Positions 1-64,000 of a stretch of 64,000 nt of DNA are shown here, in pieces. Below the pieces are notes generated by a model, which ran no database searches, had not been told where the DNA came from, and saw only the letters and a list, made by a program, of their open reading frames with translations. Position 1 is the first letter of the stretch, and the number at the start of each line of letters is the position of its first letter. The DNA comes from Catenulispora sp. EB89 (lineage in GTDB: Bacteria > Actinomycetota > Actinomycetes > Streptomycetales > Catenulisporaceae): NCBI RefSeq assembly GCF_041261445.1, contig NZ_JBGCCU010000022.1:1-64000 (forward strand), in the 5' to 3' direction. Made by a program: the position numbers and the translations under genes.

Positions 1-110
1 ACCAGCTCACCAGTCCACTCACCCTGCATAACAGCAGTCTGACCCCGCCGACCAAACGACGAGGTCAGAACGCATGATTTTCATCGGCCTTCTAGCCGTC
101 CCCGGCATCC

Positions 111-156
111 GGCCGTTGACTCGGCCGTTGACTCGATGGACTCGTACTCGATATAT
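111..156 (+). promoter_or_regulatory. Promoter with duplicated -35 region
   Basis: A perfect 12-bp tandem repeat, ggccgttgactc at 111-122 and 123-134, carries two copies of TTGACT (116-121 and 128-133). The second copy lies 17 bp before ATATAT (151-156), a good sigma-70-like layout. Transcription would start near 163, ahead of the Shine-Dalgarno sequence at about 192-198 of the downstream gene. The promoter call is inference; the duplication is directly visible. Confidence 0.55.
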
Positions 157-205
157 ATCGAGCATCGAGCTATCGAGGTGGGCTCGGACACGGGGAGGCT
201 TTCGC

Positions 206-2116
206 ATGCAGACATTGCTGGCGTACGCGTTCGACGAGGGAGCGAGGGCGGCTGAGGATGCTGCCGCGGGCTTGAAGCGCGTCGCCGAGCACTACGATCC
301 GCTGTGGCCGGCTCCTGTATGGCGCCGCGGCCGCGCCGCCGGCCGCACCGGTCTCTACGTCTTCGACGAAGCCGAGTCGCGGTGGCGCTGGCCGTCCTGG
401 GCCGAGCGCGCCGACCTGTGTGTCGCGACGCTCTACCTGCCGCTCGGCTATGAGCGCGTCGTCGGCGACCTGGAGCCTTCGGATGCTGCGTTGCCGCTGG
501 CCGCCGCGTTGGGCGCGCGGCCGAACGCGGTCCTGGAACTGACGCCGCCCTTCGTCATCGCGGTGCTCGATCCGGAAAGTGCTGAGCTCTCGCTGCACAC
601 CGACGCCGTCGGCGTGGGGCGCCTGTACGAGCTGCGCTTTCCCGGCGGCTGGGTGTGGTCGAACCGCCCGGCGGCCGCGGTGCGCTTCGCCGGCGTGTAC
701 GCCGAGCCGGACCGCGCGGGCTGGCGCACGTTCGCCGCCTCCGGCTGGTTCATGGGTGACAGCACGCCGCTCGACAAGGTGACCGCGGTGCCCGGCGGGG
801 CCGTGGTGCGCTACCGGCCCGACGCCGATGGCCGGCAGATCACGCGCCTGGACGCGGTCGCGGCCTGGGCCGAGGCCGGTCGTGGCGACGCGCTGCGGCC
901 GGACCGGGTCGAGGCGGCCGCCGAGGCGCTGCGCGGGTTCGGGCGCTCGCTGGCGCGGATGCACGACGGCAGCGTCAGCATCGGCCTGTCCGGAGGCCGC
1001 GACTCCCGGCTCGTCGCCGCCGCGATGCTCGCTGCCGGTGTGGACGTCAGGTTGCAGACCAACGGCGCTGAACCGGGGGAGGCCGACGTCGCAGAACACT
1101 TGGTTTCCCTGCTTCCGCCGGACCTGCGGCCGGAGCACACTGTGAACCGGCCGAAGCCCGGGGCCGCCGGTCAGGTGCACGTGGTGGCCGACGACACTGA
1201 ACTCGTTCCCAACGTGGTGCGCTGGCATCGAGCACAGGACGGCTTGCGCCCCGCGACGTCGCTGGCCACCGCCGCGCCCTCGGGGCTGACGCGCGCCGAC
1301 TACATCGCGGTCAGCGGCGCCGCCGGCGAGATTGCCCGCGGCTACTTCTATCCGCCGGACCATCAGGAGATCGCCGCGCTGCCGACCGCGCAGCGGCTGG
1401 ACGCGTACGCGGCCAAGCTCTCCAAACGGATCCTGCGCCGACCCGGCATATCGGCGGCGGCATTGCAGACCTCTGAGTCAGCCGTCCGGGCGGATCTGCT
1501 CGCCGCCATGTCCGCCGGGCTCGCCGACGCGCGCATGCTCGACTACTTCTACGCGGCCGAACGCACTCGGAAGTGGGGCACGGTCCCGGAGCGTATCGGC
1601 ACCGTCGTTCCGCTGCTGGTCCCGGAGTTCGTGCAAGCCGGTTTCGGCCTGACCGCCGCGCAACGCGAGCAGGACGCGCTGCACACCACTCTCATCGCGC
1701 ATCTGGTGCCGCAATGGGCGAATCAGGCCTTTTACCAGCCGCCGCCCGGCGCGGTCGAGGCGCCGTTGCGGCCACGGCTCGGCCACGCGCCGGACCGGGA
1801 GCGCGTCGGCCGGATCCTGGCCGCGGGCGGCGCCTGGACCGACGCCTACGACCTGGCCGCGGTGCTGGCGACCTGGCGCCGGATGCTGGACGGCACCGGC
1901 GACCACAACGACGAGCAGCTCGTTCAGCGGGCGTTGTGGGCGGCGGTGTTCGAGGACTACATCGCCGAGATCAACGGCACGGCCCGGCCGGCGCCGCAGT
2001 CACCGGTCGACGTGCCGCTGGCAGCCCCGAAACGGCCCTTCGAGCCGGTGGTGAAGGTGCGGAGGGTGTCTTCGCGCTGGCTGCGGAAGGCGTCGATCCG
2101 GGTCGCACCGAAATAG
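206..2116 (+). CDS. Asparagine-synthetase-like ATP-dependent amide-forming enzyme
   Basis: This 636-residue protein belongs to the asparagine synthase family, which adenylates a carboxylate with ATP and forms an amide. The PP-loop pyrophosphate-binding motif SGGRDSR is at about residues 262-268. The N-terminal third resembles the Ntn glutaminase fold, but position 2 after Met is Gln rather than the catalytic Cys. Glutamine hydrolysis is therefore unlikely and the enzyme may use an amine directly, as lasso-peptide cyclases and beta-lactam synthetases do. I chose the ATG at 206 because GGGAGG lies eight bases upstream; an in-frame ATG at 74 would lie upstream of the promoter. No precursor peptide or biosynthetic partner lies beside it, so its substrate is unknown. 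Confidence 0.75.
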   Translation: MQTLLAYAFDEGARAAEDAAAGLKRVAEHYDPLWPAPVWRRGRAAGRTGLYVFDEAESRWRWPSWAERADLCVATLYLPLGYERVVGDLEPSDAALPLAAALGARPNAVLELTPPFVIAVLDPESAELSLHTDAVGVGRLYELRFPGGWVWSNRPAAAVRFAGVYAEPDRAGWRTFAASGWFMGDSTPLDKVTAVPGGAVVRYRPDADGRQITRLDAVAAWAEAGRGDALRPDRVEAAAEALRGFGRSLARMHDGSVSIGLSGGRDSRLVAAAMLAAGVDVRLQTNGAEPGEADVAEHLVSLLPPDLRPEHTVNRPKPGAAGQVHVVADDTELVPNVVRWHRAQDGLRPATSLATAAPSGLTRADYIAVSGAAGEIARGYFYPPDHQEIAALPTAQRLDAYAAKLSKRILRRPGISAAALQTSESAVRADLLAAMSAGLADARMLDYFYAAERTRKWGTVPERIGTVVPLLVPEFVQAGFGLTAAQREQDALHTTLIAHLVPQWANQAFYQPPPGAVEAPLRPRLGHAPDRERVGRILAAGGAWTDAYDLAAVLATWRRMLDGTGDHNDEQLVQRALWAAVFEDYIAEINGTARPAPQSPVDVPLAAPKRPFEPVVKVRRVSSRWLRKASIRVAPK

Positions 2117-2134
2117 CGACTCCTGCCGAACCGT

Positions 2135-2175
2135 CAGGGTATTGCGAACAGGGTAATGCGAGCAGGGTATTGCGA
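2135..2175. repeat. Three copies of a 14-bp repeat
   Basis: The unit cagggtattgcga occurs at 2135-2147, 2149-2161 (one mismatch) and 2163-2175, with one base between copies. It sits just after the stop of the asparagine-synthetase-like gene and before the shared terminator. Function is unknown; slippage is the simplest origin. Confidence 0.8.
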
Positions 2176-2191
2176 GGGCTTCGATCGGCGC

Positions 2192-2232
2192 AGCACAACC
2201 GGCGCCCGCACGCGGCGGACGCCGGTTGTGCT
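2192..2232. terminator. Bidirectional terminator hairpin
   Basis: A perfect 13-bp inverted repeat (agcacaaccggcg, 2192-2204, paired with 2220-2232) with a 15-base loop separates two convergent genes. There is no T tract, as is common in actinomycetes. Confidence 0.8.
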
Positions 2233-2246
2233 CGCTCAAGCAAGCG

Positions 2247-4862
2247 TCACTGTGTGGTGAGCGACGTGTCGTCGAGGATGAAGTTGGTCGTGCCTCCGTT
2301 CTTGTCGGTCTCGGCGCCGATGAACTTCAGCGCGATGCTCTGTCCGGCGTAGGCGGACAGGTCCGCGGTGTGCTGCGTGTAGCCCGAGGCCTTGTTCAGG
2401 TTGGAGAAGGTGCCGAGCGTGCCGAGCACCGTGCCGGCCGAGTTCACGGCCTGCACCGTGAAGGTGTCGGGCTTGGCGGTCGTGGTCTTCTCGGTCGTGT
2501 CGATGTGCAGCCAGTAGGACAGCGTCGCCTTGCAGCCCGAGGGCACCGCGACGGTCTGCGAGATGGTGTCGGTGTCCTTGCTCCCGTTCCCGTCGAACCA
2601 CGCCACGTACGAACCCGAGTGAGCCGGTTCCGCCGAGGTGGCCTTGGTGATCGGGCTGAGGTTCAGCGTCGAGGTCTGGGTCCAGCCGGTCGCCCCGGAC
2701 TCGAAGCCCGGGTTCGTCAGCAACTGCGCCGCCGAGCACGTGCTCGGCGTGAACGTCGCGGTGTAGGTCGTGTCGGCGGTCGGGGTGACGGCGTGCGTCT
2801 GCGCGCCGCCGTCGGACCAGGACGCGAAGGTCTGCGCCGTGCCCGAGGCGTCGGTCTGGTTCGGCGCGGTCAGGTGCAGCTGGTAGCCGGCCCACGAGGT
2901 GACGGTCGCCGGGGTGGTGACGGTGCCGCCGGGATCCACGTCGTCTTCGGCGATCCCGATCTTCAGCCCGGACGGCTGCGAGGCGAGGCTGATGTGCACC
3001 AGCTGCGGGTTGAAGTCCTGTTCGATCGTCTGCGTCACGCCGTTGGCGTCGGTCCCGGACAGGCAGACCAGCAGCCGGCTGTTGCCCTTGATCGCCGAGA
3101 ACTGCTCCGCCGGCGGTGCGACGAACGACGTCGCCCCGTCGCCGGCCACCGGGTCCAGCACCGGGTGCACGTGGTTGATGTGGAACAGCCACACCTGCCA
3201 GGTCAGCGCCGAGGCGGGCAGGGCGGTGCCGTTGCCGGCGACCGCGGAACCGGCCGGGGTGTAGGTCTGGCCGACGGTGAAGGTGCTGGTCGGGGTCGGC
3301 GAGGTGATGGTCAGCGCCGGTGGCGCGTCGTCGGTGCGGACCGTGCCGGTCGCCGGCGCCGACGTGCCGCCGGCGCTGTTGGTCACCGTCAGCTTCGGGG
3401 TGAAGTCGCCGACCGTGGTGTAGGTGTGGGTGGTCGTCGGTGTCGTGGTGGTCGCCGTGGCGCCGTCGCCGAAGTCCCACTTGTAGGTGAGCGCGCGGCC
3501 GTTGGGGTCGCTGCTCGCCGATCCGTCGAAGGACACGGTGAACGGCGGCTTGCCCGCGGTGGTGGCGTGGGTCGAGCAGTAGTTCAGCAGCCCGGTGGCC
3601 CCGTTGGTGGTGAACGAGGCGTTCGGCGTCGTCGTCCCGGACGTCACCTTGTGGACGGTGCCGCCGATCAGGTCGGTGTAGTACAGCGCCTGCTGGGTGC
3701 CGGTCCCGCCCGGGTTCTGCGGTCCGAACCACATCGAGATCCCGGCCGCCCCGGCCGAGAACGTCTTCAGCCCGGTGCCGCTGGTCCCGGCGGCGTTGAT
3801 CAGGTACTGGTTCTTCTTCACGTAGTCGCTGAACAGGTAGTCACCGTTGTAGGACGGGTTCCAGGCTCCGTTCGGAACGAACGCGCCGCCGGTGATGGAC
3901 CCGCGACCGCCGCCCATGTTGTCGGGGTAGGAGAAGTACGGGTCGACGTACTTCGGGTTCGACGGGTTGCACGGGCCCTCGCAGTTCGGCCAGCCGTAGT
4001 TCCCGCCGGCCTTGAGCAGGTCGATCTCCTCGGTGGTGTTCTCGCCGACGTCGTCCACGAAGATCCGGGTCCCGGAGGCGTTCGGGTCCTGGGCGATCCG
4101 GAACGGGTTGCGGAAGCCGTAGGCGTAGATCTCCTGGCACTTGCCGGAGGTGATGGGTCCGGCGTCGCAGCGGGCCGTGCCCGAGCCGCTGAACGGGTTC
4201 CCGGCCGGGATCGAGCCGTCCGGCTTGATCCGCAGGATCTTGCCGTTGAGCTTGGTCAGGTCCTGCGCGGCCTGGTTCGAGGGGTCGCAGCCCTCCAGGC
4301 AGTGCCCGTCGCCGACCGAGACGTACAGGTCGCCGTCCTTGCCGAAGACCAGGTCGCCGCCGTTGTGGAAGCCGTCGCCCTGGATGCCGTCGACGAGCAC
4401 CTTCTCGCTGCCGGCCACGACGTGGTCCGTGGCGTCCAGGGTGAACCGCGAGACGCGGTTGAAGCAGCTGCCGTTCGTGCTGTGGCTGTAGTACACGTAG
4501 ATGAAGTCGTTCGTGGCGAACGCCGGATCGACCGCGACGCCGAGCATCCCGCGCTCGTCCTGGCCGGGCTGCTTGGCGCAGATGAAGCCGGAGCCGTCGA
4601 GCGCGAGGGTCTGGGCGCCGGCGGTGCTGTAGGCGTAGAGCTGGCCCGGCTTCGTGGTGACGAGCATGCGGCCGTCGGGGGTGAAACTCAGCCCGACCGG
4701 CAGCGTGACGGTGGCGACGACGGTGTCGGAGAAGCCGGTCGGCGGCGTCGCGGCCGCGTTCCCGGCGACCGCGTACACCCCGAGCAGCGTCAAGGCCGCA
4801 GCCAGCGCCGATCGCAGGAGCAGGCCTGCCGTCCGTGGTCTTCTGAGCCCTGGTCTTTGCAC
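2247..4862 (-). CDS. Secreted PQQ-type glucose/sorbosone dehydrogenase with PKD domain
   Basis: The 871-residue protein starts with a GTG preceded by GGTGAGGAG. A Sec signal peptide covers about residues 1-38 and is followed by a six-bladed beta-propeller of the glucose/sorbosone dehydrogenase family (about 45-390), recognisable from its LPVGLSFTPDGRMLV-type opening. A PKD domain with the WDFGDG motif lies at about 434-512, a second beta-rich segment follows, and a C-terminal module (about 715-871) resembles a carbohydrate-binding jelly roll. It probably oxidises extracellular sugars or sugar polymers with PQQ. It is divergent from the inositol-phosphate-synthase/ebo operon and shares a 19-bp operator with it, which suggests the two respond to the same signal. 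Confidence 0.85.
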   Translation of the reverse strand: MQRPGLRRPRTAGLLLRSALAAALTLLGVYAVAGNAAATPPTGFSDTVVATVTLPVGLSFTPDGRMLVTTKPGQLYAYSTAGAQTLALDGSGFICAKQPGQDERGMLGVAVDPAFATNDFIYVYYSHSTNGSCFNRVSRFTLDATDHVVAGSEKVLVDGIQGDGFHNGGDLVFGKDGDLYVSVGDGHCLEGCDPSNQAAQDLTKLNGKILRIKPDGSIPAGNPFSGSGTARCDAGPITSGKCQEIYAYGFRNPFRIAQDPNASGTRIFVDDVGENTTEEIDLLKAGGNYGWPNCEGPCNPSNPKYVDPYFSYPDNMGGGRGSITGGAFVPNGAWNPSYNGDYLFSDYVKKNQYLINAAGTSGTGLKTFSAGAAGISMWFGPQNPGGTGTQQALYYTDLIGGTVHKVTSGTTTPNASFTTNGATGLLNYCSTHATTAGKPPFTVSFDGSASSDPNGRALTYKWDFGDGATATTTTPTTTHTYTTVGDFTPKLTVTNSAGGTSAPATGTVRTDDAPPALTITSPTPTSTFTVGQTYTPAGSAVAGNGTALPASALTWQVWLFHINHVHPVLDPVAGDGATSFVAPPAEQFSAIKGNSRLLVCLSGTDANGVTQTIEQDFNPQLVHISLASQPSGLKIGIAEDDVDPGGTVTTPATVTSWAGYQLHLTAPNQTDASGTAQTFASWSDGGAQTHAVTPTADTTYTATFTPSTCSAAQLLTNPGFESGATGWTQTSTLNLSPITKATSAEPAHSGSYVAWFDGNGSKDTDTISQTVAVPSGCKATLSYWLHIDTTEKTTTAKPDTFTVQAVNSAGTVLGTLGTFSNLNKASGYTQHTADLSAYAGQSIALKFIGAETDKNGGTTNFILDDTSLTTQ

Positions 4863-4895
4863 GTTCCGATCTCCTCACCCGGTGGGTTCCGACGA

Positions 4896-4957
4896 GTTAG
4901 GAAAGATTACTAACGAGAAACGCTGGGGAATATATGAGATACGTGCCAGTCGGTCAA
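4896..4957 (-). promoter_or_regulatory. Promoter and operator of the sugar dehydrogenase
   Basis: On the minus strand TTGACC (4957-4952) is 17 bp from TATATT (4934-4929), close to consensus. About eight bases after the predicted start of transcription lies the palindrome GTTAGGAAAGATTACTAAC (4896-4914). A near-identical palindrome sits at 5082-5100 before the divergent operon. The position fits a repressor roadblock. The sequence is reminiscent of ROK-family repressor sites, but that assignment is inference. Confidence 0.75.
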
Positions 4958-5012
4958 GGGTCTGATTCGTCCGCGATCACAGCAATTCAGGACATGGACC
5001 CCACATGGAGGC

Positions 5013-5084
5013 CGGCACTACCGTGCGATCTGGTTCGCAGGACGTTGACGCACCTGCGGGGCGGCACTACCGTGCCATCGGGTT
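5013..5084 (+). repeat. Duplicated 23-bp promoter segment
   Basis: A 23-bp segment beginning cggcactaccgtgc occurs at 5013-5035 and 5062-5084 with two mismatches, 49 bp apart. Each copy carries TACCGT, but only the second has a matching -35 element. The first looks like a decayed or weak copy of the operon promoter. Confidence 0.75.
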
Positions 5085-5100
5085 AGGAAAGTTACCTAAC
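5045..5100 (+). promoter_or_regulatory. Promoter and operator of the inositol-phosphate/ebo operon
   Basis: TTGACG (5045-5050) and TACCGT (5068-5073) are separated by exactly 17 bp. Transcription should begin near 5080, and the palindrome GTTAGGAAAGTTACCTAAC (5082-5100) follows at once. It differs at only two positions from the palindrome at 4896-4914 in front of the divergent sugar dehydrogenase. A single repressor binding both would control the two units together. Confidence 0.75.
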
Positions 5101-5124
5101 TATCAAGCGGAGGGTTGTCGAAGG

Positions 5125-6330
5125 GTGGCGGCGATGACGTTCTCGGATTCGGACGAGATCCCGGCGGCGACCGGGGTCTGGCTGGTGGGTGCCCGGGGCT
5201 CGGTCGCGGTGACCGCGATCGCCGGGGCCGCAGCGCTGCGGGCCGGGCTGCTGGAGCCGATCGGCTGTGTGACGGCGGCGCCGGAGTTCGCCGCGGCCGG
5301 GTTGCCCGACTACGCGGACCTGGTGTTCGGCGGCCACGACGTCAGCGACGTCAGCGTCCTGAAACAGGCCGCGGAGCTCGCCGCCGACGGTGTGCTCCCG
5401 GCCGGGATCCTGGCGGCGGTCGCCGACGGGCTGCGCGCGGCCGACGCCGCGATCCGCTCCGTGCCGCCGCCCGCCGACGACCCCCGGCCGGTCCGCGAGC
5501 GCATCAGGAGCCTGATCGCCGACCTCGAGGAGTTCCGGACCGTCCGGCGGCTGCGCCGGGTCGTGGTCGTCAACGTGGCCTCGACCGAGCCGCCGACCGC
5601 GGAACAGCCCTGGCAGCACAGCCTGGCCGAGTTGGAGGCCGCGCTGGACCGGGACGAGGCGGAGCTCGCGCCGAGCACGCAGTACGCCTACGCCGCGCTG
5701 CGTGCCGGCTGTTCCTATGTGGACTTCACGCCGTCGACCGGCGCGCGGCTGCCCGCCCTGGACGAGTTGGCCCGGTCGGCCGGCGTCCCCTACGCCGGCA
5801 GCGATGCGAAGACCGGCGAGACGCTGCTGGTCTCCGCGCTCGCGCCGATGTTCACCTCGCGTGCCCTGCGCGTCCGCTCGTGGTCCGGGACCAACCTGCT
5901 CGGCGGCGGCGACGGCGCGACCCTCGACGACGCCGGAGCCGCGGCGAGCAAGACCGTCTCGAAACGCCGCGGCCTGGACCGGCTGCTCGGCGCGCCGGTC
6001 GAAGGCCGCACGCACATCGACAACGTCCCCACGCTGGGCGGATGGAAGACCGCCTGGGACCACATCGGGTTCGAGGGCTTCGGCGGCGTCCGGATGACGA
6101 TGCAGCTCACCTGGCAGGGCTGCGACTCGGCGCTGGCCGCGCCGCTGGTGCTGGACCTGGCGCGGCTGCTGGCCCGAGCCCACGACGGCGGTGCGGTCGG
6201 CGCGTTCGCCCCGGCCGCGTTCTTCTTCAAGGACCCGGTCCCGGCCGGCCCCGGGGCGGACGTCGAGTACGGGCTGGCGCGCCAGTACGAGGCGCTGCTG
6301 GCCTGGGCCGCCTCGGTGGCGGGCTCCTGA
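5125..6330 (+). CDS. ino1: Inositol-3-phosphate synthase family cyclase
   Basis: The 401-residue protein has the two-domain layout of myo-inositol-phosphate synthase, an NAD-dependent cyclase that turns glucose 6-phosphate into inositol phosphate. A Rossmann glycine motif (VGARGSVA) lies near the N terminus, NVASTEPP near residue 155, and the family's SDAKTGET and SWSGTNLLGGGDG segments follow in the centre. The GTG at 5125 has GGAGGG ten bases upstream; the in-frame ATG at 5134 is the alternative. It is the first gene of a seven-gene operon and its TGA overlaps the next start by one base. In ebo loci elsewhere a dehydroquinate-synthase-like cyclase, EboD, is found, so this gene may take its place. 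The actual substrate is not shown by sequence. Confidence 0.88.
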   Translation: MAAMTFSDSDEIPAATGVWLVGARGSVAVTAIAGAAALRAGLLEPIGCVTAAPEFAAAGLPDYADLVFGGHDVSDVSVLKQAAELAADGVLPAGILAAVADGLRAADAAIRSVPPPADDPRPVRERIRSLIADLEEFRTVRRLRRVVVVNVASTEPPTAEQPWQHSLAELEAALDRDEAELAPSTQYAYAALRAGCSYVDFTPSTGARLPALDELARSAGVPYAGSDAKTGETLLVSALAPMFTSRALRVRSWSGTNLLGGGDGATLDDAGAAASKTVSKRRGLDRLLGAPVEGRTHIDNVPTLGGWKTAWDHIGFEGFGGVRMTMQLTWQGCDSALAAPLVLDLARLLARAHDGGAVGAFAPAAFFFKDPVPAGPGADVEYGLARQYEALLAWAASVAGS

Positions 6331-7223
6331 TGGCCGAGGCACCCGATATCAGGGCACTGGCCGAACTGCTCCGGGCCCCGGCGGCGTTCAGCGTGCCCGG
6401 CGACGTGTTCGCCGGAGCCGCCGCGGCCGGGCGGCCGATCGGCGCGCGCGCCTGCGGCACGGCGGCCGCCTCCGTGTGCCTGTACTGGGCCGGGATGGCA
6501 CTCAACGACCACGCCGACCGGTTCGTCGACGTCTTCGAACGCCCGGAACGGCCGCTGCCCTCCGGCCGCGTCCGGCCCGGGACCGCTCTGGCCATCGCCG
6601 GGGGCCTGACCGCCGCCGGACTCGGCATCGCGGCGCTGTCCGGGGGAGTGCGGACCCTGACGGTCGCCGCCCCGCTGGCCGCAGCCGTGTGGGGATACGA
6701 CCTCGGGTTCAAGGACGGGTCCTGCGGTCCGGCCGCGATGGCCGCCGCCCGGAGCCTGGACGTGCTCATGGGTGCGGGTGTCGGAGCGCTGCGCGCCGCG
6801 GCACCGGCCGCGGCCGTCGTCGGCGTGCACACCCTGGCCGTCACCGTGCTCAGCCGCAGCGAGGTGCACGGCGCGTCCCGGCGCGTCGCCGCGACCACGG
6901 CGGCCTTGAGCGGCACGGCGGCCGGCGGCGCGCTGGCCGTGCTCGGTCGCGGTCGCGGCCGACGCTCCGCGCCGCGACCTCAGCGCGCCTTCGCCACGGC
7001 GCTCGCCGGCCTGTACGCGTGGCGGGTCGGCGGCGCGCAGGCCGCGGTCGCCCGGGACGGCCGCGCCGACGTCGTCCGCAAGGCCGTCGGCGCGGGAATC
7101 ATGAGCCTGATGCCGTTGCAGGCGTCCCTCATCGCGGGCCGCGGCGAACCCCTCGCCGCGCTCCCGGTCGCGGCGGCCGGCCCGCTCGCGCGCCGCCTGG
7201 CCCGCAAGGTGTCCCCGACATGA
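6330..7223 (+). CDS. eboC: UbiA-family prenyltransferase, EboC-like
   Basis: A 297-residue integral membrane protein of the UbiA superfamily, which transfers a polyprenyl group from its diphosphate to an acceptor ring. The first metal-binding motif is NDHADRFVD, followed by ERPERPLPSGR, typical of the family. The second Asp-rich motif is weak (YDLGFKDGS around residues 115-125). Several Ala/Gly-rich hydrophobic helices account for the rest. The ATG overlaps the preceding TGA by one base, and the following gene overlaps by four, so translation is coupled. By context it is the EboC counterpart and would lipidate a cyclitol- or sugar-like product at the membrane. Confidence 0.85.
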   Translation: MAEAPDIRALAELLRAPAAFSVPGDVFAGAAAAGRPIGARACGTAAASVCLYWAGMALNDHADRFVDVFERPERPLPSGRVRPGTALAIAGGLTAAGLGIAALSGGVRTLTVAAPLAAAVWGYDLGFKDGSCGPAAMAAARSLDVLMGAGVGALRAAAPAAAVVGVHTLAVTVLSRSEVHGASRRVAATTAALSGTAAGGALAVLGRGRGRRSAPRPQRAFATALAGLYAWRVGGAQAAVARDGRADVVRKAVGAGIMSLMPLQASLIAGRGEPLAALPVAAAGPLARRLARKVSPT

Positions 7224-8062
7224 CCCGCTTCGGCTACGGCACCAACGGCTTCGCCGACCACCGGCTCGATGACGCCCTGGCGATCATGGCCGACCTCGGC
7301 TACGACGGCGTCGCGCTGACCCTGGACCACCAGCACCTGGACCCCTACGCCGCCGACCTCGCCGCGCGGGTCTCGGCGCTGGCCCGGCTCCTGGACCGGC
7401 TGGGGCTCGACGTCGTCATCGAGACCGGCGCGCGCTACCTGCTCGATCCGTGGCGCAAACACCAGCCGACGCTGGTGTCGGAGGAGCCCGGAGGGCGGGC
7501 GGTGCGCATCGATCTGCTGACCCGCGCGGTGCGGATCGCCGCCGATCTCGGGGCGCAGGCCGTGTCGTTCTGGAGCGGGACCGCATCAGTGGACTGCGAC
7601 CGCGCGACGGCTCTCGACCGGGTGGCGGCGGGCTGCGAGACGGTGCTCGCCGCGGCCCAGAAGGCGGGCGTCGTCCTCGGCTTCGAACCGGAACCGGGCA
7701 TGGCCGTCGACACCCTCGACCGGTTCGCCGAGCTGCGGGAGGTCCTCGGACGCCCCGACGGGTTCGGTGTGACGCTGGACATCGGGCACTGCCGGTGCCT
7801 GGAGCCGGTCCAGGTGGCCGACTGCGTCGCGTGGGTCGCGGACTGCCTGGTCAACGTGCAGATCGACGACATGCGCCGAGGCGTGCACGAGCACCTGGAG
7901 TTCGGCCAGGGGGAGATCGACTTCCCGCCGGTGCTGCGGGCGTTGTCAGAGGCCGGATACACCGGCCTGGTCTCCGTCGAGCTGCCGCGCCATTCCCACG
8001 CCGCCGTGCGCGTGGCGGCCGAATCGCTGACGTTTCTCCGGAAGGCGGCGGAATCCGCATGA
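7220..8062 (+). CDS. Sugar phosphate isomerase/epimerase-like TIM barrel
   Basis: A 280-residue protein of the AP-endonuclease-2/xylose-isomerase TIM-barrel superfamily. Likely metal ligands are the Glu in FEPEPG, Asp and His in TLDIGH and the Glu in VELPRH, in the order expected for IolE/IolI-type enzymes. Members of this family isomerise or dehydrate sugars and inososes. The gene begins with an ATGA overlap with the prenyltransferase and ends with another ATGA overlap with eboA. It is an additional TIM barrel besides EboE, and with the cyclase upstream it could process a cyclitol intermediate. Confidence 0.8.
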   Translation: MTRFGYGTNGFADHRLDDALAIMADLGYDGVALTLDHQHLDPYAADLAARVSALARLLDRLGLDVVIETGARYLLDPWRKHQPTLVSEEPGGRAVRIDLLTRAVRIAADLGAQAVSFWSGTASVDCDRATALDRVAAGCETVLAAAQKAGVVLGFEPEPGMAVDTLDRFAELREVLGRPDGFGVTLDIGHCRCLEPVQVADCVAWVADCLVNVQIDDMRRGVHEHLEFGQGEIDFPPVLRALSEAGYTGLVSVELPRHSHAAVRVAAESLTFLRKAAESA

Positions 8063-8682
8063 CAGGCCCGATCTCAGTGCCCGATCTCGAAGCCGCCTTC
8101 CAGGCCGGAGCGCCGGACCGGGCGTGGAAATGGCTTGCCGACGCACGTCGGCAGGTCGCCCGGGACCGGGGTGCACTCGAGCTGCTGTTCCCCGCCGCCG
8201 CGCGGGCCTGCGGTCGCGCGCGGCTGCCGTCGTTGTTGCCGTCGCCGGATCGCTGGCGCACCGACGACGTGGCCCGCGTGCTCGTGCTGGCGTCGATGGC
8301 GTGGCGGGACCCCGACCGGCTGCACGGCCTCTACGACCACGGCGACGCCGACGAGAAGCGCGCGATCCTGCTGGCCCTGGACTTCATCGAGGTCGGCGAC
8401 GGCGGACTGGCGATCGTCGAGGACGCGCTGCGGACCAACGACACCAGGCTCATCACCGCCGCGCTCGGCCGCTACGGCGCCCGGCATCTGTCGGCGTCCG
8501 CCTATCGGCAGGCGATCCTCAAAGCCGTGTTCTGCGGCATCCCGCTGGCCGCGGTGTCCGGGCTGGACGACCGTGCCGACGCGGAGTTGGCGCGGATGCT
8601 GGGGGACTTCGTCCGGGAGCGGTCCGTGGCCGGGCGCACCGTTCCCGACGACGTGTGGTCGATCCTCGCGCGATTCCCGTGA
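8059..8682 (+). CDS. eboA: EboA domain protein
   Basis: The 207-residue, mostly helical protein matches the EboA family, for example in its VARVLVLASMAWRDPDRL and ILLALDFIEVGD segments. It has no signal peptide or membrane span. EboA has no established biochemical role; it is the signature gene of ebo loci, which in cyanobacteria are required to move the scytonemin monomer to the periplasm. The start overlaps the previous stop (ATGA). After the stop there are 50 bases containing tgatccgcc twice before the next gene. Confidence 0.82.
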   Translation: MTGPISVPDLEAAFQAGAPDRAWKWLADARRQVARDRGALELLFPAAARACGRARLPSLLPSPDRWRTDDVARVLVLASMAWRDPDRLHGLYDHGDADEKRAILLALDFIEVGDGGLAIVEDALRTNDTRLITAALGRYGARHLSASAYRQAILKAVFCGIPLAAVSGLDDRADAELARMLGDFVRERSVAGRTVPDDVWSILARFP

Positions 8683-8732
8683 ATTCCCCGACTCCCCTGA
8701 TCCGCCTGATCCGCCTGACTTAGGAGCCGCTG

Positions 8733-9593
8733 ATGCGCATCTTCGATCCGCACGTCCACATGACCTCGCGGACCACCGACGACTACCAGGCGATGGCGGC
8801 GGCCGGCATCCGGGCGCTGGTCGAGCCCGCGTTCTGGCTCGGTCAGCCGCGGACCTCGGTCGGCAGCTTCGTCGACTACTTCGACGCCCTGCTGGGCTGG
8901 GAGCCGTTCCGCGCGGCGGGTTTCGGCGTGCGGCACCACTGCGCGCTGGCGCTGAATCCCAAGGAGGCCAACGATCCCCGCTGCCGGGAGGTGCTCGACG
9001 TGCTCGACCGCTACCTGGCCAAGGACCGGGTGGTCGCGGTCGGGGAGGTCGGCTACGACTCGATGACGCCGCAGGAGGACGAGGTGTTCGCGATCCAGCT
9101 CGACCAGGCGCGGCGGCACGACCTGCCGGTGCTCGTGCACACGCCGCACCGGGACAAACGGGAAGGGACGCTGCGGAGCCTGGACGTCGTGCGCGAGTCG
9201 GGGCTGCCGGCGGGCCGGGTGCTGCTCGACCATCTCAATGAGCTGACGGTTGCGCCGGTGCTGGAGGCGGGGTGCTGGGCCGGGTTCTCGATCTATCCGG
9301 ACACCAAGATGGACGAGCGCCGGATGGTCGCGGTCCTGCGCGAACACGGGACCGAGCGGATCCTGGTGAACTCCGCCGCCGACTGGGGACGCAGCGATCC
9401 GCTCAAGACCGTCCGCACCGCCGAGGCGATGCTTGCCGCCGGGTTCGACGACAAGGACGTGGACCGGGTGCTGTGGCGCAATCCGGTCGAGTTCTACGGC
9501 CAAAGCGGCCGGCTGGTGCTCGACGAGGCGCCGGGTCCGTTGGCCGAGAGCTTCCGGGGCAGTTCGGTGCGACGTGGAGAGGCGGGGGAGTAG
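8733..9593 (+). CDS. eboB: TatD-family metal-dependent hydrolase, EboB-like
   Basis: A 286-residue amidohydrolase-superfamily protein. Its metal ligands are visible in order: DPHVHM at the N terminus, Glu in VGEVGYD, His in LVHTPH, His in LLDHLNE and Asp in NSAADWG. TatD proteins are hydrolases that use two metal ions. The ATG at 8733 has TTAGGAG eight bases upstream. The following gene starts two bases after the stop. Context makes it the EboB component; the substrate is unknown. Confidence 0.85.
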   Translation: MRIFDPHVHMTSRTTDDYQAMAAAGIRALVEPAFWLGQPRTSVGSFVDYFDALLGWEPFRAAGFGVRHHCALALNPKEANDPRCREVLDVLDRYLAKDRVVAVGEVGYDSMTPQEDEVFAIQLDQARRHDLPVLVHTPHRDKREGTLRSLDVVRESGLPAGRVLLDHLNELTVAPVLEAGCWAGFSIYPDTKMDERRMVAVLREHGTERILVNSAADWGRSDPLKTVRTAEAMLAAGFDDKDVDRVLWRNPVEFYGQSGRLVLDEAPGPLAESFRGSSVRRGEAGE

Positions 9594-9595
9594 CG

Positions 9596-10765
9596 GTGCG
9601 CTTGCGTCATGCGGACGGCACGGCCGTGCATCTCGGGTACTGCGCGAACGTGCACCCCGTCGAGGACGTCGCCGGGGTCCTGGAACAGCTCGCGGTCTAC
9701 GCCGAGCCCGTGCGGCTCGCGCTCGGGGCCGACCGGCTGGGGATCGGGCTGTGGCTGGCCCGCGAGGTCGCCGCCGGACTGGCCGCCGATCCCGGCGCGA
9801 CCGCCCGGCTGGCCGCCGAGCTCGCCGCGCGCGGCCTGGAGGTCGTGACGCTCAACGGCTTCCCCTACTCGGGGTTCGGGGACGCGGCGGTGAAGTACCG
9901 CGTCTACCAGCCGGACTGGTCTGACCGCCGCCGTGCCGAGTACACCGCCGACCTGGCCACGGTCCTGGCCGGGCTGCTGCCCGGCGACGCGGCCCGGGGC
10001 TCGATCTCGACGCTGCCGCTGGCGTGGCGGGAGCCGTGGCCGGACTCGGCGCGGGACGCGGCCCGGCGGCACGTGGACCTGGTCGCGGACCACCTCGCGG
10101 ATCTGGCCGCGCGCACCGGCGCGGTGATCCGGGTCGGATTCGAGGCGGAGCCGGGCTGTGTCATCGAGCGGACGGAGCAGGCGGTGGCGGCGCTCGCCGG
10201 GTTTGATCCCGCGTACTTCGGCGTGTGCGTCGACACCGCTCATCTGGCGGTCGCGCACGAGGATCCCGCCCTGGCGCTGAAGATGCTTGCCGCTGCCGGG
10301 ATCCCGGTGGTGAAGCTCCAGGCGTCGGCGGCGCTGGAGGCGTCGCAGCCCTCTGATCCGGCGACGCTGACTGCCTTGGCGCGCTTCGCCGAGCCGCGCT
10401 ATCTGCACCAGACCCGGGAATCGGTGGCCGGCGGACTGCGCGGCACCGACGACCTCGACGAGGCGTTGCGCGGCGACAGCCTGCCCGGGGCCGCTCCGTG
10501 GCGGGTGCACTTCCACGTTCCGCTGCACGCCGAGATCGCCCCACCGCTGGCCGGGACGCACGAGGTGCTGATCAGAACACTGACGGAGTTGTTCGGCGGC
10601 GACACGGCGGTGACCGACCACGTCGAAGTCGAGACGTACACCTGGCAGGTGCTGCCCGCCGGCTCGCGCCCTGGAAACGACCTGGAGCTGGCGCTGGGGA
10701 TCGCCTCGGAGGTGGCGTGGGCGCGGACCGAGCTCGTGCGGGCCGGGCTGGAGGCGGAGTCGTGA
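9596..10765 (+). CDS. eboE: EboE-like metabolite traffic TIM-barrel protein
   Basis: A 389-residue protein with a xylose-isomerase-like TIM barrel and the EboE hallmarks: an N-terminal LGYCANVHPVEDV segment, the NGFPYSGF motif at about residue 83, FEAEPG, and VCVDTAHLAVAHE as probable metal or substrate residues, then HFHVPLH and VEVETYTWQVLP near the C terminus. I chose the GTG at 9596, five bases after GGCGGGGGAG, because upstream extension runs into the TatD gene. The stop overlaps the next start as GTGA. In ebo loci this protein is part of the set needed to make or export a periplasmic product. Confidence 0.85.
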   Translation: MRLRHADGTAVHLGYCANVHPVEDVAGVLEQLAVYAEPVRLALGADRLGIGLWLAREVAAGLAADPGATARLAAELAARGLEVVTLNGFPYSGFGDAAVKYRVYQPDWSDRRRAEYTADLATVLAGLLPGDAARGSISTLPLAWREPWPDSARDAARRHVDLVADHLADLAARTGAVIRVGFEAEPGCVIERTEQAVAALAGFDPAYFGVCVDTAHLAVAHEDPALALKMLAAAGIPVVKLQASAALEASQPSDPATLTALARFAEPRYLHQTRESVAGGLRGTDDLDEALRGDSLPGAAPWRVHFHVPLHAEIAPPLAGTHEVLIRTLTELFGGDTAVTDHVEVETYTWQVLPAGSRPGNDLELALGIASEVAWARTELVRAGLEAES

Positions 10766-12132
10766 CGCTGGTGGTGCTCGACGTCGTGGGGCTGACGCCC
10801 CGGCTGCTCCGGCACACGCCGGCGCTGCGGTCGGTGGCCGACACCGGGTTCCAGGCCCGGCTGACGCCGTCGTTCCCGGCGGTGACGTGCAGCGTGCAGG
10901 CCGGGATGCTGACCGGGGCGGAGCCGGCGGAGCACGGGATCGTGGGCAACGGCTGGTACTTCCGTGACCTCGGCGAGCCGTTGCTGTGGCGGCAGCACAA
11001 CCGGCTCGTCGGCGGCGAGCTGTTCTGGGACGTGCTGCGCCGGGAGCAGCCCGGGGCGACCGTGGCGAACGTCTGCTGGTGGTACGCGATGGGCGCCGCG
11101 ACGGACTGGACGGTGACGCCGCGGCCGGTCTACCGCGCGGACGGACGCAAGGACCCGGATTTCTACGCCCGGCCGCCCGAGCTGCACGACGAGCTCACCC
11201 GGCGGCTCGGGGACTTCCCGCTGTTCCACTACTGGGGGCCGACCGCGTCGATCAAGTCCACGCGCTGGATCGTGGCGGCGGCGGGGCGGATCCTCATGGC
11301 GCACCGGCCCGACGTGCTGCTGGTGTACGTCCCGCACCTGGACTACGACCTTCAGCGCTTTGGGCCCGACGATCCCCGGGCCGTCGCCGCCGCGCGCGAG
11401 GTCGACGCGGCTGTCAGACCGCTGATCGAGGCCTGCCGCGCGCGGGGGGACGACCTGCTGTGCGTCTCCGAGTACGGCATCACGCCGGCCTCCAGGCCGG
11501 TGCACGTCAACCGGGCCCTGCGCGCCGCCGGGCTGCTGGAGGTGCACACGCAGGACGGTATGGAGTACTTGGATCCGTGGGCGTCCCGCGCGTTCGCGGT
11601 CGCCGATCACCAGGTCGCGCACATCTACGTCGCCGACCCCGCAGATTTGGCACGGGCCCGCGCCGTCGTCGCGGAGCTCGACGGCGTCGACGAGGTGCAC
11701 GGCGCGGTGGGCAAGGAGAAGCTGCGGATCGACCACGCGCGCGCCGGCGAGCTCATCGCCGTCGCCGAGCCCGACGCCTGGTTCACGTACTACTACTGGC
11801 AGCACGACGACCGGGCTCCGGATTTCGCGCAGACGGTCGAGATCCACCGCAAGCCCGGCTACGACCCGATGGAACTCCTCTTCGACCCGGCGAACCCGAA
11901 CGCGGCCCGGATGCGCGCCGCGAAGGCGCTGGCCCGCAAGAAGGCGGGGCTGCGGTACCGGATGGATGTCGTCGGGCTCGACGCCTCGGCGGTGCGCGGG
12001 TCGCACGGCCGGTTGCCGGACAGCGCGGAGGACGGTCCGGTGCTGTTGTGTTCGCGGCCTGAGTTCGAGCGGGAAGGGTTCGCGGCGAGTGATGTGAAGG
12101 GGTTGATGTTGGGGCTGGCTTCGCGGCGGTGA
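10762..12132 (+). CDS. eboF: Alkaline-phosphatase-superfamily phosphodiesterase, EboF-like
   Basis: The 456-residue protein is a type I phosphodiesterase/nucleotide pyrophosphatase. Visible hallmarks are VLDVVGLTP at the N terminus, the nucleophile segment PSFPAVTCSVQAGMLTG with Thr in the usual place, the VYVPHLDYDLQRFG metal site and a late EYGIT segment. These enzymes cleave phosphodiester or pyrophosphate bonds. There is no signal peptide, so it acts inside the cell unless carried by partners. It starts with a GTGA overlap and ends the operon, ten bases before a strong terminator. By position and family it is the EboF component. Confidence 0.85.
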   Translation: MTLVVLDVVGLTPRLLRHTPALRSVADTGFQARLTPSFPAVTCSVQAGMLTGAEPAEHGIVGNGWYFRDLGEPLLWRQHNRLVGGELFWDVLRREQPGATVANVCWWYAMGAATDWTVTPRPVYRADGRKDPDFYARPPELHDELTRRLGDFPLFHYWGPTASIKSTRWIVAAAGRILMAHRPDVLLVYVPHLDYDLQRFGPDDPRAVAAAREVDAAVRPLIEACRARGDDLLCVSEYGITPASRPVHVNRALRAAGLLEVHTQDGMEYLDPWASRAFAVADHQVAHIYVADPADLARARAVVAELDGVDEVHGAVGKEKLRIDHARAGELIAVAEPDAWFTYYYWQHDDRAPDFAQTVEIHRKPGYDPMELLFDPANPNAARMRAAKALARKKAGLRYRMDVVGLDASAVRGSHGRLPDSAEDGPVLLCSRPEFEREGFAASDVKGLMLGLASRR

Positions 12133-12141
12133 CGCGCACCC

Positions 12142-12177
12142 CCGACCGGTACCGAGCCACTGCTCGGTACCGGTCGG
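12142..12177. terminator. Terminator of the ebo-type operon
   Basis: A perfect 15-bp stem (12142-12156 with 12163-12177; it contains ccgaccggtacc) closes on a 6-base loop. It lies ten bases after the operon stop and also faces the convergent glycosidase gene, so it can work in both directions. Confidence 0.88.
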
Positions 12178-12192
12178 AGGTTTCGGCATGTA

Positions 12193-13359
12193 TCAGGATC
12201 CTGTGGGTGTCCGTAGCTGCTCGTTCATGATCAGGAACGAGCCCAGACCGTGGAAGTCGTTCGTGGCCTGGGTCCGGCCGATGTAGTACGCGTAGTTCCC
12301 GACGTTCGTCCCGATCGAGATGGTCGTCAGGTTCGTCAAGCCGTTGCTCCCGATCGAGAGCCGCGCGAGCACGCCGTGGTACGCCTTTTGAGCCAGCGCG
12401 GCGTAGTGCGAGTCGATGTAGCCCTGTTGCGCGCCTCGCGAGAGCGTGTAGGCGTTCATGCTGGAACACGAGGTCTCGGTCCAGTTCCCGGCGCCGGTGG
12501 GCTTGTCGATGACCTGGAACCAGCGTCCGGTCGCCGGGTCCTGGTACTGCTGCAGCCCGGCGGCGAAGCGGTTCAGGTCGGTGAGCAGTGTGGCGCGGCC
12601 CGGCTGGTTGGTCGGGACGTCGTCCAGGGCGGTCACCACCGCCATGCCGTACCAGCCGTTCGCGCGGCACCACTGCTCCGGCGACAGGCCGGTCGTCGGG
12701 TTCGCCCAGCTCGCGGTCTTGGACTCGTCGTAGGCGTGCTGGAGCAGGCCGTCGGGCTGCTGGAGGTGGTTGGCGTAGACGGTCAGCTGCTTGACCGCCT
12801 CGGCGTCGCTGCTCGGGTCGTTGAACTCCTTGCCGTACTCGGCGAGGAAGGGCACGACCATGTACAGGCCGTCGTCCCACAGCTGGTGCGCGCGGGAGGA
12901 GGTGTCGGCGTGCCAGAACCCGCCGTCGGCGGTGCGCGGGTAGCTGTCCAGGCGGTGGCGGATCGTGGCCGCCGCGACCGCGTACCGGGACTGGCCGGTC
13001 TCGTGGTGCAGGATGATCAGCAGCCGCCCGGCGAGCATGCTGTCCAGGCTGTTGAAGCTCTGGTTGATGGTGCCGTTCGCGGAGACGAAGCGGTCGACCC
13101 AGCTCTTCAGATACGTCAGATACGCCGCATCATGGGTGCGCAGGTAGACCTGGTACTGGCCGTACAGGTAGAGGCCGACGGGGTACGACCAGCCGCCGAT
13201 GGTGGCCGGGGTGAAGCGCTGCATCGTGGACTTGACCACCGCGACCGACCAGTCGGTGGTCGCCGCGGCCCGGGCCGGCAGCGCACCGGCCGCGGCCAGG
13301 ACGGTGGCGAGCAGCATGAGCAGGGACTGTCGCAGAACACGGACTCTGGATCTTCGCAT
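12193..13359 (-). CDS. Secreted GH105/GH88-type unsaturated glycuronyl hydrolase
   Basis: A 388-residue secreted protein. Met1 at 13359 follows GGAAGGG and begins a signal peptide ending near ARA-AATT. The mature part is an (alpha/alpha)6 barrel of the YteR/YesR type that removes unsaturated galacturonic acid from pectic oligosaccharides produced by lyases. The catalytic-aspartate regions are probably HQLWDDGLYM and the SPEQWCRANGWYGMA segment. It stands alone between the ebo terminator and a near-consensus TTGACA promoter. The longer in-frame start at 13395 has no ribosome binding site. Confidence 0.85.
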   Translation of the reverse strand: MRRSRVRVLRQSLLMLLATVLAAAGALPARAAATTDWSVAVVKSTMQRFTPATIGGWSYPVGLYLYGQYQVYLRTHDAAYLTYLKSWVDRFVSANGTINQSFNSLDSMLAGRLLIILHHETGQSRYAVAAATIRHRLDSYPRTADGGFWHADTSSRAHQLWDDGLYMVVPFLAEYGKEFNDPSSDAEAVKQLTVYANHLQQPDGLLQHAYDESKTASWANPTTGLSPEQWCRANGWYGMAVVTALDDVPTNQPGRATLLTDLNRFAAGLQQYQDPATGRWFQVIDKPTGAGNWTETSCSSMNAYTLSRGAQQGYIDSHYAALAQKAYHGVLARLSIGSNGLTNLTTISIGTNVGNYAYYIGRTQATNDFHGLGSFLIMNEQLRTPTGS

Positions 13360-13393
13360 ATCAGGACCCTTCCGACACGTCGACGGAATCGCC

Positions 13394-13433
13394 ATACGAT
13401 ATACGATGTATCGGCTCGGGGAATTCCTGTCAA
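13394..13433 (-). promoter_or_regulatory. Promoter region of the GH105 gene
   Basis: On the minus strand a perfect TTGACA (13433-13428) lies upstream of an AT-rich stretch containing atacgat twice in tandem (13394-13400 and 13401-13407) followed by gtatcg. The stretch overlaps the expected -10 region and could hold a regulator site. The -10 hexamer itself is not clear. Confidence 0.45.
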
Positions 13434-13758
13434 GGATCCTTACACGTTCTTCCGCGAAGGCTCACGCCGAAGTGACGATCGAAACGGCGGAGCGGGGCGG
13501 CGAATCGAGGCCGTGACGTGGGTCGGCGAGGCGGGTCGGGCGAACCCGCCGTAGGGCGTGTTTGAGAAGTGGGGTCACAGCCAGTCGTTGATGGCGGTGG
13601 TCTGCACGGTGGCCCTCTTCAGCCGAGGCTTTGTTTTTACGTGGCCGACTGCGTGGTTCCACCGATGTGGGGCGACCGGCGGGATGCGAAACTCGTGGGG
13701 CTCATGGCACGCAGGATTCTGCGTCATCGAAAGAAGCGCTCACATCACGGAGTCCTTA
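13434..13758. other. Gene-free gap, possible insertion-sequence remnant
   Basis: No convincing gene is present between the GH105 promoter and the lipoprotein start. The stretch from about 13553 (gggcgtgtttgagaagtggg) resembles the ends of IS5-type elements common in streptomycetes, and composition from there to 13740 is less GC-rich than around it. No transposase reading frame survives, and a matching opposite end was not found. The resemblance is from memory. Confidence 0.25.
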
Positions 13759-14481
13759 GTGCACACCAAGAACATCGGGCTCGCCGCCGCGGCGTTCACC
13801 GTCGCGTTCGGCACCGCGGCGTGTGGGACGTCCGGCAGCACGGCGGCGACGTCGCATCCGAAGCCGGCGGCGACCCCGACCACGGCTCGCAGCGCCGGCC
13901 CCTTCGACGGCAACCAGCTGAAGGCCGCGCTGCTGGACGCGTCGAACTGGGGAAGCGGCTGGACCGACATCGTCGACGGGCCGCTCGTCAAGACCAGCGG
14001 GTTCGGAACGATCGCCCAGATCCCGTCCGAGCCGTGCACGGTCGCGTTCGGCACGGGCGCCGCACGGAACGGCGCGGTGGCGTCCGTGGAGGACATCGTC
14101 GACTCGCACACGGGCGACATAGCGTTGCAGAACATCTACCAGTACGGCCCCGGCGACGCGGCCACCATGATGACCGACATCGCCAAGAAGATGGACAGCT
14201 GCGGGACCTTCAAGTACACGGACGACAACAAGGCCACCACCACGGACGTAACCCGCGAGCAGCCGGTCCCCGGGCTCGGCGACCAGGCGATCAAGATCGT
14301 CGTCACGTCCGTCAGCCTGCAGAACCCCGAGAATTTCGAAACCCAGCTGTGGGTGCGGTACGGCGACGTCGTCATTGACGTGAGGTACGACTCGTCCGTC
14401 TCCGCCCACGCGGACGGCTACGACCTGGCTGGCAAGGCCAAGGCCATCGAGGCCAAGCTCGGGAAGACGGCCACCGGCTGA
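13759..14481 (+). CDS. Putative lipoprotein, PknH-like sensor fold possible
   Basis: A 240-residue exported protein beginning with GTG at 13759 behind ACGGAG. The short signal peptide ends in the lipobox FGTAACG, so the mature protein starts at Cys and is anchored in the membrane. A Thr/Ala/Pro-rich linker follows, then a globular domain with two further cysteines (PSEPC and DSCGTF) that may form a disulfide. Spacing and length resemble the extracellular sensor domain of PknH-type proteins, but similarity is too weak for a firm call. The open frame reaches back to 13558, but that part is in the gene-free gap. Confidence 0.65.
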   Translation: MHTKNIGLAAAAFTVAFGTAACGTSGSTAATSHPKPAATPTTARSAGPFDGNQLKAALLDASNWGSGWTDIVDGPLVKTSGFGTIAQIPSEPCTVAFGTGAARNGAVASVEDIVDSHTGDIALQNIYQYGPGDAATMMTDIAKKMDSCGTFKYTDDNKATTTDVTREQPVPGLGDQAIKIVVTSVSLQNPENFETQLWVRYGDVVIDVRYDSSVSAHADGYDLAGKAKAIEAKLGKTATG

Positions 14482-14592
14482 GCACTCGACTTCTCGGACC
14501 CGGTCTGGATTTCGGGCTGGCCAAGTCCCCACGCGCCACACCGAGATCATCCCGGCGCGGCGCGATCAACGCGACAGGGTTCTAAGACACTA

Positions 14593-15420
14593 CTAGTCCC
14601 GCTTGCGCGCCGTCCCGCCCCACACCCCGACATCGGCGGGCTCGCCGAACGGGTTGGGATCCGGCCGCCACAGCTGGATCGGCACGATGCCGGGCTCCAG
14701 CACGTCCAAGCCGTCGAACAGCCCGACGATCTGCTCGGGCTCGCGCAGGTAGTACGGCGCGCCGCCGCTCTCGTTGTAGAGCGCGGTGGCCTTCGCGTTC
14801 GCCTCGTTGGTGACGGCGCTCTCGTTCAGCGCCAGATAGCTGCCCGGCGGCAGCGCCTGCATCAGGGTATTGACGATCGCCCTGGCCTGCGCGTCGTCGT
14901 CGGCGTTCGACACGTGCCCGAGCACCTGCATCAGGATCAGCGCGACCGGCTCGTCGAAGTCCAGCGTCTGGCGCGCCTCGCGGATGATCGTGTCGGGGTC
15001 GAGCAGATCCGCCTCGATGTAGGCGGTGGCCCCTCGCGGGTCGCTGATCAGCAGCGCGTTGGCGTGCGCCAGGATCAGCGGATCGTTGTCGACGTAGACG
15101 ATGCGCGCCTCGGGGTCGACCCGCTGGGCGACCTCGTGGGTGTTGTCGGCGGTCGGCAGCCCGGTGCCGATGTCCAGGAACTGGCGGATGCCGACTTCGC
15201 CGGCGAGGTGCCGGATGACGCGCCCGAGGAAGTACCGGGAGAGCCGGGCCAGGTCGAAGATCCCCGGGTAGACGGCGGCGAACTGGTCGCCGGCCTCGCG
15301 GTCCACCGCGTAGTGGTCCTTGCCGCCGAGCCAGTAGTTCCAGACCCGGGCCGAATGCGGCACGGTGGTGTCGATCCTGGGTATGTCCTGTGCCTCAGGG
15401 ATCTCGGGCTCGCCGGTCAT
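14593..15420 (-). CDS. SAM-dependent methyltransferase, DUF574 family
   Basis: A 275-residue protein of the actinomycete-specific methyltransferase family PF04672. The opening IDTTVPHSARVWNYWLGGKDHYAVDR is characteristic, the SAM-binding motif is FLDIGTGLP at about residue 87, and VYVDNDP follows as the acidic motif. It is transcribed divergently from an XRE/DUF5753 regulator, a frequent pairing in actinomycetes. The methyl acceptor is not known for this family. Confidence 0.9.
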   Translation of the reverse strand: MTGEPEIPEAQDIPRIDTTVPHSARVWNYWLGGKDHYAVDREAGDQFAAVYPGIFDLARLSRYFLGRVIRHLAGEVGIRQFLDIGTGLPTADNTHEVAQRVDPEARIVYVDNDPLILAHANALLISDPRGATAYIEADLLDPDTIIREARQTLDFDEPVALILMQVLGHVSNADDDAQARAIVNTLMQALPPGSYLALNESAVTNEANAKATALYNESGGAPYYLREPEQIVGLFDGLDVLEPGIVPIQLWRPDPNPFGEPADVGVWGGTARKRD

Positions 15421-15542
15421 CGTGGCTTCTTTCTATCTCCGGGCTCTGACACTCTTATTCCTAACACAGTTTCCCGGCACCGTGCGTGTTCATGGGTTGA
15501 GGGGTTGTGGGTACAGTGGTGGGTGCAGGGAAGGGGACGCAG

Positions 15543-16439
15543 ATGGCGGCCGATCGTGGCGAGCAGGCCCTTGACAACAGCCTGGGAAACCCGACGGTCC
15601 CCCGGATCCTGTTGGGGGCCCAGTTGCGCCGTCTGCGCACGGCCGCGGGCATCAGCAGGGCTTCGGCGGGCTATGCGATAAGGGGCTCCGATTCGAAGAT
15701 CAGCCGCATGGAGTTGGGGCGGATCAGCTTCAAGCCGCGTGATGTCAGGGATCTGCTGACTTTGTACGGGGTCTGCGACGAAGCCGAGCGCGCCATGCTG
15801 TTGGAGCTGATGGACCAGGCGAACGCGCAGAGCTGGTGGCACGAGTTCGCCGACGTCGTCCCCGGCTGGTTCGAGGCCTACCTCGGCCTGGAGGACGCCG
15901 CCTCGGTCATCCGCTGCTACCAGACCCGCCTGGTCCCCGACCTGTTGCAGACCGAGGACTACGCCCGCTCGGTGATCCGGCTGGGGAACCCGCTGGCCGA
16001 TCCGGTCGAGGTCGAGCGCCGGGTGGCGCTGCGGATGAACCGGGCGCGGGTGCTGCGGCGGCCGCGTCCGCCCAAGGTGTGGGCGGTGCTCGACGAGGCC
16101 GTGTTGCGCCACCCGCCCGGTGGGCGCGGCGAGCCGATGCGGGCGCAGGTGGAGTACCTGCTGGAGCTGTCCCGGCTGCCGCACGTCACGGTGCAGGTGG
16201 TGCCGTCCCGTCGCAGTCCGCGGTACGCCGACGCGGGCGCCGGGCCTTTCAGCATCCTGCGTTTCCCGGAGGCGGCGCTGCCGGACATCGTCTATCTCGA
16301 GCAGCTCACCAGCGCCACCTACCTGGACAAGGCCGACGACCTCGACGTCTACGCGACGGTGATGGATCAGTTGTGCCTGGACGCGATCGCGGCCCCGGAC
16401 ACGATCGCGCTCTTCGACGACGTGATCAAGGGGCCGTGA
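15543..16439 (+). CDS. XRE-family regulator with DUF5753 (Scr1-like antitoxin)
   Basis: A 298-residue cytoplasmic regulator with an N-terminal helix-turn-helix (about residues 15-70, containing RTAAGISRASAGYAIRGS and ISRMELG) and a C-terminal DUF5753 domain beginning near WWHEFADVVPGWFEAYLGLE. Such proteins usually pair with a small DUF397 protein in WhiJ- or Scr1-like systems; no DUF397 gene is next to it here. The ATG at 15543 follows GGGAAGGGGA. It may regulate the divergent methyltransferase. Confidence 0.88.
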   Translation: MAADRGEQALDNSLGNPTVPRILLGAQLRRLRTAAGISRASAGYAIRGSDSKISRMELGRISFKPRDVRDLLTLYGVCDEAERAMLLELMDQANAQSWWHEFADVVPGWFEAYLGLEDAASVIRCYQTRLVPDLLQTEDYARSVIRLGNPLADPVEVERRVALRMNRARVLRRPRPPKVWAVLDEAVLRHPPGGRGEPMRAQVEYLLELSRLPHVTVQVVPSRRSPRYADAGAGPFSILRFPEAALPDIVYLEQLTSATYLDKADDLDVYATVMDQLCLDAIAAPDTIALFDDVIKGP

Positions 16440-16472
16440 CGGCGCGCCATCGGCGCCGGCGGTGCTCGCGAC

Positions 16473-17474
16473 TCAGTAGCCTGACGGCGTGCCGTAGTAC
16501 GTGGGCTTGCGCGGCGTGTAGTGCTCTTCGAGCGCCGCGACCTCATCGTCGGTGAGCCGCAGATCCAAAGCGGCGGCGGCGTCGGTGAAGTGGTGCGGCT
16601 TGGTCGCCCCGACGATCGGCGCGGCCACGACCGGATTGCGCAGCACCCAGGCCAGCGCGACCTGGGCCATCGGGACGTCGCGCGCCTCGGCGATCTTCTG
16701 GACCGCGTCGATGGTGCCCTGGTCGCTGTCCAGGAACAGGGGCGTGCCGATCGAGTCGGTCTTGGGGCTGCTCTGGCCGCGGGTCGTGGACGTCTCGCCC
16801 CAGGGCCGGGTCACCAGGCCGCCGGCCAGCGGCGACCACGGGATCGAGCCGACGCCCTGGTCGGCGAGCAGCGGGAACATCTCGCGCTCCTCCTCGCGCA
16901 TGATCAGGCTGTACTGGTCCTGCATGGAGATGAACCTGGTCCAGCCGTGCAGCTCGGCGGTGTACTGCATCTTCGAGAACTGCCACGCCCACATGCTGGA
17001 GGCGCCGAGGTAGCGGGCCTTGCCGGCCTTGACGACGTCGTGCAGGGCCTCCATGGTCTCCTCGACCGGCACGTCCGGGTCGAAGCGGTGGATCTGGTAG
17101 AGGTCGATGTAGTCGGTGTCCAGACGCTTGAGCGAGGCGTCGACCTGCTCGAACACCGCGCGCCGGGACAGGCCGCGGCCGCCGGGGCCCTCGCCCATCG
17201 GGGCGAAGAGCTTGGTGGCCAGGACGACGTCCTCGCGCTTGGTGTAGCGGCGGATCGCCTGGCCGGTGATCTCCTCGCTGGAGCCGCGGCCGTAGACGTT
17301 GGCGGTGTCCCAGAAGGTGATGCCCAGCTCCACGGCCTGCCGGAAGATCGGGTCGGCCTGGTCCGCGTCGAGCATCCAGGGGCCCCGGCGGTCTTCGCCG
17401 GCGGCGAAGCTCATGCAGCCCAGGGCGATGCGGCTGACTTGGAGGCCGGAGGTTCCCAGGCGGGTGTAGTCCAT
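16473..17474 (-). CDS. Aldo/keto reductase
   Basis: A 333-residue NADP-dependent aldo/keto reductase of the potassium-channel-beta/YajO-like branch. The TIM barrel opens with MDYTRLGTSGLQVSRIALG; catalytic residues are Asp in WDTANVYG, the Lys in LATKLF and the His in IDLYQIHRFD. The ATG follows AAAGGAA. It lies 52 bases after a second aldo/keto reductase gene on the same strand, so the two probably form one transcript. Substrate unknown. Confidence 0.9.
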   Translation of the reverse strand: MDYTRLGTSGLQVSRIALGCMSFAAGEDRRGPWMLDADQADPIFRQAVELGITFWDTANVYGRGSSEEITGQAIRRYTKREDVVLATKLFAPMGEGPGGRGLSRRAVFEQVDASLKRLDTDYIDLYQIHRFDPDVPVEETMEALHDVVKAGKARYLGASSMWAWQFSKMQYTAELHGWTRFISMQDQYSLIMREEEREMFPLLADQGVGSIPWSPLAGGLVTRPWGETSTTRGQSSPKTDSIGTPLFLDSDQGTIDAVQKIAEARDVPMAQVALAWVLRNPVVAAPIVGATKPHHFTDAAAALDLRLTDDEVAALEEHYTPRKPTYYGTPSGY

Positions 17475-17526
17475 GGGGTTCCTTTGCTGTCGCGGGGGTG
17501 TGGTCTGTGCTGATTCGCCGGGCGGC

Positions 17527-18678
<1,152 letters not shown>

Positions 18679-18683
18679 CTAAA

Positions 18684-20948
18684 GTGCTGTGGATGATCAG
18701 GCTTGGCAAGATCCGTCGGCGGGACAGGACGGTGGACGGCGCGGAGGCGGCGACGCCGGCCGGTCGTGTGCCGAACCTCGACAAGCAACACACCGTCCCC
18801 TACACGGACGCCCGCGCGTTCCTCGCCGGGCTGTCCGATCGTGAGATGGGCGCGGGGATCCGGGCTGCGAAGCTGCCCCTCGCGGTCGCTGTCACCGATC
18901 ATGTGCTCGCCGCCGCAGCTTCTCCTGCCTCTCCTGCCACTACTGCTTCTTCCGCTTCTTCCGAGGCCGAGGCCGAGGCCGAAGCCGCTGTCGCGCTCGC
19001 GGAGGCGGCGACGGCGGGTCGGACCGTCGTCGGGTCCGACACGATCATCAGGGCTCTGCTCCGCCTCGCGAATCCCGAGGTCGACAGGACTCTGTTCCTC
19101 GCCTCGGCGTCGCGGGTCGTCTGGCCGGCGCGGTACGCGATCGTGGCGGACCGGCGAGGACGGGATGGGCGGCCGGTCATCGACACGCTTCTGTTCACAC
19201 TGCTCGTGACCGCGCTCGATGCGCTGGTGGACGCGGAGCCGAAGGGCGGCGTTCCGCTCGGCGAGCTGGTGGATGCCGCGGCCGTCGCCGAGGATGTGCG
19301 GCTGGCGCGTGCCGCCCTGGACGCGGCGGTGCGGCTGGGCCGTCCGTGGGCCGCGCAGTACGCCTTGGCGACTGTGCTCGAGAACGGATTGCGGGGCGAG
19401 GTGTGGCCCGGCGTGCGCGCGGCCGTCGAGCAGCACGCCAGAGGTAAGGCGAGCTCCGCGCAGATGAATTGGCAGCAGGTCTTCCGGATGGGTGAAGGTG
19501 CCGACCCGGTCCGGCGCGGTGGACTGACACCCATGCGCTACGGCACGAGGGACTTCTTCCAGGCGTTGCGTGAGGAGGACAGGACCCGATTCCAGCGCCT
19601 GACGCCGGATTGGGACGCTGTGCTCCGTCGAGTACAGGACCTTCCGGACTCGACCCGCGACATCCGGGGCTACCACGGCGACTCCGGTGTGGATGCGGCT
19701 GCCATGCGCGAAGACATGCCCGCCGAAGTGCGCGCCGTCCTCGAGGACTGCTACCCCCGCGCGCTGTGGCTGCGGCCGCGGCCCGACATCAAGGCCCTGC
19801 GTCGGGCGCTGGCCGCCGTGGACCGGCTGCCGGCGATCGACCGCCACGCGGCGCTCGCCGAGCTCGTGCGGCGCGGCCTGGTGACCGGGGCGCTGACCGC
19901 GGCCGAGGTGGTCGCGACGGTGCGGCCGGCCGCCGAGACGCTGGCGCTGCTGGTACCGGGCGACACGGCTGCGCACCACTGCTTCGACGGGGGACGGTAC
20001 GCGATTCCGGAGCGCGGGCTGGCGTGGGTGGCGGACCGGATACGCGCGGAGGCGACGGCGGTGCTGTCGGTGCTGGGGGAGGAGCCGGCGGCGTGGGGCG
20101 CGCTGTGGGGCCGGGTTGTGAGCTGGGGTGGGACGCTGCCGGAGTTGGTGGCTTCGGCGGCTTCGGCGACGGCGGTGACCGGCGGCGGGTCGTCGGCACC
20201 TGACCGCCAGCCCCAGGCAGCGGCACCGCCTTCGGCGACCCGCCACGCACGCACCGTCGACCCGATCGTGGCCCTGGTGTCCCTGGCACCGCCGGCCGCG
20301 CTCGCGGACATCCTGCGGGCGGTGCCCGACGAGCCGTACATCGCCGGCGCCGTGGCTCAGATGCTCGATCGCAGTCCTCTGGCGCCGATCCTGATCAGGT
20401 TCGCGTTCGGCCCGCAGGGCACGTCGGACATGCGACGCAGCCTGGCGCACAACACCGCGACCGACGAGAGCACGCTGTGGCGCCTCTTGCTCCGCGATCC
20501 TGTCGAGACGAGGGTCCTCGCCGAGGTCTTCATCCGCCGGGGCGCCACCGATGACCTGCGGCTGGCAGCGCTCCTGCGCTCGCACGCCGCCGGTGGCCTG
20601 CACCCGGTACTGGCCGCCCACCTGCGAAAGACCGCCCCCGGCGCCGACACCGTCGCGCCGGCCCTCGTCACCGGCGACCCGGAGCAGATCCACGCGGCCC
20701 TGGCCCCCGTCATCAAAACCGTCGACCCAGGCCACCGCGCCCTCGCCTACGCGGCGCTCGCCGCGGCCGCCGGCCCGGAAGCCGTGTGGGCGCTGGAGCT
20801 GGCGCGGGTCGGGACGCTGGCGAAGGCCGAGCCGGCGGTGCAGGCGTCGGTCGCGGCCGGTGACGGTGCTCCGTTGGTCGCGGTGGTCGAGGATGTGCGG
20901 GCTCTGATGGCGGCCAAGCGGCGCGCACTCGTCTCGGGATCGGGCTGA
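18684..20948 (+). CDS. Large protein of unknown function
   Basis: I do not recognise this 754-residue protein. It has no signal peptide or membrane span. It is Ala/Leu/Arg-rich and predicted helical, with repeated short helix pairs in the second half (for example the stretch from RTVDPIVALVSLAPPAAL onward) reminiscent of HEAT-like arrays. Low-complexity patches of Ala/Ser/Glu fall near residues 72-100 and a Gly/Ser/Pro-rich linker near 495-520. I chose GTG at 18684 because GGGAGG lies eleven bases upstream; ATG at 18693 is possible. The last 124 bp are duplicated directly after the stop, evidence of recent rearrangement. It may be a cytoplasmic scaffold, but that is a guess. Confidence 0.7.
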   Translation: MLWMIRLGKIRRRDRTVDGAEAATPAGRVPNLDKQHTVPYTDARAFLAGLSDREMGAGIRAAKLPLAVAVTDHVLAAAASPASPATTASSASSEAEAEAEAAVALAEAATAGRTVVGSDTIIRALLRLANPEVDRTLFLASASRVVWPARYAIVADRRGRDGRPVIDTLLFTLLVTALDALVDAEPKGGVPLGELVDAAAVAEDVRLARAALDAAVRLGRPWAAQYALATVLENGLRGEVWPGVRAAVEQHARGKASSAQMNWQQVFRMGEGADPVRRGGLTPMRYGTRDFFQALREEDRTRFQRLTPDWDAVLRRVQDLPDSTRDIRGYHGDSGVDAAAMREDMPAEVRAVLEDCYPRALWLRPRPDIKALRRALAAVDRLPAIDRHAALAELVRRGLVTGALTAAEVVATVRPAAETLALLVPGDTAAHHCFDGGRYAIPERGLAWVADRIRAEATAVLSVLGEEPAAWGALWGRVVSWGGTLPELVASAASATAVTGGGSSAPDRQPQAAAPPSATRHARTVDPIVALVSLAPPAALADILRAVPDEPYIAGAVAQMLDRSPLAPILIRFAFGPQGTSDMRRSLAHNTATDESTLWRLLLRDPVETRVLAEVFIRRGATDDLRLAALLRSHAAGGLHPVLAAHLRKTAPGADTVAPALVTGDPEQIHAALAPVIKTVDPGHRALAYAALAAAAGPEAVWALELARVGTLAKAEPAVQASVAAGDGAPLVAVVEDVRALMAAKRRALVSGSG

Positions 20949-21084
20949 GGCCGAGCCGGCGGTGCAGGCGTCGGTTCCGGCCGGCGATGGTGCTCCGTTG
21001 ATCGCGGTGGTCGAGGATGCGCGGGCTCTGATGGCGGCCAAGCGGCGCGAACTTGTCTCGGGATCGGGCTCGGGATCGGGCTGA
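20824..21084 (+). repeat. Tandem duplication of the 3' end of the preceding gene
   Basis: The segment 20824-20947, the end of the large unknown gene, is repeated from 20948 to 21084 at an offset of 124 bp. Several substitutions have accumulated and the second copy has a further 12-bp internal duplication (cgggatcgggct) before its TGA at 21082-21084. The second copy is out of frame and untranslated, so it is a gene-fragment relic. Confidence 0.9.
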
Positions 21085-21210
21085 TTGTCGCAACAGGCAA
21101 GTGGCGAAACTCGCGCGGCTTCGCCATCGGCGCCCCGGTATCCTCGTGTGGTCATGCGAACGTTCAAATGGCGCCGACTCGGCGCTCGGCGAAGGTCCCA
21201 GGGGGTACAC

Positions 21211-22152
21211 GTGCGACTGGCACGGATGGTGCGAAGCGCGGCGGTCCTGGCGGTCGCCGCACCGCTCGCGGCGTGCGGGGGTTCGGGGTCGCCGGTGGCG
21301 CAGGAGCCTGCGACCGGAACATCCGGCGCCGCGGATTCGGCGACGAGCTCTCTGCCCGCCTTCCTCACATCCACGGCACCGGTGAGCACAACGGACAGCG
21401 CGTCGTCGTCAGGCGGCCAGGCGGTCGTGGTGCTCGCACCTGCGCAGCCGGTCTCCGACGCCGTCCTGAACCAGATCGTCGCCTTGCTGCGGGTGCGCAC
21501 GGCCCGGATGGCCGGCGGCTCCGACACCATCACCAGCGCGAACGGCCAGATCACGGTGACCGGCACCGCCGACCAGGCCGCGCAGCTGAAGGCACTGGCG
21601 GGCCAGGGCACGCTCCTGTTCCGGCCGGTGCTCGGCGTCAAGACACCGCTGCCGACCCCGTCCGGCGCGGCCGAGAAGAAGGCCGAAGACGCCTTCGGCG
21701 CCCTGGACTGCACCTGGAGCGACCCGACCAAACCGCTCGCCGCCCCCGCCGACTACCTCGCGGCGTGCGCGCAGAGCTCGGGCGCCGGGGTCGGAATCCA
21801 GAAGTACCTGATGGGCCCGGCGGCCCTGTCCGGCAAGGACGTCAGCAAGGTCCAGACAAGCCAGTCCAACGGCGCATGGGAGGTCGACATCACCCTCGAC
21901 GACGCCGGAGCCTCGGCGATGGCCGCCCTGACCGCCACGGCGGCGTCCGGGCAGGACTCCGACGGCACCAACCGCTTCGCCGTCGTCCTGGACGACGTCG
22001 TCTACGAGGCGCCAACCGTCACCTCGACGATCAGCGACGGCCAACTCCAACTCTCCGTGACCAACCAGACCTTCGCGAACCAGGACGCCGCGGTGTGGAG
22101 CGTCGGCGCGATGCCTCTGCGGCTGGTGTCGAGCAGCGTCAGCGGAGGGTGA
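21211..22152 (+). CDS. Lipoprotein with SecD/SecDF P1-head-like domain
   Basis: The 313-residue protein starts with GTG at 21211 after AGGGGGTA. Its signal peptide ends in the lipobox LAACG, so it is membrane-anchored outside the cell. After a Ser/Thr-rich linker comes a domain resembling the periplasmic P1 head of SecD, with LLFRPVLGV and a VVLDDVVYEAPTVTSTISDG segment matching the VLDG.V.SAP.I pattern of SecD. It lacks the six membrane helices of SecD, so it is not the translocase itself. It may be a soluble-head derivative aiding secretion or folding; that role is inference. Confidence 0.75.
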   Translation: MRLARMVRSAAVLAVAAPLAACGGSGSPVAQEPATGTSGAADSATSSLPAFLTSTAPVSTTDSASSSGGQAVVVLAPAQPVSDAVLNQIVALLRVRTARMAGGSDTITSANGQITVTGTADQAAQLKALAGQGTLLFRPVLGVKTPLPTPSGAAEKKAEDAFGALDCTWSDPTKPLAAPADYLAACAQSSGAGVGIQKYLMGPAALSGKDVSKVQTSQSNGAWEVDITLDDAGASAMAALTATAASGQDSDGTNRFAVVLDDVVYEAPTVTSTISDGQLQLSVTNQTFANQDAAVWSVGAMPLRLVSSSVSGG

Positions 22153-22329
22153 GGCGCGAAGGGCCGCCCGATCTCAACGCCGCGGTCGGTACGGACCGTT
22201 GACCTACCAGGCCGATCCGCTCGTAAAGGCTCAACGGCAAGCCGCATTTTCTCTGGAGTGCCATTGAGTCTGGCTAGGCTCGTCGGTGGCTAAGCGCGAG
22301 AACAAACCTGACGGCGCTTCGCAACGACC

Positions 22330-22896
22330 ATGAAGAGGCTTTCCTTGAAGAAGACAAACCGGCTGGTGGCCGCCCTCGCGGCAGTGCTGTTCGCCCTCGG
22401 CATCGGGATTTTGACGACATCCCAGGCCTCCGCAACGATCAAGTCCAGCTCTCACCAGGCCGCGTTCGACGGTAACCCTTACGGGTATGAGATCAGGAAC
22501 GCCTGGAACGAGTGCCTCGGAATCCTCAACGAGAGCAAGGCCAATGGCGCGGCGGCGGTCCAGTGGCCATGCGACGGCCAACCCGACCAAGCCTGGCAGA
22601 TGTACTGCCAACCAAACAGTGGTGGTTGCGAGTACGTCAACCAGAACTCCAACAAGTGCCTTGGGGTCCTCAACGAGAGCACCGCGAACGGCGCGGCCAT
22701 CATCCAGTGGGACTGTTGGAACGGCCCCGACCAGAATTGGCGATGGATTCACTTTCCGAATGGCGGCAATATTCAAAACTACAACACCAACTTCCAAAAG
22801 TGCCTCGGAATAGAAGGCGACAATCCTGCCGAAGGCACGCCGGCGATCCAGTGGGACTGCAACGGCAACAATGACCAGCAGTGGCACCAGACTTAG
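22330..22896 (+). CDS. Secreted ricin-B-type lectin
   Basis: A 188-residue protein with a signal peptide (cleavage near SQASA) and one beta-trefoil of the ricin B lectin type. Three repeats end in QAW, QNW and QQW, each preceded by CLGI or CLGV and an xxIQWDC-like strand. It would bind sugars outside the cell. No ribosome binding site precedes the ATG at 22330; a TTG at 22345 has AAGAGG eight bases before it and gives an equally good signal peptide of 183 residues in total. Base composition is unusual: in the line 22741-22800 only 25 of 60 bases are G or C, which points to acquisition from elsewhere. Confidence 0.82.
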   Translation: MKRLSLKKTNRLVAALAAVLFALGIGILTTSQASATIKSSSHQAAFDGNPYGYEIRNAWNECLGILNESKANGAAAVQWPCDGQPDQAWQMYCQPNSGGCEYVNQNSNKCLGVLNESTANGAAIIQWDCWNGPDQNWRWIHFPNGGNIQNYNTNFQKCLGIEGDNPAEGTPAIQWDCNGNNDQQWHQT

Positions 22897-22972
22897 AGCC
22901 CGTCGTCTTTCCGGACGGTCGGTGTGACTGATTACGGTTTTTGAGTGATCGGCTGTATCCAGTGCATAGAAG

Positions 22973-23027
22973 CAGGGCCTCCCGCGCAGCTCCTGGTTGT
23001 CGAGACCGGAGTGCGAAGGAGGCCCTG
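22973..23027. terminator. Long imperfect hairpin between convergent genes
   Basis: Outer arms cagggcctcc (22973-22982) and ggaggccctg (23018-23027) pair perfectly, and the interior refolds with ctcc-t-ggt against accggag around the loop tgtcgag. It lies between the lectin and the oppositely oriented SDR gene and can terminate both. It could also be the end of a decayed mobile element. Confidence 0.55.
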
Positions 23028-23049
23028 TGTCGAGCTGACGAACGAAGAA

Positions 23050-23889
23050 CTAGGACATCATCCCGATCCACTGCCCGCCGGTGACGTTCAGCACCTGCCC
23101 CGAAACGTAGTTCGACCACGGCGAGCACAGGTAGAACACCCCGCCGGCGGCCTCCTCCGGCGTTCCCGGCCGGCCCAGCGGGATCAGGAAGCTGGTGGCG
23201 CCGACCATCGCCTCGGGAATCCCCAGCTGGACCGTCTCGCCGCCGATCTCCATGGTGTTGTCGTCGGTCTTGGCGGCGGTGAGGCGGGTCTCGATGTGGC
23301 CGAAGGCCACCGCGTTCACGTTGACCTTGAACTGGCCCCATTCCTTGGCCAGGGTCTTGGTCAGGCCCACTACGGCCGACTTCGCCGCCGAGTAGTTCGC
23401 CTGGCCGGCGTTGCCCATGGTGCCGCTGACCGAGGAGACGTTCACGATCTTGCGGAAGACCTCGATGCCCTGCTCGCGTTCCTTTTTCGCCGGGTCGCGG
23501 AAGTAGGGGGCGGCTGCTCGGATCGTGCGGAAGGGGACGACGGTGTGGATGTCCAGCATGCGCTGGAACCAGTCGTCGCTCATGGTGTGGATCGGCTTGT
23601 CGAGGGTGTAGCCCGCGTTGTTGACCAGGATGTCGATCTTGCCGAAGGTGTCCGCGGCCTTCGCCACCAGGGCTTCCGGGACGCCTTCGGCGGTCAGGTC
23701 GCCGGCGAACACCGCGGTGTCGGTGCCGTGGGCCTTGGCGATCTCGGCCGCGGTCTCGGCGGCGATGTCGCCGTCGAGGTCGTTGATCAGGACGCTGGCG
23801 CCCTGGGCGGCCAGCAGGTCGGCGGTGGCGCGGCCGATGCCGCGCGCCGATCCGGTGACGATCGCGACCTTGCCGTCCAGGACTCCCAT
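23050..23889 (-). CDS. Short-chain dehydrogenase/reductase
   Basis: A 279-residue classical SDR. The cofactor motif TGSARGIG is at about residue 12, NNAG near 89, the catalytic Ser in NVSSVSG, and the YSAAKS catalytic Tyr and Lys near residue 170. It resembles 3-oxoacyl-ACP reductase or the dehydrogenase part of peroxisomal multifunctional enzyme 2. Beside a MaoC hydratase and an SCP2-like protein this fits a fatty-acyl or steroid beta-oxidation step. The ATG has GGAG seven bases upstream and lies 56 bases after the MaoC gene in the same direction. Confidence 0.9.
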   Translation of the reverse strand: MGVLDGKVAIVTGSARGIGRATADLLAAQGASVLINDLDGDIAAETAAEIAKAHGTDTAVFAGDLTAEGVPEALVAKAADTFGKIDILVNNAGYTLDKPIHTMSDDWFQRMLDIHTVVPFRTIRAAAPYFRDPAKKEREQGIEVFRKIVNVSSVSGTMGNAGQANYSAAKSAVVGLTKTLAKEWGQFKVNVNAVAFGHIETRLTAAKTDDNTMEIGGETVQLGIPEAMVGATSFLIPLGRPGTPEEAAGGVFYLCSPWSNYVSGQVLNVTGGQWIGMMS

Positions 23890-23945
23890 GTACTGCTCCT
23901 TGGTAGATGACGTGATGGTTGTGTGCTGAGAAAGCTCGGTGCCGG

Positions 23946-24800
23946 TCAGGGCTTGCGGAAGAGCGCCAGGCCGTCCTTGATCACGACCTGGTCGGCGTCG
24001 GAGGACGTCTCGAAGGCAAAGCCCTGCGACCCGCCCCGCGATCCCGCCGTCGCCCACACCCGGGTGCTGATGTCCTGCCCGGGCAGCACCGGCCTGGCGA
24101 AGCGTACGGCCAGCCGCTCCAGGTTGCGAGGGTCGGCCTCGGCGACGCCGATTACGGCATGCGAGGCGAACGCCATCGTGCACAGCCCGTGGTTGATGAT
24201 GCCGGGCAGGCCGACCGCCCGGGCGAAGTCCGGGTCCAGGTGGATCGGGTTGTGGTCGCCGGACGGCTCGGCGTAGCGGACCGTCTGGTCCTCGTCCACG
24301 TGCTGCTTCGCCTCGCCGACCGGGGCTTCGGCGCGCAGCGCCTCGTCCAGGGCGTGCGGCGGGGCCTGCTCGCCGGCGCTCTGCTCGTCCTGGGCGCCGC
24401 GGAAGAACGTGGACATCCACTGCTCGTTGACCAGGTCGCCGTCGGCGGTGCGGGTCTCGGACTTCACCGCGACCACCACGCCGGCCGAGGTCTGGCGCAC
24501 GCCCAGCGGTGCCGAGCGCGTCACCAGCTCCAGGCCCGGGGTGATCGGGCGGTAGTAGAAGAAGTCCTGCTCGCCGTGGACCAGCATCATCAGCAGTTCC
24601 GGCGGGGCCACCGCCAGTACCGCCTCGGCGCTGGAGTCGAAGGCCGGGACCACCGCGAAGACCGGCGGGGCCAGGTCGCCCGCGCGGTGTTCGGCGATCG
24701 GGTCGTTGGTCGCCGCGGCGTAGGCGGCGATCCGTTCCCGCTCGACCGTGAAGTGCTTCTGCTCGGTCCAGACGCCGAGCGCCTCCAGGTTGAAGCTCAT
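23946..24800 (-). CDS. MaoC-family enoyl-CoA hydratase
   Basis: A 284-residue double-hotdog hydratase. The N-terminal half is a degenerate hotdog; the C-terminal half carries the hydratase-2 motif YAEPSGDHNPIHLDPDFARAVGLPG with catalytic Asp and His, followed by INHGLCTM. It hydrates trans-2-enoyl-CoA to the (R)-3-hydroxyacyl-CoA, which the neighbouring SDR could oxidise. The ATG follows AAGGGGG. It is divergent from the SCP2-like gene across 99 bp, and the three together mirror the domains of eukaryotic multifunctional enzyme 2. Confidence 0.9.
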   Translation of the reverse strand: MSFNLEALGVWTEQKHFTVERERIAAYAAATNDPIAEHRAGDLAPPVFAVVPAFDSSAEAVLAVAPPELLMMLVHGEQDFFYYRPITPGLELVTRSAPLGVRQTSAGVVVAVKSETRTADGDLVNEQWMSTFFRGAQDEQSAGEQAPPHALDEALRAEAPVGEAKQHVDEDQTVRYAEPSGDHNPIHLDPDFARAVGLPGIINHGLCTMAFASHAVIGVAEADPRNLERLAVRFARPVLPGQDISTRVWATAGSRGGSQGFAFETSSDADQVVIKDGLALFRKP

Positions 24801-24899
24801 TGCCGTTGCCCCCTTGCGGTCGCCGCGTTGCCGGAGAACACTGTGACGCAACTGAACGTACCGTAGAATGATGTAACGATCCAGAGGGGAACCTTCACC

Positions 24900-25373
24900 A
24901 TGACCGACACCTCCGGGACCGCCGGCCTGCCCGTCGAGTTCGCCGGCGCCGACCCGAACCAGCTGGCCGGCATGGTCGGCCAGCTCTCCGACGCCGAGCT
25001 GCGCGAGGTGCTGGCCGACCCCGCCCTGCGCGGCCAGGTGCTCGACGAGATCTTCCGCCGGATGGGCGACCACTTCCGCGCCGACAAGGCCAAGGGCCAG
25101 ACCGTCGCGGTGCACTTCGTCATCACCGGCGGCCCGGACGGCGCCAAGGACACCTACCAGGCCTCCATCAAGGACGGCGTCTGCACCACGTCCAAGGAGC
25201 TCACCGAGCACCCGCGGGCCACCATCACCGCCGACGGCGTGCCGTTCCTGCGCCTGGTCACCGGTGGTGCCGGCGGCGTCGAGCTGTTCCTGAAGGGCAA
25301 GCTGAAGGTCGGCGGCGACATGATGTTCGCCGCGTCCGTGGCGGGGTGGTTCGCGATTCCGGGCGGCAAGTAG
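24900..25373 (+). CDS. SCP2 sterol-carrier-like protein
   Basis: A 157-residue protein with an SCP2-type lipid-binding fold covering about residues 45-157; VHFVITGGPDGAKDTYQASIKDGVC and the terminal GGDMMFAASVAGWF segment are typical. Such proteins bind fatty acyl-CoA or sterols. ATG at 24900 follows GAGGGGA. TAGAAT at 24864-24869 is a good -10 element. Shared divergent control with the MaoC/SDR pair is likely. Confidence 0.85.
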   Translation: MTDTSGTAGLPVEFAGADPNQLAGMVGQLSDAELREVLADPALRGQVLDEIFRRMGDHFRADKAKGQTVAVHFVITGGPDGAKDTYQASIKDGVCTTSKELTEHPRATITADGVPFLRLVTGGAGGVELFLKGKLKVGGDMMFAASVAGWFAIPGGK

Positions 25374-25391
25374 TCGATCATTGATAAGCGC

Positions 25392-25444
25392 GACGGCGCG
25401 CGGAGGGCCTCGGGGGGCCGTCCGCGCGCCGTCCGCGCGCCGTC
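25392..25444. terminator. Terminator with duplicated right arm
   Basis: gacggcgcgcgga (25392-25404) pairs with tccgcgcgccgtc at 25421-25433, and the same right arm occurs again at 25432-25444, so two 13-bp stems are possible. It separates the SCP2 gene from the convergent FAD oxidase. Confidence 0.82.
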
Positions 25445-25474
25445 GAGCAGACAGAGACGGCGCGCGTCAGCCGG

Positions 25475-26863
25475 CTACACCGCCGGCTTGATGTTGGCGT
25501 TGTGCCGGAACACGTTCTCCGGGTCGTACTCGGCCTTGATCTTCGCCAGCCGCCGGTACTTGTCCGCCCCGTAGGCGGCCACGATCCGCTCCTGGTCGGG
25601 CTCCACCATGAAGTTCACGTAGCTCCCGGTGTCGCGGGCGAACGGCAGCAGCGCCGCCCAGAACTCCTTGACCCACGCGGTGTCTGCCGCCAGCAGCTCC
25701 GGGGTCGGGGCGACGCAGGCGAAGTTCACCATGAAGCCGGGACGCCGGAGCCCGCCGAACGCGGTCGCGTCGTCGGCGACGTCGGTGTAGGCGCCGTCCA
25801 TCGTGAAGACCGGGGCGAAGGACAGGGGAGAGCTCTTCTTCCCGGAGAACTCGGCCAGGACCTCGACGACGTCATCGGTGAGCTCGTCCAGATACAGTGC
25901 CCGCTCGTAGGCCAGGATCCCGGGAGGCGCGGCGTCGTCGAGCATGGACTGCAACGCCGTGTAGGGCATCGGCGTGACGACGTCGAACAGCGGCGGCAGC
26001 TCCCTGCGCAGGGCGTCGACGACGTCGGCGTGATCCTCGGCCGTCCCGAAGCCCGCGATGATCACCGCGTGTCCGGGCGCCAGGTGGTGCTCCTGCGGGA
26101 CGAATGGCGCGGGCGGGGCGTTCAGTCCGACGGCGAGCAGAGCGCCCATGTCCCTCGGCAGCTTCGCGACCGCCTCCCGTATCGTCCGAAGCGCCTGGAC
26201 GCCCTGCTCTGCGGGCCAGAACAACAGCCCCATCTGCACCATCGGCCCGACCGGATGCAGCGCGAACCGGAATTCGGTGACGACACCGAAGTTGCTCCCG
26301 GCGCCCCGGAGCGCCCAGAACAACTCCGGGCGCGACTCCAGGGACGCCTCGACGACCCGGCCGTCGGCCAGCACCACCTGCGCCGACACGAGATTGTCCA
26401 TCGACAGGCCGTGGCCCGGAGTCAGCCAGCCGAAGCCCCCGCCGAGCGTCAGCCCGCCGACGCCGGTGTGGCTGACCGTCCCGGCCGGCACCGCGAGGCC
26501 GTGCTCCTGCGTGGCGGCGTCCAGGTCGGCCAGCAGCGCGCCGCCCTGGCAGTACGCCGTTCGTGTGACCGGGTCGACCCGCACCGCCCGCATCCCGCTC
26601 AGATCGACGGTGAGCGAGTCCGGCCAGACCGCGTTGCCCGCGAAGTTGTGGCCGCCTCCGCGTACTGACACGTCCAGACCGCGGGCGCGCGCCGCCGTCA
26701 GCGCCGCGGCGACGTCCTCCGCGCTCTCACACCGGGCCACCAGCGCGGGCCGGTGGTCGATCGCACCGTTCCAGACCGCGCGAACCGTGTCGTAATCGGG
26801 GTCGTCGGCGGTGACGACCCGCCCTGAGAATCCCTGGATCACGCTGCTGATGTGATCGGACAT
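25475..26863 (-). CDS. FAD-linked oxidase of the berberine-bridge/6-hydroxynicotine oxidase family
   Basis: A 462-residue flavoenzyme. The FAD-binding PCMH domain fills about residues 30-205: VRGGGHN has the His that attaches FAD covalently, and GVGGLTLGGGFG is typical. The second covalent-attachment Cys of bicovalent members is not seen (SHTGVGG), so attachment is probably through His alone. The C terminus has the BBE motif, ENVFRHNANI. It oxidises an alcohol or amine with oxygen; substrate unknown. ATG with AGGA upstream. It is ten bases downstream of a VOC-family gene and shares its transcript. Confidence 0.9.
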   Translation of the reverse strand: MSDHISSVIQGFSGRVVTADDPDYDTVRAVWNGAIDHRPALVARCESAEDVAAALTAARARGLDVSVRGGGHNFAGNAVWPDSLTVDLSGMRAVRVDPVTRTAYCQGGALLADLDAATQEHGLAVPAGTVSHTGVGGLTLGGGFGWLTPGHGLSMDNLVSAQVVLADGRVVEASLESRPELFWALRGAGSNFGVVTEFRFALHPVGPMVQMGLLFWPAEQGVQALRTIREAVAKLPRDMGALLAVGLNAPPAPFVPQEHHLAPGHAVIIAGFGTAEDHADVVDALRRELPPLFDVVTPMPYTALQSMLDDAAPPGILAYERALYLDELTDDVVEVLAEFSGKKSSPLSFAPVFTMDGAYTDVADDATAFGGLRRPGFMVNFACVAPTPELLAADTAWVKEFWAALLPFARDTGSYVNFMVEPDQERIVAAYGADKYRRLAKIKAEYDPENVFRHNANIKPAV

Positions 26864-26872
26864 CTTGTGTCC

Positions 26873-27238
26873 TTACTCTTGGAGCACTGCCAGCCAGTTC
26901 CCCGCGGGGTCCTTGAACCACGCGATCTGCGGACCGCCGCGCCGGCTGATGCCGTCCTCGTCGACGCCCGGCAGCATCTCGAAGCGCACGCCGCGGTCGC
27001 CGAGGCTCTTCACCGCGGCCTCGATGTCGTCGACGGGGAAGTTCAGGATGGTGAAGGTGGCCGGGACGTGGTCCGTGCCCTTGGGGTAGACCAGGATCTC
27101 GGTGTCGCCGCCGACGTGCAGGCGGAGCATGCCGTGGGCCTCGGTGACGGGGACGCCGAGCGTCTCGCCGTAGAACTTCTTGGCGGCGGGGATGTCGTTC
27201 ACGGAGAAGCCGCTGAAGGCTTTCGTGTTCTCGAACAT
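26873..27238 (-). CDS. VOC-family (glyoxalase-like) protein
   Basis: A 121-residue single-domain VOC protein with the paired beta-alpha-beta-beta-beta modules; [13 protein letters not shown] and [17 protein letters not shown] are family signatures, the last containing the usual metal-ligand Glu position. It lies directly upstream of the FAD oxidase (nine bases). Its role (isomerase, dioxygenase or resistance binding protein) cannot be read from sequence. Confidence 0.85.
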
Positions 27239-27286
27239 GATGTGACCGTACTCGCCGCGGGCCCCCGGTGCCCGTCCTGGAACGGC

Positions 27287-27327
27287 GCGGGGCCCGGCAT
27301 CAGATCGTCTCTGATGCCGGGCCCCGC
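27287..27327. terminator. Perfect 18-bp terminator
   Basis: A perfect 18-bp stem (27287-27304 with 27310-27327; it contains ggggcccggcatcaga) closes on a 5-base loop. It follows the efflux gene on the minus strand and isolates it from the VOC/FAD pair downstream. Confidence 0.9.
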
Positions 27328-27351
27328 ACTGTGTGGTCCGCTACCGCGGCC

Positions 27352-28887
27352 TCACGCGTCCGCGTGCACCGGCAGGATCGCGACGTGGTCGGTCTCCTCG
27401 GCGAGCTCGATCGCGTGCTCGTCGACCACCGGCATCGCGTTCTTGCCCGGGAGCAGGAACACCGTCGCGATCGCGGCCAGCACGCCCAGCCCCGCGCCGA
27501 CCAGCAGCGCCGTGCCGAAGCCGCCGGACAGTGCCTGCGCTGGGTTGTCACCGGTGCCGAACAGGTGCGTGGTGCGGGCCGAGGCCACCGCGGCCAGGAC
27601 CGCCAGGCCCAGGGCGCCGCCGATCTGCTGCGCGGTGTTCAGCAGGCCCGAGGCCAGGCCGGACTCCGCCTCCGAGGCGCCGGCGGTGCCGGCCACGGTC
27701 AGCGCCACCCAGGCCATGCCGCCGCCCAGGCCGATGACGATCTGCGGCAGCAGCAGGTCGGTGACGTAGCTGCCGTTCGCCGGCATCCCGCTGACCCACA
27801 GCAGCCCGGCGGCCATCACGACCATGCCGGCGATGGTGGTGGCCTTGATCCCGAGCCGGGCCACCAGCTGCCCGGCGGCGGTGGCGGCGATCATGATCGA
27901 CACCGCGATCGGCACCAGGGACAGGCCCGACTTCAGCGGCGAGTAGCCCAGGACCTGCTGGGTGTACAGGGTCATGAAGAAGAACGCCGGCATCAGGCCC
28001 ATGACCTGCAGCATCGAGGCGACGTTCGCCCCGCGCAGCACCGGCCGCCTGAAGATCGACAACGGCACCAGCGGCTGCTTGGTCCGCGACTCGATCACCA
28101 CGAAGGCCACCAGCAGCAGCACGCCGACCGCGCCCAAGCCCAGCGTCTCCGGCGAGGTCCAGCCCACCTTCTGTGCGTTGACCAGCACGAACACGATGCC
28201 GGCCAGACCCGCGGTGACGGTGAAGGCGCCGGCCAGGTCGAAGCCGTTGCGCTCGCCGCTGGGCGCGCCCACCGGCAGGATGCGCGGCGCGAGCAGCGCC
28301 GCGGCGACGCCGATCGGCACGTTCACCCAGAAGCAGGCCTGCCAGCCGAACCAGTCGGTCAGCATGCCGCCCAGGATCAGGCCGACGGCACCGCCGGCCC
28401 CGGCCACCGCGCCCCAGACGCCGAGGGCCTTGTTGCGCTCGGCCTTCTCCTCGTCGGTGGCGTCCGGGAAGGAGATCAGCAGCAGGGACAGGGCGGCCGG
28501 GGAGACCACGGCGGCGGCGAAGCCCTGGACGGCGCGGGCGCCGATCAGGAAGCCGGGGTCCGGGGACAGCGAGCCGGCCAGCGAGGCGACGGAGAACAGG
28601 ATCAGGCCGCCCATGAACATCCGGCGGCGGCCCAGGAAGTCGGCCAGCCGCCCGCCCAGGAGCAGGAAGCCGCCGAACATCAGGGTGTAGGCGTTGGTGA
28701 CCCAGGACAGGTCGGCCTGCTGGAAGCCCAGGCCCTTGACCAGGGACGGCAGGGCGACGCCGACGATGCCGGCGTCCAGGATCAGGACGAACTGGGTGAC
28801 CGCGAGCAGCGCCAGGGCCGCCCCGCGGTTGATCGCACGGCCGCCGTGCGGCGGGGCCGCGGCTGCGGTGGGTGCAGCAGCTGACAT
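27352..28887 (-). CDS. DHA2-type MFS drug efflux transporter
   Basis: A 511-residue, 14-helix major facilitator of the EmrB/QacA type. Motif A is GGRLADFLGRRRM, motif C-like sequence is GGAVGLILGGMLTDWFGWQACFWVNVPIG. It exports drugs in exchange for protons. The ATG at 28887 is eight bases after AGGGGA; the upstream ATG at 28896 overlaps that signal. It is divergent from a TetR-family gene, with several palindromes between them, the usual arrangement of a pump and its repressor. Confidence 0.92.
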   Translation of the reverse strand: MSAAAPTAAAAPPHGGRAINRGAALALLAVTQFVLILDAGIVGVALPSLVKGLGFQQADLSWVTNAYTLMFGGFLLLGGRLADFLGRRRMFMGGLILFSVASLAGSLSPDPGFLIGARAVQGFAAAVVSPAALSLLLISFPDATDEEKAERNKALGVWGAVAGAGGAVGLILGGMLTDWFGWQACFWVNVPIGVAAALLAPRILPVGAPSGERNGFDLAGAFTVTAGLAGIVFVLVNAQKVGWTSPETLGLGAVGVLLLVAFVVIESRTKQPLVPLSIFRRPVLRGANVASMLQVMGLMPAFFFMTLYTQQVLGYSPLKSGLSLVPIAVSIMIAATAAGQLVARLGIKATTIAGMVVMAAGLLWVSGMPANGSYVTDLLLPQIVIGLGGGMAWVALTVAGTAGASEAESGLASGLLNTAQQIGGALGLAVLAAVASARTTHLFGTGDNPAQALSGGFGTALLVGAGLGVLAAIATVFLLPGKNAMPVVDEHAIELAEETDHVAILPVHADA

Positions 28888-28919
28888 TGGAGGCATCCCC
28901 TAAAAGCGGAAGGTGAAAT

Positions 28920-28998
28920 ACGGTTCCGGTTAACGAGTGAGACAGTAGCGGAACCGTCCCTCCGGTTGTCAAGTGGAACCGGAGGTCATCTTCCGGTT
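28920..28998. promoter_or_regulatory. Cluster of TetR-type operator half-sites
   Basis: Four inverted half-sites of an (A)CCGGAA/TTCCGG(T) type occur between the pump and regulator genes. acggttccg (28920-28928) is mirrored by cggaaccgt (28949-28957); ccggtt (28962-28967) by aaccgg (28977-28982); aaccgga (28977-28983) by tccggtt (28992-28998). The last pair overlaps the -35 region of the regulator gene. Confidence 0.7.
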
Positions 28999-29025
28999 AT
29001 CTGGGAATCGGTGTACCGTTCAACC

Positions 29026-29706
29026 ATGGTCCTGTCCCAGAAGCCGCCCACGAGCCGACCGCTGCGCGCCGACGCCCGCCGCAACCGGGAAGCGATCGTC
29101 GCCGCCGCCGACGACCTGTTCCGCGTCGACGGCATGTCGCTGCAGATGGACGAGGTGGCACAGCGCGCGGGCCTGGGGGTCGGCACCGTCTACCGGCACT
29201 TCCCGACCAAGGAGGCGCTGACCGTCGAGCTGGTCCAGTGCCGGGTGGAGAGCACGATCGGCCGCGCCGAGCAGACCATGCAGGACTGCGACCCGGCCGG
29301 CGCCCTGCGCCGCTTCATCCGGGACATGGCGGCGGTGATGGCCGAGGACATCGGGCTGCGCGAGTCGTTCCAGATGCAGGTGCTGGCCGACAACCAGCTC
29401 GACGAGTGCGTGTACTACCGGCAGGACCTGCACGAGCGGAAGCTGGCGATGGTGAAGCGGGCGCAGGAGGCCGGCGTGGTGCGCGGCGACCTGGCGCTGG
29501 AGGACTTCGACGCCCTGATGTGCGGGATGGGGCAGGCGATCGTGGCCGGCGGGAACGCCGAGCTGATGGCCGATGTGCTGCTGGAGGGGATGCGGGTGCC
29601 TCGGGAGCCGGTCGCGGACGGCGCGGGCGCTGCGGACATCGCCGGTATCGCCGGTATCGCCGATATCAAGCACGGCGCGGCCTGCGCGGACGGCGCGGGG
29701 CAGTAG
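29026..29706 (+). CDS. TetR-family repressor
   Basis: A 226-residue regulator. The helix-turn-helix lies at about residues 14-60, with ARRNREAIVAAADDLF and GVGTVYRHFPTKEAL, and a ligand-binding C-terminal domain follows. The tail contains a short repeat (IAGIAGIADI). The start lies six bases after TACCGT (29014-29019) with no Shine-Dalgarno, so the transcript is probably leaderless. It probably represses the divergent DHA2 pump and itself through the palindromes at 28920-28998. Confidence 0.9.
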   Translation: MVLSQKPPTSRPLRADARRNREAIVAAADDLFRVDGMSLQMDEVAQRAGLGVGTVYRHFPTKEALTVELVQCRVESTIGRAEQTMQDCDPAGALRRFIRDMAAVMAEDIGLRESFQMQVLADNQLDECVYYRQDLHERKLAMVKRAQEAGVVRGDLALEDFDALMCGMGQAIVAGGNAELMADVLLEGMRVPREPVADGAGAADIAGIAGIADIKHGAACADGAGQ

Positions 29707-29749
29707 CCCCGGCGTCGCTTGTCGGACCCGTCGTCTAAGGTCCTTGACC

Positions 29750-30400
29750 ATGGCGAATTATGTGGCAGGCGCCCAGGGCCCGGTCACGGCCGACGACTTC
29801 GAGCTGGCGGTGCTGACCCTGACGCAGGCGGTGTCCGGGGCGTCCGAGGAACAGTGGCGGCGCCCGACGCGGGGACAGGTCACGTACGCCGGTGCCCGCC
29901 TGAACGACCTCCTCGACCTCCTCTTCCCGCTCGTCGTGCATTTGGCGGCGCGCGGCCGGGTCCGGGACGCGACGCCGCCGCAGACCGACCTGGCGCCGAT
30001 CGATCTCAAGCTGGCGCCGCGCGTCGGCGATCGCGGCGTCGACGGCACGCTGGAGGCGTTCGACGCGCTGACCACGATGCTGGCGCTGCTGCTGCGCAAT
30101 TCCAGCCCTGACACCCGCGGCTACCACTCCTTCGGCAACGCCGATGTGGAGGGGTTCGCGGCGGCGGGCTGCCTGCACGTGCTCACGTACGGCTACGAGA
30201 TCACGCGGGCGATGCAGGTCCTGTTCGAGCCGGATCGCGGCCTCGTGGAGCGGGTGCTGTTCCGGCTGTTCCGTGACGTCCCGGAAATCGCAGAGCCCTG
30301 GCCCACGTTGCTCTGGCTGACCTCCCGCGACAAGCTGCCGGGGATGCCGTGGCAGCAATACGAGTGGCCGTACTACACCGCGCCTCGTACACAATGGTAG
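29750..30400 (+). CDS. DinB-like / maleylpyruvate-isomerase-type protein
   Basis: A 216-residue protein that looks like a four-helix DinB-superfamily member, judged from FELAVLTLTQAVSGASEEQW at the start and the spaced histidines near LVVHLAARG, GYHSFG and CLHVLTYGYE. Actinobacterial relatives act with mycothiol, but the metal ligands are not certain here. TAAGGT (29736-29741) lies eight bases before ATG with no ribosome site, so a leaderless mRNA is likely. The stop overlaps the start of the next gene by seven bases. Confidence 0.6.
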   Translation: MANYVAGAQGPVTADDFELAVLTLTQAVSGASEEQWRRPTRGQVTYAGARLNDLLDLLFPLVVHLAARGRVRDATPPQTDLAPIDLKLAPRVGDRGVDGTLEAFDALTTMLALLLRNSSPDTRGYHSFGNADVEGFAAAGCLHVLTYGYEITRAMQVLFEPDRGLVERVLFRLFRDVPEIAEPWPTLLWLTSRDKLPGMPWQQYEWPYYTAPRTQW

Positions 30401-31356
30401 ACGTGCAACCGAATCCGAACCCTGTCTCAGTCCCCGCACCTTCGCCGTCACCTGACCGCCTGTGTACTGGCCTGAGCTGGTTCGAGGAGAAGCCCGCCCT
30501 GACATCCGTCGAGGGCGGCGATCTGCGTCTCAAAGCCCTGAGCCCCGGCACGCGGCTGGCGCTGTCCTGGTCCGGCCGCCGCCGCTGCATCGGCTGGACC
30601 GCGCCCGGCACCGGACGCACCCCGTGCGCCGAGGACGCCGAGATCGACGGCGCGGCCACCCTCGCGCAGTGCCCGGCGTGCCAGAACCGCGACCACGGCC
30701 TGGCCGTCGCACGCGACCGGATCACCGACGACGGCCGCTCCTACCAGCTCTACCTGGCGTGGTTCGCGCCCGGCATGCTGAAGATCGGCATCACCGGCGT
30801 GCAGCGCGGCGTGGCCCGGCTGTTGGAGCAGGGCGCCATCGGCTACACGGTGATCGCCACCGGAACCCTCCCGGCCGCGCGGCGCGCCGAACTCACGGTG
30901 TCGGCCTCGGGCCTGGCCAAGGAGCGCTACCGCTCGCGCGCGAAGGTCGAGGCGTGGTGGGGCCTGCCGGAGACCGAGGGGCTGCGCTCGGCGCTCACCG
31001 AGGGGCGTACCAAAGCCCTGCGAATGCTTGCCGACCACACCCTCGACGCCTTCCCCGACGGTCCGCTGGTCGACAACACGACGTTCTTCGGGCTCGGCGA
31101 CGGCGCCCCGGCGACCTACCGCGAGGTCGAGGCGCTGGACGACAGCGGCAGCCTGGCCGGCGAGGTGCGTGCGGTGATCGGCAAGCACCTGTTCCTGGCC
31201 GTGGACGGCGGCACGCCGCTGCTGCTGGACACGCGGCTGCTGGCCGGCCGGCACACCGTCCCGGTCGCGGACGACACCGACGGGATCGGCGTCGCCGGCG
31301 TGCGGACGGCGGTGCGTCGGCGGCCGTTGCTGTACGACACGCCGACGCTCTTCTAG
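30394..31356 (+). CDS. DUF2797 protein
   Basis: A 320-residue protein matching the DUF2797 family. A Cys-based site is visible as CPACQNRDHGLAVARDR, and the central YQLYLAWFAPGMLKIGIT segment resembles the first strands of GIY-YIG nucleases. Function is unknown. It overlaps the previous stop by seven bases (ATGGTAG), so the two are translationally coupled; the GTG at 30403 is an alternative start. It ends six bases from the convergent PEP-mutase-like gene with no room for a terminator. Confidence 0.75.
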   Translation: MVDVQPNPNPVSVPAPSPSPDRLCTGLSWFEEKPALTSVEGGDLRLKALSPGTRLALSWSGRRRCIGWTAPGTGRTPCAEDAEIDGAATLAQCPACQNRDHGLAVARDRITDDGRSYQLYLAWFAPGMLKIGITGVQRGVARLLEQGAIGYTVIATGTLPAARRAELTVSASGLAKERYRSRAKVEAWWGLPETEGLRSALTEGRTKALRMLADHTLDAFPDGPLVDNTTFFGLGDGAPATYREVEALDDSGSLAGEVRAVIGKHLFLAVDGGTPLLLDTRLLAGRHTVPVADDTDGIGVAGVRTAVRRRPLLYDTPTLF

Positions 31357-31362
31357 GGACCG

Positions 31363-32196
31363 CTATTCGGCGGCGAAGTACCCCTCGATGTCCGCGTGCG
31401 GCAGCACCCCACCCCGCCCGAACTCGAACGTCCCGCGCTCCGCGATCTCCCTCGCCGCGCCGATCGCGGCGGACATCGCGGCGCGCGACAGGTTCGACCC
31501 GAGGCTGATCCGGCGCACGCCCCACTCGCCGAGCTGATCGACGGTCGCGTTCAGGCGGGCGCCGCCGGCGATGACGTTGACCGGCTTGCCGACCTCAGAG
31601 GTCACCGCGCGGATCTGCTCCTCGGTGGTGAGGCCCGGGGCGAACAGCACGTCGGCGCCGGCGGCCTCGAAGGCCTGGAGGCGCGCGATGGTGTCCTTCA
31701 GATCCGTGTTGCCGTAAAGGAAGTTCTCGGCGCGCGCCGTGACCGTGTAGGGGAACGGGAGCGCCCGGGCCGCCTCGATCGCCGCCGTCAGGCGTTCCAC
31801 GGCCGCTTCCAGCGGGATGATCCCGTCGCCGACCGCGTCCTCGACCGAGCCGCCGACCAGGCCCGCCTCGGCGGAGCGGCGGATGGTCTCGGCGACGTCG
31901 TCGGGCGTGGTCCCGTAGCCGTCCTCCAGGTCCGCCGCGACCGGCAGGTGCGTGGCGGCGACCAGGGTGCCGGCGTTGGCCAGGTTCTCCTCGCGCGTGA
32001 TGCCGCCGTCCGGCCGGGCCAGCGTGTGTGCGATGCCGGCGCTGGTGGTGGCCAGGGCCTTGAAGCCGAGCGCGGTGAAGATCCGCGCAGTGCCGGCGTC
32101 CCAGGCGTTGGCGATCACGAACACGTCGGGCCCGGCGTGCAGTGCGGCGAAGGTCTCGGCGCGGCGGTACTGGTCTTCGGGGGTCAGCAGGCTCAT
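31363..32196 (-). CDS. Isocitrate lyase / PEP mutase family protein
   Basis: A 277-residue TIM-barrel protein of the PEP mutase/isocitrate lyase superfamily. Metal-binding residues lie in ADLEDGYG and GSVEDAVG; ATTSAGIAHTLARPDG provides the substrate loop region. Members cleave or form C-C or P-C bonds of 2-oxo acids, for example carboxyphosphonoenolpyruvate mutase, methylisocitrate lyase and oxaloacetate hydrolase. The lyase Cys motif KKCGH is absent, so an isocitrate lyase role is excluded. It is the third gene of a possible minus-strand operon after a lipase and a P-loop kinase. Confidence 0.88.
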   Translation of the reverse strand: MSLLTPEDQYRRAETFAALHAGPDVFVIANAWDAGTARIFTALGFKALATTSAGIAHTLARPDGGITREENLANAGTLVAATHLPVAADLEDGYGTTPDDVAETIRRSAEAGLVGGSVEDAVGDGIIPLEAAVERLTAAIEAARALPFPYTVTARAENFLYGNTDLKDTIARLQAFEAAGADVLFAPGLTTEEQIRAVTSEVGKPVNVIAGGARLNATVDQLGEWGVRRISLGSNLSRAAMSAAIGAAREIAERGTFEFGRGGVLPHADIEGYFAAE

Positions 32197-32206
32197 ACCG
32201 CGAACC

Positions 32207-32791
32207 CTACGCGGCGGATCCTTCGGCGAGCGCCGAAATCTGCGCGGCCAGTGACGCGTGCCGGTCCGGCGAGTTGTCGATCTCGTGGTGCGGAACCGGC
32301 GGGGGAGTGTCGGGGCGGATGGCGGCGGCCCAGGCCTCGAACGCCGCCAGCTTCGCGGCGTCCTCGTCCCGGCCGCGCGCCACGATCCGCGACCGCAGCA
32401 CCGCCACGTCGCAGCGCACCCACACCAGGCGTACGGTGCCGCCGCCGAGTTCGGCGCACCAGCGCTCCCGGCGTGCCGGATCGCGGATCTGCGAGGTGAA
32501 CGGCGCCACCAGCAGCACCGGGCAGCCGTGGGAGCGGATCTCCCGTGCGGTCGCGGTCATCCCGCCGTATTCGTGCGTTTTGACGTGCTCGTCGTACCAG
32601 GCGCCCTCGCGCTCGCCGAAGGGACGCCCGGCCGCCGCGAGCACTTCCGAGGCGAAGCCCCGGTACATGGTGTCCTTGTCCAGGATGGCCGGGACCGGGG
32701 CCAGGCGCTCGGCCAGCAGCGCGGCCACCGTCGACTTCCCGACCCCGGGTGCTCCGGCGACTACCCACACATCAGCCACTGGATCAGCCAC
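32207..32791 (-). CDS. Small P-loop ATPase/kinase
   Basis: A 194-residue P-loop protein with Walker [10 protein letters not shown] at about residue 13 and a DKDTMYRG acceptor-like segment. Its size and layout resemble nucleoside or antibiotic-modifying kinases (AAA-33 type). It lies ten bases before the PEP-mutase-like gene in the same direction. Substrate unknown. Confidence 0.8.
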
Positions 32792-32817
32792 ACGCCGAGC
32801 CTAGATGCACTGACCAC

Positions 32818-33741
32818 CTAGATCAGTGACCGCACCACCCCGGTCACCAGATCCGCGCACGTCGTCGGCGTCGCGTGCGCCGGGTCCAGCGCGTTCGCCG
32901 CCTCGTGGAACGCCACGCCGTCCACCGTCCCGATCAGCACGTGGTCCGACACGTCCAGCGGGCACAGGTCCTGCACCAGCACGTTGTGCACGTCCGGGCC
33001 GGCCAGGAACTGGTTCGTGTACGGCGTCACCAGCTCGTCGAACCGCGACACGATCGTCGTGTACCGCACCCCGGGCACGGTGTCCCCGCCGGCGTCGAGC
33101 CGCCGGTTGAACGCCGACCCCACGAACTGCTCCACGCACGCCGGGCACGCCGTCCCGATCACCCGCGTCGCGCCCGGGATCTGCTGGGCGACGGTGAACA
33201 AGCCCGAGGCGGTCCCGCCGTGGTTCGTCGGCGCGATCCCGACCAGCGTGTGCACCTTCGGCGCGCCGCCGAGGAACTTCAGGTAGTACCGCGGCAGCGC
33301 TCCGCCGCCCTGCGAGTGGCCGAGGATGTCGACCTGGCTCGCGCCGGTCGCCGCGAGCACCCGGTCGACGTAGGCCGCCAGCTGGAGCCCGGACTGCTCG
33401 ATCGGCGCGATCCCGTGGACCAGGGGAATCCCTTCGTACTGGCCGTAGTCGAGCTCGAACACGCAGTATCCGAGATGCGCGAAGTAGGGCCCGCCGAGCA
33501 GCCACTGTTCGGTCGGGTTCAGAAAGGTCCCGTGCAGCAGCACCAGGGGCCGAGGATGCTCGGCGCTCGGCCGGCAGGAGAAGTCGTTGACACCGGAGGA
33601 GAAGGCTGGCGCCTCGGCCGCGTGCGCGGGGGCCGCGGCGAACGCTGCCGGGCCGGTGAGCAGGGCGGCGGCGAGCAGCCGGGCCGCGCGCCGCCGCAGC
33701 GGGCGTCGCAGGGTTCGAGGACGGGGGAAAACCGGTCGCAT
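32818..33741 (-). CDS. Secreted triacylglycerol lipase/esterase
   Basis: A 307-residue alpha/beta hydrolase with a long Arg-rich signal peptide ending near AHAAEA. The oxyanion region is LVLLHGTF, the nucleophile elbow GHSQGG, and candidate catalytic Asp and His lie in LCPLDVSDHV. The pattern resembles Streptomyces and Propionibacterium extracellular lipases. Cysteines suggest a disulfide (TACPACVEQF). It is the first of three same-strand genes with gaps of 26 and 10 bases. Confidence 0.87.
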   Translation of the reverse strand: MRPVFPRPRTLRRPLRRRAARLLAAALLTGPAAFAAAPAHAAEAPAFSSGVNDFSCRPSAEHPRPLVLLHGTFLNPTEQWLLGGPYFAHLGYCVFELDYGQYEGIPLVHGIAPIEQSGLQLAAYVDRVLAATGASQVDILGHSQGGGALPRYYLKFLGGAPKVHTLVGIAPTNHGGTASGLFTVAQQIPGATRVIGTACPACVEQFVGSAFNRRLDAGGDTVPGVRYTTIVSRFDELVTPYTNQFLAGPDVHNVLVQDLCPLDVSDHVLIGTVDGVAFHEAANALDPAHATPTTCADLVTGVVRSLI

Positions 33742-33853
33742 GTGTCCTTTCTAGGCCCGTCCCGCGCTTCCGTACATTCTCAACACCATGACATTCACCC
33801 GTCTGGCCCCGGGGGTGCCGGCGGGCGGGTCGGGTATTGACGCGGGCTCCAAT

Positions 33854-33867
33854 TTACCGGAGGGTAA
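33854..33867. promoter_or_regulatory. Palindrome before acyl-CoA synthetase genes
   Basis: TTACC-ggag-GGTAA (33854-33867) lies about 20 bases after a TTGACG hexamer and 70 bases before the acyl-CoA synthetase start. Position and symmetry suggest a repressor site of the kind controlling fatty-acid genes; the regulator is not known. Confidence 0.4.
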
Positions 33868-33936
33868 CTTTCAGCGAGCGGCAGTTCTTCGCCGGCCGTT
33901 CCCTCCCGGTTATCGCGACGAAAGCAGGTACCGACC

Positions 33937-35562
33937 ATGCCCGGCCCGGCAGGCGCGACCATCGACGGCGGCGGCTCCCACCTGGCGGTGGCCGCGACCC
34001 TGGTACGGGCCGGCGTGATCCGTCCCGGACCCCCGCACCGCAGCGTCGGGCAGCTGCGCGCGCTGGCCTCCTGGGGCGCGACGATCGCCGGCGGCTTCCG
34101 GGCCGCCGCCGCGCGCACCCCGAACGCCGAGGCGGTCGTCGACGAGCGCGTCGTGCTCACCTACAAGCAGCTCACCACCCGCGCCACCCGCCTGGCCAAC
34201 GGCCTGCAGGAGCGCGGCGTCGGCCCCGGGGACAAGGTCGCGCTGCTGTGCCGCAACCACGCCGGCATGGTGATCTGCTTCATCGCTTGCGCCGAGCTCG
34301 GCGTGGACGCGGTCCTGCTGAACACCGGCCTGTCCGCCGGCCAGATGACCCAGGTCGTCACCGAGCAGCAGCCCAAGGCGGTGATCGCGGACTCGGAGTT
34401 CGACGGCGTGCTCACCGCCTGCCCGCCCGACGTGCTGCGGATCAACGCCTGGCCCGAGGAGGGCGCGGCGGTCGCGCTGACCCTGGACCAGATCATCGAC
34501 GGCGCGCCGGCCACGCACCGCAAGCCGCCGGCCCGGCCCGGCCGGATCATCGTCCTCACCTCGGGCACCACCGGCGCCCCCAAAGGCGCGCGCCGCCCCA
34601 ACCCGCCGGGCATCGGCGCGGCGGCCTCGATCCTGAGCCGGATCCCGCTGCACGCCGGCGAGCGGATCCTGGTGCCGGCGCCGATGTTCCACTCCTGGGG
34701 CCTGGCCGCGCTCCAGATCAGCATGCCGCTGCGGGCCACGCTGATCATGCAGCGCCGCTTCGATCCGGAGGCCACGCTCAAGGCGATCCAGACCAAGCGC
34801 CCCACGGCGATGTTCGCGGTGCCGGTGATGGTGCAGCGGATGCTGGACCTCGGCGAGGACGTGATCAAGAAGTACGACACCTCCTCGCTGCGCATCGTGG
34901 CGCTGTCCGGCTCGGCGATCCCGGCCGCGGCGGTGACGAAGTTCCTGGACACCTTCGGGCCAGTGCTCTACAACTTCTACGGCTCCACCGAGGTCTCCTG
35001 GGCCTCCATCGCCGACCCCAAGGACCTGCGCCAGGCCCCGACCACGGCCGGCCGGCCGCCGCTGGGCTCCAAGATCGTGATCCGCGACGTGGCCACCGGC
35101 AAGCCCGTCCCGACCGGCACCGTGGGCCGCATCTTCGTGTGGAACGACATGCTCTTCGAGGGCTACACCAACGGCGCCAACAAGGAGACCGCCGACGGCT
35201 ACATGGCCACCGGCGACCGCGGCTACGTCGACGCCCACGGCCTGCTGTTCGTCTCCGGCCGCGACGACGACATGATCGTCTCCGGCGGCGAGAACGTCTT
35301 CCCGCGCGAGGTCGAGGAGCTGATCGCGGCCCAGCCCGGGGTGCGCGAGTGCGCCGTGGTCGGGGTGCCGGACGCCGAGTGGGGCCAGCGCTTCGCCGCC
35401 TACATCGCGCTCCTGCCCGGCGCCTCGATGACCGAGGACGAGGTCAAGGCATTGGTGAAGGCCGGCCTGGCGCGCTTCTCGGTGCCGCGCGAAGTGCACT
35501 TCGTGGACGAACTGCCGCGCAACGCCACCGGCAAGGTCGTGAACCGGCTGCTGGCCGACTGA
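33937..35562 (+). CDS. Fatty-acid/acyl-CoA synthetase (AMP-forming)
   Basis: A 541-residue ANL-superfamily ligase that adenylates a carboxylic acid and joins it to CoA. Motifs are present in order: the P-loop TSGTTGAPKGARR at about residue 208, YNFYGSTEVSW (A5), and GRDDDMIVSGGENVFPREVE (hinge A8), with the catalytic Lys in NATGKVVNRLL at the C terminus. No carrier-protein domain is attached. It is 145 bases upstream of a close paralogue in the same direction, so the pair arose by duplication and may differ in acyl chain preference. Confidence 0.93.
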   Translation: MPGPAGATIDGGGSHLAVAATLVRAGVIRPGPPHRSVGQLRALASWGATIAGGFRAAAARTPNAEAVVDERVVLTYKQLTTRATRLANGLQERGVGPGDKVALLCRNHAGMVICFIACAELGVDAVLLNTGLSAGQMTQVVTEQQPKAVIADSEFDGVLTACPPDVLRINAWPEEGAAVALTLDQIIDGAPATHRKPPARPGRIIVLTSGTTGAPKGARRPNPPGIGAAASILSRIPLHAGERILVPAPMFHSWGLAALQISMPLRATLIMQRRFDPEATLKAIQTKRPTAMFAVPVMVQRMLDLGEDVIKKYDTSSLRIVALSGSAIPAAAVTKFLDTFGPVLYNFYGSTEVSWASIADPKDLRQAPTTAGRPPLGSKIVIRDVATGKPVPTGTVGRIFVWNDMLFEGYTNGANKETADGYMATGDRGYVDAHGLLFVSGRDDDMIVSGGENVFPREVEELIAAQPGVRECAVVGVPDAEWGQRFAAYIALLPGASMTEDEVKALVKAGLARFSVPREVHFVDELPRNATGKVVNRLLAD

Positions 35563-35707
35563 ATCGTGATCCTCCGACCGTGAATGAAGCGCGGGCTTCG
35601 GGATAACGGCTGCCGATCTTGTCCACGGCCGCTACCGGAACGGAACCGGAAAACTGCGAACCCCACAAACGCACAGCCATCCGTCACCCCGACAGGAGGG
35701 CACCGCC

Positions 35708-37396
35708 ATGTCCGCCAGCCGCGCCGAGCCCAGCGAGATCGCCGGCCCCAAAGGCACCGGCCTTCGGGTGTCGCGCATCCTGACGCGTTCCGGGGTCCTG
35801 CGCCCCGCGCGTCCGGACCGCACCGTCCGCCAACTGCTGAGCCTGGCCCGCTGGGGCGCCACCGTCGCCGGCGGCTACCGGGCCGCCGCGGCCCGCTCAC
35901 CGCACCGGATCGCGGTGATCGACGAGCGGCGCTCGGTGACCTTCCGCGAGGTGCACCGGCGTGCCGTCCGGCTGGCCAACGGCCTGGAGCGGCTCGGCGC
36001 CGCCCCGGGCAGCCGGGTGGCCGTGCTGTGCCGGAACCACGCCTGGTTCGTCGAGGCGGTGCTGGCCGCCGCCGAACTCGGCGCGGACGTGGTCCTGGTC
36101 AACACCGGCCTGTCCGTGCGGGCCACCGCCGAGGTGCTGCGCGCGCACGAGCCGGCCGTGGTGATCGCCGACGCCGAGTTCGCCGACCACGTCGCCTCGG
36201 CCCGGCTCGGCGTGCCGTTCCTGGTGGCCTGGCCGGACGCCACCGGCCCGGGCACCGGACGGCCGTTCGGCCCGCCCGCGCACCGGATGGCCGCCACCGC
36301 CACCGTCGACGACGTCATCGACACCGCCTCGGACGCCAAGCGCCGCCCGCCCCAGCGACCGGGCCGGATCATCGTCCTGACCTCCGGCACCACCGGCGCG
36401 CCGAAGGGCGCGCAGCGCGCGAACCCGCCGGGGCTGTCCGCCGCGGCCGGGCTGATCTCGCGGATCCCGCTGCGCTCCTGCGAATCAGTGCTCGTGGCCA
36501 CGCCGCTGTTCCACATGTGGGGCCTGGCCGCGCTGCAGATCGGGATGGCGCTGCGCGACACGCTGGTGTTGCAGCGTCGCTTCGAGCCCAAGGCGACGCT
36601 GCAGGCGATCGAGGAGCGGCGGTGCGCGGTGGTGTTCGGCGTGCCGGTGGTCCTGCAGCGGATCATGGAGCTGCCGCCGGAGCTGCGGGACTCGTACGAC
36701 ACCTCGTCGCTGCGGATCGTGGCGACGTCGGGCTCGGCGATACCGACGCCGGTGGTCACCTCGTTCATGGACGTCTTCGGCGACGTCCTCTACAACTTCT
36801 ACGGCTCCACCGAGGTCTCCTGGGCCGCCATCGCCGAACCCGCCGACCTGCGCATCGCGCCGAACACCGCCGGGCGTCCGCCGCTGGACTCCCGGCTGAA
36901 GGTGCTCGACGACCGCGGCGAGGTGGTGCCGCGCGGCGTCACCGGCCGGATCTTCGTCTGGAACACGCTGCTGTTCGAGGGCTACACCAGCGGCGGCACC
37001 AAGGAGCACCGCGCCGGGTACATGGCGACCAACGACCGGGGCCATCTGGACTCCTCCGGCCGGCTGTTCGTCCACGGCCGGGACGCGGACATGATCGTGT
37101 GCGCGGGGGAGCAGCTGTTCCCGCGCGAGGTCGAGGACCTGCTCGCCTCGGTGCAGGACATCCGGGAGGCCGCGGTGGTCGGGGTGCCCGACGCCGACCA
37201 GGGGCAGCGCTTCGCCGCGTACGTCGTGGTCCGGCCCGGCGCCGAGATGACGGCGCCGCAGGTGCGCGGGGTCGTGGCGCGCTACCTGCCGGGAAACGCG
37301 GTGCCGCGCGACGTCGTGTTCGTCGACGCGCTGCCGCGCAACGCCACCGGCAAGGTGGTGGTGCGGGATCTGCCGCCGTCGTTGGCGGGGGCCTGA
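35708..37396 (+). CDS. Fatty-acid/acyl-CoA synthetase (AMP-forming), paralogue
   Basis: A 562-residue ANL ligase, clearly homologous to the one upstream. TSGTTGAPKGAQRANPPG, YNFYGSTEVSWAAIAEP and the C-terminal NATGKVVVRDL lysine are intact; the hinge reads GRDADMIVCAGEQLFPREVE. ATG follows AGGAGGG. The N-terminal extension of about 20 residues differs from the first copy. It ends before a 13-bp terminator. The two genes are likely one transcript. Confidence 0.92.
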   Translation: MSASRAEPSEIAGPKGTGLRVSRILTRSGVLRPARPDRTVRQLLSLARWGATVAGGYRAAAARSPHRIAVIDERRSVTFREVHRRAVRLANGLERLGAAPGSRVAVLCRNHAWFVEAVLAAAELGADVVLVNTGLSVRATAEVLRAHEPAVVIADAEFADHVASARLGVPFLVAWPDATGPGTGRPFGPPAHRMAATATVDDVIDTASDAKRRPPQRPGRIIVLTSGTTGAPKGAQRANPPGLSAAAGLISRIPLRSCESVLVATPLFHMWGLAALQIGMALRDTLVLQRRFEPKATLQAIEERRCAVVFGVPVVLQRIMELPPELRDSYDTSSLRIVATSGSAIPTPVVTSFMDVFGDVLYNFYGSTEVSWAAIAEPADLRIAPNTAGRPPLDSRLKVLDDRGEVVPRGVTGRIFVWNTLLFEGYTSGGTKEHRAGYMATNDRGHLDSSGRLFVHGRDADMIVCAGEQLFPREVEDLLASVQDIREAAVVGVPDADQGQRFAAYVVVRPGAEMTAPQVRGVVARYLPGNAVPRDVVFVDALPRNATGKVVVRDLPPSLAGA

Positions 37397-37471
37397 CGGA
37401 CCGCCGATCGGCGGTTCCGATCTTCCCCTCCGGTCACCCCTCGCGCACCCCTGATTCCCCTTAGTGCCCGA

Positions 37472-37508
37472 GCCGGATGGCGCGCCCGCCAGGCGCGCGC
37501 CATCCGGC
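37472..37508. terminator. Terminator between convergent genes
   Basis: A 13-bp perfect stem (37472-37484, gccggatggcgcg, with 37496-37508) and 11-base loop lie between the acyl-CoA synthetases and the ABC permease, able to serve both. Confidence 0.85.
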
Positions 37509-37538
37509 CGCTCTCCAATTGCCCGCGCCGGGGCCCGG

Positions 37539-40538
37539 CTATCCCCGTCGTCGCCGAATCTCTACCTTCGAGCGTGTCACCAGGGCCGCTCCGATCCCGG
37601 CGAGCATCGGAACGATCACGATCGTGCCGATGAGGAACCACCACGGGATCGCGAGGTAGCTCTGCGCGTGGACGCTCGGCGCGGCGCCGAAGCCGCCGAA
37701 GCGTGAGCCTGTCGTTCCTTCGAACGCGGACTGGACGAAGCTGTGCGACCGGGCCTCGACGATCGCCACGGCCGGGACGAGCCCGGTCGCCGAGCCCAGG
37801 ACGGCGCCCATGGCGGCGGTGATCGTGGCCTGCGATCCGGCGAGGGTACGGCGCACGCGCGGGCGCGCGCCGACCGCGGCCAGGGTCTCCAGGTCGGCCT
37901 GGCCGTCGGTGATGGCCAGGCCGGTGGAGATCGCGGCCGCGCCGAGGGTCACGAACGCCGCGACGGCGGCCAGCGCCAGCATCGTGGTGTCGTTGCCGCC
38001 CTGGTAGCCGCGCTCGACCTTGAGCAGCGCGGTGGTGCCCAGAGTCTCGGCCGCGGCGTTGGCGCGCTCTTCCTCGGCCTTGGTCGGCATGCGGGTGGTG
38101 TCGAACAGGATCATCGACGGGGCGTACTTCACGTGGTAGCGGTCGGCCGCCGACTGCGGGATCAGGGCCCGGACCCCGTTGACGGCGCTGCCGTCCTTGG
38201 TCCTGGCGACCGCTGCGGGCAGGGTCAGCGGGGCCGGGGCCGGTCCGCTGCAGAAGAGGGCGAACTGCTGGCGGATGGGGTCGGGCAGGTCCGCGCCGGC
38301 CGGCGGGCAGCTGCGCTGCAGGGCGATGGTGGCGGTCGCCGCGCCGGTGGCGGAGCCCGTCGACGAGACCGTGCCGTTGAGGTCGTAGGGGGTGAACACG
38401 ACCATGCCGCCGGCCGCGAGGGTCTGCTCGGCCTGCGGGTCGACGGTGCCGGTGAGGGCGCGCAGGGTGGCGGCGTCGCCCGGGACGACCTGGCCGCCGC
38501 TGAAGGCGGCCACGCAGCGCGGGTCGGACTGGATCATCGACTCGGCGTCCTGGCCGGAGGGGAAGGGGAGGGAGCCGTCTGTGTTGTTGAAGAAGGGGCA
38601 GTCGTTCGCGAGGGTGCGCTTGACGACGATGCTGATCGGGACGAAGCCGTTGTAGTTCTGGGTGGGGATCACGGCCGCGGAGCGGACCGGGAGGGTGGCG
38701 CTGATCGCGGCGATGGCTTTGGCGGGGTCGATCGGCGGGGTGGCGGGATTGGTGGGATTGCCGGGATTGTTCGGGTCGCCGGAGTTCGGGAAAATCGGGC
38801 CTGATCCGAACGGTTCGGCGCCCTGGAGTTGCCGCTGCGCGGCTGCTCCGAACATCAGCGCCACCTGGCCGGGACGCAGGTCACTGTGATACTGCGCTTT
38901 GCCGCGGGCGTCGGTGCTGGTGAGCATGGTGGCCACGGCGGTGGATCCGGCCACCGCGGCCAGGATCGCGGCGACGGCCGGGGCGGTGCGGCCCCGGTTG
39001 CGTGCGCTGTCGCGCAGGGCCATGCGGCCGGTGAGCGGGAGCAGGCGGCCGAGCTTGCCAGTGAGGGCCACCAGCAGCGGGGTGCAGGCGACGACGCCGA
39101 GTTCGGACACCGCGATGCCGGCGACCAGCGGGAGGGTGTGGATGCCGGGCTGGAAGACCGCGTAGGCGGTGGCCGCGATGCCGGCGGCCAGGACGACCAC
39201 GCCGAGCGTCGCCAGCTTCCACGGCACGCCCCGGGCTCCGCGTCGGCCGCCGGTCAGGGCCTGGAGGACCTGCTGGCGTCCGGTGATGACGGCGGGGATC
39301 AGGGCCGCGATCAGGCCGGTCACCACGCCGATCAGCGCGGCCAGGGCGAGGTCGCCGGGCGCGATGCGGAACGCGCCCGGCTCGCGGTGCGTGAGGGTGA
39401 CCGCCTCGGGCAGGGCCAGGCGTCCCAGCCCGATCCCGGCCAGCGCGCCGACGATGCCGCCGACCGCGCCGAGCACCAGGCCGTCGGCCAGCACGATGGC
39501 GCGCACCATGCGCTGGTCGGCCCCGGCGGCGCCCATCAGCCCGAAGTCGCGGCGGCGCTTGCGGGCCCCCACGGCGAAGGCCGGGCCGGCCAGGAGCACC
39601 ACTTCCAGCAGGGCCATGACCACGCCGACGGCGCCGACCGCGAGCAGCGCCTGCGCCAGCCGGCTGCTGCCGGCCGAGGCGGCGCGGTAGTGCTGGAGCA
39701 GCGGCACGGCGGAGTCCGGCGGCGGGTTCTCGGCGACCAGCAGGGACTCGGCGGAGTAGCCGGTCTGGTTCAGCTTCTGGACCTGGGCCCAGCTCAGGCC
39801 GCCGGGGACCTGCGCGAGCCACTTGGCCGGGCCGGCGTCGTTCGGGCCGCTGGGCAGCGTGCCGGGGTAGGCGACGATCTCCTCGGCGTCCAGGTGCGCG
39901 GGGTCGTCGTACTCGCCGACGATGGTGAGCTGGTGCTCCGGCAGGCGACCGCTGCGGTCGGGTACCTCGTCGGGGCTCAGGAACTCGGCGCTGAGATGGT
40001 CGCCGACGCGCTTGTCGAGGCCGGAGAGCAGGGAGGTGGAGAGCGTGACCTCGCCCTTGGCGCCTGGCGCGCGACCGGACTTCTTGACGTAGAGCCCATC
40101 AAGCAGCGGGTTCCCGAGGTCACGCTCGGCGGCCTGCACCGAGTACGCCCCCTGCGGCGAGCTCACGCGCATCTCCTGCGGCGCTGGCATCGGCACGACG
40201 CGCGACCCCGCCGGCAGCGCCCCGGCATCGATCGGCGAGGCGATCTGCGCGCCCTGCAAAGCGCCGGCCAGCATGCCGCCGGCCTGCGGCGAGATGGGCA
40301 CACTGCCGTCCGGCAACTGCTCGATCGGCGCGGGCGCGACGAACGACACCAGCGCATCGGCCCGCCCGACGTCCCGCTGCACCCGCTCGACGGTGGTGAG
40401 CTTGGTGGTGTGGTAGAGCGTGTCGGCCGCACTCGCCCCGGCCACCGGCAGCGCCAACATCGCCGCGACCAGCACGGAGCGGCCCTTGTGGCGCAGGGCT
40501 TCGCGCCGCGCGATGCGGACGGCGACCTTCCAGATCAT
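37539..40538 (-). CDS. FtsX/MacB-type ABC transporter permease
   Basis: A 999-residue permease with two FtsX cores. An N-terminal helix (RSVLVAAMLALPVAGASAAD) leads into a large extracytoplasmic domain; three helices follow at about residues 290-415, then a central two-helix block, a second outside domain of about 220 residues, and three final helices, the typical four-plus-four layout of duplicated FtsX permeases. The outside domain has a short Asn/Pro repeat (PNNPGNPTNP) encoded by three 9-bp units at 38743-38769. No ATPase gene adjoins it. The nearest is at 44730, a MacB-like ATPase without a permease, which is a candidate partner. Confidence 0.9.
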   Translation of the reverse strand: MIWKVAVRIARREALRHKGRSVLVAAMLALPVAGASAADTLYHTTKLTTVERVQRDVGRADALVSFVAPAPIEQLPDGSVPISPQAGGMLAGALQGAQIASPIDAGALPAGSRVVPMPAPQEMRVSSPQGAYSVQAAERDLGNPLLDGLYVKKSGRAPGAKGEVTLSTSLLSGLDKRVGDHLSAEFLSPDEVPDRSGRLPEHQLTIVGEYDDPAHLDAEEIVAYPGTLPSGPNDAGPAKWLAQVPGGLSWAQVQKLNQTGYSAESLLVAENPPPDSAVPLLQHYRAASAGSSRLAQALLAVGAVGVVMALLEVVLLAGPAFAVGARKRRRDFGLMGAAGADQRMVRAIVLADGLVLGAVGGIVGALAGIGLGRLALPEAVTLTHREPGAFRIAPGDLALAALIGVVTGLIAALIPAVITGRQQVLQALTGGRRGARGVPWKLATLGVVVLAAGIAATAYAVFQPGIHTLPLVAGIAVSELGVVACTPLLVALTGKLGRLLPLTGRMALRDSARNRGRTAPAVAAILAAVAGSTAVATMLTSTDARGKAQYHSDLRPGQVALMFGAAAQRQLQGAEPFGSGPIFPNSGDPNNPGNPTNPATPPIDPAKAIAAISATLPVRSAAVIPTQNYNGFVPISIVVKRTLANDCPFFNNTDGSLPFPSGQDAESMIQSDPRCVAAFSGGQVVPGDAATLRALTGTVDPQAEQTLAAGGMVVFTPYDLNGTVSSTGSATGAATATIALQRSCPPAGADLPDPIRQQFALFCSGPAPAPLTLPAAVARTKDGSAVNGVRALIPQSAADRYHVKYAPSMILFDTTRMPTKAEEERANAAAETLGTTALLKVERGYQGGNDTTMLALAAVAAFVTLGAAAISTGLAITDGQADLETLAAVGARPRVRRTLAGSQATITAAMGAVLGSATGLVPAVAIVEARSHSFVQSAFEGTTGSRFGGFGAAPSVHAQSYLAIPWWFLIGTIVIVPMLAGIGAALVTRSKVEIRRRRG

Positions 40539-41151
40539 GGGGTCAAGGGATACCGGGTATGTTCGAGCTCTGCATCGTGCGGAATGCGTAGATCTTTTGG
40601 GCGGTCGGGGAATGCCTGGAGATAACTGGCCTCATGCGCGACTATTGGGGAAAGTGAGGGGTGCGGGGAAGGGGTGTTGTGGCGGCTGGGGCGCTGCGAA
40701 ACCGCTGGTAGGTGGGGTGGTAGGCGGCTCATCGCGGGTGTGAGTTTGAGTCCGGGTCCGGCAAGCAGGCAAAAGTTAAGGCTGGCGGGTGAGCGCGGCG
40801 CGAAATCGGCAAGTTGGCAGGGATGGCAGCCGCCTGCGTCTGCTGGCTCGAGCCGGAGTCGGGACTGGCAGGCAAGTGGTGGCCGGAGGCTGGCGGGCGC
40901 GGCGCACATCTGCTGGCGGAGTTGCTGGCCAGCCTCGCTCAGACCGCGCTCGCGGGCGGGTCGGCGACTCGATCGGCGCGATGCTGCGCGCGAAGCTCGG
41001 TCGGCGCGCGTCGGTAGGACCGGCGGGCAGGTGTGTGCGGCGCGAATCCGCCAGCGGGCGCGGCGGCTAGAAGCTCGGGCGGGCCGTGGTTGGGGCAGGT
41101 AGGCAGGTGTGCGGCGCGAATTCCGCCGGCGAGCATGCTCGGCCGGCGAAC
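40539..41151. other. 613-bp non-coding gap with degenerate repeats
   Basis: No gene is supported here. The first part is the permease upstream region. The second part contains related GC-rich segments: ggcaggtgtgtgcggcgcgaa (from 41026) and a near copy at 41102-41127, plus weaker copies of a gctggcggg(...)gcggcgc pattern at 40781 and 40888. It looks like decayed repeated DNA. A start could be read on either strand but codon use is poor. Confidence 0.6.
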
Positions 41152-42765
41152 TCAGCCCTGTCCCCAGGGGATCTCGGGCGACTTGTAGTAGGCGATCCCC
41201 AGCTTGTCCCACAGCGGCGCCTGGTCGGCGAGTCGTTGTGCGAACTTCGGCCAGTTGTGGGTGTTCGGTGTGGACCAGCCGATTTCGGCGATGGCGGGGA
41301 GGCGGGGGTAGGCCAGGGTCTCCGCGTCCTTGAGGCTCTTCACTGTCTCGCTCCACAGTGGTGCCTCGACGCCGAGTACTGATGAGGGTGTGATGCCAGG
41401 CAGCACTGTCACCGGGTCCCAGGCGTAGGCCTTCGACACCGGGGTGTAGCCGGCCCAATGCAGGCCGAGGGGGAAGCCGGGGGTTGGCTGCTGGTCCAGG
41501 TAGGCGTGGTTGCCGGGGGCCATGATCAGCTTTGTGCCCTGGTCCGCCGCCTGCGTCACGTACGGCTGGGGCTGCGCCGTGTTCCAGTACTCCAGCACCG
41601 TCTGGGGCAGCAGGGGCGCGGTGCCGGCCTCGGCCCAGGCGATCGGGGTGCGGCCGTGGGCGGCGACGAGGTTCTGCGCGCGTTGGACGAAGGCGTTGTA
41701 CTGCGTCAGGTTCAGTGCCTGCGCTTCGTCGCCGCCCATGTGGAGGTAGGGGCCGGGGGTGGCGTCGGCGGCGGCGTTGGTCGCTGAATCGACAAATCTG
41801 TATGTTGATTCACTCGTCGTGCACAGTGCGTCGTAGCCGGGGGACGCCGACGTCACCGGGCCGTGGTGCCTGCCGTCGCAGGCCAGCGCCGGGTACGCGG
41901 ACGCGGCCGCGCCGACGTGGCCGGGCATGTCGATCTCCGGGATCACCGTCATGTACCGCGACGCAGCGTAGTCGACGATCTCCTTCAGCTCCGCCGCCGT
42001 GTAGTACCCGCCGGGACCGCCGCCGACCTGCGTGGCGCCGCCGACCGTGGCCAGCTTCGGCCAGCCCGGCACGGTGAACCGCCAGCCCTGGTCGTCGGTG
42101 AGGTGCAGGTGGAACTTGTTGACCTTGTACAGTGCGGCGGCGTCGATGTAGGCCTTGACGTCGGCCACGCTGTAGAAGTGGCGCGCGACGTCCAGCATCA
42201 CGCCGCGATACGCGAAGCGCGGGTGGTCGGTGATCGTGCCGGCTTGGAGCTTGGCGCCGATCAGGAGCTGGTGGATGGTCTGGACGCCGTGGAAGAGCCC
42301 TGCGTCGGTGGCAGCGGTGAGCGTGACCGAGGCCGGGGTGACGGCGAGGGCGTAGCCCTCCGTGCCCAGGGACGGATCGCCTCCGGTGGGCTGGAGGGCG
42401 AGTCGGATGGTGGCGTCGGTGCTTTGCGTGGTCTGCAAAATCCGCGGCGCCAGGCCGGTCTGCTGCTTGAGGTACGCCGCGAGGTCGGCCGCGACCGCCT
42501 CAGCACCGGGGGAGGAGTGGATTTCAGTAGCACCCGTGAGGGTGAACGTGCCGGCGGCCGCGGTGATGCTTGAAGGCTCGGGGACGACACGTTCGAGCGC
42601 CGTCGAGTCAACAGGGGGCGCAGGTGAAGAGGTCCCGGACGTAGTGCTATCGGCGCTGGTAGGAGCAGGAGAGGCCTTGGTGCCGCTGCAAGCGGACAGC
42701 GTGATCAAAGCGGCGGAAACGCTGATCACCGCCGCGATCCGGAGCGTATGGGGTCGGCCGGTCAC
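41152..42765 (-). CDS. GH20 beta-N-acetylhexosaminidase lipoprotein
   Basis: A 537-residue secreted hexosaminidase. A GTG start opens a lipoprotein signal with lipobox LSACS. A Ser/Thr linker and an N-terminal GH20b domain (about 60-180) precede the catalytic barrel with MLDVARHFYSV, HLHLTDDQGWR and the catalytic Asp-Glu pair in HMGGDEAQ at about residue 362. It releases GlcNAc from chitin oligosaccharides or glycans. The GTG overlaps the TGA of the upstream MFS gene (GTGA), so it is coupled to that transporter. The same frame is open further upstream, but that part is antisense to nothing recognised and was rejected. Confidence 0.92.
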   Translation of the reverse strand: MTGRPHTLRIAAVISVSAALITLSACSGTKASPAPTSADSTTSGTSSPAPPVDSTALERVVPEPSSITAAAGTFTLTGATEIHSSPGAEAVAADLAAYLKQQTGLAPRILQTTQSTDATIRLALQPTGGDPSLGTEGYALAVTPASVTLTAATDAGLFHGVQTIHQLLIGAKLQAGTITDHPRFAYRGVMLDVARHFYSVADVKAYIDAAALYKVNKFHLHLTDDQGWRFTVPGWPKLATVGGATQVGGGPGGYYTAAELKEIVDYAASRYMTVIPEIDMPGHVGAAASAYPALACDGRHHGPVTSASPGYDALCTTSESTYRFVDSATNAAADATPGPYLHMGGDEAQALNLTQYNAFVQRAQNLVAAHGRTPIAWAEAGTAPLLPQTVLEYWNTAQPQPYVTQAADQGTKLIMAPGNHAYLDQQPTPGFPLGLHWAGYTPVSKAYAWDPVTVLPGITPSSVLGVEAPLWSETVKSLKDAETLAYPRLPAIAEIGWSTPNTHNWPKFAQRLADQAPLWDKLGIAYYKSPEIPWGQG

Positions 42766-44009
42766 CCCGCGAGGGTAGACCACCGCCGCGTCACCCCGAG
42801 CCACCCGAGCGCGACACACGCGACGATCGCCGCGACCGTGAACATCCACGCCGCACCGGACCCGACCAGCAGCCCACCCGAAGCCGTACCGATCCCGAGC
42901 CCGACGTAGATCGCCGACGCGTTCAGCGCCATGAGCAGCGGGGCCTCGGCCGGCGCGGCACTGAACAACCGGTGCTGTTGCGGCGGGGTCTGACACCACG
43001 TGGAAGCGCCCCACGCGACCGCCAGCAGCGTGACGAGCACAGGCGCGTGGACTCCAGTACCCGCCAGCAGAGCCAAAGCCGCCAGACTCACGGCCATCAC
43101 CGCGTACCCGGCGGCCAACACCCGCGTCGGCCCGAGCCGGTCGGCGGCGACACCGGCCGCGAGGTTCCCGGCGATGGCGCCGACCCCGTACGCCGCCAGG
43201 ATCCACGCGGTCGCGCCGTGCGAGATGCCCAACGCGTGCAGGGCCGGGATCGCGTAGGCGTAGACGGTGTAGGCAGCGGCCATCCCGAGCACCGTCAACG
43301 GAAGCACCGTGGCCACACCAGGGCGACGCAAAGCGGCCAGCCGCGCCGACAACGGCACCGGCGCCGATCCCGGCAGCTTCGGCATCAGCGCGGCCGCGGC
43401 GATCGCGGTCCCGAGACAGAGCCCTGCGACCAGCCAGAGCGCCGCACGCCAACCCATCACCGAACCCACCGCGTCGCCGAGCGGCACGCCCAGCGCCGTC
43501 GCGACCGTCAGCCCGCCGACGACGACCGACAGCGCGCGCCCCCGCATCTCCGGCCGCACCAGCGCGGCCGAGACGGCGCCGGCGGTCGGCGTGTAACCCG
43601 CCGCTCCGGCAGCGGCCAGAACCCGGCTCGCCAGCAGCAGCGGCAGGTTCGGCGCCAGCGCGGAGGCGGCGTTGGCGGCGGCCAGGACGGCCAGGGCGGC
43701 GACGAGCAGAACCCGGCGGGGGAAGCGTGCGGTAAGCGTGGCGACCACTGGGGAGGCGATCGCGTAGGCGGCGGCGAAGACGGTCACGGCCTGCCCGGCG
43801 CTCGCGGTGGAGGTGTGCAGGGACGTGGCGACGTCGGGGAGGAAGCCGGCGAGGACGAACGCGTCGGTGCCGACGGCGAAGGTGCCCAGCGCCAGGATCA
43901 GCGTGCGACCGAGTCCCCTTGGGGGTTGGGGTTGGCGTTGGCGTTCGGCTTGGAGGCGGTGGTCGCGTTCTCGGCCACGACCATCGAACGATATCGAGAC
44001 ACCAGACAT
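42762..44009 (-). CDS. MFS transporter, DHA1 type
   Basis: A 415-residue, 12-helix major facilitator similar to AraJ/NepI-type exporters; the helices begin at LILALGTFAVGTDAFVLAGFLPDVA. A charged Arg/Gln-rich cytoplasmic N terminus of about 30 residues precedes helix 1. It ends overlapping the hexosaminidase start by four bases and lies 74 bases after an Rrf2 regulator on the same strand. A sugar or drug export function is typical of the family. Confidence 0.88.
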   Translation of the reverse strand: MSGVSISFDGRGRERDHRLQAERQRQPQPPRGLGRTLILALGTFAVGTDAFVLAGFLPDVATSLHTSTASAGQAVTVFAAAYAIASPVVATLTARFPRRVLLVAALAVLAAANAASALAPNLPLLLASRVLAAAGAAGYTPTAGAVSAALVRPEMRGRALSVVVGGLTVATALGVPLGDAVGSVMGWRAALWLVAGLCLGTAIAAAALMPKLPGSAPVPLSARLAALRRPGVATVLPLTVLGMAAAYTVYAYAIPALHALGISHGATAWILAAYGVGAIAGNLAAGVAADRLGPTRVLAAGYAVMAVSLAALALLAGTGVHAPVLVTLLAVAWGASTWCQTPPQQHRLFSAAPAEAPLLMALNASAIYVGLGIGTASGGLLVGSGAAWMFTVAAIVACVALGWLGVTRRWSTLAG

Positions 44010-44030
44010 CCCGAATTACCTTTCGTCAAA

Positions 44031-44051
44031 GCCCGGCCGCCGTGGCCGGGC
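44031..44051 (-). terminator. Short hairpin between Rrf2 and MFS genes
   Basis: gcccggcc (44031-44038) and ggccgggc (44044-44051) form an 8-bp stem with a 5-base loop. On the minus strand three T bases follow. It may attenuate read-through from the regulator into the MFS gene. Confidence 0.4.
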
Positions 44052-44083
44052 ATGTCGGATAAAGAAGAGAGAAGAGAGCTGAG

Positions 44084-44563
44084 TTAAAGCGCGATGTCCT
44101 GATAGAAGCGCCGCACCCGCGCCGGCGCCGTCCGCGACGCCTGCCCCATGACGTCGGCGACCGTCTGCGCGGCCAGCTCCCGCCGCCACGCCATCTCGGC
44201 GCGCCGCATGGCCTTCGCGATCCCGCAGGGCTCGCCGAACTCGGTCGCCTCGGCCAGCGTCCCGGCGCCCTGCTGCCGGATCTCGGTGCAGCGGAACGCC
44301 TCGTCCCGGCCCTCGACGGCGGCCACGACGTCCATGAGCGTGATCTGCTCCGGCGTCCGCGCGAGGCCGTAGCCGCCCCGCGCGCCGGGCGTCGAGGTCA
44401 GGATCCCTGCGCGTACCAGCGGCTGGAGGCGCTTCTTCAGGTACTCCGGCGGGAGATCGAAGATCTCTGCCAGCCGCCCCGTCGCCACCGGCGCGTGGTC
44501 CTCAAGCCAGGCCAGCGCGACCAGGCAGTGCAGGCCCCATTCGACGCCCTCGCCCATCTGCAT
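44084..44563 (-). CDS. Rrf2-family transcriptional regulator
   Basis: A 159-residue regulator with an N-terminal winged helix (EWGLHCLVALAWL, LPPEYLKKRLQPLVRAGILTSTPGARGGYGLAR), the Rrf2 signature. Only two cysteines (FRCTEI and GEPCGI) are in the region where Fe-S members have three, so it is probably not a classical cluster sensor. It may start at 44563 or six bases later at 44557. A near-palindrome GACGTGTAACATC precedes it. It probably controls itself and the MFS/GH20 genes downstream. Confidence 0.85.
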   Translation of the reverse strand: MQMGEGVEWGLHCLVALAWLEDHAPVATGRLAEIFDLPPEYLKKRLQPLVRAGILTSTPGARGGYGLARTPEQITLMDVVAAVEGRDEAFRCTEIRQQGAGTLAEATEFGEPCGIAKAMRRAEMAWRRELAAQTVADVMGQASRTAPARVRRFYQDIAL

Positions 44564-44569
44564 AATCGG

Positions 44570-44582
44570 GATGTTACACGTC
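44570..44582 (-). promoter_or_regulatory. Candidate Rrf2 operator
   Basis: GACGT-GTA-ACATC, read on the minus strand, has one mismatch in its inverted arms and lies seven bases before the regulator start. A role in autoregulation is inferred from position only. Confidence 0.35.
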
Positions 44583-44729
44583 TCGATTGTCGGGCGCAGG
44601 TTCGAGCCAAGTCCGGACAGCTTCGAGGCGGTGCGCCAGGCCCTGCCGGTAGGTTGAACGTCGGGCAGCCGTCACGGGTCGGCGGCCCCGACCCTCGACA
44701 GAGGAAGCCACCAGGGAGGGCACAGCACG

Positions 44730-45476
44730 ATGAACGGGGATTCGAAGACTGATCCGGTGCTGGAGCTGCGCGCCGTGACCCGGGTCCACGGCAGGGGGGC
44801 CGCCGAAGTCCACGCGCTGCGCGGTGTCGACCTGGCCGTGGCGCCCGGCGAGCTGGTGGCCGTGATGGGACCCTCGGGCTCGGGCAAGTCGACGCTGCTG
44901 TCGCTGGCCGGCGGCCTGGACATGCCGACGACCGGCGAGGTGCGCATCGAGGGCACCACCCTGGCCTCGCAGAGCAAGGCGCAGCTCGCCGCGATCCGCC
45001 GGCGCTCGGTCGGCTACGTCTTCCAGGACTACAACCTGATCCCGGCGCTGACCGCCGCCGAGAACGTGGCGCTGCCGCGCGAGCTGGACGGCCTGTCGGC
45101 GCGCAAGTCCCGCCAGGAGGCCCTGGCAGCCCTCGAAGAAGTCGGCCTGCGCGCCGAGGCCGACCGCTTCCCCGACGAGATGTCCGGCGGCCAGCAGCAG
45201 CGCGTCGCCATCGCCAGGGCGCTGATCGGCGCGCGCCGTCTGATCCTCACCGACGAGCCGACCGGGGCGCTGGATTCCGAGACCGGGGAGGCGGTGCTGC
45301 GGTTGTTGCGCAAGCGTTGTGACGAGGGTGCCGCCGGGGTTCTAGTCACGCACGAGTCGCGGCACGCGGGCTGGGCCGATCGCATCGTCTTCCTGCGGGA
45401 CGGGCTGATCGTCGACGAGTCGGCGCCTTCGCGGCGCGCCGAAGACCTGTTGGTGTCGGGAGGCGCCGACGTCTGA
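44730..45476 (+). CDS. MacB/LolD-type ABC transporter ATPase
   Basis: A 248-residue ATPase with Walker A GPSGSGKST, Q-loop QDYNLIP, signature MSGGQQQRVAIARAL, Walker B LILTDEPTGALD and H-loop VLVTHE. The sequence groups with ATPases that serve FtsX-like permeases. No permease follows; the gene ends at a terminator. The minus-strand 999-residue permease at 37539-40538 is the nearest partner candidate. Confidence 0.92.
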   Translation: MNGDSKTDPVLELRAVTRVHGRGAAEVHALRGVDLAVAPGELVAVMGPSGSGKSTLLSLAGGLDMPTTGEVRIEGTTLASQSKAQLAAIRRRSVGYVFQDYNLIPALTAAENVALPRELDGLSARKSRQEALAALEEVGLRAEADRFPDEMSGGQQQRVAIARALIGARRLILTDEPTGALDSETGEAVLRLLRKRCDEGAAGVLVTHESRHAGWADRIVFLRDGLIVDESAPSRRAEDLLVSGGADV

Positions 45477-45503
45477 GGTACCGCGGGGGGCGTGAAACGC
45501 CAG

Positions 45504-45574
45504 GGGTCCCGTCCGATGCGAGCTCACGCACCTGACGGGACCCAAGAAGACCTCAGAAGACCTCAGCAGACCTC
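45504..45574. terminator. Terminator with 10-bp tandem repeats
   Basis: gggtcccgtc (45504-45513) pairs with 45534-45543, with an inner tgcg/cgca stem. It is followed by three copies of the 10-mer agaagacctc (45545-45574, third with one mismatch), the last overlapping the stop of the convergent VOC gene. Confidence 0.75.
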
Positions 45575-46370
45575 AGCTGGCCGCGTCCTCAGCCGGCTGG
45601 TCCCCGCTCGGCTCGAACAGCGAGAAGTACCCGCCCTGCGGGTCCTGGCAGACTGCGAACCGTCCGGGCGGGATCGGCGTCGTGGGTACCACGACCTTGC
45701 CGCCGAGCTCGCCGACCTTCTTCACCGAGGCGTCGCAGTCGGCGACGCCGAAGTACACGGCCCAGTGCGGGGGCGTCTCCTTCGGGAAGTGCTCGTCGTC
45801 CATCACCATCAGGCCGGCCACGGTGCGGCCGTCGACCTGGAACTCGGTGTACTCCATTCCGTCCATCGGGGTGGTCACGGCGCCCCAGCCGAAGGTCGCG
45901 GTGTAGAACGCCTTGGCGGCGTCGGCGTCGCGGGTGTTCAGCTCGTCCCAGGTCAGGGTGCCGGGCTCGTTGACCAGGCCGGCCCCCTTCATCGACCGCG
46001 GCTGCCACAGGCCCAGGACGGCGCCGGTGGGGTCGGCGAACAGCGCCATGCGGCCGACGTCGGTGACGTCCATCGCGGGCATGATGGTCTGGGCGCCGGC
46101 GGCTTGGGCCTTGGCCATCGTGGCGTCGGCGTCGGTCACGGCCACGTAGGTGCTCCAGGCCACCGGCTGCTCGGCGGACATGGTCTTCATGACGCCGGCC
46201 ACCTGTTCGCCGTTGAGCAGGAACAGGGTGTAGCCGCCGGCCTCGGGGTCCTCGGCGACCTGCGCGGTCCAGCCGAACAGGCCGCCGTAGAAGGTCGTGG
46301 CGCCGTCCAGGTCCGAGGTCCCCAGGTCCACCCAACACGGTGTTCCGGGGACGTACTCTGTCATCTTCAT
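45573..46370 (-). CDS. Two-domain VOC protein
   Basis: A 265-residue protein with two VOC modules (about 8-125 and 135-255), each beginning with a PCWVDLGTSDLDGATTFYGGLFGW or TLTWDELNTRDADAAKAFYTATFGW segment. Such duplicated proteins occur widely in actinomycetes, often as glyoxalase- or antibiotic-binding-like proteins. The ATG follows GAAGGAGG. It is divergent from the large FAD/Fe-S oxidoreductase. Confidence 0.85.
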   Translation of the reverse strand: MKMTEYVPGTPCWVDLGTSDLDGATTFYGGLFGWTAQVAEDPEAGGYTLFLLNGEQVAGVMKTMSAEQPVAWSTYVAVTDADATMAKAQAAGAQTIMPAMDVTDVGRMALFADPTGAVLGLWQPRSMKGAGLVNEPGTLTWDELNTRDADAAKAFYTATFGWGAVTTPMDGMEYTEFQVDGRTVAGLMVMDDEHFPKETPPHWAVYFGVADCDASVKKVGELGGKVVVPTTPIPPGRFAVCQDPQGGYFSLFEPSGDQPAEDAAS

Positions 46371-46518
46371 CGCGGAGCCTCCTTCAGCCGGGCCATGATC
46401 GCCCCTGACGGGGTTTGCGGGGGTTTTTCGTCTCCGAACGTACTCGCCCGGCACCGGTTCCGCCCCCGGAATGCGGCGGCTGCCGCCGGGCTGTGGGGCG
46501 GGGCGCTACGTTGGGAGC

Positions 46519-49500
46519 GTGCCTGACCGATCTTCCTTCGCGAAGCCTTCCGTGCCCGGCTCGAACCATGCCTCTGACCTGGCCGAACGCCGGTGGCGGC
46601 AGGCTCTGGCGGACGCCGGGCTGGACGTCGGGTTCGGCGCCCGGCGGCGTGCCGAGTACAGCGCCGACGCCTCCAACCACCGGCACGTGCCGCGCGGCGT
46701 GGGGTTCCCGCGCGACGCCGGACAGGTGGCGGCGGCGGTCCGGATCTGTGCGGAGCACGGGGTGCCGGTGACGCTGCGTGGCGGCGGCACGTCGGTGGCC
46801 GGGAACGCCGTCGGCGAGGGGTTGGTGCTGGACTGCTCGCGGTACTTCGGGCGGGTGTTGGAGCTGGATGCGGGCACGCGCAGCGCGCGGGTGGAGCCGG
46901 GGGTCGTGCTGGACGTGCTGCAGGCGCAGGCGGCGCCGCACGGGCTGCGGTTCGGACCGGATCCGTCGACGGCGTCGCGGTGCACGGTCGGCGGGATGAT
47001 CGGGAACAACGCCTGCGGGGCTCGGTCGCTGGCGTTCGGGACGACCGCGGACAACGTGCTGGCGCTGGAGCTGCTGCTCGCGGACGGCACGCGCACGACC
47101 GCGCGGCGTGGGACGAGCGGGGTCGCAGCGCTCGACGAGCGGCTGCGGGCGCTGGTCGAGCGCTATGGCGAGGCCATTCGGCGCGAGCTGGGACGTTTCC
47201 CGCGGCAGGTGTCGGGCTACGCCTTGCAGCATCTGCTGCCGGAGAACGGGTTCGACGTCGCCAAGGCGCTCGTCGGCTCCGAGGGGACGCTCGCGGTGGT
47301 ACTCGGGGCCGAGGTGCGGCTGGTGCCGGTGCTGCGCGAGCGGGTGCTGGTGGTGGCCGCGTATCCGGACATGGTCACGGCGGCGGCCGACGTGCCGCGG
47401 GTCCTGCCGCATCAGCCCTCGGCGATCGAGGGGCTGGGGGCGGAGCTGGCCGACGTGTGGGCGGCGCGGCGCAAGCGGCCGCTGCCGTCCTCGCTGCCGT
47501 CCGGCGGGGGATGGCTGTTCATCGAGACGACGGCGGACCAGGCGGCGGCGATTGTCGCGGACCTGGAGGGGGCGCACGCCACGCGAGTGGTCGTCGCGGA
47601 CGGCGAGCAGCGGGAGCTGTGGCGGATCCGCGAGGACGGCGCGGGGCTGGCGACGCGGACGTCGGAGGGGGCCGAGGCGTGGCCGGGGTTCGAGGACGCC
47701 GCGGTGCCGCCGGAGCGGCTGGCGGACTACCTGCGCGGGTTCGAGGCGCTGATGCACAGCGCCGGGCGCAAGGGGACGGTGTTCGGGCACTTCGGGGAGG
47801 GGTGTCTGCACGTGCGGATCGACCACGACCTGCAGACCGTCTCCGGGCGGCAGCAGTTCGCGGAGTTCACGGCGGCGGCGACGGCGCTGGTGGTGACGCA
47901 CGGCGGGTCGGTGTCGGGCGAGCACGGGGACGGGCAGGCGCGGTCGGCGCTGCTGGCGGCGATGTACAGCGCCGAGCTGCTGGAGGCGTTCGCCGAGTGC
48001 AAGGCGGCGTTCGACCCGGACGGGGTGCTGAACCCCGGGATCCTGGTGGCGCCGCGCGATTTCGCCGCCGATCTGCGCGCGCCGGGGGTGGTGCAGGCGG
48101 CGCCGCCGGAGTTGGCACTGCTGGCCGACGACGGGGACTTCGGGCGTGCGGTGCGGCGGTGCGTGGGGGTGGGCAAGTGCCGCAGCGCGGTCGGCGGGGT
48201 GATGTGCCCGTCGTTCCGGGCGACCGGGGACGAGAAGGACTCGACACGCGGGCGTGCCAGGGTGCTGCAGGAGATGTTGGACGGCCGAAGCGTGCGCGGC
48301 GGCTACCGGGCGCCGGAGGTGCTGGACGCGCTGGACCTGTGCCTGGGGTGCAAGGGGTGCAAGACGGACTGCCCGGTCGGGGTGGACATGGCGGCGTACA
48401 AGACGGAGGTGCTGTACCAGCACTACCGGGGGCGGCCGCGGCCGGCGGCGCACTACTCGCTGGGCTGGCTGCCGGTGTGGGCGCGGCTGGCCGGGTTCGC
48501 GCCGCGGGTGGTGAACCGGGTGCTGGGGTCGCGGCTGGCGCCGGTGCTGAAGCGGGCCGGGGGGATCGCGGCGGAGCGGGGGTTGCCGCGGTTCGCGGCG
48601 CGGTCTTTTTCGCGGCGGGTGGGGGATGCGGCGGCGGTTGCCCGGGCCGGGCGGCGGCCGGGCGGCGCGGGAACGGGGGCTGTGGCGGTGGCGGCGGGCG
48701 GTCCGGCGGGGTTCAAGCCGGGTGGTGGGGTGGGGCCGGATGTCGCGGGGCAGCTTGCGGGAGTGCCGGTTGATGTCGGACTGGGTGTGGATGGTGCGGG
48801 TGCGGCGGCGGGTTCTTTGGTCGGCGGGCCGGGCTCGGATGGCGCGGGGCAGCAGTCGGGTGTTGTCGGGCGGGGTGCGGGTGGCGCGGGTGTGGGTTCT
48901 TTGGCCGGCGGGCCGGGCTTGGATGGTGCCGGTGCGCCGGTGGGCTCGAAGGCGGGCGTCGGTGCGGTGGCGGCGGATTCCTTGGCTGCCGGCGGGCTGA
49001 ACTCGTTTGGTCCTGGGTTGTCGGCCAGTGTTGCCCCGTCCGGCCAAGCCGGCACCTGGTCGGCATCCGCATTGTGGGAGCTGTCCGGCACACCGACGGT
49101 CGTGCTCTGGGCCGACACCTTCACGGAGAACTTCACCCCGTCGGTCGGCGAGGCGCTGATCGCCGTCCTGCGCTCGGCGGGCTTCCGCGTCCTGCTACCG
49201 CCGCGCACCGGCTGCTGCGGCCTCACGTGGATCTCGACCGGGCAGCTCGGCGTCGCGCGCCGGGTGCTGGCGCGGACGCTGGAGGCGATGGGCCCCGCCG
49301 TGGAGGCCGGGCTGCCGATCATCGTGCCGGAGCCCAGCTGCGCGGCGGCGTTGCGGGAGGAGCTGACCGAGTTGCTGCCGTCGCATCCGTTGGCGGCGCG
49401 CGCCGCGGAGCTGGTGACCGGCCCGGCGCAGTTCCTGGCGGTGCACGCGCCGGACTGGCGTCCGCCGGCCTCGCCGTGGAGCGGCCACAAGGCTCTGATC

Positions 49501-49824
49501 CAGATCCACTGCCACCAGTACGCGGGCGGCGCCACCGGCGAGGCGGAGGTGGACCTGCTGGCGCGCGCCGGGGTGGACGCGCGCGTGGTGTCCGGCTGTT
49601 GCGGGCTGGCCGGGGACTTCGGCGTCACCGACGGTCACTACGAGGTGTCGATGGCGGTCGCCGAGCTGAACCTGTTGCCGGCGATCCGCGCGGCCTCGGC
49701 CGACACGCTGCTCATCGCCGACGGGTTCAGCTGCCGGACCCAGGTCGAGCAGGCGGTGGCCGAGCGCCGGGTGTGGCATGTCGCGGAGGTGTTGGCGGCC
49801 GGGTTGCCGACTCCGGACGCGTGA
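46519..49824 (+). CDS. Large FAD/Fe-S oxidoreductase (D-lactate/glycolate dehydrogenase-like)
   Basis: An 1101-residue fusion of a PCMH FAD-binding domain (about 50-270; RGGGTSVAGNA and GNNACGARS), an FAD-oxidase C-terminal domain (to about 510), a ferredoxin segment with CVGVGKC and CLGCKGCKTDCP, and two CCG cysteine-rich domains (TGCCGLT and SGCCGLAGDFG). It likely oxidises D-2-hydroxy acids at the membrane. Between the ferredoxin and CCG parts (residues about 707-847) lies a Gly/Ala/Pro-rich low-complexity insert with a 28-residue internal repeat, not expected in the family. GTG at 46519 is chosen because TACGTT lies six bases before it and no ribosome site exists, fitting a leaderless mRNA; the upstream ATG at 46471 is possible. 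Confidence 0.88.
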   Translation: MPDRSSFAKPSVPGSNHASDLAERRWRQALADAGLDVGFGARRRAEYSADASNHRHVPRGVGFPRDAGQVAAAVRICAEHGVPVTLRGGGTSVAGNAVGEGLVLDCSRYFGRVLELDAGTRSARVEPGVVLDVLQAQAAPHGLRFGPDPSTASRCTVGGMIGNNACGARSLAFGTTADNVLALELLLADGTRTTARRGTSGVAALDERLRALVERYGEAIRRELGRFPRQVSGYALQHLLPENGFDVAKALVGSEGTLAVVLGAEVRLVPVLRERVLVVAAYPDMVTAAADVPRVLPHQPSAIEGLGAELADVWAARRKRPLPSSLPSGGGWLFIETTADQAAAIVADLEGAHATRVVVADGEQRELWRIREDGAGLATRTSEGAEAWPGFEDAAVPPERLADYLRGFEALMHSAGRKGTVFGHFGEGCLHVRIDHDLQTVSGRQQFAEFTAAATALVVTHGGSVSGEHGDGQARSALLAAMYSAELLEAFAECKAAFDPDGVLNPGILVAPRDFAADLRAPGVVQAAPPELALLADDGDFGRAVRRCVGVGKCRSAVGGVMCPSFRATGDEKDSTRGRARVLQEMLDGRSVRGGYRAPEVLDALDLCLGCKGCKTDCPVGVDMAAYKTEVLYQHYRGRPRPAAHYSLGWLPVWARLAGFAPRVVNRVLGSRLAPVLKRAGGIAAERGLPRFAARSFSRRVGDAAAVARAGRRPGGAGTGAVAVAAGGPAGFKPGGGVGPDVAGQLAGVPVDVGLGVDGAGAAAGSLVGGPGSDGAGQQSGVVGRGAGGAGVGSLAGGPGLDGAGAPVGSKAGVGAVAADSLAAGGLNSFGPGLSASVAPSGQAGTWSASALWELSGTPTVVLWADTFTENFTPSVGEALIAVLRSAGFRVLLPPRTGCCGLTWISTGQLGVARRVLARTLEAMGPAVEAGLPIIVPEPSCAAALREELTELLPSHPLAARAAELVTGPAQFLAVHAPDWRPPASPWSGHKALIQIHCHQYAGGATGEAEVDLLARAGVDARVVSGCCGLAGDFGVTDGHYEVSMAVAELNLLPAIRAASADTLLIADGFSCRTQVEQAVAERRVWHVAEVLAAGLPTPDA
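48811..48929 (+). repeat. 84-bp-offset repeat in the low-complexity linker
   Basis: A 35-bp segment beginning ggttctttgg at 48811-48845 recurs at 48895-48929 with three mismatches, offset 84 bp (28 codons). It encodes GSLxGGPGxDGAG twice and marks a duplication within the oxidoreductase linker. Confidence 0.85.
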
Positions 49825-49938
49825 CGACCGCCGGCGCGCTTCTCACCGAGCGCTTCGGGCGGGGTGTCTTGGCTCGCAAGGCACAGGCTGGTTTGGCGGT
49901 GCGCGCAGAAGCCGTGCTGGAACGGCCGCGAGCGCGCC

Positions 49939-51024
49939 TCAGCCCGTGGGCCCGCCGCTCGGCGTGGCCTTCCCCAGCCCCGTCGCCGACTGGCTCGGCG
50001 TCGCAGCGCCGGAACTGCTCGGCGCCGTCGTCGGGTTCGGGTTGCTGGTCGGCGGCGTCGTCGGCGCGGTCGAGGATCCCGTGGGGCCGGTCGACGGGGT
50101 CGTCGAGGGCGTGCTCGGGGCGCTCGGCGTCGAGCCGGAGGTGGAGGGCGTCGACGGCGTCGTGCTCGGCGTCTGGCCGCCGGACCCCGACGAGCTCGGC
50201 GGCGAGTCCGGCTTCTGCGAAGGCGTCGTGTCCTCGTGCGTGCCGTTCCCGCCGGGGTTCTCCGGCGCGGGCTGGTTGTTCGAGCCGCCGCTGCGCCCGG
50301 GGTCGTTGGTGAACACGTTGCTGTGGTAGCCGGGGAACTCGCCCTTGCGCGCGACCTCCAGCGCCGTGACCGCGCCGGTACCGATCAGGAAGCTCGCCAC
50401 GGCCGCCGCGATCAGCGGCTTGCGGCCCGGGAGGCGGTCCTTCCACGTGCGCGGCGGGTCGTCGGTGGTGATTCTCGGCAGCGGGACGGTCTGCGCGCTT
50501 GGGCCGATCGCGCCGTACATCGCGCCGTTGGTCGCGCCGTACGTTCCGCGGTCGAGCACGACCGTCTCGTCCAGCCCGTGGTCGGCGACCGCCCGATCCG
50601 TCAGCGGCCGGATCAGCAGCGTCTCGTCGACCCGCGTCAACGCCGCGGGCTCATCGATCCGCGGGTGCGCCTCGACCCGCGCGGCTCGCTCGGCGCGCGC
50701 GCCCCGAGCCCGCGACAGGATCGCCGTCTCCAGCTGCTCCGGATCCAGCGCCGGCATCGCCTTGCGGGCCACGGTCTTCCCGCGCTCCAGCGAGTGCCCG
50801 ATCAACGCGCCGGCCGACGTCGCCACGGCGCTGGCGACCGCGGCGCCGGCGATCGTGCCGGCCACGCCGAGCTGCGAACCCACCGCGGCGGCCAGGGCGG
50901 CGGCGCAGGCACTGGCCGCGATCTTGGTGACCGACAGGTCGAGTCTGTGCCGCCCCTCGGGGGCGGTGCTGTCGGTGGCTTCGGTGCGGTCGGTGTCTCG
51001 GTTCTCATTCGTCGGCGTAGTCAT
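49939..51024 (-). CDS. Membrane protein with Ser/Thr/Pro-rich outside tail
   Basis: A 361-residue protein of unknown function. Residues about 30-76 form one or two small-residue-rich hydrophobic segments, an Arg/Glu-rich cytoplasmic stretch follows, one clear transmembrane helix (IAAAVASFLIGTGAVTALEV) lies near residue 210, and the last 130 residues are Pro/Ser/Thr/Gly-rich, resembling cell-wall-spanning or glycosylated tails. It converges on the oxidoreductase gene across 114 bases. No catalytic motif was found. Confidence 0.65.
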   Translation of the reverse strand: MTTPTNENRDTDRTEATDSTAPEGRHRLDLSVTKIAASACAAALAAAVGSQLGVAGTIAGAAVASAVATSAGALIGHSLERGKTVARKAMPALDPEQLETAILSRARGARAERAARVEAHPRIDEPAALTRVDETLLIRPLTDRAVADHGLDETVVLDRGTYGATNGAMYGAIGPSAQTVPLPRITTDDPPRTWKDRLPGRKPLIAAAVASFLIGTGAVTALEVARKGEFPGYHSNVFTNDPGRSGGSNNQPAPENPGGNGTHEDTTPSQKPDSPPSSSGSGGQTPSTTPSTPSTSGSTPSAPSTPSTTPSTGPTGSSTAPTTPPTSNPNPTTAPSSSGAATPSQSATGLGKATPSGGPTG

Positions 51025-51114
51025 ACGCTCATCAGTTTTCCAAGCCGCACCACCGATTCTCGAATCAAGGCCCGGGTTTTGTGACCGGACTCACGCCTCG
51101 TGCGGAGTTTGTCC

Positions 51115-51966
51115 TCAATTCTCCACGGAGCGAACGCGCTCGACCACGGCGCGCGCCAACTCCACCGGCGCCTGATCCGGGATCCAGTGGCTGACGCCTT
51201 CCAGTTCCATGAAGCGGTACGGGCCCGAGACGTTCCGCGCGCAGCCCTCGGCGGCGGCGCGGCCGATCGCGATGTCCTGGGTGGACCACACGAACGTCGT
51301 CGGGATCCGCACGTTCCCCAGCGTCGCCGACTGCTTGGCGTCGATCGCGCGGTACCAGTTCAGCGCGGCGGTCAGCGTCGGACGCTGGCTCAGGGCCGCG
51401 TAGTGCGGCAGGACCGCCGATTCCGGCAGCGGGGAGAACAGGTCGTGCAGCGAGCGGGCGCTGTTCGCCAGCAGCACGTCCTCCGCCTTGTCCTCCATGC
51501 GGAACAGCTGCACGTACGCCGAGCGCTGCCGCTGGTCCTCGCCTTCGGGGGTGTCGGCGGCCAGGACCTTGTAGAAGCCGCGCAGGTGCGGCACCGAGAC
51601 GGCGGTCAACGTCCTGAAACGGTCCGGGTGCGCCACCGCGGCGTGCCAGGCGACGATCGCGCCCCAGTCGTGCCCGACCAGGTGCGCGCTGGGCAGGTGC
51701 AGGGCGTCCAGCAGGCCGACCACGTCCTCGACGAGCCGGTCGACGTGGTATTCGGCGACCTCGGTCGGGCGCGCGCCGGGGGAGTAGCCGCGTTGGTCCA
51801 GGGCGATGGTGCGCAGGCCTTCGGCGGCCAGCAGCCTGCTGGTCGCCTGCCAACTGGCCGAGGTCTGCGGGAAGCCGTGCAGCAGGACCACCGGGGGGCC
51901 GGTCTGCGGGCCTTCTTCGGTGGCCGCGAACTCGTATGCGCCGATGGTGACGTGGTACGCGCGCAT
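51115..51966 (-). CDS. Epoxide-hydrolase-like alpha/beta hydrolase
   Basis: A 283-residue alpha/beta hydrolase with oxyanion HGFPQ, nucleophile Asp in GHDWGAIVAW, acid-region WSTQDIAIG and catalytic His in GVSHWIPDQAP, the pattern of soluble epoxide hydrolases and haloalkane dehalogenases. An aspartate nucleophile opens epoxides via an ester intermediate. Cytoplasmic, no signal peptide. The neighbouring acidic protein gene is divergent. Confidence 0.9.
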   Translation of the reverse strand: MRAYHVTIGAYEFAATEEGPQTGPPVVLLHGFPQTSASWQATSRLLAAEGLRTIALDQRGYSPGARPTEVAEYHVDRLVEDVVGLLDALHLPSAHLVGHDWGAIVAWHAAVAHPDRFRTLTAVSVPHLRGFYKVLAADTPEGEDQRQRSAYVQLFRMEDKAEDVLLANSARSLHDLFSPLPESAVLPHYAALSQRPTLTAALNWYRAIDAKQSATLGNVRIPTTFVWSTQDIAIGRAAAEGCARNVSGPYRFMELEGVSHWIPDQAPVELARAVVERVRSVEN

Positions 51967-52131
51967 GTGCGCCCCCTGTGCTTTGCCGGCGGCCGGGCGA
52001 CCGCCTCGCCTGCAGCGACGCTACCGAGCCCTCGCCGTGTCGTCCATGGGGCTGACAAGTGCGTGCCTTCTTGCCAGCGCGCAGGCGGGTATTGCGAGCC
52101 GACACGGCCAAGACCGGATACCGTCTACCTC

Positions 52132-52794
52132 ATGTCTGAACCGACCGCCCCCACCGCCGCCGACGTCCGCTCGGCCGCCGACGCCCTCAAAGCCGCGATC
52201 GACGCCCACCTGGCCGCGGTGGAAGGCCGGTCGGACGAGAGCGACCCGGCCGTGCGCACAGCGTTCCTGGCCATGGCCGCCGCCGCCGAGTCCTACGACG
52301 ACGCGCTGTACGACACGTACAACGAGGTCACGCCGTTCGAGATCCCGAGCCAGTACGCCGAGGTGGCCGCGGACCCGGACAACCCGGAGGCGATCAGCGT
52401 CCTGATCCGCCGCGACTACCAGATCGAGCACCCGGGGCGGCTGCTCGGCGCGGCCCGCGGCCTGGCCGCCGGCGCGGTCGACCCGGAGGTGGACATCAGC
52501 ACGGTCGCGGGCTCGCTGGCGGCGCTGTTCGACGTGTTCGACCCCGACGAGATCCACAACCGCTCCGACGAACTAGGCCTGCTCCCGGGCGACGGCACCA
52601 CCTGGGTCCTGGCCACCGACCCGGAGGCCGTCGCCGACGAGCAGTGGTTCGAGGACCCGTTCTCCGACGCCGACCCGGAGCGGATCGTCTGCCGCTTCGA
52701 CGTGATCGGCGACGAGGAGGAGGACGACGAGTACTTCGACACGTTCGCCGAGGACGGGTCGGAGGACGAGATCGACGGGATCGAGGTCGTTTAG
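52132..52794 (+). CDS. Acidic protein of unknown function
   Basis: A 220-residue, strongly acidic cytoplasmic protein; the last 35 residues are almost all Asp, Glu and hydrophobics (DEEEDDEYFD). The first 60 residues look helical. No known domain was recognised. TACCGT (52119-52124) lies seven bases before the ATG and there is no ribosome binding site, so it is probably a leaderless mRNA. A long three-part hairpin follows. Confidence 0.7.
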   Translation: MSEPTAPTAADVRSAADALKAAIDAHLAAVEGRSDESDPAVRTAFLAMAAAAESYDDALYDTYNEVTPFEIPSQYAEVAADPDNPEAISVLIRRDYQIEHPGRLLGAARGLAAGAVDPEVDISTVAGSLAALFDVFDPDEIHNRSDELGLLPGDGTTWVLATDPEAVADEQWFEDPFSDADPERIVCRFDVIGDEEEDDEYFDTFAEDGSEDEIDGIEVV

Positions 52795-52814
52795 CACGGC
52801 GCCGATCTTCAAGA

Positions 52815-52872
52815 CGCGACCCCTGAACCGCGAAGGCACTCGCACGGGAGTGACCGCGGGGCAGGGGTCGCG
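52815..52872. terminator. Multi-stem terminator after the acidic protein gene
   Basis: cgcgacccctg (52815-52825) pairs with 52862-52872, and inside it cactc/gagtg form a small hairpin. It lies twenty bases after the stop. Confidence 0.7.
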
Positions 52873-52987
52873 GCGTGCTGGCACACGTTCAGGACGCGCC
52901 GCTGTCTGCGGTGGATGACCTTTGGTGCCACATCCAGCCGACGGCGTAAGTGTTTAGCAATCCGCTTATAGAAAACTCGCAACTAAA

Positions 52988-53016
52988 AAGCCCCCGACGA
53001 TAGTGGGCGGGGGCTT
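52988..53016 (-). terminator. Rho-independent terminator of the SHOCT gene
   Basis: On the minus strand aagcccccg/cgggggctt form a 9-bp stem with an 11-base loop, followed by TTTTTAGTT. A T tract of this quality is unusual in this window. Confidence 0.88.
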
Positions 53017-53030
53017 CATCAAAGACGCTC

Positions 53031-53357
53031 CTACCCGATTATTTGTGCCTTAAGCCGGTTGAACTCTTCGTCGGTGATCGTTCCTGCGGCGCGCAGTTCG
53101 CCAAGCTGGCGTAGACGCTCGACGGGGTCGGCGGCCGGTGCGGCTTGAGGTGCGCTGCCGTAGGCGACTTGCGGGTAGCTGGGCTGAGGCGCGTACACGA
53201 CCTGCGCGGGAGCCTGAGCCTGCTGCCTTGCCAGCTTCAGAGACTCTCGGGTGTTCTTCGCGGTCTTCTTGGTGTTCCGCGCGATCCGCTCCTTGTCGCT
53301 GCGGAAGTCGATGAGTCCCATGCTGGACAGCGACATGGTCTTCCGTATCAGTCCCAC
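53031..53357 (-). CDS. SHOCT-domain protein
   Basis: A 108-residue protein. The N-terminal half is positively charged and helical; a Gln/Ala/Pro/Tyr-rich linker follows, and the final 32 residues match the SHOCT (short C-terminal) domain, VERLRQLGELRAAGTITDEEFNRLKAQIIG-like, proposed to bind protein partners. GTG at 53357 was chosen because AGAGGA lies seven bases upstream; an internal ATG at 53336 is possible. The region has lower GC than its flanks, suggesting transfer. No partner is obvious. Confidence 0.75.
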   Translation of the reverse strand: MGLIRKTMSLSSMGLIDFRSDKERIARNTKKTAKNTRESLKLARQQAQAPAQVVYAPQPSYPQVAYGSAPQAAPAADPVERLRQLGELRAAGTITDEEFNRLKAQIIG

Positions 53358-53643
53358 AGGCGGGTCCTCTCTAAAGGTGCGGGAAAGCGGGCACTCATTG
53401 TAGTGTTCTGCTCCGAGACTTCGCATGCGTTATGCGGCGGCTGTCGCCAATCCCGCAAAGTCCTCTGAGGTCACCTCGGTTAGTGGGCGCCGAAGGCTAT
53501 GAATGCCTGGCGCGCCGCTGGGAGGCCGGCTGTTTGCATGCCCGCATACGTCGGGAATCCGGGGACTGACCGCGCTACATCCCGGTTTGGTGACGATGTT
53601 TAGACCCACAAGAACTGTCCGCCCCGGACCCTAGACTTCGCAC

Positions 53644-55593
53644 ATGACCGGAGGGGACCAGGGCGGATACGTGATCGACGGGCGCTTTGAGCTGCTGCAG
53701 CGGCTCGGCGGCGGCGGTATGGGGTTGGTGTGGCGGGCACGCGACCTGATGCTTCAGCGCGAGGTGGCGTTGAAGGAGGTGCGGACGCCGGACGCGTCGG
53801 TGCACGGCAGTGACCCGGCCGAGCAGCGCGTCGTGCGCGAGCGCGTGCTGCGCGAGGCGCAGGCGCTGGCGCGGTTGCAGCATCCGAACGTCGTCACGAT
53901 CTTCCACATCGTCGACTCCTCCGAGCTGGCGCATCCCTGGCTGGTGATGGAGCTGGTGAGCGGCGGGTCGCTGGACTCGCTGCTGGACGAGCGGCTGCTG
54001 ACCGTGCCCGAGGCGCTGCGGATCGGGCGGGGCGTGCTGGGCGCGCTGCGGGCCGCGCACGCCGCCGGGATCCAGCACCGGGACGTGAAGCCGGCGAACG
54101 TGCTGCTGCGCGAGAACGGCACGCCGGTGCTCACCGACTTCGGTATCGCCGCGCTGGAGGCCTCGCCGGGGCTCACCGCGACCGGGATGCTGATCGGCTC
54201 GCCGGAGTACATGGCGCCCGAGCGCGTGCACGGCATGGAGGGCAACCCGTCCTCGGACCTGTGGTCGCTGGGGCTGATGCTGTACGTCGGCCTGGAGGGC
54301 CGCAACCCGCTCAGCCGCGAGACCACGATCGCGACCATCGCCGCGGTGTCCGAGGGCTACGTCCCGCCGCCGTTCCGCAGCGGCGCGATGGCGCCGGTGC
54401 TGACCGCGCTGCTGGTGCCGGACCCGTCGCGGCGGCCGTCGGCCGAGCAGCTGGACGCGATGCTGGCGCAGGTCGAGGCCGGGCAGAACGTGACCGCTTT
54501 CCAGGCGCCGATTCCGGGGCCGCGGATGCCGGGCAGCGGGATGGCCGGGGGGATGCACGGCGGGATGCCGGGCGGCATGCAGGGCGGCCAGGGCGGCATG
54601 TCGGGCACCGGCAACGTGCCCGCGCCGGGCTCCCACGGCTACCCGGCGGGCTACGCGGGCTCCCCGGGCTCCCCGGGCTCCCCGGGCTCCCCGGGCTCCC
54701 CGGGCTCCCCGGGCTCCCCGGGCTCCCCGGGCTACGACGCGTGGCCGCAGACCCAGCAGTTCGGCGGCACCGGCCAGTTCCCGGTCACCGACCAGATACC
54801 CGGTGGCCCGCCCGGCCGCCCGCCGATCAACCCCTACGGCAACGGCTCCTCCTACCCCGGCGGCATGAGCGCCGAGGAGGCGTCGAAGTACCGCTCGAAG
54901 GCCTTCCGGCTGTCGACCATCTCCACGGTCGCCGTCCTGGGCGTGATGGGCTTCTCGGTCTGGGCCACGACGCGCGCCGAGAGCCACGCCAACCAGCAGG
55001 CCGGCAACGGGGCGGCGAACAACGCCCCGACGTTCTCGATGCCGACGTTCCCGAGCGTGCAGGCCAACGGCTCCTCGCAGGCGAGCTCCGGGCCGACCTC
55101 GGCCCAGACCTCCTCGCAGGGCTCGGCCGACAGCGGCTCCTCGACCGCGACCCAGCACCTGCTGACCCCGGCCGGCGTGCGCGCGGTGATCGGCCAGATC
55201 TTCGCGGTCAGCGGCGGCAACCGCGTGGCGTCGATGACCGTGTACGACGACCACGCGAGCTTCGACGTGATCAAGAAGACGGACTCCACCGTCTACGACA
55301 CCTACTCCTTCAACAACGGCCAGGCCTCCTTCTCCATGACCGGCAGCACCCTGGACGACGGCGAGCCGGCCATCGACCCGACGACGGTGGACTGGGACGC
55401 CCTGCCGGCGCTGCTCAAGGACGCCGACAGCACGCTGAACGTGAAGAACCCGAAGTACCACTACGTGATCGTCGAGTCCGACATCATCGATCACTCGGTG
55501 AGCATGAAGGTCTATGTCGGCGACGACTACCGGAGCGGGTATCTCATCGCGGATCTGAAGGGGAAGATCATTCAGCGGTATCCGCAGTCGTAG
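53644..55593 (+). CDS. Membrane-anchored Ser/Thr protein kinase
   Basis: A 649-residue kinase. The catalytic domain (about 14-275) has the Gly-rich loop LGGGGMGLVW, VALKE lysine, HRDVKPANV, DFG and MAPERV. Next is a Gly/Met/Pro linker containing eight GSP repeats (residues about 339-362), one transmembrane helix near 421-443, and an extracellular C-terminal domain of about 200 residues without PASTA repeats. TAGACT lies six bases before ATG with no ribosome site, so the mRNA is probably leaderless. It lies 100 bases before murJ; in mycobacteria the MurJ homologue is regulated by a Ser/Thr kinase, so a functional link is possible. Confidence 0.92.
   Translation: MTGGDQGGYVIDGRFELLQRLGGGGMGLVWRARDLMLQREVALKEVRTPDASVHGSDPAEQRVVRERVLREAQALARLQHPNVVTIFHIVDSSELAHPWLVMELVSGGSLDSLLDERLLTVPEALRIGRGVLGALRAAHAAGIQHRDVKPANVLLRENGTPVLTDFGIAALEASPGLTATGMLIGSPEYMAPERVHGMEGNPSSDLWSLGLMLYVGLEGRNPLSRETTIATIAAVSEGYVPPPFRSGAMAPVLTALLVPDPSRRPSAEQLDAMLAQVEAGQNVTAFQAPIPGPRMPGSGMAGGMHGGMPGGMQGGQGGMSGTGNVPAPGSHGYPAGYAGSPGSPGSPGSPGSPGSPGSPGSPGYDAWPQTQQFGGTGQFPVTDQIPGGPPGRPPINPYGNGSSYPGGMSAEEASKYRSKAFRLSTISTVAVLGVMGFSVWATTRAESHANQQAGNGAANNAPTFSMPTFPSVQANGSSQASSGPTSAQTSSQGSADSGSSTATQHLLTPAGVRAVIGQIFAVSGGNRVASMTVYDDHASFDVIKKTDSTVYDTYSFNNGQASFSMTGSTLDDGEPAIDPTTVDWDALPALLKDADSTLNVKNPKYHYVIVESDIIDHSVSMKVYVGDDYRSGYLIADLKGKIIQRYPQS
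54658..54729 (+). repeat. Eight tandem 9-bp repeats encoding GSP
   Basis: Exactly eight copies of ggctccccg lie head to tail in the kinase gene (54658-54729). Perfect copies and a 9-bp period make this a candidate for length variation between strains. Confidence 0.95.
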
Positions 55594-55693
55594 CTCGTCG
55601 CGGTTGTCGCGGGCTGTCGCCCGGTTGTGTGCCGTCTCCTTCACCGCGCTCCGTTGGTAGCTTGGCTCACTCAAGGTCCTGACAGGGGGAAGA

Positions 55694-57757
55694 GTGAGCG
55701 AGCCCGACCCACGCCAATACGCGCACGCCGCAGCCGTCAACGCCGGACGGTACGAAGTCCCGGCCGTCCCGGGCGACTGGGACACCGGGATGCTGCGCGT
55801 CATCACCGACTCGGACCGCCTCACCGAGTTGATGCCGTTGCGGCGCGGGCAGGTGCAGGGGCCGGCAGTGCGCGGGGCGGAGCAAGGGCAGGGGAGTGGG
55901 AGCGCGAACCGGCTGGACTTCGGGCTGGAGGACCTGTGGTGGCCGGCCGCTGCGGCTGAAGCCGACACGCCTGGAACCCTGAGCGAAGCCGCCGACGGCA
56001 CAACCGCTCGACCTCTACCTCGGCGTGCCACAGCCAAAGCCACAGCCAAAACCAAAACCGCCAGCGGCGCCCGCTCCACCACCGCGATGGCGACCGCGAC
56101 CGTCGTCTCCCGCGTCGGCGGCATGCTCGCCCAACTCCTGCAGGCTGCGGCGCTCGGGTCGGCGGCGCTGGCGACCGCCTTCACCGTCGGCAACACCCTG
56201 CCGAACATGATCTACTTCCTCATCATCGGCGGGGCTCTGAACGCCGTCTTCATGCCGCAGCTGGTCGCGGCCATGCGGCGCGACCCCGACGGCGGCGCCG
56301 CCTACGTCAACCGGCTGCTGACGCTGGTGTTCTGTGCGCTGCTCGTCGTGACCGCGGTGGCGACGGTCGCGGCGCCGTGGATCGTCGCGGCCACGGCCGG
56401 CGGGCTGAGCTCCGCGCACCGGGAGCTGGCCGTGTCGTTCGCGCGCTACTGCATGCCGCAGATCTTCTTCTACGGCGTCTTCGCGCTCGTGGGCCAGGTG
56501 CTCGGGGCGCGCGGCCGGTTCGGGCCGGCCGCGTGGGCGCCGGTGCTGAACAACCTCGTGGTGGTCGCGGTGTTCGCCGGGTTCATCGCGGTCGGCGGGG
56601 CGAAGACCGGCCCGGACGGCAACCTCACGCTCAGCGCTTCGCAGAGCATGTTCATCGGCGTCGGGACGACTGCCGGAGTCGTCGTGCAGGCGGCCGTCGT
56701 GGTGCTGTTCCTGGCCGGATCCGGCGTGCGCTACCGGCCCAGCTTCGACTGGCGCGGCGCGGGACTGCGACAGGCCGCCGCCCCGGCGAAGTGGACGCTG
56801 GCGTACATGCTGGTCGGGCAGGCGGTCAACCTCCTGGTGATACACCTGGCCAGCGGCGTGGACGAGAACCCGGTCTTCAAGAACGAGGCGGTCGGCTACG
56901 CCGCCTACTCCAAAGCCCAGCAGGTCTGGATCCTGCCGCAGTCGGTCATCACCGTGTCGCTGCTGACGATGCTGCTGCCGCGGATGAGCCGGGCCGCCGC
57001 CGACGACGACCCGGCCGCGGTCCGCCGTGACCTCTCGCTCGGACTGCGCGTCTCGGGCGCGGCGATCGTGCCGTGCGCCTTCGCGTTTCTGGCGCTGGGC
57101 CCGCAGTTCGCCGTGGTGCTGTTCGGCTACGGCAAGACCGACGTGACGCAGGCGTACGGGATCGGACACATGCTCGCCGCGTTCGGCCTCGGCCTGATCC
57201 CGTTCTCCGCGCAGTACGTGATCCTGCGCGGGTTCTACGCCTTCGGCGACACCCGGACCCCCTTCACCATCGGCCTGATCACCGGCACGGTGAACGCCGC
57301 GATCGCGATCGGCGCCACCGAGGCCCTGGGCGGTACGCGCTGGCAGGTCGTGGTGATGGCCGCCGGCTCCGGGCTGTCCTCGGCGATCGGGCTGGTCTGG
57401 TCGGTGCGGCGGCTGCGGTCCCGGCTGGCCGTGGCGCCCGTGGCATCCGTGGCGCGCGGGTCCGCCGGGTCCTCGGCAGCAGCCTCGGCGGCACCCGGCA
57501 AGGGCGTGTCATGGGTCTACCGCCGTCTACTGCTCGCCGCGACCGTGGCCGGGGCGCTGGCCTACGCGGTGGCGCAGGACGTGGGGGCGCTCGCCGGGAC
57601 CGCGCGCCCCGGCTCGATGCTGGCCGCCGCGGCCGGGGGCACGGCTCTGGTCGTTGTCTACGTTTTGGCGGCCAAGGCGCTGCGGGTGGCGGAGGTGGAG
57701 CAGTTGACGCGGCGGGTGCGGCGCCGGATCACGGGGTTGATTCCCAAGCTGGGATGA
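55694..57757 (+). CDS. murJ: MurJ/MviN-type lipid II flippase
   Basis: A 687-residue flippase of the MOP superfamily that moves peptidoglycan lipid II across the membrane. An unusual N-terminal extension of about 125 residues precedes the first helix at MATATVVSRVGGMLAQLLQ; 14 helices follow, with LPNMIYFLIIGGALNAVFMPQL typical. GTG start after AGGGGGAAGA. A hydrophobic C-terminal tail ends with a basic segment. Adjacent to a Ser/Thr kinase gene. Confidence 0.93.
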   Translation: MSEPDPRQYAHAAAVNAGRYEVPAVPGDWDTGMLRVITDSDRLTELMPLRRGQVQGPAVRGAEQGQGSGSANRLDFGLEDLWWPAAAAEADTPGTLSEAADGTTARPLPRRATAKATAKTKTASGARSTTAMATATVVSRVGGMLAQLLQAAALGSAALATAFTVGNTLPNMIYFLIIGGALNAVFMPQLVAAMRRDPDGGAAYVNRLLTLVFCALLVVTAVATVAAPWIVAATAGGLSSAHRELAVSFARYCMPQIFFYGVFALVGQVLGARGRFGPAAWAPVLNNLVVVAVFAGFIAVGGAKTGPDGNLTLSASQSMFIGVGTTAGVVVQAAVVVLFLAGSGVRYRPSFDWRGAGLRQAAAPAKWTLAYMLVGQAVNLLVIHLASGVDENPVFKNEAVGYAAYSKAQQVWILPQSVITVSLLTMLLPRMSRAAADDDPAAVRRDLSLGLRVSGAAIVPCAFAFLALGPQFAVVLFGYGKTDVTQAYGIGHMLAAFGLGLIPFSAQYVILRGFYAFGDTRTPFTIGLITGTVNAAIAIGATEALGGTRWQVVVMAAGSGLSSAIGLVWSVRRLRSRLAVAPVASVARGSAGSSAAASAAPGKGVSWVYRRLLLAATVAGALAYAVAQDVGALAGTARPGSMLAAAAGGTALVVVYVLAAKALRVAEVEQLTRRVRRRITGLIPKLG

Positions 57758-57794
57758 GGTGATTGAACCGAAACGTCCTGACCTGCCAACCAAG

Positions 57795-57828
57795 AAGTTA
57801 CCCACTCGTCAAAACTCGTTGGTAACTT
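57795..57828 (+). promoter_or_regulatory. Inverted repeat before the GDSL lipase
   Basis: AAGTTACC (57795-57802) and GGTAACTT (57821-57828) are perfect inverted arms around 18 bases that contain actcgt twice. It lies about 75 bases before the start. A repressor operator is likely by position. Confidence 0.5.
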
Positions 57829-57904
57829 GGCCTTCACAGGGTCCTGATGGGGTGCCATTCTCTTCCGCAGCGCACCCCCATCCACCCCCACATGGAGGTT
57901 TCCT

Positions 57905-58747
57905 GTGCTCCCTCGTCCCCACAAGCGGACGCGGACGCGACGCCCCGTGCTCAAGCGGACGCTGCTCGTCCTGGCCGCGGTGACGACCGCCTTCACGACC
58001 GTCCTGGCGACCAACGCCGCGGCCGCCGGCGGCGTGAACTACGTCGCGCTCGGTGACTCCTACTCCTCCGGCGTCGGTTCCGGATCGTACATCTCGTCCT
58101 CGGGCAACTGCCTGCGCAGCACGCTCGCGTACTCCCAGCTGTGGGCCAACGCGCACAGCCCGGCCAGCTACACCTCGGTGGCCTGCTCCGGCGCCACCAC
58201 CGCGGACGTGCTGAACAGCCAGATCTCGGCGCTGAGCTCGTCGACCAACCTGGTGTCGATCACCATCGGCGGCAACGACGTCGGCTTTTCCTCGGTGATG
58301 CAGACCTGCGTCCTGCAGTCCGACAGCGCCTGCCTGAGCGCCATCAACACCGCCACCGCGGCGGCCAAGTCGACGCTGCCGGGCAAGCTGGCGAACACCT
58401 TCTCCGCGATCGCCAACGCCGCGCCCAACGCGCAGGTCGTCGTGATGGGCTACCCCGAGCTGTACGACCTGGGCAACTCCTGGATCTGCCCGGGCCTGTC
58501 CACCACCGACCGGACCGCGCTGAACAACGCCGCCGACACGCTCGACAGCGTCATCCAGACCGCGGCGCAGAACGCCGGCGACTCCTACGCCGACGTGCGC
58601 AGCAACTTCTCCGGCCACGAGCTGTGCGACTTCTTCAACGAGTGGCTGCACTCGGTGAGCGTCAGCGACGTCACCGAGTCCTACCACCCGACGTCCGCCG
58701 GCCAGTCCGGCGGTTACCTGCCGGCGATGGACTCCGTCACCGGCTGA
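57905..58747 (+). CDS. Secreted SGNH/GDSL lipase
   Basis: A 280-residue secreted esterase. GTG at 57905 follows GGAGG. After an Arg-rich signal peptide (cleaved near NAAAA-GG) come block I GDSYSSG with the catalytic Ser, block III GGNDVGF with the oxyanion Asn, and a terminal catalytic His in ESYHPTSAGQ. The layout matches Streptomyces extracellular lipases such as the S. coelicolor and S. rimosus enzymes. Four or more cysteines suggest disulfides. Confidence 0.93.
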   Translation: MLPRPHKRTRTRRPVLKRTLLVLAAVTTAFTTVLATNAAAAGGVNYVALGDSYSSGVGSGSYISSSGNCLRSTLAYSQLWANAHSPASYTSVACSGATTADVLNSQISALSSSTNLVSITIGGNDVGFSSVMQTCVLQSDSACLSAINTATAAAKSTLPGKLANTFSAIANAAPNAQVVVMGYPELYDLGNSWICPGLSTTDRTALNNAADTLDSVIQTAAQNAGDSYADVRSNFSGHELCDFFNEWLHSVSVSDVTESYHPTSAGQSGGYLPAMDSVTG

Positions 58748-58769
58748 GGCGCGCACGCACTCTGATAAC

Positions 58770-58811
58770 AGAACCGCGCCGGACCCCTCCCTTGGGGCCC
58801 GGCGCGGTTCT
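58770..58811. terminator. Strong terminator between convergent genes
   Basis: agaaccgcgccgg (58770-58782) pairs with 58799-58811, extended by cccc/gggg inside with one mismatch, and followed by TTTG. It stops the lipase transcript and the convergent RecD-like gene. Confidence 0.9.
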
Positions 58812-58833
58812 TTGCGTGGTTTGTCGCCAGCGG

Positions 58834-60651
58834 CTACAGCTCCCGCAGAACGGCCGGCAGCCGGGTGTGCCGCGGCCGGTCCGGGACGTTCGCCACGGCC
58901 TGCGGCAGCGCCGAACCCGCGCCGTGCACGATCGACAGGTGCCGCTCGGCCAGCCCGCACAGGCCGTACACCAGGGCCCGGGTCAGGCTGCCGGAGGACG
59001 GGCCGTCCAGCACCACCACGGCCGCCGGCCACGTGCCGCCCATCGCCTCGCGCGCGGTCAGGGCCCTGACCTGCTCGGTGCCCAGCCGCTCGCGCAGTGC
59101 CCGGGTGACGGTCTCGGCGCCGGCGTCGCCGGTGGCGCGGATGGTCACCACCTGGATGTCGTCCGGCGTCATGCCGAAGGTGCGCGGGATCGAGTCCGCG
59201 GCCAGCTGCACGGCGCGCGCCACGGCCTCCGAGGCGTCGCGGACCGGCACGATCACCAGCCGCTTCTCCGGATCGTTCTCCGGCGGCGGCAGCTCGCCCT
59301 CGCGCAGCGAGAAGCGCAGGTCGGTGAGCGGGTGCGGCTCGGAGTCGGCGGCGCGCACGCGCGGGACGCGGCCGTCGGAGGTGTACGCCAGCAGCGCCTC
59401 CGAGCGGGTCTCGAGCAGGTCGCGGAACGGCTGGCCGGGGCCGGCCGGGCCGGGCTCGGCGGGGTCGCCGGCCAGCAGCACGCGCATGCCCTCGGGGACC
59501 GCGTCGAGCAGGGCGGCCAGGTCCTCGGCGTCGATCTGGTGCGCCGCGGAGACGACGACCAGGCCGGGCTGGGGGTCGGCGAACTCGACGGCGGGGGGTT
59601 CGGGCGCTTCGGCCTCGGCGCCGGCACCCGGAGCGGCATCCGCGCCGGCTTCGGCATCCGCGTCGGCCGTCGGCTCGGCGGTGTCAGAGCTCGTGGCTTC
59701 GGCGGCTTCGGCGGCTTCGGCAGCTTTGGCTTCGGCATCCGCCTCGCCGGTCGGGCCGGGCTCGGCGGCCGCCGCGCCGCCGCGCGGGCCGGGCACCGTC
59801 TCGGCGCTCGCCGCCTCCGCGTCCTCCCCGCGCCCCAGCGAGGCCAGGTACTCCCGCACCGACAGCACCGTCAGCTCGGTCCCGCCGAGCTCGCGGTTCA
59901 GCGTCCGCACGCTGGCCGCGTTCCCGCCGATTATCGCCACCGGCACCCCGGCCGCCGCCGCGGCCTCGGCGAACCCGGCGATCTGCGCCGTCTTGGCGAT
60001 CCCCGGCGCGGTCGCGACCAGCGTCAGCCCGGAGGACCCGACGCTGTCGCGCAGCTCGCCGTGGATGCGGTCGCCGGTGACGTCCAGCCGCTCCCAGCCC
60101 TCGCCGAGCGGTTCGGGGGTGGCCAGCAGCCGCTGGATCGCCTCGCCGACGCCCTCCTCGGCGAAGGCGTAGCGCTCCCGGCTGATCATCAGACCGGAGG
60201 CGCCGCCGGGCTCCTCGGCGGGACCGGCGCCGGAGCCGTCCTCGTCCTCCTCCTCGACCGCGTTGGAGAACGCGAGCATGTCGCCCTCCTCCAGCGCCGC
60301 CTGCAGCGCCCCGGCCGGGTCGCCGAAGCCGAGCGTGCCCAGCGCCGAGCACAGCACGTCGGCCGGCTGCGCGGTGTGCCCGTCCAGGGCCGCGCGGTCC
60401 AGCAGCCAGGCCAGCACCGCCCGCGCCCGCCGCGGGTCCTGCGGGCCCGCGGTCCCGCCGAGCACGCTGCGTGCGAAGCCGTCGGCGGCCTCGGGGCGCA
60501 CGCCGGGCACCGACAGGATCAGCCACGGGTCGGCGGCCAGCCGGGCCGCGGCCTGCTCGCCGAGCGTCGCGGCCACCCGCGGGGCCAGGTCGCCCGGCGC
60601 CCCGGCGGAGGCCAGGAGCTGGTCCAGGGACGGTGCGTCCGGTTCGGTCAT
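58834..60651 (-). CDS. Degenerate RecD-like ATPase with helix-hairpin-helix region
   Basis: A 605-residue protein related to the RecD2-type helicase family: a helix-hairpin-helix-like N-terminal part (PWLILSVPGVRPEAADGFARS), an ATPase core and a C-terminal UvrD-like domain (VVVLDGPSSGSLTRALVYGLC, resembling the VALTRA segment). Its Walker A is altered (TAPGIAKTAQ instead of a GxxGxGKT form) and the DEAQ-like motif reads SAAHQID, so ATP hydrolysis may be lost. Two acidic Ala/Glu-rich inserts lie at about 140-160 and 270-350. ATG at 60651 follows GAGAAG; an ATG at 60669 is possible. It may be a regulatory or structural relative. Confidence 0.72.
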   Translation of the reverse strand: MTEPDAPSLDQLLASAGAPGDLAPRVAATLGEQAAARLAADPWLILSVPGVRPEAADGFARSVLGGTAGPQDPRRARAVLAWLLDRAALDGHTAQPADVLCSALGTLGFGDPAGALQAALEEGDMLAFSNAVEEEDEDGSGAGPAEEPGGASGLMISRERYAFAEEGVGEAIQRLLATPEPLGEGWERLDVTGDRIHGELRDSVGSSGLTLVATAPGIAKTAQIAGFAEAAAAAGVPVAIIGGNAASVRTLNRELGGTELTVLSVREYLASLGRGEDAEAASAETVPGPRGGAAAAEPGPTGEADAEAKAAEAAEAAEATSSDTAEPTADADAEAGADAAPGAGAEAEAPEPPAVEFADPQPGLVVVSAAHQIDAEDLAALLDAVPEGMRVLLAGDPAEPGPAGPGQPFRDLLETRSEALLAYTSDGRVPRVRAADSEPHPLTDLRFSLREGELPPPENDPEKRLVIVPVRDASEAVARAVQLAADSIPRTFGMTPDDIQVVTIRATGDAGAETVTRALRERLGTEQVRALTAREAMGGTWPAAVVVLDGPSSGSLTRALVYGLCGLAERHLSIVHGAGSALPQAVANVPDRPRHTRLPAVLREL

Positions 60652-60703
60652 CGTCACTTCTCGTTCCATCCGTATCTGCGGTAGTGCTCTGCGGTGGTGC
60701 CTG

Positions 60704-61714
60704 TCACTGATTGTGCGTGTGCTGGCCGACCAGCCGCGGGCGGGCCGGCTGCCAGGTGTGCTCCGGGTACCCGATGTCGGGCTCGGAGACGTCGTCGAGC
60801 GCCTCGCTGATCTCGCGGGGCAGGGTCAGCTGTTCGGCGCTCAGGCAGCCGCGCAGCTGCGCCACGGTGCGCGGGCCGATGATCGGGGCGGTGACGCCGG
60901 GCCGGTCGCGCACCCAGGCCAGCGCCACCTCCAGCGGCGCCACCCCCAGGCCGTCGGAGGCGATCATCACCGCGTCCACGATGCCGTCGCCGGGGCCGTC
61001 CAGGTAGGGCTCGACGAACGGCGCGAACATCGCCGAGGCGGCCCGGGAGTCGGCCGGCACCCCGGCGCGGTACTTGCCGGTCAGCACCCCGCGGCCCAGC
61101 GGCGACCAGGGGAGCAGCCCGATGCCCAGGTCCACGGCGGCCGGCTGGACCTCGCGCTCGATCCCGCGCTGCAGCAGCGAGTACTCCATCTGCGCCGAGG
61201 CGATCGGGGCCCGGCTGAAGTCGGCGGACTGCCAGGTCGCGGCGCGGGCCAGCTGCCAGCCGGTGTAGTTGCAGACGCCGACGTAGCGGGCCCGGCCGGA
61301 GGACACCGCGGCGTCCAGCGCGGCCAGCGTCTCCTCCAGCGGGGTGGCGGCGTCGTAGGCGTGCAGCTGCCACAGGTCGACGTAGTCGGTGCCCAGGCGC
61401 TTGAGCGAGCCGTCCAGGGCGTTCAACAGGTGCCGGCGGGAGGCGTCGAAGCGGCGCGGGCCGAACGGGACGCTGACCGCCTTGGTGGCGATGACCACGT
61501 CGGACCGGATGCCCTCGACCATGCGGCCGACGATGTACTCGGCGTCGCCGTCGCCGTAGACGTCGGCGGTGTCGATGAGCGTGCCGCCGGCGTCCAGGAA
61601 GGTCTTGAGCTGGTCGGCGGCCTCGTGCTCGTCGGTGTCCCGCCCCCAGGTCATCGTGCCCAGCCCCAGCCGGGACACACGCAGGCCCGTCCGCCCCAGG
61701 TGTCGCTGCTCCAT
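60704..61714 (-). CDS. Aldo/keto reductase
   Basis: A 336-residue NADP-dependent aldo/keto reductase with RHLGRTGLRVSRLGLGTMTWG at the start, catalytic Asp and Tyr in IDTADVYG, Lys in IATKAVS and His in DLWQLHAYD. It is a third paralogue in the window and closest to the one at 16473. It precedes the RecD-like gene by 52 bases on the same strand. Substrate unknown. Confidence 0.9.
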   Translation of the reverse strand: MEQRHLGRTGLRVSRLGLGTMTWGRDTDEHEAADQLKTFLDAGGTLIDTADVYGDGDAEYIVGRMVEGIRSDVVIATKAVSVPFGPRRFDASRRHLLNALDGSLKRLGTDYVDLWQLHAYDAATPLEETLAALDAAVSSGRARYVGVCNYTGWQLARAATWQSADFSRAPIASAQMEYSLLQRGIEREVQPAAVDLGIGLLPWSPLGRGVLTGKYRAGVPADSRAASAMFAPFVEPYLDGPGDGIVDAVMIASDGLGVAPLEVALAWVRDRPGVTAPIIGPRTVAQLRGCLSAEQLTLPREISEALDDVSEPDIGYPEHTWQPARPRLVGQHTHNQ

Positions 61715-61883
61715 GACAGGTGACGCTATCGGTTGCCGGGGACACCGCGTGGGCGGCGTCACCATCGCGCCGCTTCCTACTGGCGAGTAATATCACCGAC
61801 GACGGTGCCGCGATCGCGCGCGCCGAGGTGGATCTGGCGTCAATCATGCCACCGGCGGGTGGTCCAGCGGACAGGAGTGGGCG

Positions 61884-62933
61884 ATGAAGCTCGGCGTGAA
61901 CATGGGCTACTGGGGCGCGGGCAACGACGCCGAGAGCCTGGAGGTCGCCAAGGAGGCGGACCGCCTGGGATACGCGGTGTGCTGGGCCGCCGAGGCCTAC
62001 GGCAGCGACGCCGCGACCGTCCTGACCTGGATCGCCGCCCACACCGAGCGCATGGACGTGGGCTCGGCGGTCTTCCAGATCCCGGCCCGCACCCCGGCCA
62101 TGACCGCGATGACCGCCGCCACCCTGGACACCCTGTCGAACGGCCGCTTCCGCCTGGGCCTGGGCGTGTCCGGCCCGCAGGTCTCCGAAGGTTGGCACGG
62201 CGTCCCCTTCGCCGCGCCGCTGGGCCGCACCCGCGAGTACGTGGCCATCGTCCGCAAGGCCCTGACCCGCGAACGCCTCACCTACGACGGCAAGCACTAC
62301 ACGCTGCCGCTGCCCGGCGGCCCCGGCAAGCCGGTGAAGCTGACCGTCCACCCGGTCCGCGAGACCATCCCGGTCTACCTGGCCGCGATCGGCCCGAAGA
62401 ACCTGGAGCTGACCGGCGAGATCGGCGACGGCTGGCTCCCGGTCTTCTTCAGCCCCGAGCACGCCGGCGAGCACCTGGAGCACATCCGCGCCGGCCGCGC
62501 CAAGGCCGGCAAGACCGGCCTGGACGGCTTCGACATCGCCCCGACCGTCCCGACGGTCATCGGCGACGACGTCCAGCTGTGCGCGGACCTGGTCCGCTGG
62601 TACGCGGCCCTGTACATCGGCGGCATGGGCAGCAAGGAACAGAACTTTTACAACCAGCTGGCATGCCGCATGGGCTACGAGAAGGAAGCCGACGAGGTCC
62701 AGCAGAAGTACCTGGCCAAGGACTACGCCGGCGCCGCCGCGGCGGTCCCGTTCGAGTTCATCGACCGCACGAGCCTGATCGGCCCGAAGGAGCGCATCGC
62801 CGAGCGGATGGTCGCGTACAAGGAGGCCGGCGTGACCACGCTGAGCGTGGCGGCGGCCTTCGGCGACCTGGAGACCCGGATCGGGATCGTGCGCACGGCG
62901 GTGGAGGCGGCCGAGGAGGCCGGTATCGGGTGA
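61884..62933 (+). CDS. F420-dependent LLM-class oxidoreductase
   Basis: A 349-residue luciferase-like monooxygenase family member of the F420-dependent branch (like N5,N10-methylene-H4MPT reductase). MKLGVNMGYWG, AAEAYGSDA and LGLGVSGPQVSEGWHG are typical. It transfers hydride between coenzyme F420 and an unknown substrate. ATG follows AGGAG. It is divergent from the aldo/keto reductase across 169 bp. Confidence 0.92.
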   Translation: MKLGVNMGYWGAGNDAESLEVAKEADRLGYAVCWAAEAYGSDAATVLTWIAAHTERMDVGSAVFQIPARTPAMTAMTAATLDTLSNGRFRLGLGVSGPQVSEGWHGVPFAAPLGRTREYVAIVRKALTRERLTYDGKHYTLPLPGGPGKPVKLTVHPVRETIPVYLAAIGPKNLELTGEIGDGWLPVFFSPEHAGEHLEHIRAGRAKAGKTGLDGFDIAPTVPTVIGDDVQLCADLVRWYAALYIGGMGSKEQNFYNQLACRMGYEKEADEVQQKYLAKDYAGAAAAVPFEFIDRTSLIGPKERIAERMVAYKEAGVTTLSVAAAFGDLETRIGIVRTAVEAAEEAGIG

Positions 62934-63040
62934 TCCGGCGGTTGGATCCGGTGATCTCGGGGCCTGAGAATCGGGTAAGGACCCTGGCTGTCCAGGAGAA
63001 GGTCATCGACGTGCTACCGGATCGTCATTAAAATTTCGAT

Positions 63041-63856
63041 GTGCCGACCGCGAGTTCCCCAGGTGTCGAGTCCGTGATCGACGCGATAGCCGAGTACGAG
63101 CTGAGATATCGCGACCGCACCGAGGAAGGGGAGTGCAGCGAGGAGGAGCTCCTGGAACTTCTCGACAGCTACCTGCCGGACCTGGTCTACGCCTTCGATA
63201 GTAAGGTCCCCCCGCCGCGCGAGCGCAGGGGGGCCTTGGCGCTGGACAAGGAGTACTACGAGTGGCACAAGATCACCAGCGGCGACCCCGAGACCCGCCG
63301 CGCCGCCGTGATCCGCTCCTACCTGGCCACCGAGACAGAGCGCCGGGGGCAGTTCCGCATCAGCCGCTCTCAGAACAGCCGCCTGGCCGACCACTTCGAC
63401 GCCATGGGCAAGGAGTTCATAGAGCTCGGCATGCCGGGACACGCGGCAGTGGCATATCAGAGCGCGGCCGACCTGTACCTGCCGCTTCAACAGAAGTCAC
63501 GGCGTGAACGTGCTCTGCTGAACTGGCGCCGGGCCCAGCACCTGGCGCGTCCCAGCGGCTTCCAGCGCTTCTTCGAAGGCATCTACGACGGCGTCTGCGG
63601 GTACGGATACCGTCCGTTCCGGATGCTGGGGTGGATGGCCGTCACGCTGGCGGTGTTCAGCGTGGTGGTGTGGCTGTCCGGCGGGCCCGGGTACGTGAGG
63701 TCGTTACACGGGTGTCTGATCGACTTCCTGAACCCGCTCTCGTTCGGCGACCTGGACAGTGCCTTCAGTGACCCGGCGCAGGTGTTGCTGATCATCGAGA
63801 GCTACGTCGGAAGCATCTCGATGGCCATCTTCTTCGCGTTCCTGGTCAGGGATTAG
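63041..63856 (+). CDS. Membrane protein with C-terminal hydrophobic pair
   Basis: A 271-residue protein I cannot name. The first 180 residues are soluble, helical and charged, with a tetratricopeptide-like stretch (GHAAVAYQSAADLYLPLQQ). Two transmembrane helices end the protein, around residues 200-220 and 245-268; the last (LIIESYVGSISMAIFFAFLV) resembles the inner helix of two-helix ion-channel domains, but the pore motif is not the usual TxGYG. TAAAAT (63029-63034) lies six bases before GTG without a ribosome site, so the transcript is probably leaderless. The end overlaps the converging acetyltransferase gene by eleven bases. Confidence 0.7.
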   Translation: MPTASSPGVESVIDAIAEYELRYRDRTEEGECSEEELLELLDSYLPDLVYAFDSKVPPPRERRGALALDKEYYEWHKITSGDPETRRAAVIRSYLATETERRGQFRISRSQNSRLADHFDAMGKEFIELGMPGHAAVAYQSAADLYLPLQQKSRRERALLNWRRAQHLARPSGFQRFFEGIYDGVCGYGYRPFRMLGWMAVTLAVFSVVVWLSGGPGYVRSLHGCLIDFLNPLSFGDLDSAFSDPAQVLLIIESYVGSISMAIFFAFLVRD

Positions 63857-64000
63857 CAGGGTAAGGATTCTTCACCAGCGACCGGTGCAGCACCTTGCGG
63901 GGCTCGCCGGTCCCGTAGTAGTCCGGCTGTTCGTCACCCTGCTGAGCGAACCCGAACCTCTGGTAGAGGCGGTAGGCGGCTTGGTTGTCGGGCCGCACGG
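63846..64000 (-). CDS. GNAT acetyltransferase, C-terminal fragment at window edge
   Basis: Only the last 50 or so codons are inside the window; the gene continues beyond 64000. The frame reads VRPDNQAAYRLYQRFGF near the window edge, the acetyl-CoA-binding helix and strand typical of GNAT enzymes, and ends in a TGA at 63848-63846. It acetylates an amine, perhaps of a ribosomal protein or an antibiotic. The stop overlaps the convergent membrane-protein gene by eleven bases. Confidence 0.85.
   Translation of the reverse strand, partial: VRPDNQAAYRLYQRFGFAQQGDEQPDYYGTGEPRKVLHRSLVKNPYPANP

Follow-up and report, generated by a model that had tools for sequence, protein, structure and literature searches.

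The DNA analysed here, referred to below as the window, is a stretch of 64,000 nucleotides from Catenulispora sp. EB89. The window starts at a contig end, so the upstream context of the locus is limited to 5 kb. It contains an operon of seven co-directional genes on the + strand, at 5134–12132, and the genes of the locus are arranged as follows.

2247–4862, − strand: secreted glucose/sorbosone dehydrogenase (GSDH) beta-propeller protein with PKD, predicted; about 871 aa from GTG 4862, start uncertain
5134–6330, + strand: gene 1, cyclase of the MIPS family in the role of EboD, 398 aa; an in-frame GTG is at 5125
6330–7223, + strand: gene 2, EboC-type UbiA prenyltransferase of the SCO3242 family, 297 aa; NF045897, 361 bits
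7220–8062, + strand: gene 3, TIM3, xylose-isomerase-like TIM barrel, 280 aa; PF01261, 1.9e-39
8059–8682, + strand: gene 4, EboA, all-helical, 207 aa; NF035938, 153.7 bits; AlphaFold2 pLDDT 93.5
8733–9593, + strand: gene 5, EboB, TatD-like metal-dependent hydrolase, 286 aa; PF01026, 3.2e-14
9596–10765, + strand: gene 6, EboE, xylose-isomerase-like TIM barrel, 389 aa; NF035939, 409.3 bits; AlphaFold2 pLDDT 93.4
10762–12132, + strand: gene 7, EboF, type I phosphodiesterase/nucleotide pyrophosphatase family, 456 aa; PF01663, 1.2e-61
12193–13395, − strand: neighbouring GH88-family protein; PF07470, 6.7e-88

The gene junctions are, in order, −1, −4, −4, +50, +2, and −4 nt, which agrees with the overlaps of one to four bases and the single 50 bp gap described in an initial annotation of this DNA. 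That annotation read positions 5125–12132 as seven coupled ebo-type genes, a reading borne out by profile matches and by the recurrence of the gene order. The end of the span holds, but the start is moved from the in-frame GTG at 5125 to the ATG at 5134, which aligns with the starts in sister species. The GH88-family neighbour has a homologue at all four sister loci; it is conserved in the genus and is a putative member of the system only.

The product of gene 1 had been called a cyclase. It does look like a ring-forming enzyme, but its family is that of the inositol-phosphate synthases (MIPS) rather than EboD. Both MIPS Pfam domains are matched (PF07994, 2.4e-47; PF01658, 7.8e-28), which rules out EboD as its identity. 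No EboD is present in the operon, and the only DHQ-synthase-family match of the genome, on contig C27, is near neither of its ebo operons. The protein aligns with Archaeoglobus fulgidus MIPS (PDB 1u1i) over 356 residues with an E-value of 5.2e-62. Eight of nine active-site residues checked are kept in 36/36 ebo MIPS sequences, including the lysines, which are common to the A. fulgidus enzyme; D259, in contrast, is Gly in all 36, and the activity of the ebo enzymes is a prediction only. Nor is gene 1 a recently copied housekeeping INO1: it scores 36.4 bits with the mycothiol INO1 equivalog TIGR03450 (cut-off 638), and ebo MIPS and housekeeping MIPS are separate on a tree built with 12 of 31 extracted housekeeping sequences. 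Gene 1 thus looks like an inositol-phosphate synthase gene, and conversion of glucose-6-phosphate is predicted from its sequence.

Searches with EboA and EboE models, which had been proposed as a check, place both proteins well above the cut-offs (50 bits for the EboA domain model NF035938, 250 bits for NF035939). With the full-family model NF035937, EboA reaches 77.1 bits, below the cut-off of 320. The EboA fold has no PDB match at E ≤ 0.001, and our impression of it, no firmer than that, is of a helical-repeat scaffold. The predicted fold of EboE is nearest to sugar epimerases and also resembles IolE, IolI, and a 3-dehydroshikimate dehydratase. Gene 2 exceeds the cut-off of 260 bits for the SCO3242-family equivalog NF045897 and fails that of the curated EboC equivalog NF035940 (117.6 bits, cut-off 250). 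Among 60 genomes, the SCO3242-family EboC passes its cut-off in the 36 that bear EboE and in no other; hence it is not optional. EboB and EboF homologues cluster with other ebo genes. TIM3 has no homologue in the EboD-type loci searched and is seen only in MIPS-type loci.

The distribution of the two cyclase families is sharply divided. Of the 41 ebo loci from Actinomycetota, 36 have MIPS (the window and 35 of 40 other loci) and one has EboD, whereas loci from other phyla have EboD in 77/80 and MIPS in 0/80. On the EboE tree, the switch is a single change. MIPS lies within 12 kb of 37/41 EboE loci, and at least two MIPS genes are present in all 36 EboE-bearing genomes versus 2 of the 24 other genomes (n = 60). 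All seven genes, at a bit score above 60 to the window proteins, occur in 33/41 Actinomycetota loci, a count in which L049 is scored as lacking because it is outside the protein set used; translated searches add EboC in L060 (a short match) and L072, giving 35/41. The order therefore recurs in a survey of actinobacterial genomes, as had been suggested as a further check, and recurrence at this level rules out a chance arrangement. These are linked loci of common ancestry, so the counts overstate independence, which weighs against the interpretation that we favour below. Judged by gene content, the window holds a MIPS-type ebo operon, with MIPS in the place that EboD takes in other phyla. In the passages available of PMC5133447, SPC-type cyclases such as EboD release an unphosphorylated ring. 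The MIPS ring would be phosphorylated, so the head groups may differ between the two types, and this too weighs against our interpretation.

In the divergent gene, the part at 2250–4793 matches PF07995 (8.7e-48) and PKD_4 (1.5e-16). The protein also matches PDB entries 2ism (3.5e-30) and 3a9g (8.2e-30), and its signal-like N-terminus leads to the prediction that it is secreted. A homologue with 86–96% identity adjoins the operon in all four sister-species loci, and GSDH, counted from 39 listed positions, is found within 12 kb of at least 30 of 41 ebo loci, where 0.43 would be expected. Eleven of the 41, the second ebo operon of this genome included, have no GSDH within 12 kb among the matches listed. 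GSDH/ThuA homologues also occur near 6/80 non-Actinomycetota loci; four of the six were scanned, and GSDH was found in two and ThuA without GSDH in two. These occurrences are given no weight. Two Bacteroidota ebo neighbours join GSDH to a cytochrome c domain.

Isoprenoid genes are a further associate. A polyprenyl synthetase gene is found within the divergon of one sister species, and a partial one within that of another. The loci at which such a gene adjoins ebo are L034, L035, L038, L040, L042, and L046, with a partial gene at L037. The second ebo operon of this genome is flanked by IspG, IspH, and Dxs genes and an MMPL gene. The window operon has no polyprenyl synthetase alongside. The same seven genes are carried by four Streptomyces plasmids examined, with NRPS, type II PKS, or ScyE-family genes alongside. 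ScyE-family genes are near MIPS-type ebo genes in genome G041 and on the plasmids of L076 and L078 (13 kb away in the latter). The ScyE-family cut-off is reached in 7/60 genomes, in six of them by summed pieces and with none of those six near an ebo locus; G041 is the sole genome with one full-length match at the cut-off, near its ebo locus. ScyE as a general partner in this taxonomic order is therefore ruled out.

The control region between GSDH and gene 1 contains the following elements.

4896–4914: CsnR-box-like operator 1, AGGAAAGATTACT; 2 mismatches, none of them at position 5 or 9; follows the GSDH promoter directly
4929–4957, − strand: promoter-like site for GSDH, TTGACC-17-TATATT, from a promoter scan
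5045–5073, + strand: candidate operon promoter, TTGACG-17-TACCGT, read by eye; similar in the sister-species alignment
5082–5100: CsnR-box-like operator 2, AGGAAAGTTACCT; 1 mismatch, positions 5 and 9 kept; between the promoter and gene 1

The scan covered 4780–12300 and found one site, with 0.1 expected; the site at 5045–5073 was not flagged. Both boxes are palindromes, one after each promoter, that resemble the published CsnR operator consensus AGGAAANTTTCCT, for which positions 5 and 9 are singled out in the passages available (PMC6097792). The GSDH gene and the operon share such operators in 5/5 loci of the type seen in the genus. Elsewhere in the same genome, CsnR-box-like sites adjoin GH46, GH75, GH2, GH9, and ROK regulator genes (10 scanned); the site beside the ROK gene is at position 516928 of contig C3. 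This suggests that the operon and the GSDH gene are switched jointly in response to chitosan, with binding of a CsnR protein and its release by glucosamine oligomers as predicted steps. Since the boxes are absent from the 40 other loci scanned (5/45 in all, every one from this genus), chitosan control is proposed for the genus only, and this restriction, like the 1–2 mismatches of the sites, is a point against the interpretation as a whole.

The initial annotation regarded the seven genes as a set with no other biosynthetic enzymes attached, which might encode a minimal product itself. Its ebo-type operon stands, and the gene order proves to be conserved, but the isolation is not supported, given the divergent GSDH gene with its shared operators and the polyprenyl synthetase genes, one of them partial, of two sister-species divergons. 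The minimal product is likewise at odds with the plasmid neighbours. On four plasmids the same seven genes adjoin NRPS, type II PKS, or ScyE-family genes, so a stand-alone product cluster seems less likely than a helper of the kind published for scytonemin.

We propose, tentatively and with slightly less than even confidence, that the operon, once induced by chitosan, makes a prenylated membrane lipid of the inositol type, which acts outside the membrane with the secreted oxidoreductase. The MIPS-like enzyme would convert glucose-6-phosphate to inositol phosphate by ring closure. TIM3 and EboE, the two TIM barrels, together with EboB and EboF would trim the head group by isomerization, dehydration, and dephosphorylation, in an order that we leave unspecified. 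The membrane enzyme EboC would add the prenyl chain, and EboA would hold the proteins together. On the external side, the lipid would carry or present a substrate to a secreted beta-propeller oxidoreductase, the GSDH protein here and ScyE in scytonemin clusters. For the genus at hand, the proposed switch is a CsnR-like repressor of the ROK family that would turn on the operon and the GSDH gene jointly upon the appearance of chitosan fragments. Of all this, the gene families, the exchange of EboD for MIPS, the conserved active-site residues, the link to GSDH, and the paired operators are read from the sequence, whereas the reactions, the product, its carrier role, and the chitosan response are predictions. 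A prenylated cyclitol-type product, as first suggested for this DNA, fits the enzymes better with the cyclase assigned to the inositol-phosphate synthases. Counted against the lipid proposal are the eleven loci with no GSDH among the matches listed, the lack of a polyprenyl synthetase beside the window operon, and the farnesylation of quinolines by the one EboC homologue assayed, as given in the passages available (PMC9235831). A further point against it is that the literature searched names no native substrate of an ebo enzyme. Inositol is nowhere mentioned in the ebo papers text-searched, and among the literature matches listed, from a search that left subscription journals and preprints outside, none links MIPS, GSDH, or chitosan to ebo.

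Several other explanations deserve consideration. The product might be a secondary metabolite with a defensive or signalling function, namely a free prenylated cyclitol, that the neighbouring genes only tailor or export, as the initial annotation and Yurchenko et al. would have it; we consider this unlikely, although it is the most credible of the alternatives. Parts of the latter paper argue for an isoprenoid-cyclitol product of ebo, with BE-40644 as precedent (PMC5133447). An antifungal role would suit induction by chitosan, and the second ebo copy is flanked by MMPL and polyprenyl synthetase genes. However, the four plasmids fit a helper, and the Nostoc ebo mutants studied are blocked in the maturation of another compound. 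According to the passages available, the scytonemin monomer stays in the cytoplasm in each of these mutants (eboD not among them); the scyE mutant piles up the same monomer, and there it reaches the periplasm (PMC6282210).

The shared monomer fits a quite different and rather improbable reading, in which ebo operons make a lipid-anchored redox carrier or cofactor. This would be a quinone-like prenylated ring derived by dehydration from a cyclitol, supplied by EboD in most phyla and by the inositol-phosphate synthase in Actinomycetota, and serving secreted beta-propeller oxidoreductases such as GSDH and ScyE at the outer face. In its favour are the links to secreted GSDH and, less often, to ScyE, as well as the two Bacteroidota proteins with a cytochrome c domain, the likeness of the predicted EboE fold to inositol and dehydroshikimate enzymes, and the presence of PqqC in only 5/36 EboE-bearing genomes and its absence from this genome. 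However, a pure cofactor leaves the periplasmic monomer of the scyE mutant versus its absence there in ebo mutants unexplained (PMC6282210, in part), and the Bacteroidota linkage could be a chance one. PQQ can be scavenged, and PQQ as the answer is not decided by PqqC in 7/60 genomes, as uptake is possible. Slightly less probable again is that MIPS and TIM3 form a sugar-salvage unit, in a cluster for amino-sugar or 3-keto-sugar metabolism where EboC has a minor anchoring role. Nearby ThuA, 3-keto-disaccharide hydrolase, Gfo/Idh/MocA, AP_endonuc_2, and ROK genes point that way, together with the CsnR-box-like sites upstream of chitosanase-family genes. Yet among 80 EboD-side loci, Gfo/Idh/MocA-like genes are near five, an AP_endonuc_2 neighbour near one, and GSDH/ThuA near the six mentioned, and EboC tracks EboE too strictly for a minor part.

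Ebo operons are present in many bacterial phyla and some algal plastids. The replacing cyclase belongs to an unrelated family whose chemistry is known, which hints strongly at the nature of the head group, and the linked secreted oxidoreductase suggests a site of action on the outward face of the membrane. If the redox-carrier reading were true, it would mean a previously undescribed lipid-anchored carrier and a new route to a quinone-like one. For the lipid that we favour, the predicted chitosan switch would offer a simple growth condition for finding an operon-dependent isoprenoid, and a role would be suggested for the CDA cluster genes SCO3242 and SCO3243 of S. coelicolor. Presumably, the rest of the ebo genes adjoins these two.

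Compared with the eboA–F operons of cyanobacteria, Bacteroidota, and eustigmatophyte plastids, as described in parts of PMC5133447, the window is alike in having EboA, EboB, EboC, EboE, and EboF in one operon. Median identities of the window proteins to EboD-type loci are 50% for EboB, 47% for EboF, 32% for EboE, and 29% for both EboC and EboA. The window differs in that EboD gives way to an enzyme of the MIPS family together with an additional TIM barrel, and its EboC belongs to a separate NCBIfam equivalog. That family is named after SCO3242, which, in the passages available (PMC3610822), lies with SCO3243, annotated as a myo-inositol phosphate synthase, in the CDA peptide antibiotic cluster, a setting that the window operon does not share. 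The Streptomyces CsnR chitosanase regulon is similar in its operator (GTTAGGAAA...), its ROK gene with its own box, and its boxes at GH46, GH2, and GH75 genes; control of an ebo operon, absent from the passages available (PMC6097792, PMC3048496), is predicted here. The scytonemin ebo cluster of Nostoc punctiforme is induced by UVA, unlike the predicted chitosan control of the window, for which no scytonemin role is proposed. In both, according to parts of PMC6282210 for Nostoc, the ebo genes look like a helper set linked to a secreted enzyme, which is ScyE in Nostoc and GSDH in the window.

The initial annotation had placed seven coupled ebo genes in this region; all seven are present on the same strand, with junctions of −1, −4, −4, +50, +2 and −4 nt. 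Its calls of EboA and EboE are borne out by the curated models, which score the window proteins at 153.7 bits (domain cut-off of 50) and 409.3 bits (cut-off of 250), respectively. NCBI annotation already names the ebo parts singly. The operon and its divergent neighbor are as follows.

2247–4862, − strand, secreted protein with glucose/sorbosone dehydrogenase (GSDH) and PKD domains
5134–12132, + strand, ebo operon: myo-inositol-1-phosphate synthase (MIPS, gene 1), EboC-type UbiA, xylose-isomerase-like TIM barrel (TIM3, gene 3), EboA, EboB, EboE and EboF

The own genome comprises 11.9 Mb in 70 contigs, and because the window (G000:C22:1–64000) begins at a contig end, its upstream context is limited to 5 kb. 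Near that end lies a gene for a large protein (206–2116, +) with weak asparagine-synthase similarity (E 1.2e-4) and a partial match in locus L036. On the other side, a GH88-family gene (12193–13395, −) neighbors the operon in each of the five loci of this type, i.e., the window and four sister-species loci in Catenulispora; its orientation differs in L038. The modelled EboA fold is all-helical, and no PDB structure matches it at E 0.001 or better. The EboE fold resembles sugar 3-epimerases, and its structural matches extend to IolE and IolI.

That gene 1 might encode EboD, the usual sugar-phosphate cyclase of ebo operons, is ruled out: both MIPS Pfam domains match, as does the Archaeoglobus fulgidus MIPS structure (E 5.2e-62). 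Of the catalytic residues of MIPS, N255, D225, D261, K274, K278, K306, D332 and K367 (A. fulgidus numbering, which is the window residue plus 1 within the aligned region) are kept in 36/36 ebo MIPSs, and D259 is Gly in all 36. According to the printed alignments, K278 and K367 are sites altered in deposited structures. Gene 1 and the housekeeping INO1 type share only about 28% identity across 198 residues, and the ebo and housekeeping types fall into cleanly separate groups on an unrooted tree (36 and 12 sequences, respectively).

Of 60 relatives, counting the own genome, 36 carry EboE, at 41 loci in total; phylum-wide in the Actinomycetota, 19 of 396 genomes have it (18 above the cut-off). 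The Actinomycetota comparison likewise covers 41 loci: the window, 30 of the 40 other EboE places in the relatives, and one locus from each of 10 distant genomes. MIPS occupies the same place and order in 36 of these, window included, and L041 bears EboD. No linked MIPS was found in L050, L062 and L068; L050 and L068 are each the second ebo copy of a genome in which another copy bears MIPS, and the L062 genome has an extra MIPS unlinked to ebo. L064 has MIPS and lacks TIM3. Locus L049 (G330:C21:17000–36900) looks broken, with a split EboE, a short EboC match and no match to MIPS or TIM3. Outside the phylum, among the best 80 of at least 576 confirmed stretches, EboD is found in 77 loci and MIPS in none; L100, L105 and L133 have neither, some of the 80 being short contigs. 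On a FastTree EboE tree of 126 rows, which drew long-branch warnings, MIPS-type (40 rows) and EboD-type (78 rows) loci require a single change, counted without the 8 rows having neither cyclase. Judged from these sequences, the swap of EboD for MIPS is old and clean. Two or more MIPS genes occur in 36/36 EboE-bearing genomes versus 2/24 others (Fisher 2e-14, uncorrected for kinship), and an SCO3242-family prenyltransferase scores above the cut-off in exactly the 36 EboE-bearing genomes of the 60 relatives.

The median identity of window proteins to those of EboD-type loci is 50% for EboB, 47% for EboF, 32% for EboE and 29% for both EboC and EboA; counterparts of MIPS and TIM3 were not found in the EboD-type loci compared. 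Given the high likeness of EboB and EboF, these two probably work on something that the ebo types share; the prenyl acceptor may differ between the types. Yurchenko et al. (PMC5133447) noted a fusion of EboA with a xylose-isomerase-like protein in actinobacteria, and the own genome's second ebo operon, L034 (G000:C10:286300–306200), shows this fusion: TIM3 and EboA form a single reading frame of 544 codons at 6939–8570.

The genes flanking L034, all co-directional, are isoprenoid and MMPL genes, as follows.

1521–4107, upstream, IspG and IspH
12010–17176, downstream, polyprenyl synthetase, MMPL protein and Dxs

The same families flank L035. A polyprenyl synthetase gene adjoins ebo in L034, L035, L038, L040, L042 and L046, and L037 has a partial one; both this partial gene and the L038 gene sit inside the divergon, with the GSDH gene on one side and gene 1 on the other. 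These neighbors support a dedicated isoprenoid; their support for its export is less firm.

The divergent GSDH-PKD protein is 86–96% identical in the four sister-species loci. Among the 60 relatives, a GSDH gene lies within 12 kb of at least 30 of the 41 EboE loci, where random placement would give 0.43. It is divergent in Catenulispora, upstream on the operon's strand in the other main family of the order, and downstream in L042, L046 and L047; given these different placements, the linkage does not reduce to a single fixed layout, although many of the rows are related. Beside ebo in L065, a 1224-aa protein (1216–4887) combines GSDH, PKD, CBM6, ThuA and 3-keto-disaccharide hydrolase domains, and two Bacteroidota versions carry a cytochrome c domain. 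ScyE is a beta-propeller. In scytonemin clusters, it is this other secreted protein that is the partner (PMC6282210). A ScyE-family gene adjoins MIPS-type ebo in genome G041 and on the Streptomyces plasmid L076, and lies 13 kb away on plasmid L078; six other genomes reach the ScyE cut-off through summed pieces, away from ebo. Among the other-phylum loci (best 80 of at least 576), 3 have a ScyE-like match (L097, L098 and L124). The 20-kb L076 segment (NZ_CP115301.1, Streptomyces camelliae, 9221–29181) holds the ScyE-family gene, MIPS-type ebo, an aromatic prenyltransferase, a multicopper oxidase and cydABDC. On linear Streptomyces plasmids L077 and L079, NRPS, ornithine carbamoyltransferase and MFS genes are followed a few genes on by MIPS-type ebo. 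Small TMEM220-family membrane proteins (L158:12562–12951, L153:5563–5967) recur beside Bacteroidota ebo operons, in clusters from 12 and 13 of those best 80 loci, one member of each scanned.

Downstream of the two putative divergon promoters lie the palindromes GTTAGGAAAGATTACTAAC and GTTAGGAAAGTTACCTAAC, one each. They are the sole two places in the 64-kb window at three or fewer mismatches (0 expected), and both are kept in 5/5 loci of this type, departing from the pattern by one change at most. Compared with the CsnR-box consensus they have 2 and 1 mismatches, neither of them losing the two positions reported to matter most, and they resemble the csnN106 operator given in PMC3048496. At two or fewer mismatches, such places number 13 in the own genome versus 0 for the reversed control. 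One gene adjacent to each of 10 of the 11 boxes beyond the window was scanned; these genes included GH75, GH46, GH9 and GH2 enzymes, an ROK regulator, a ricin-B lectin protein and a PAPS reductase, and 3 of the 10 gave no match. The CsnR regulon published in PMC6097792 includes csnR itself as well as chitosanase genes of GH46, GH2, GH5 and GH75. The motif occurs in 7/7 further genomes of the genus, three of them without EboE, as would follow if ebo had joined a chitosan regulon.

The gene families and their order, the cyclase swap, the retained residues, the GSDH linkage and the operator-like palindromes are shown by the sequences themselves. We propose that gene 1 probably makes an inositol phosphate that would serve as the head-group precursor. 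EboC would then, with slightly greater likelihood, prenylate that head group. Whether the lipid product would act outside the membrane is evenly balanced, and control of the operon by chitosan is a likely prediction from the operators. The entire chain, an inositol-type prenylated lipid working outside the membrane under chitosan control, is possible but falls a little short of probable. Within the literature searched, we found no paper that states that MIPS replaces EboD, describes the GSDH divergon or links ebo to chitosan.

The window operon is like its ebo kind in EboA, EboB, EboE and EboF and unlike it in two features that define the kind: it lacks EboD, and its EboC falls outside the EboC equivalog. 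The proposed carrier role comes from the model of Klicki et al. (PMC6282210), to which our proposal would add an inositol-type head, a GSDH partner and a chitosan switch.
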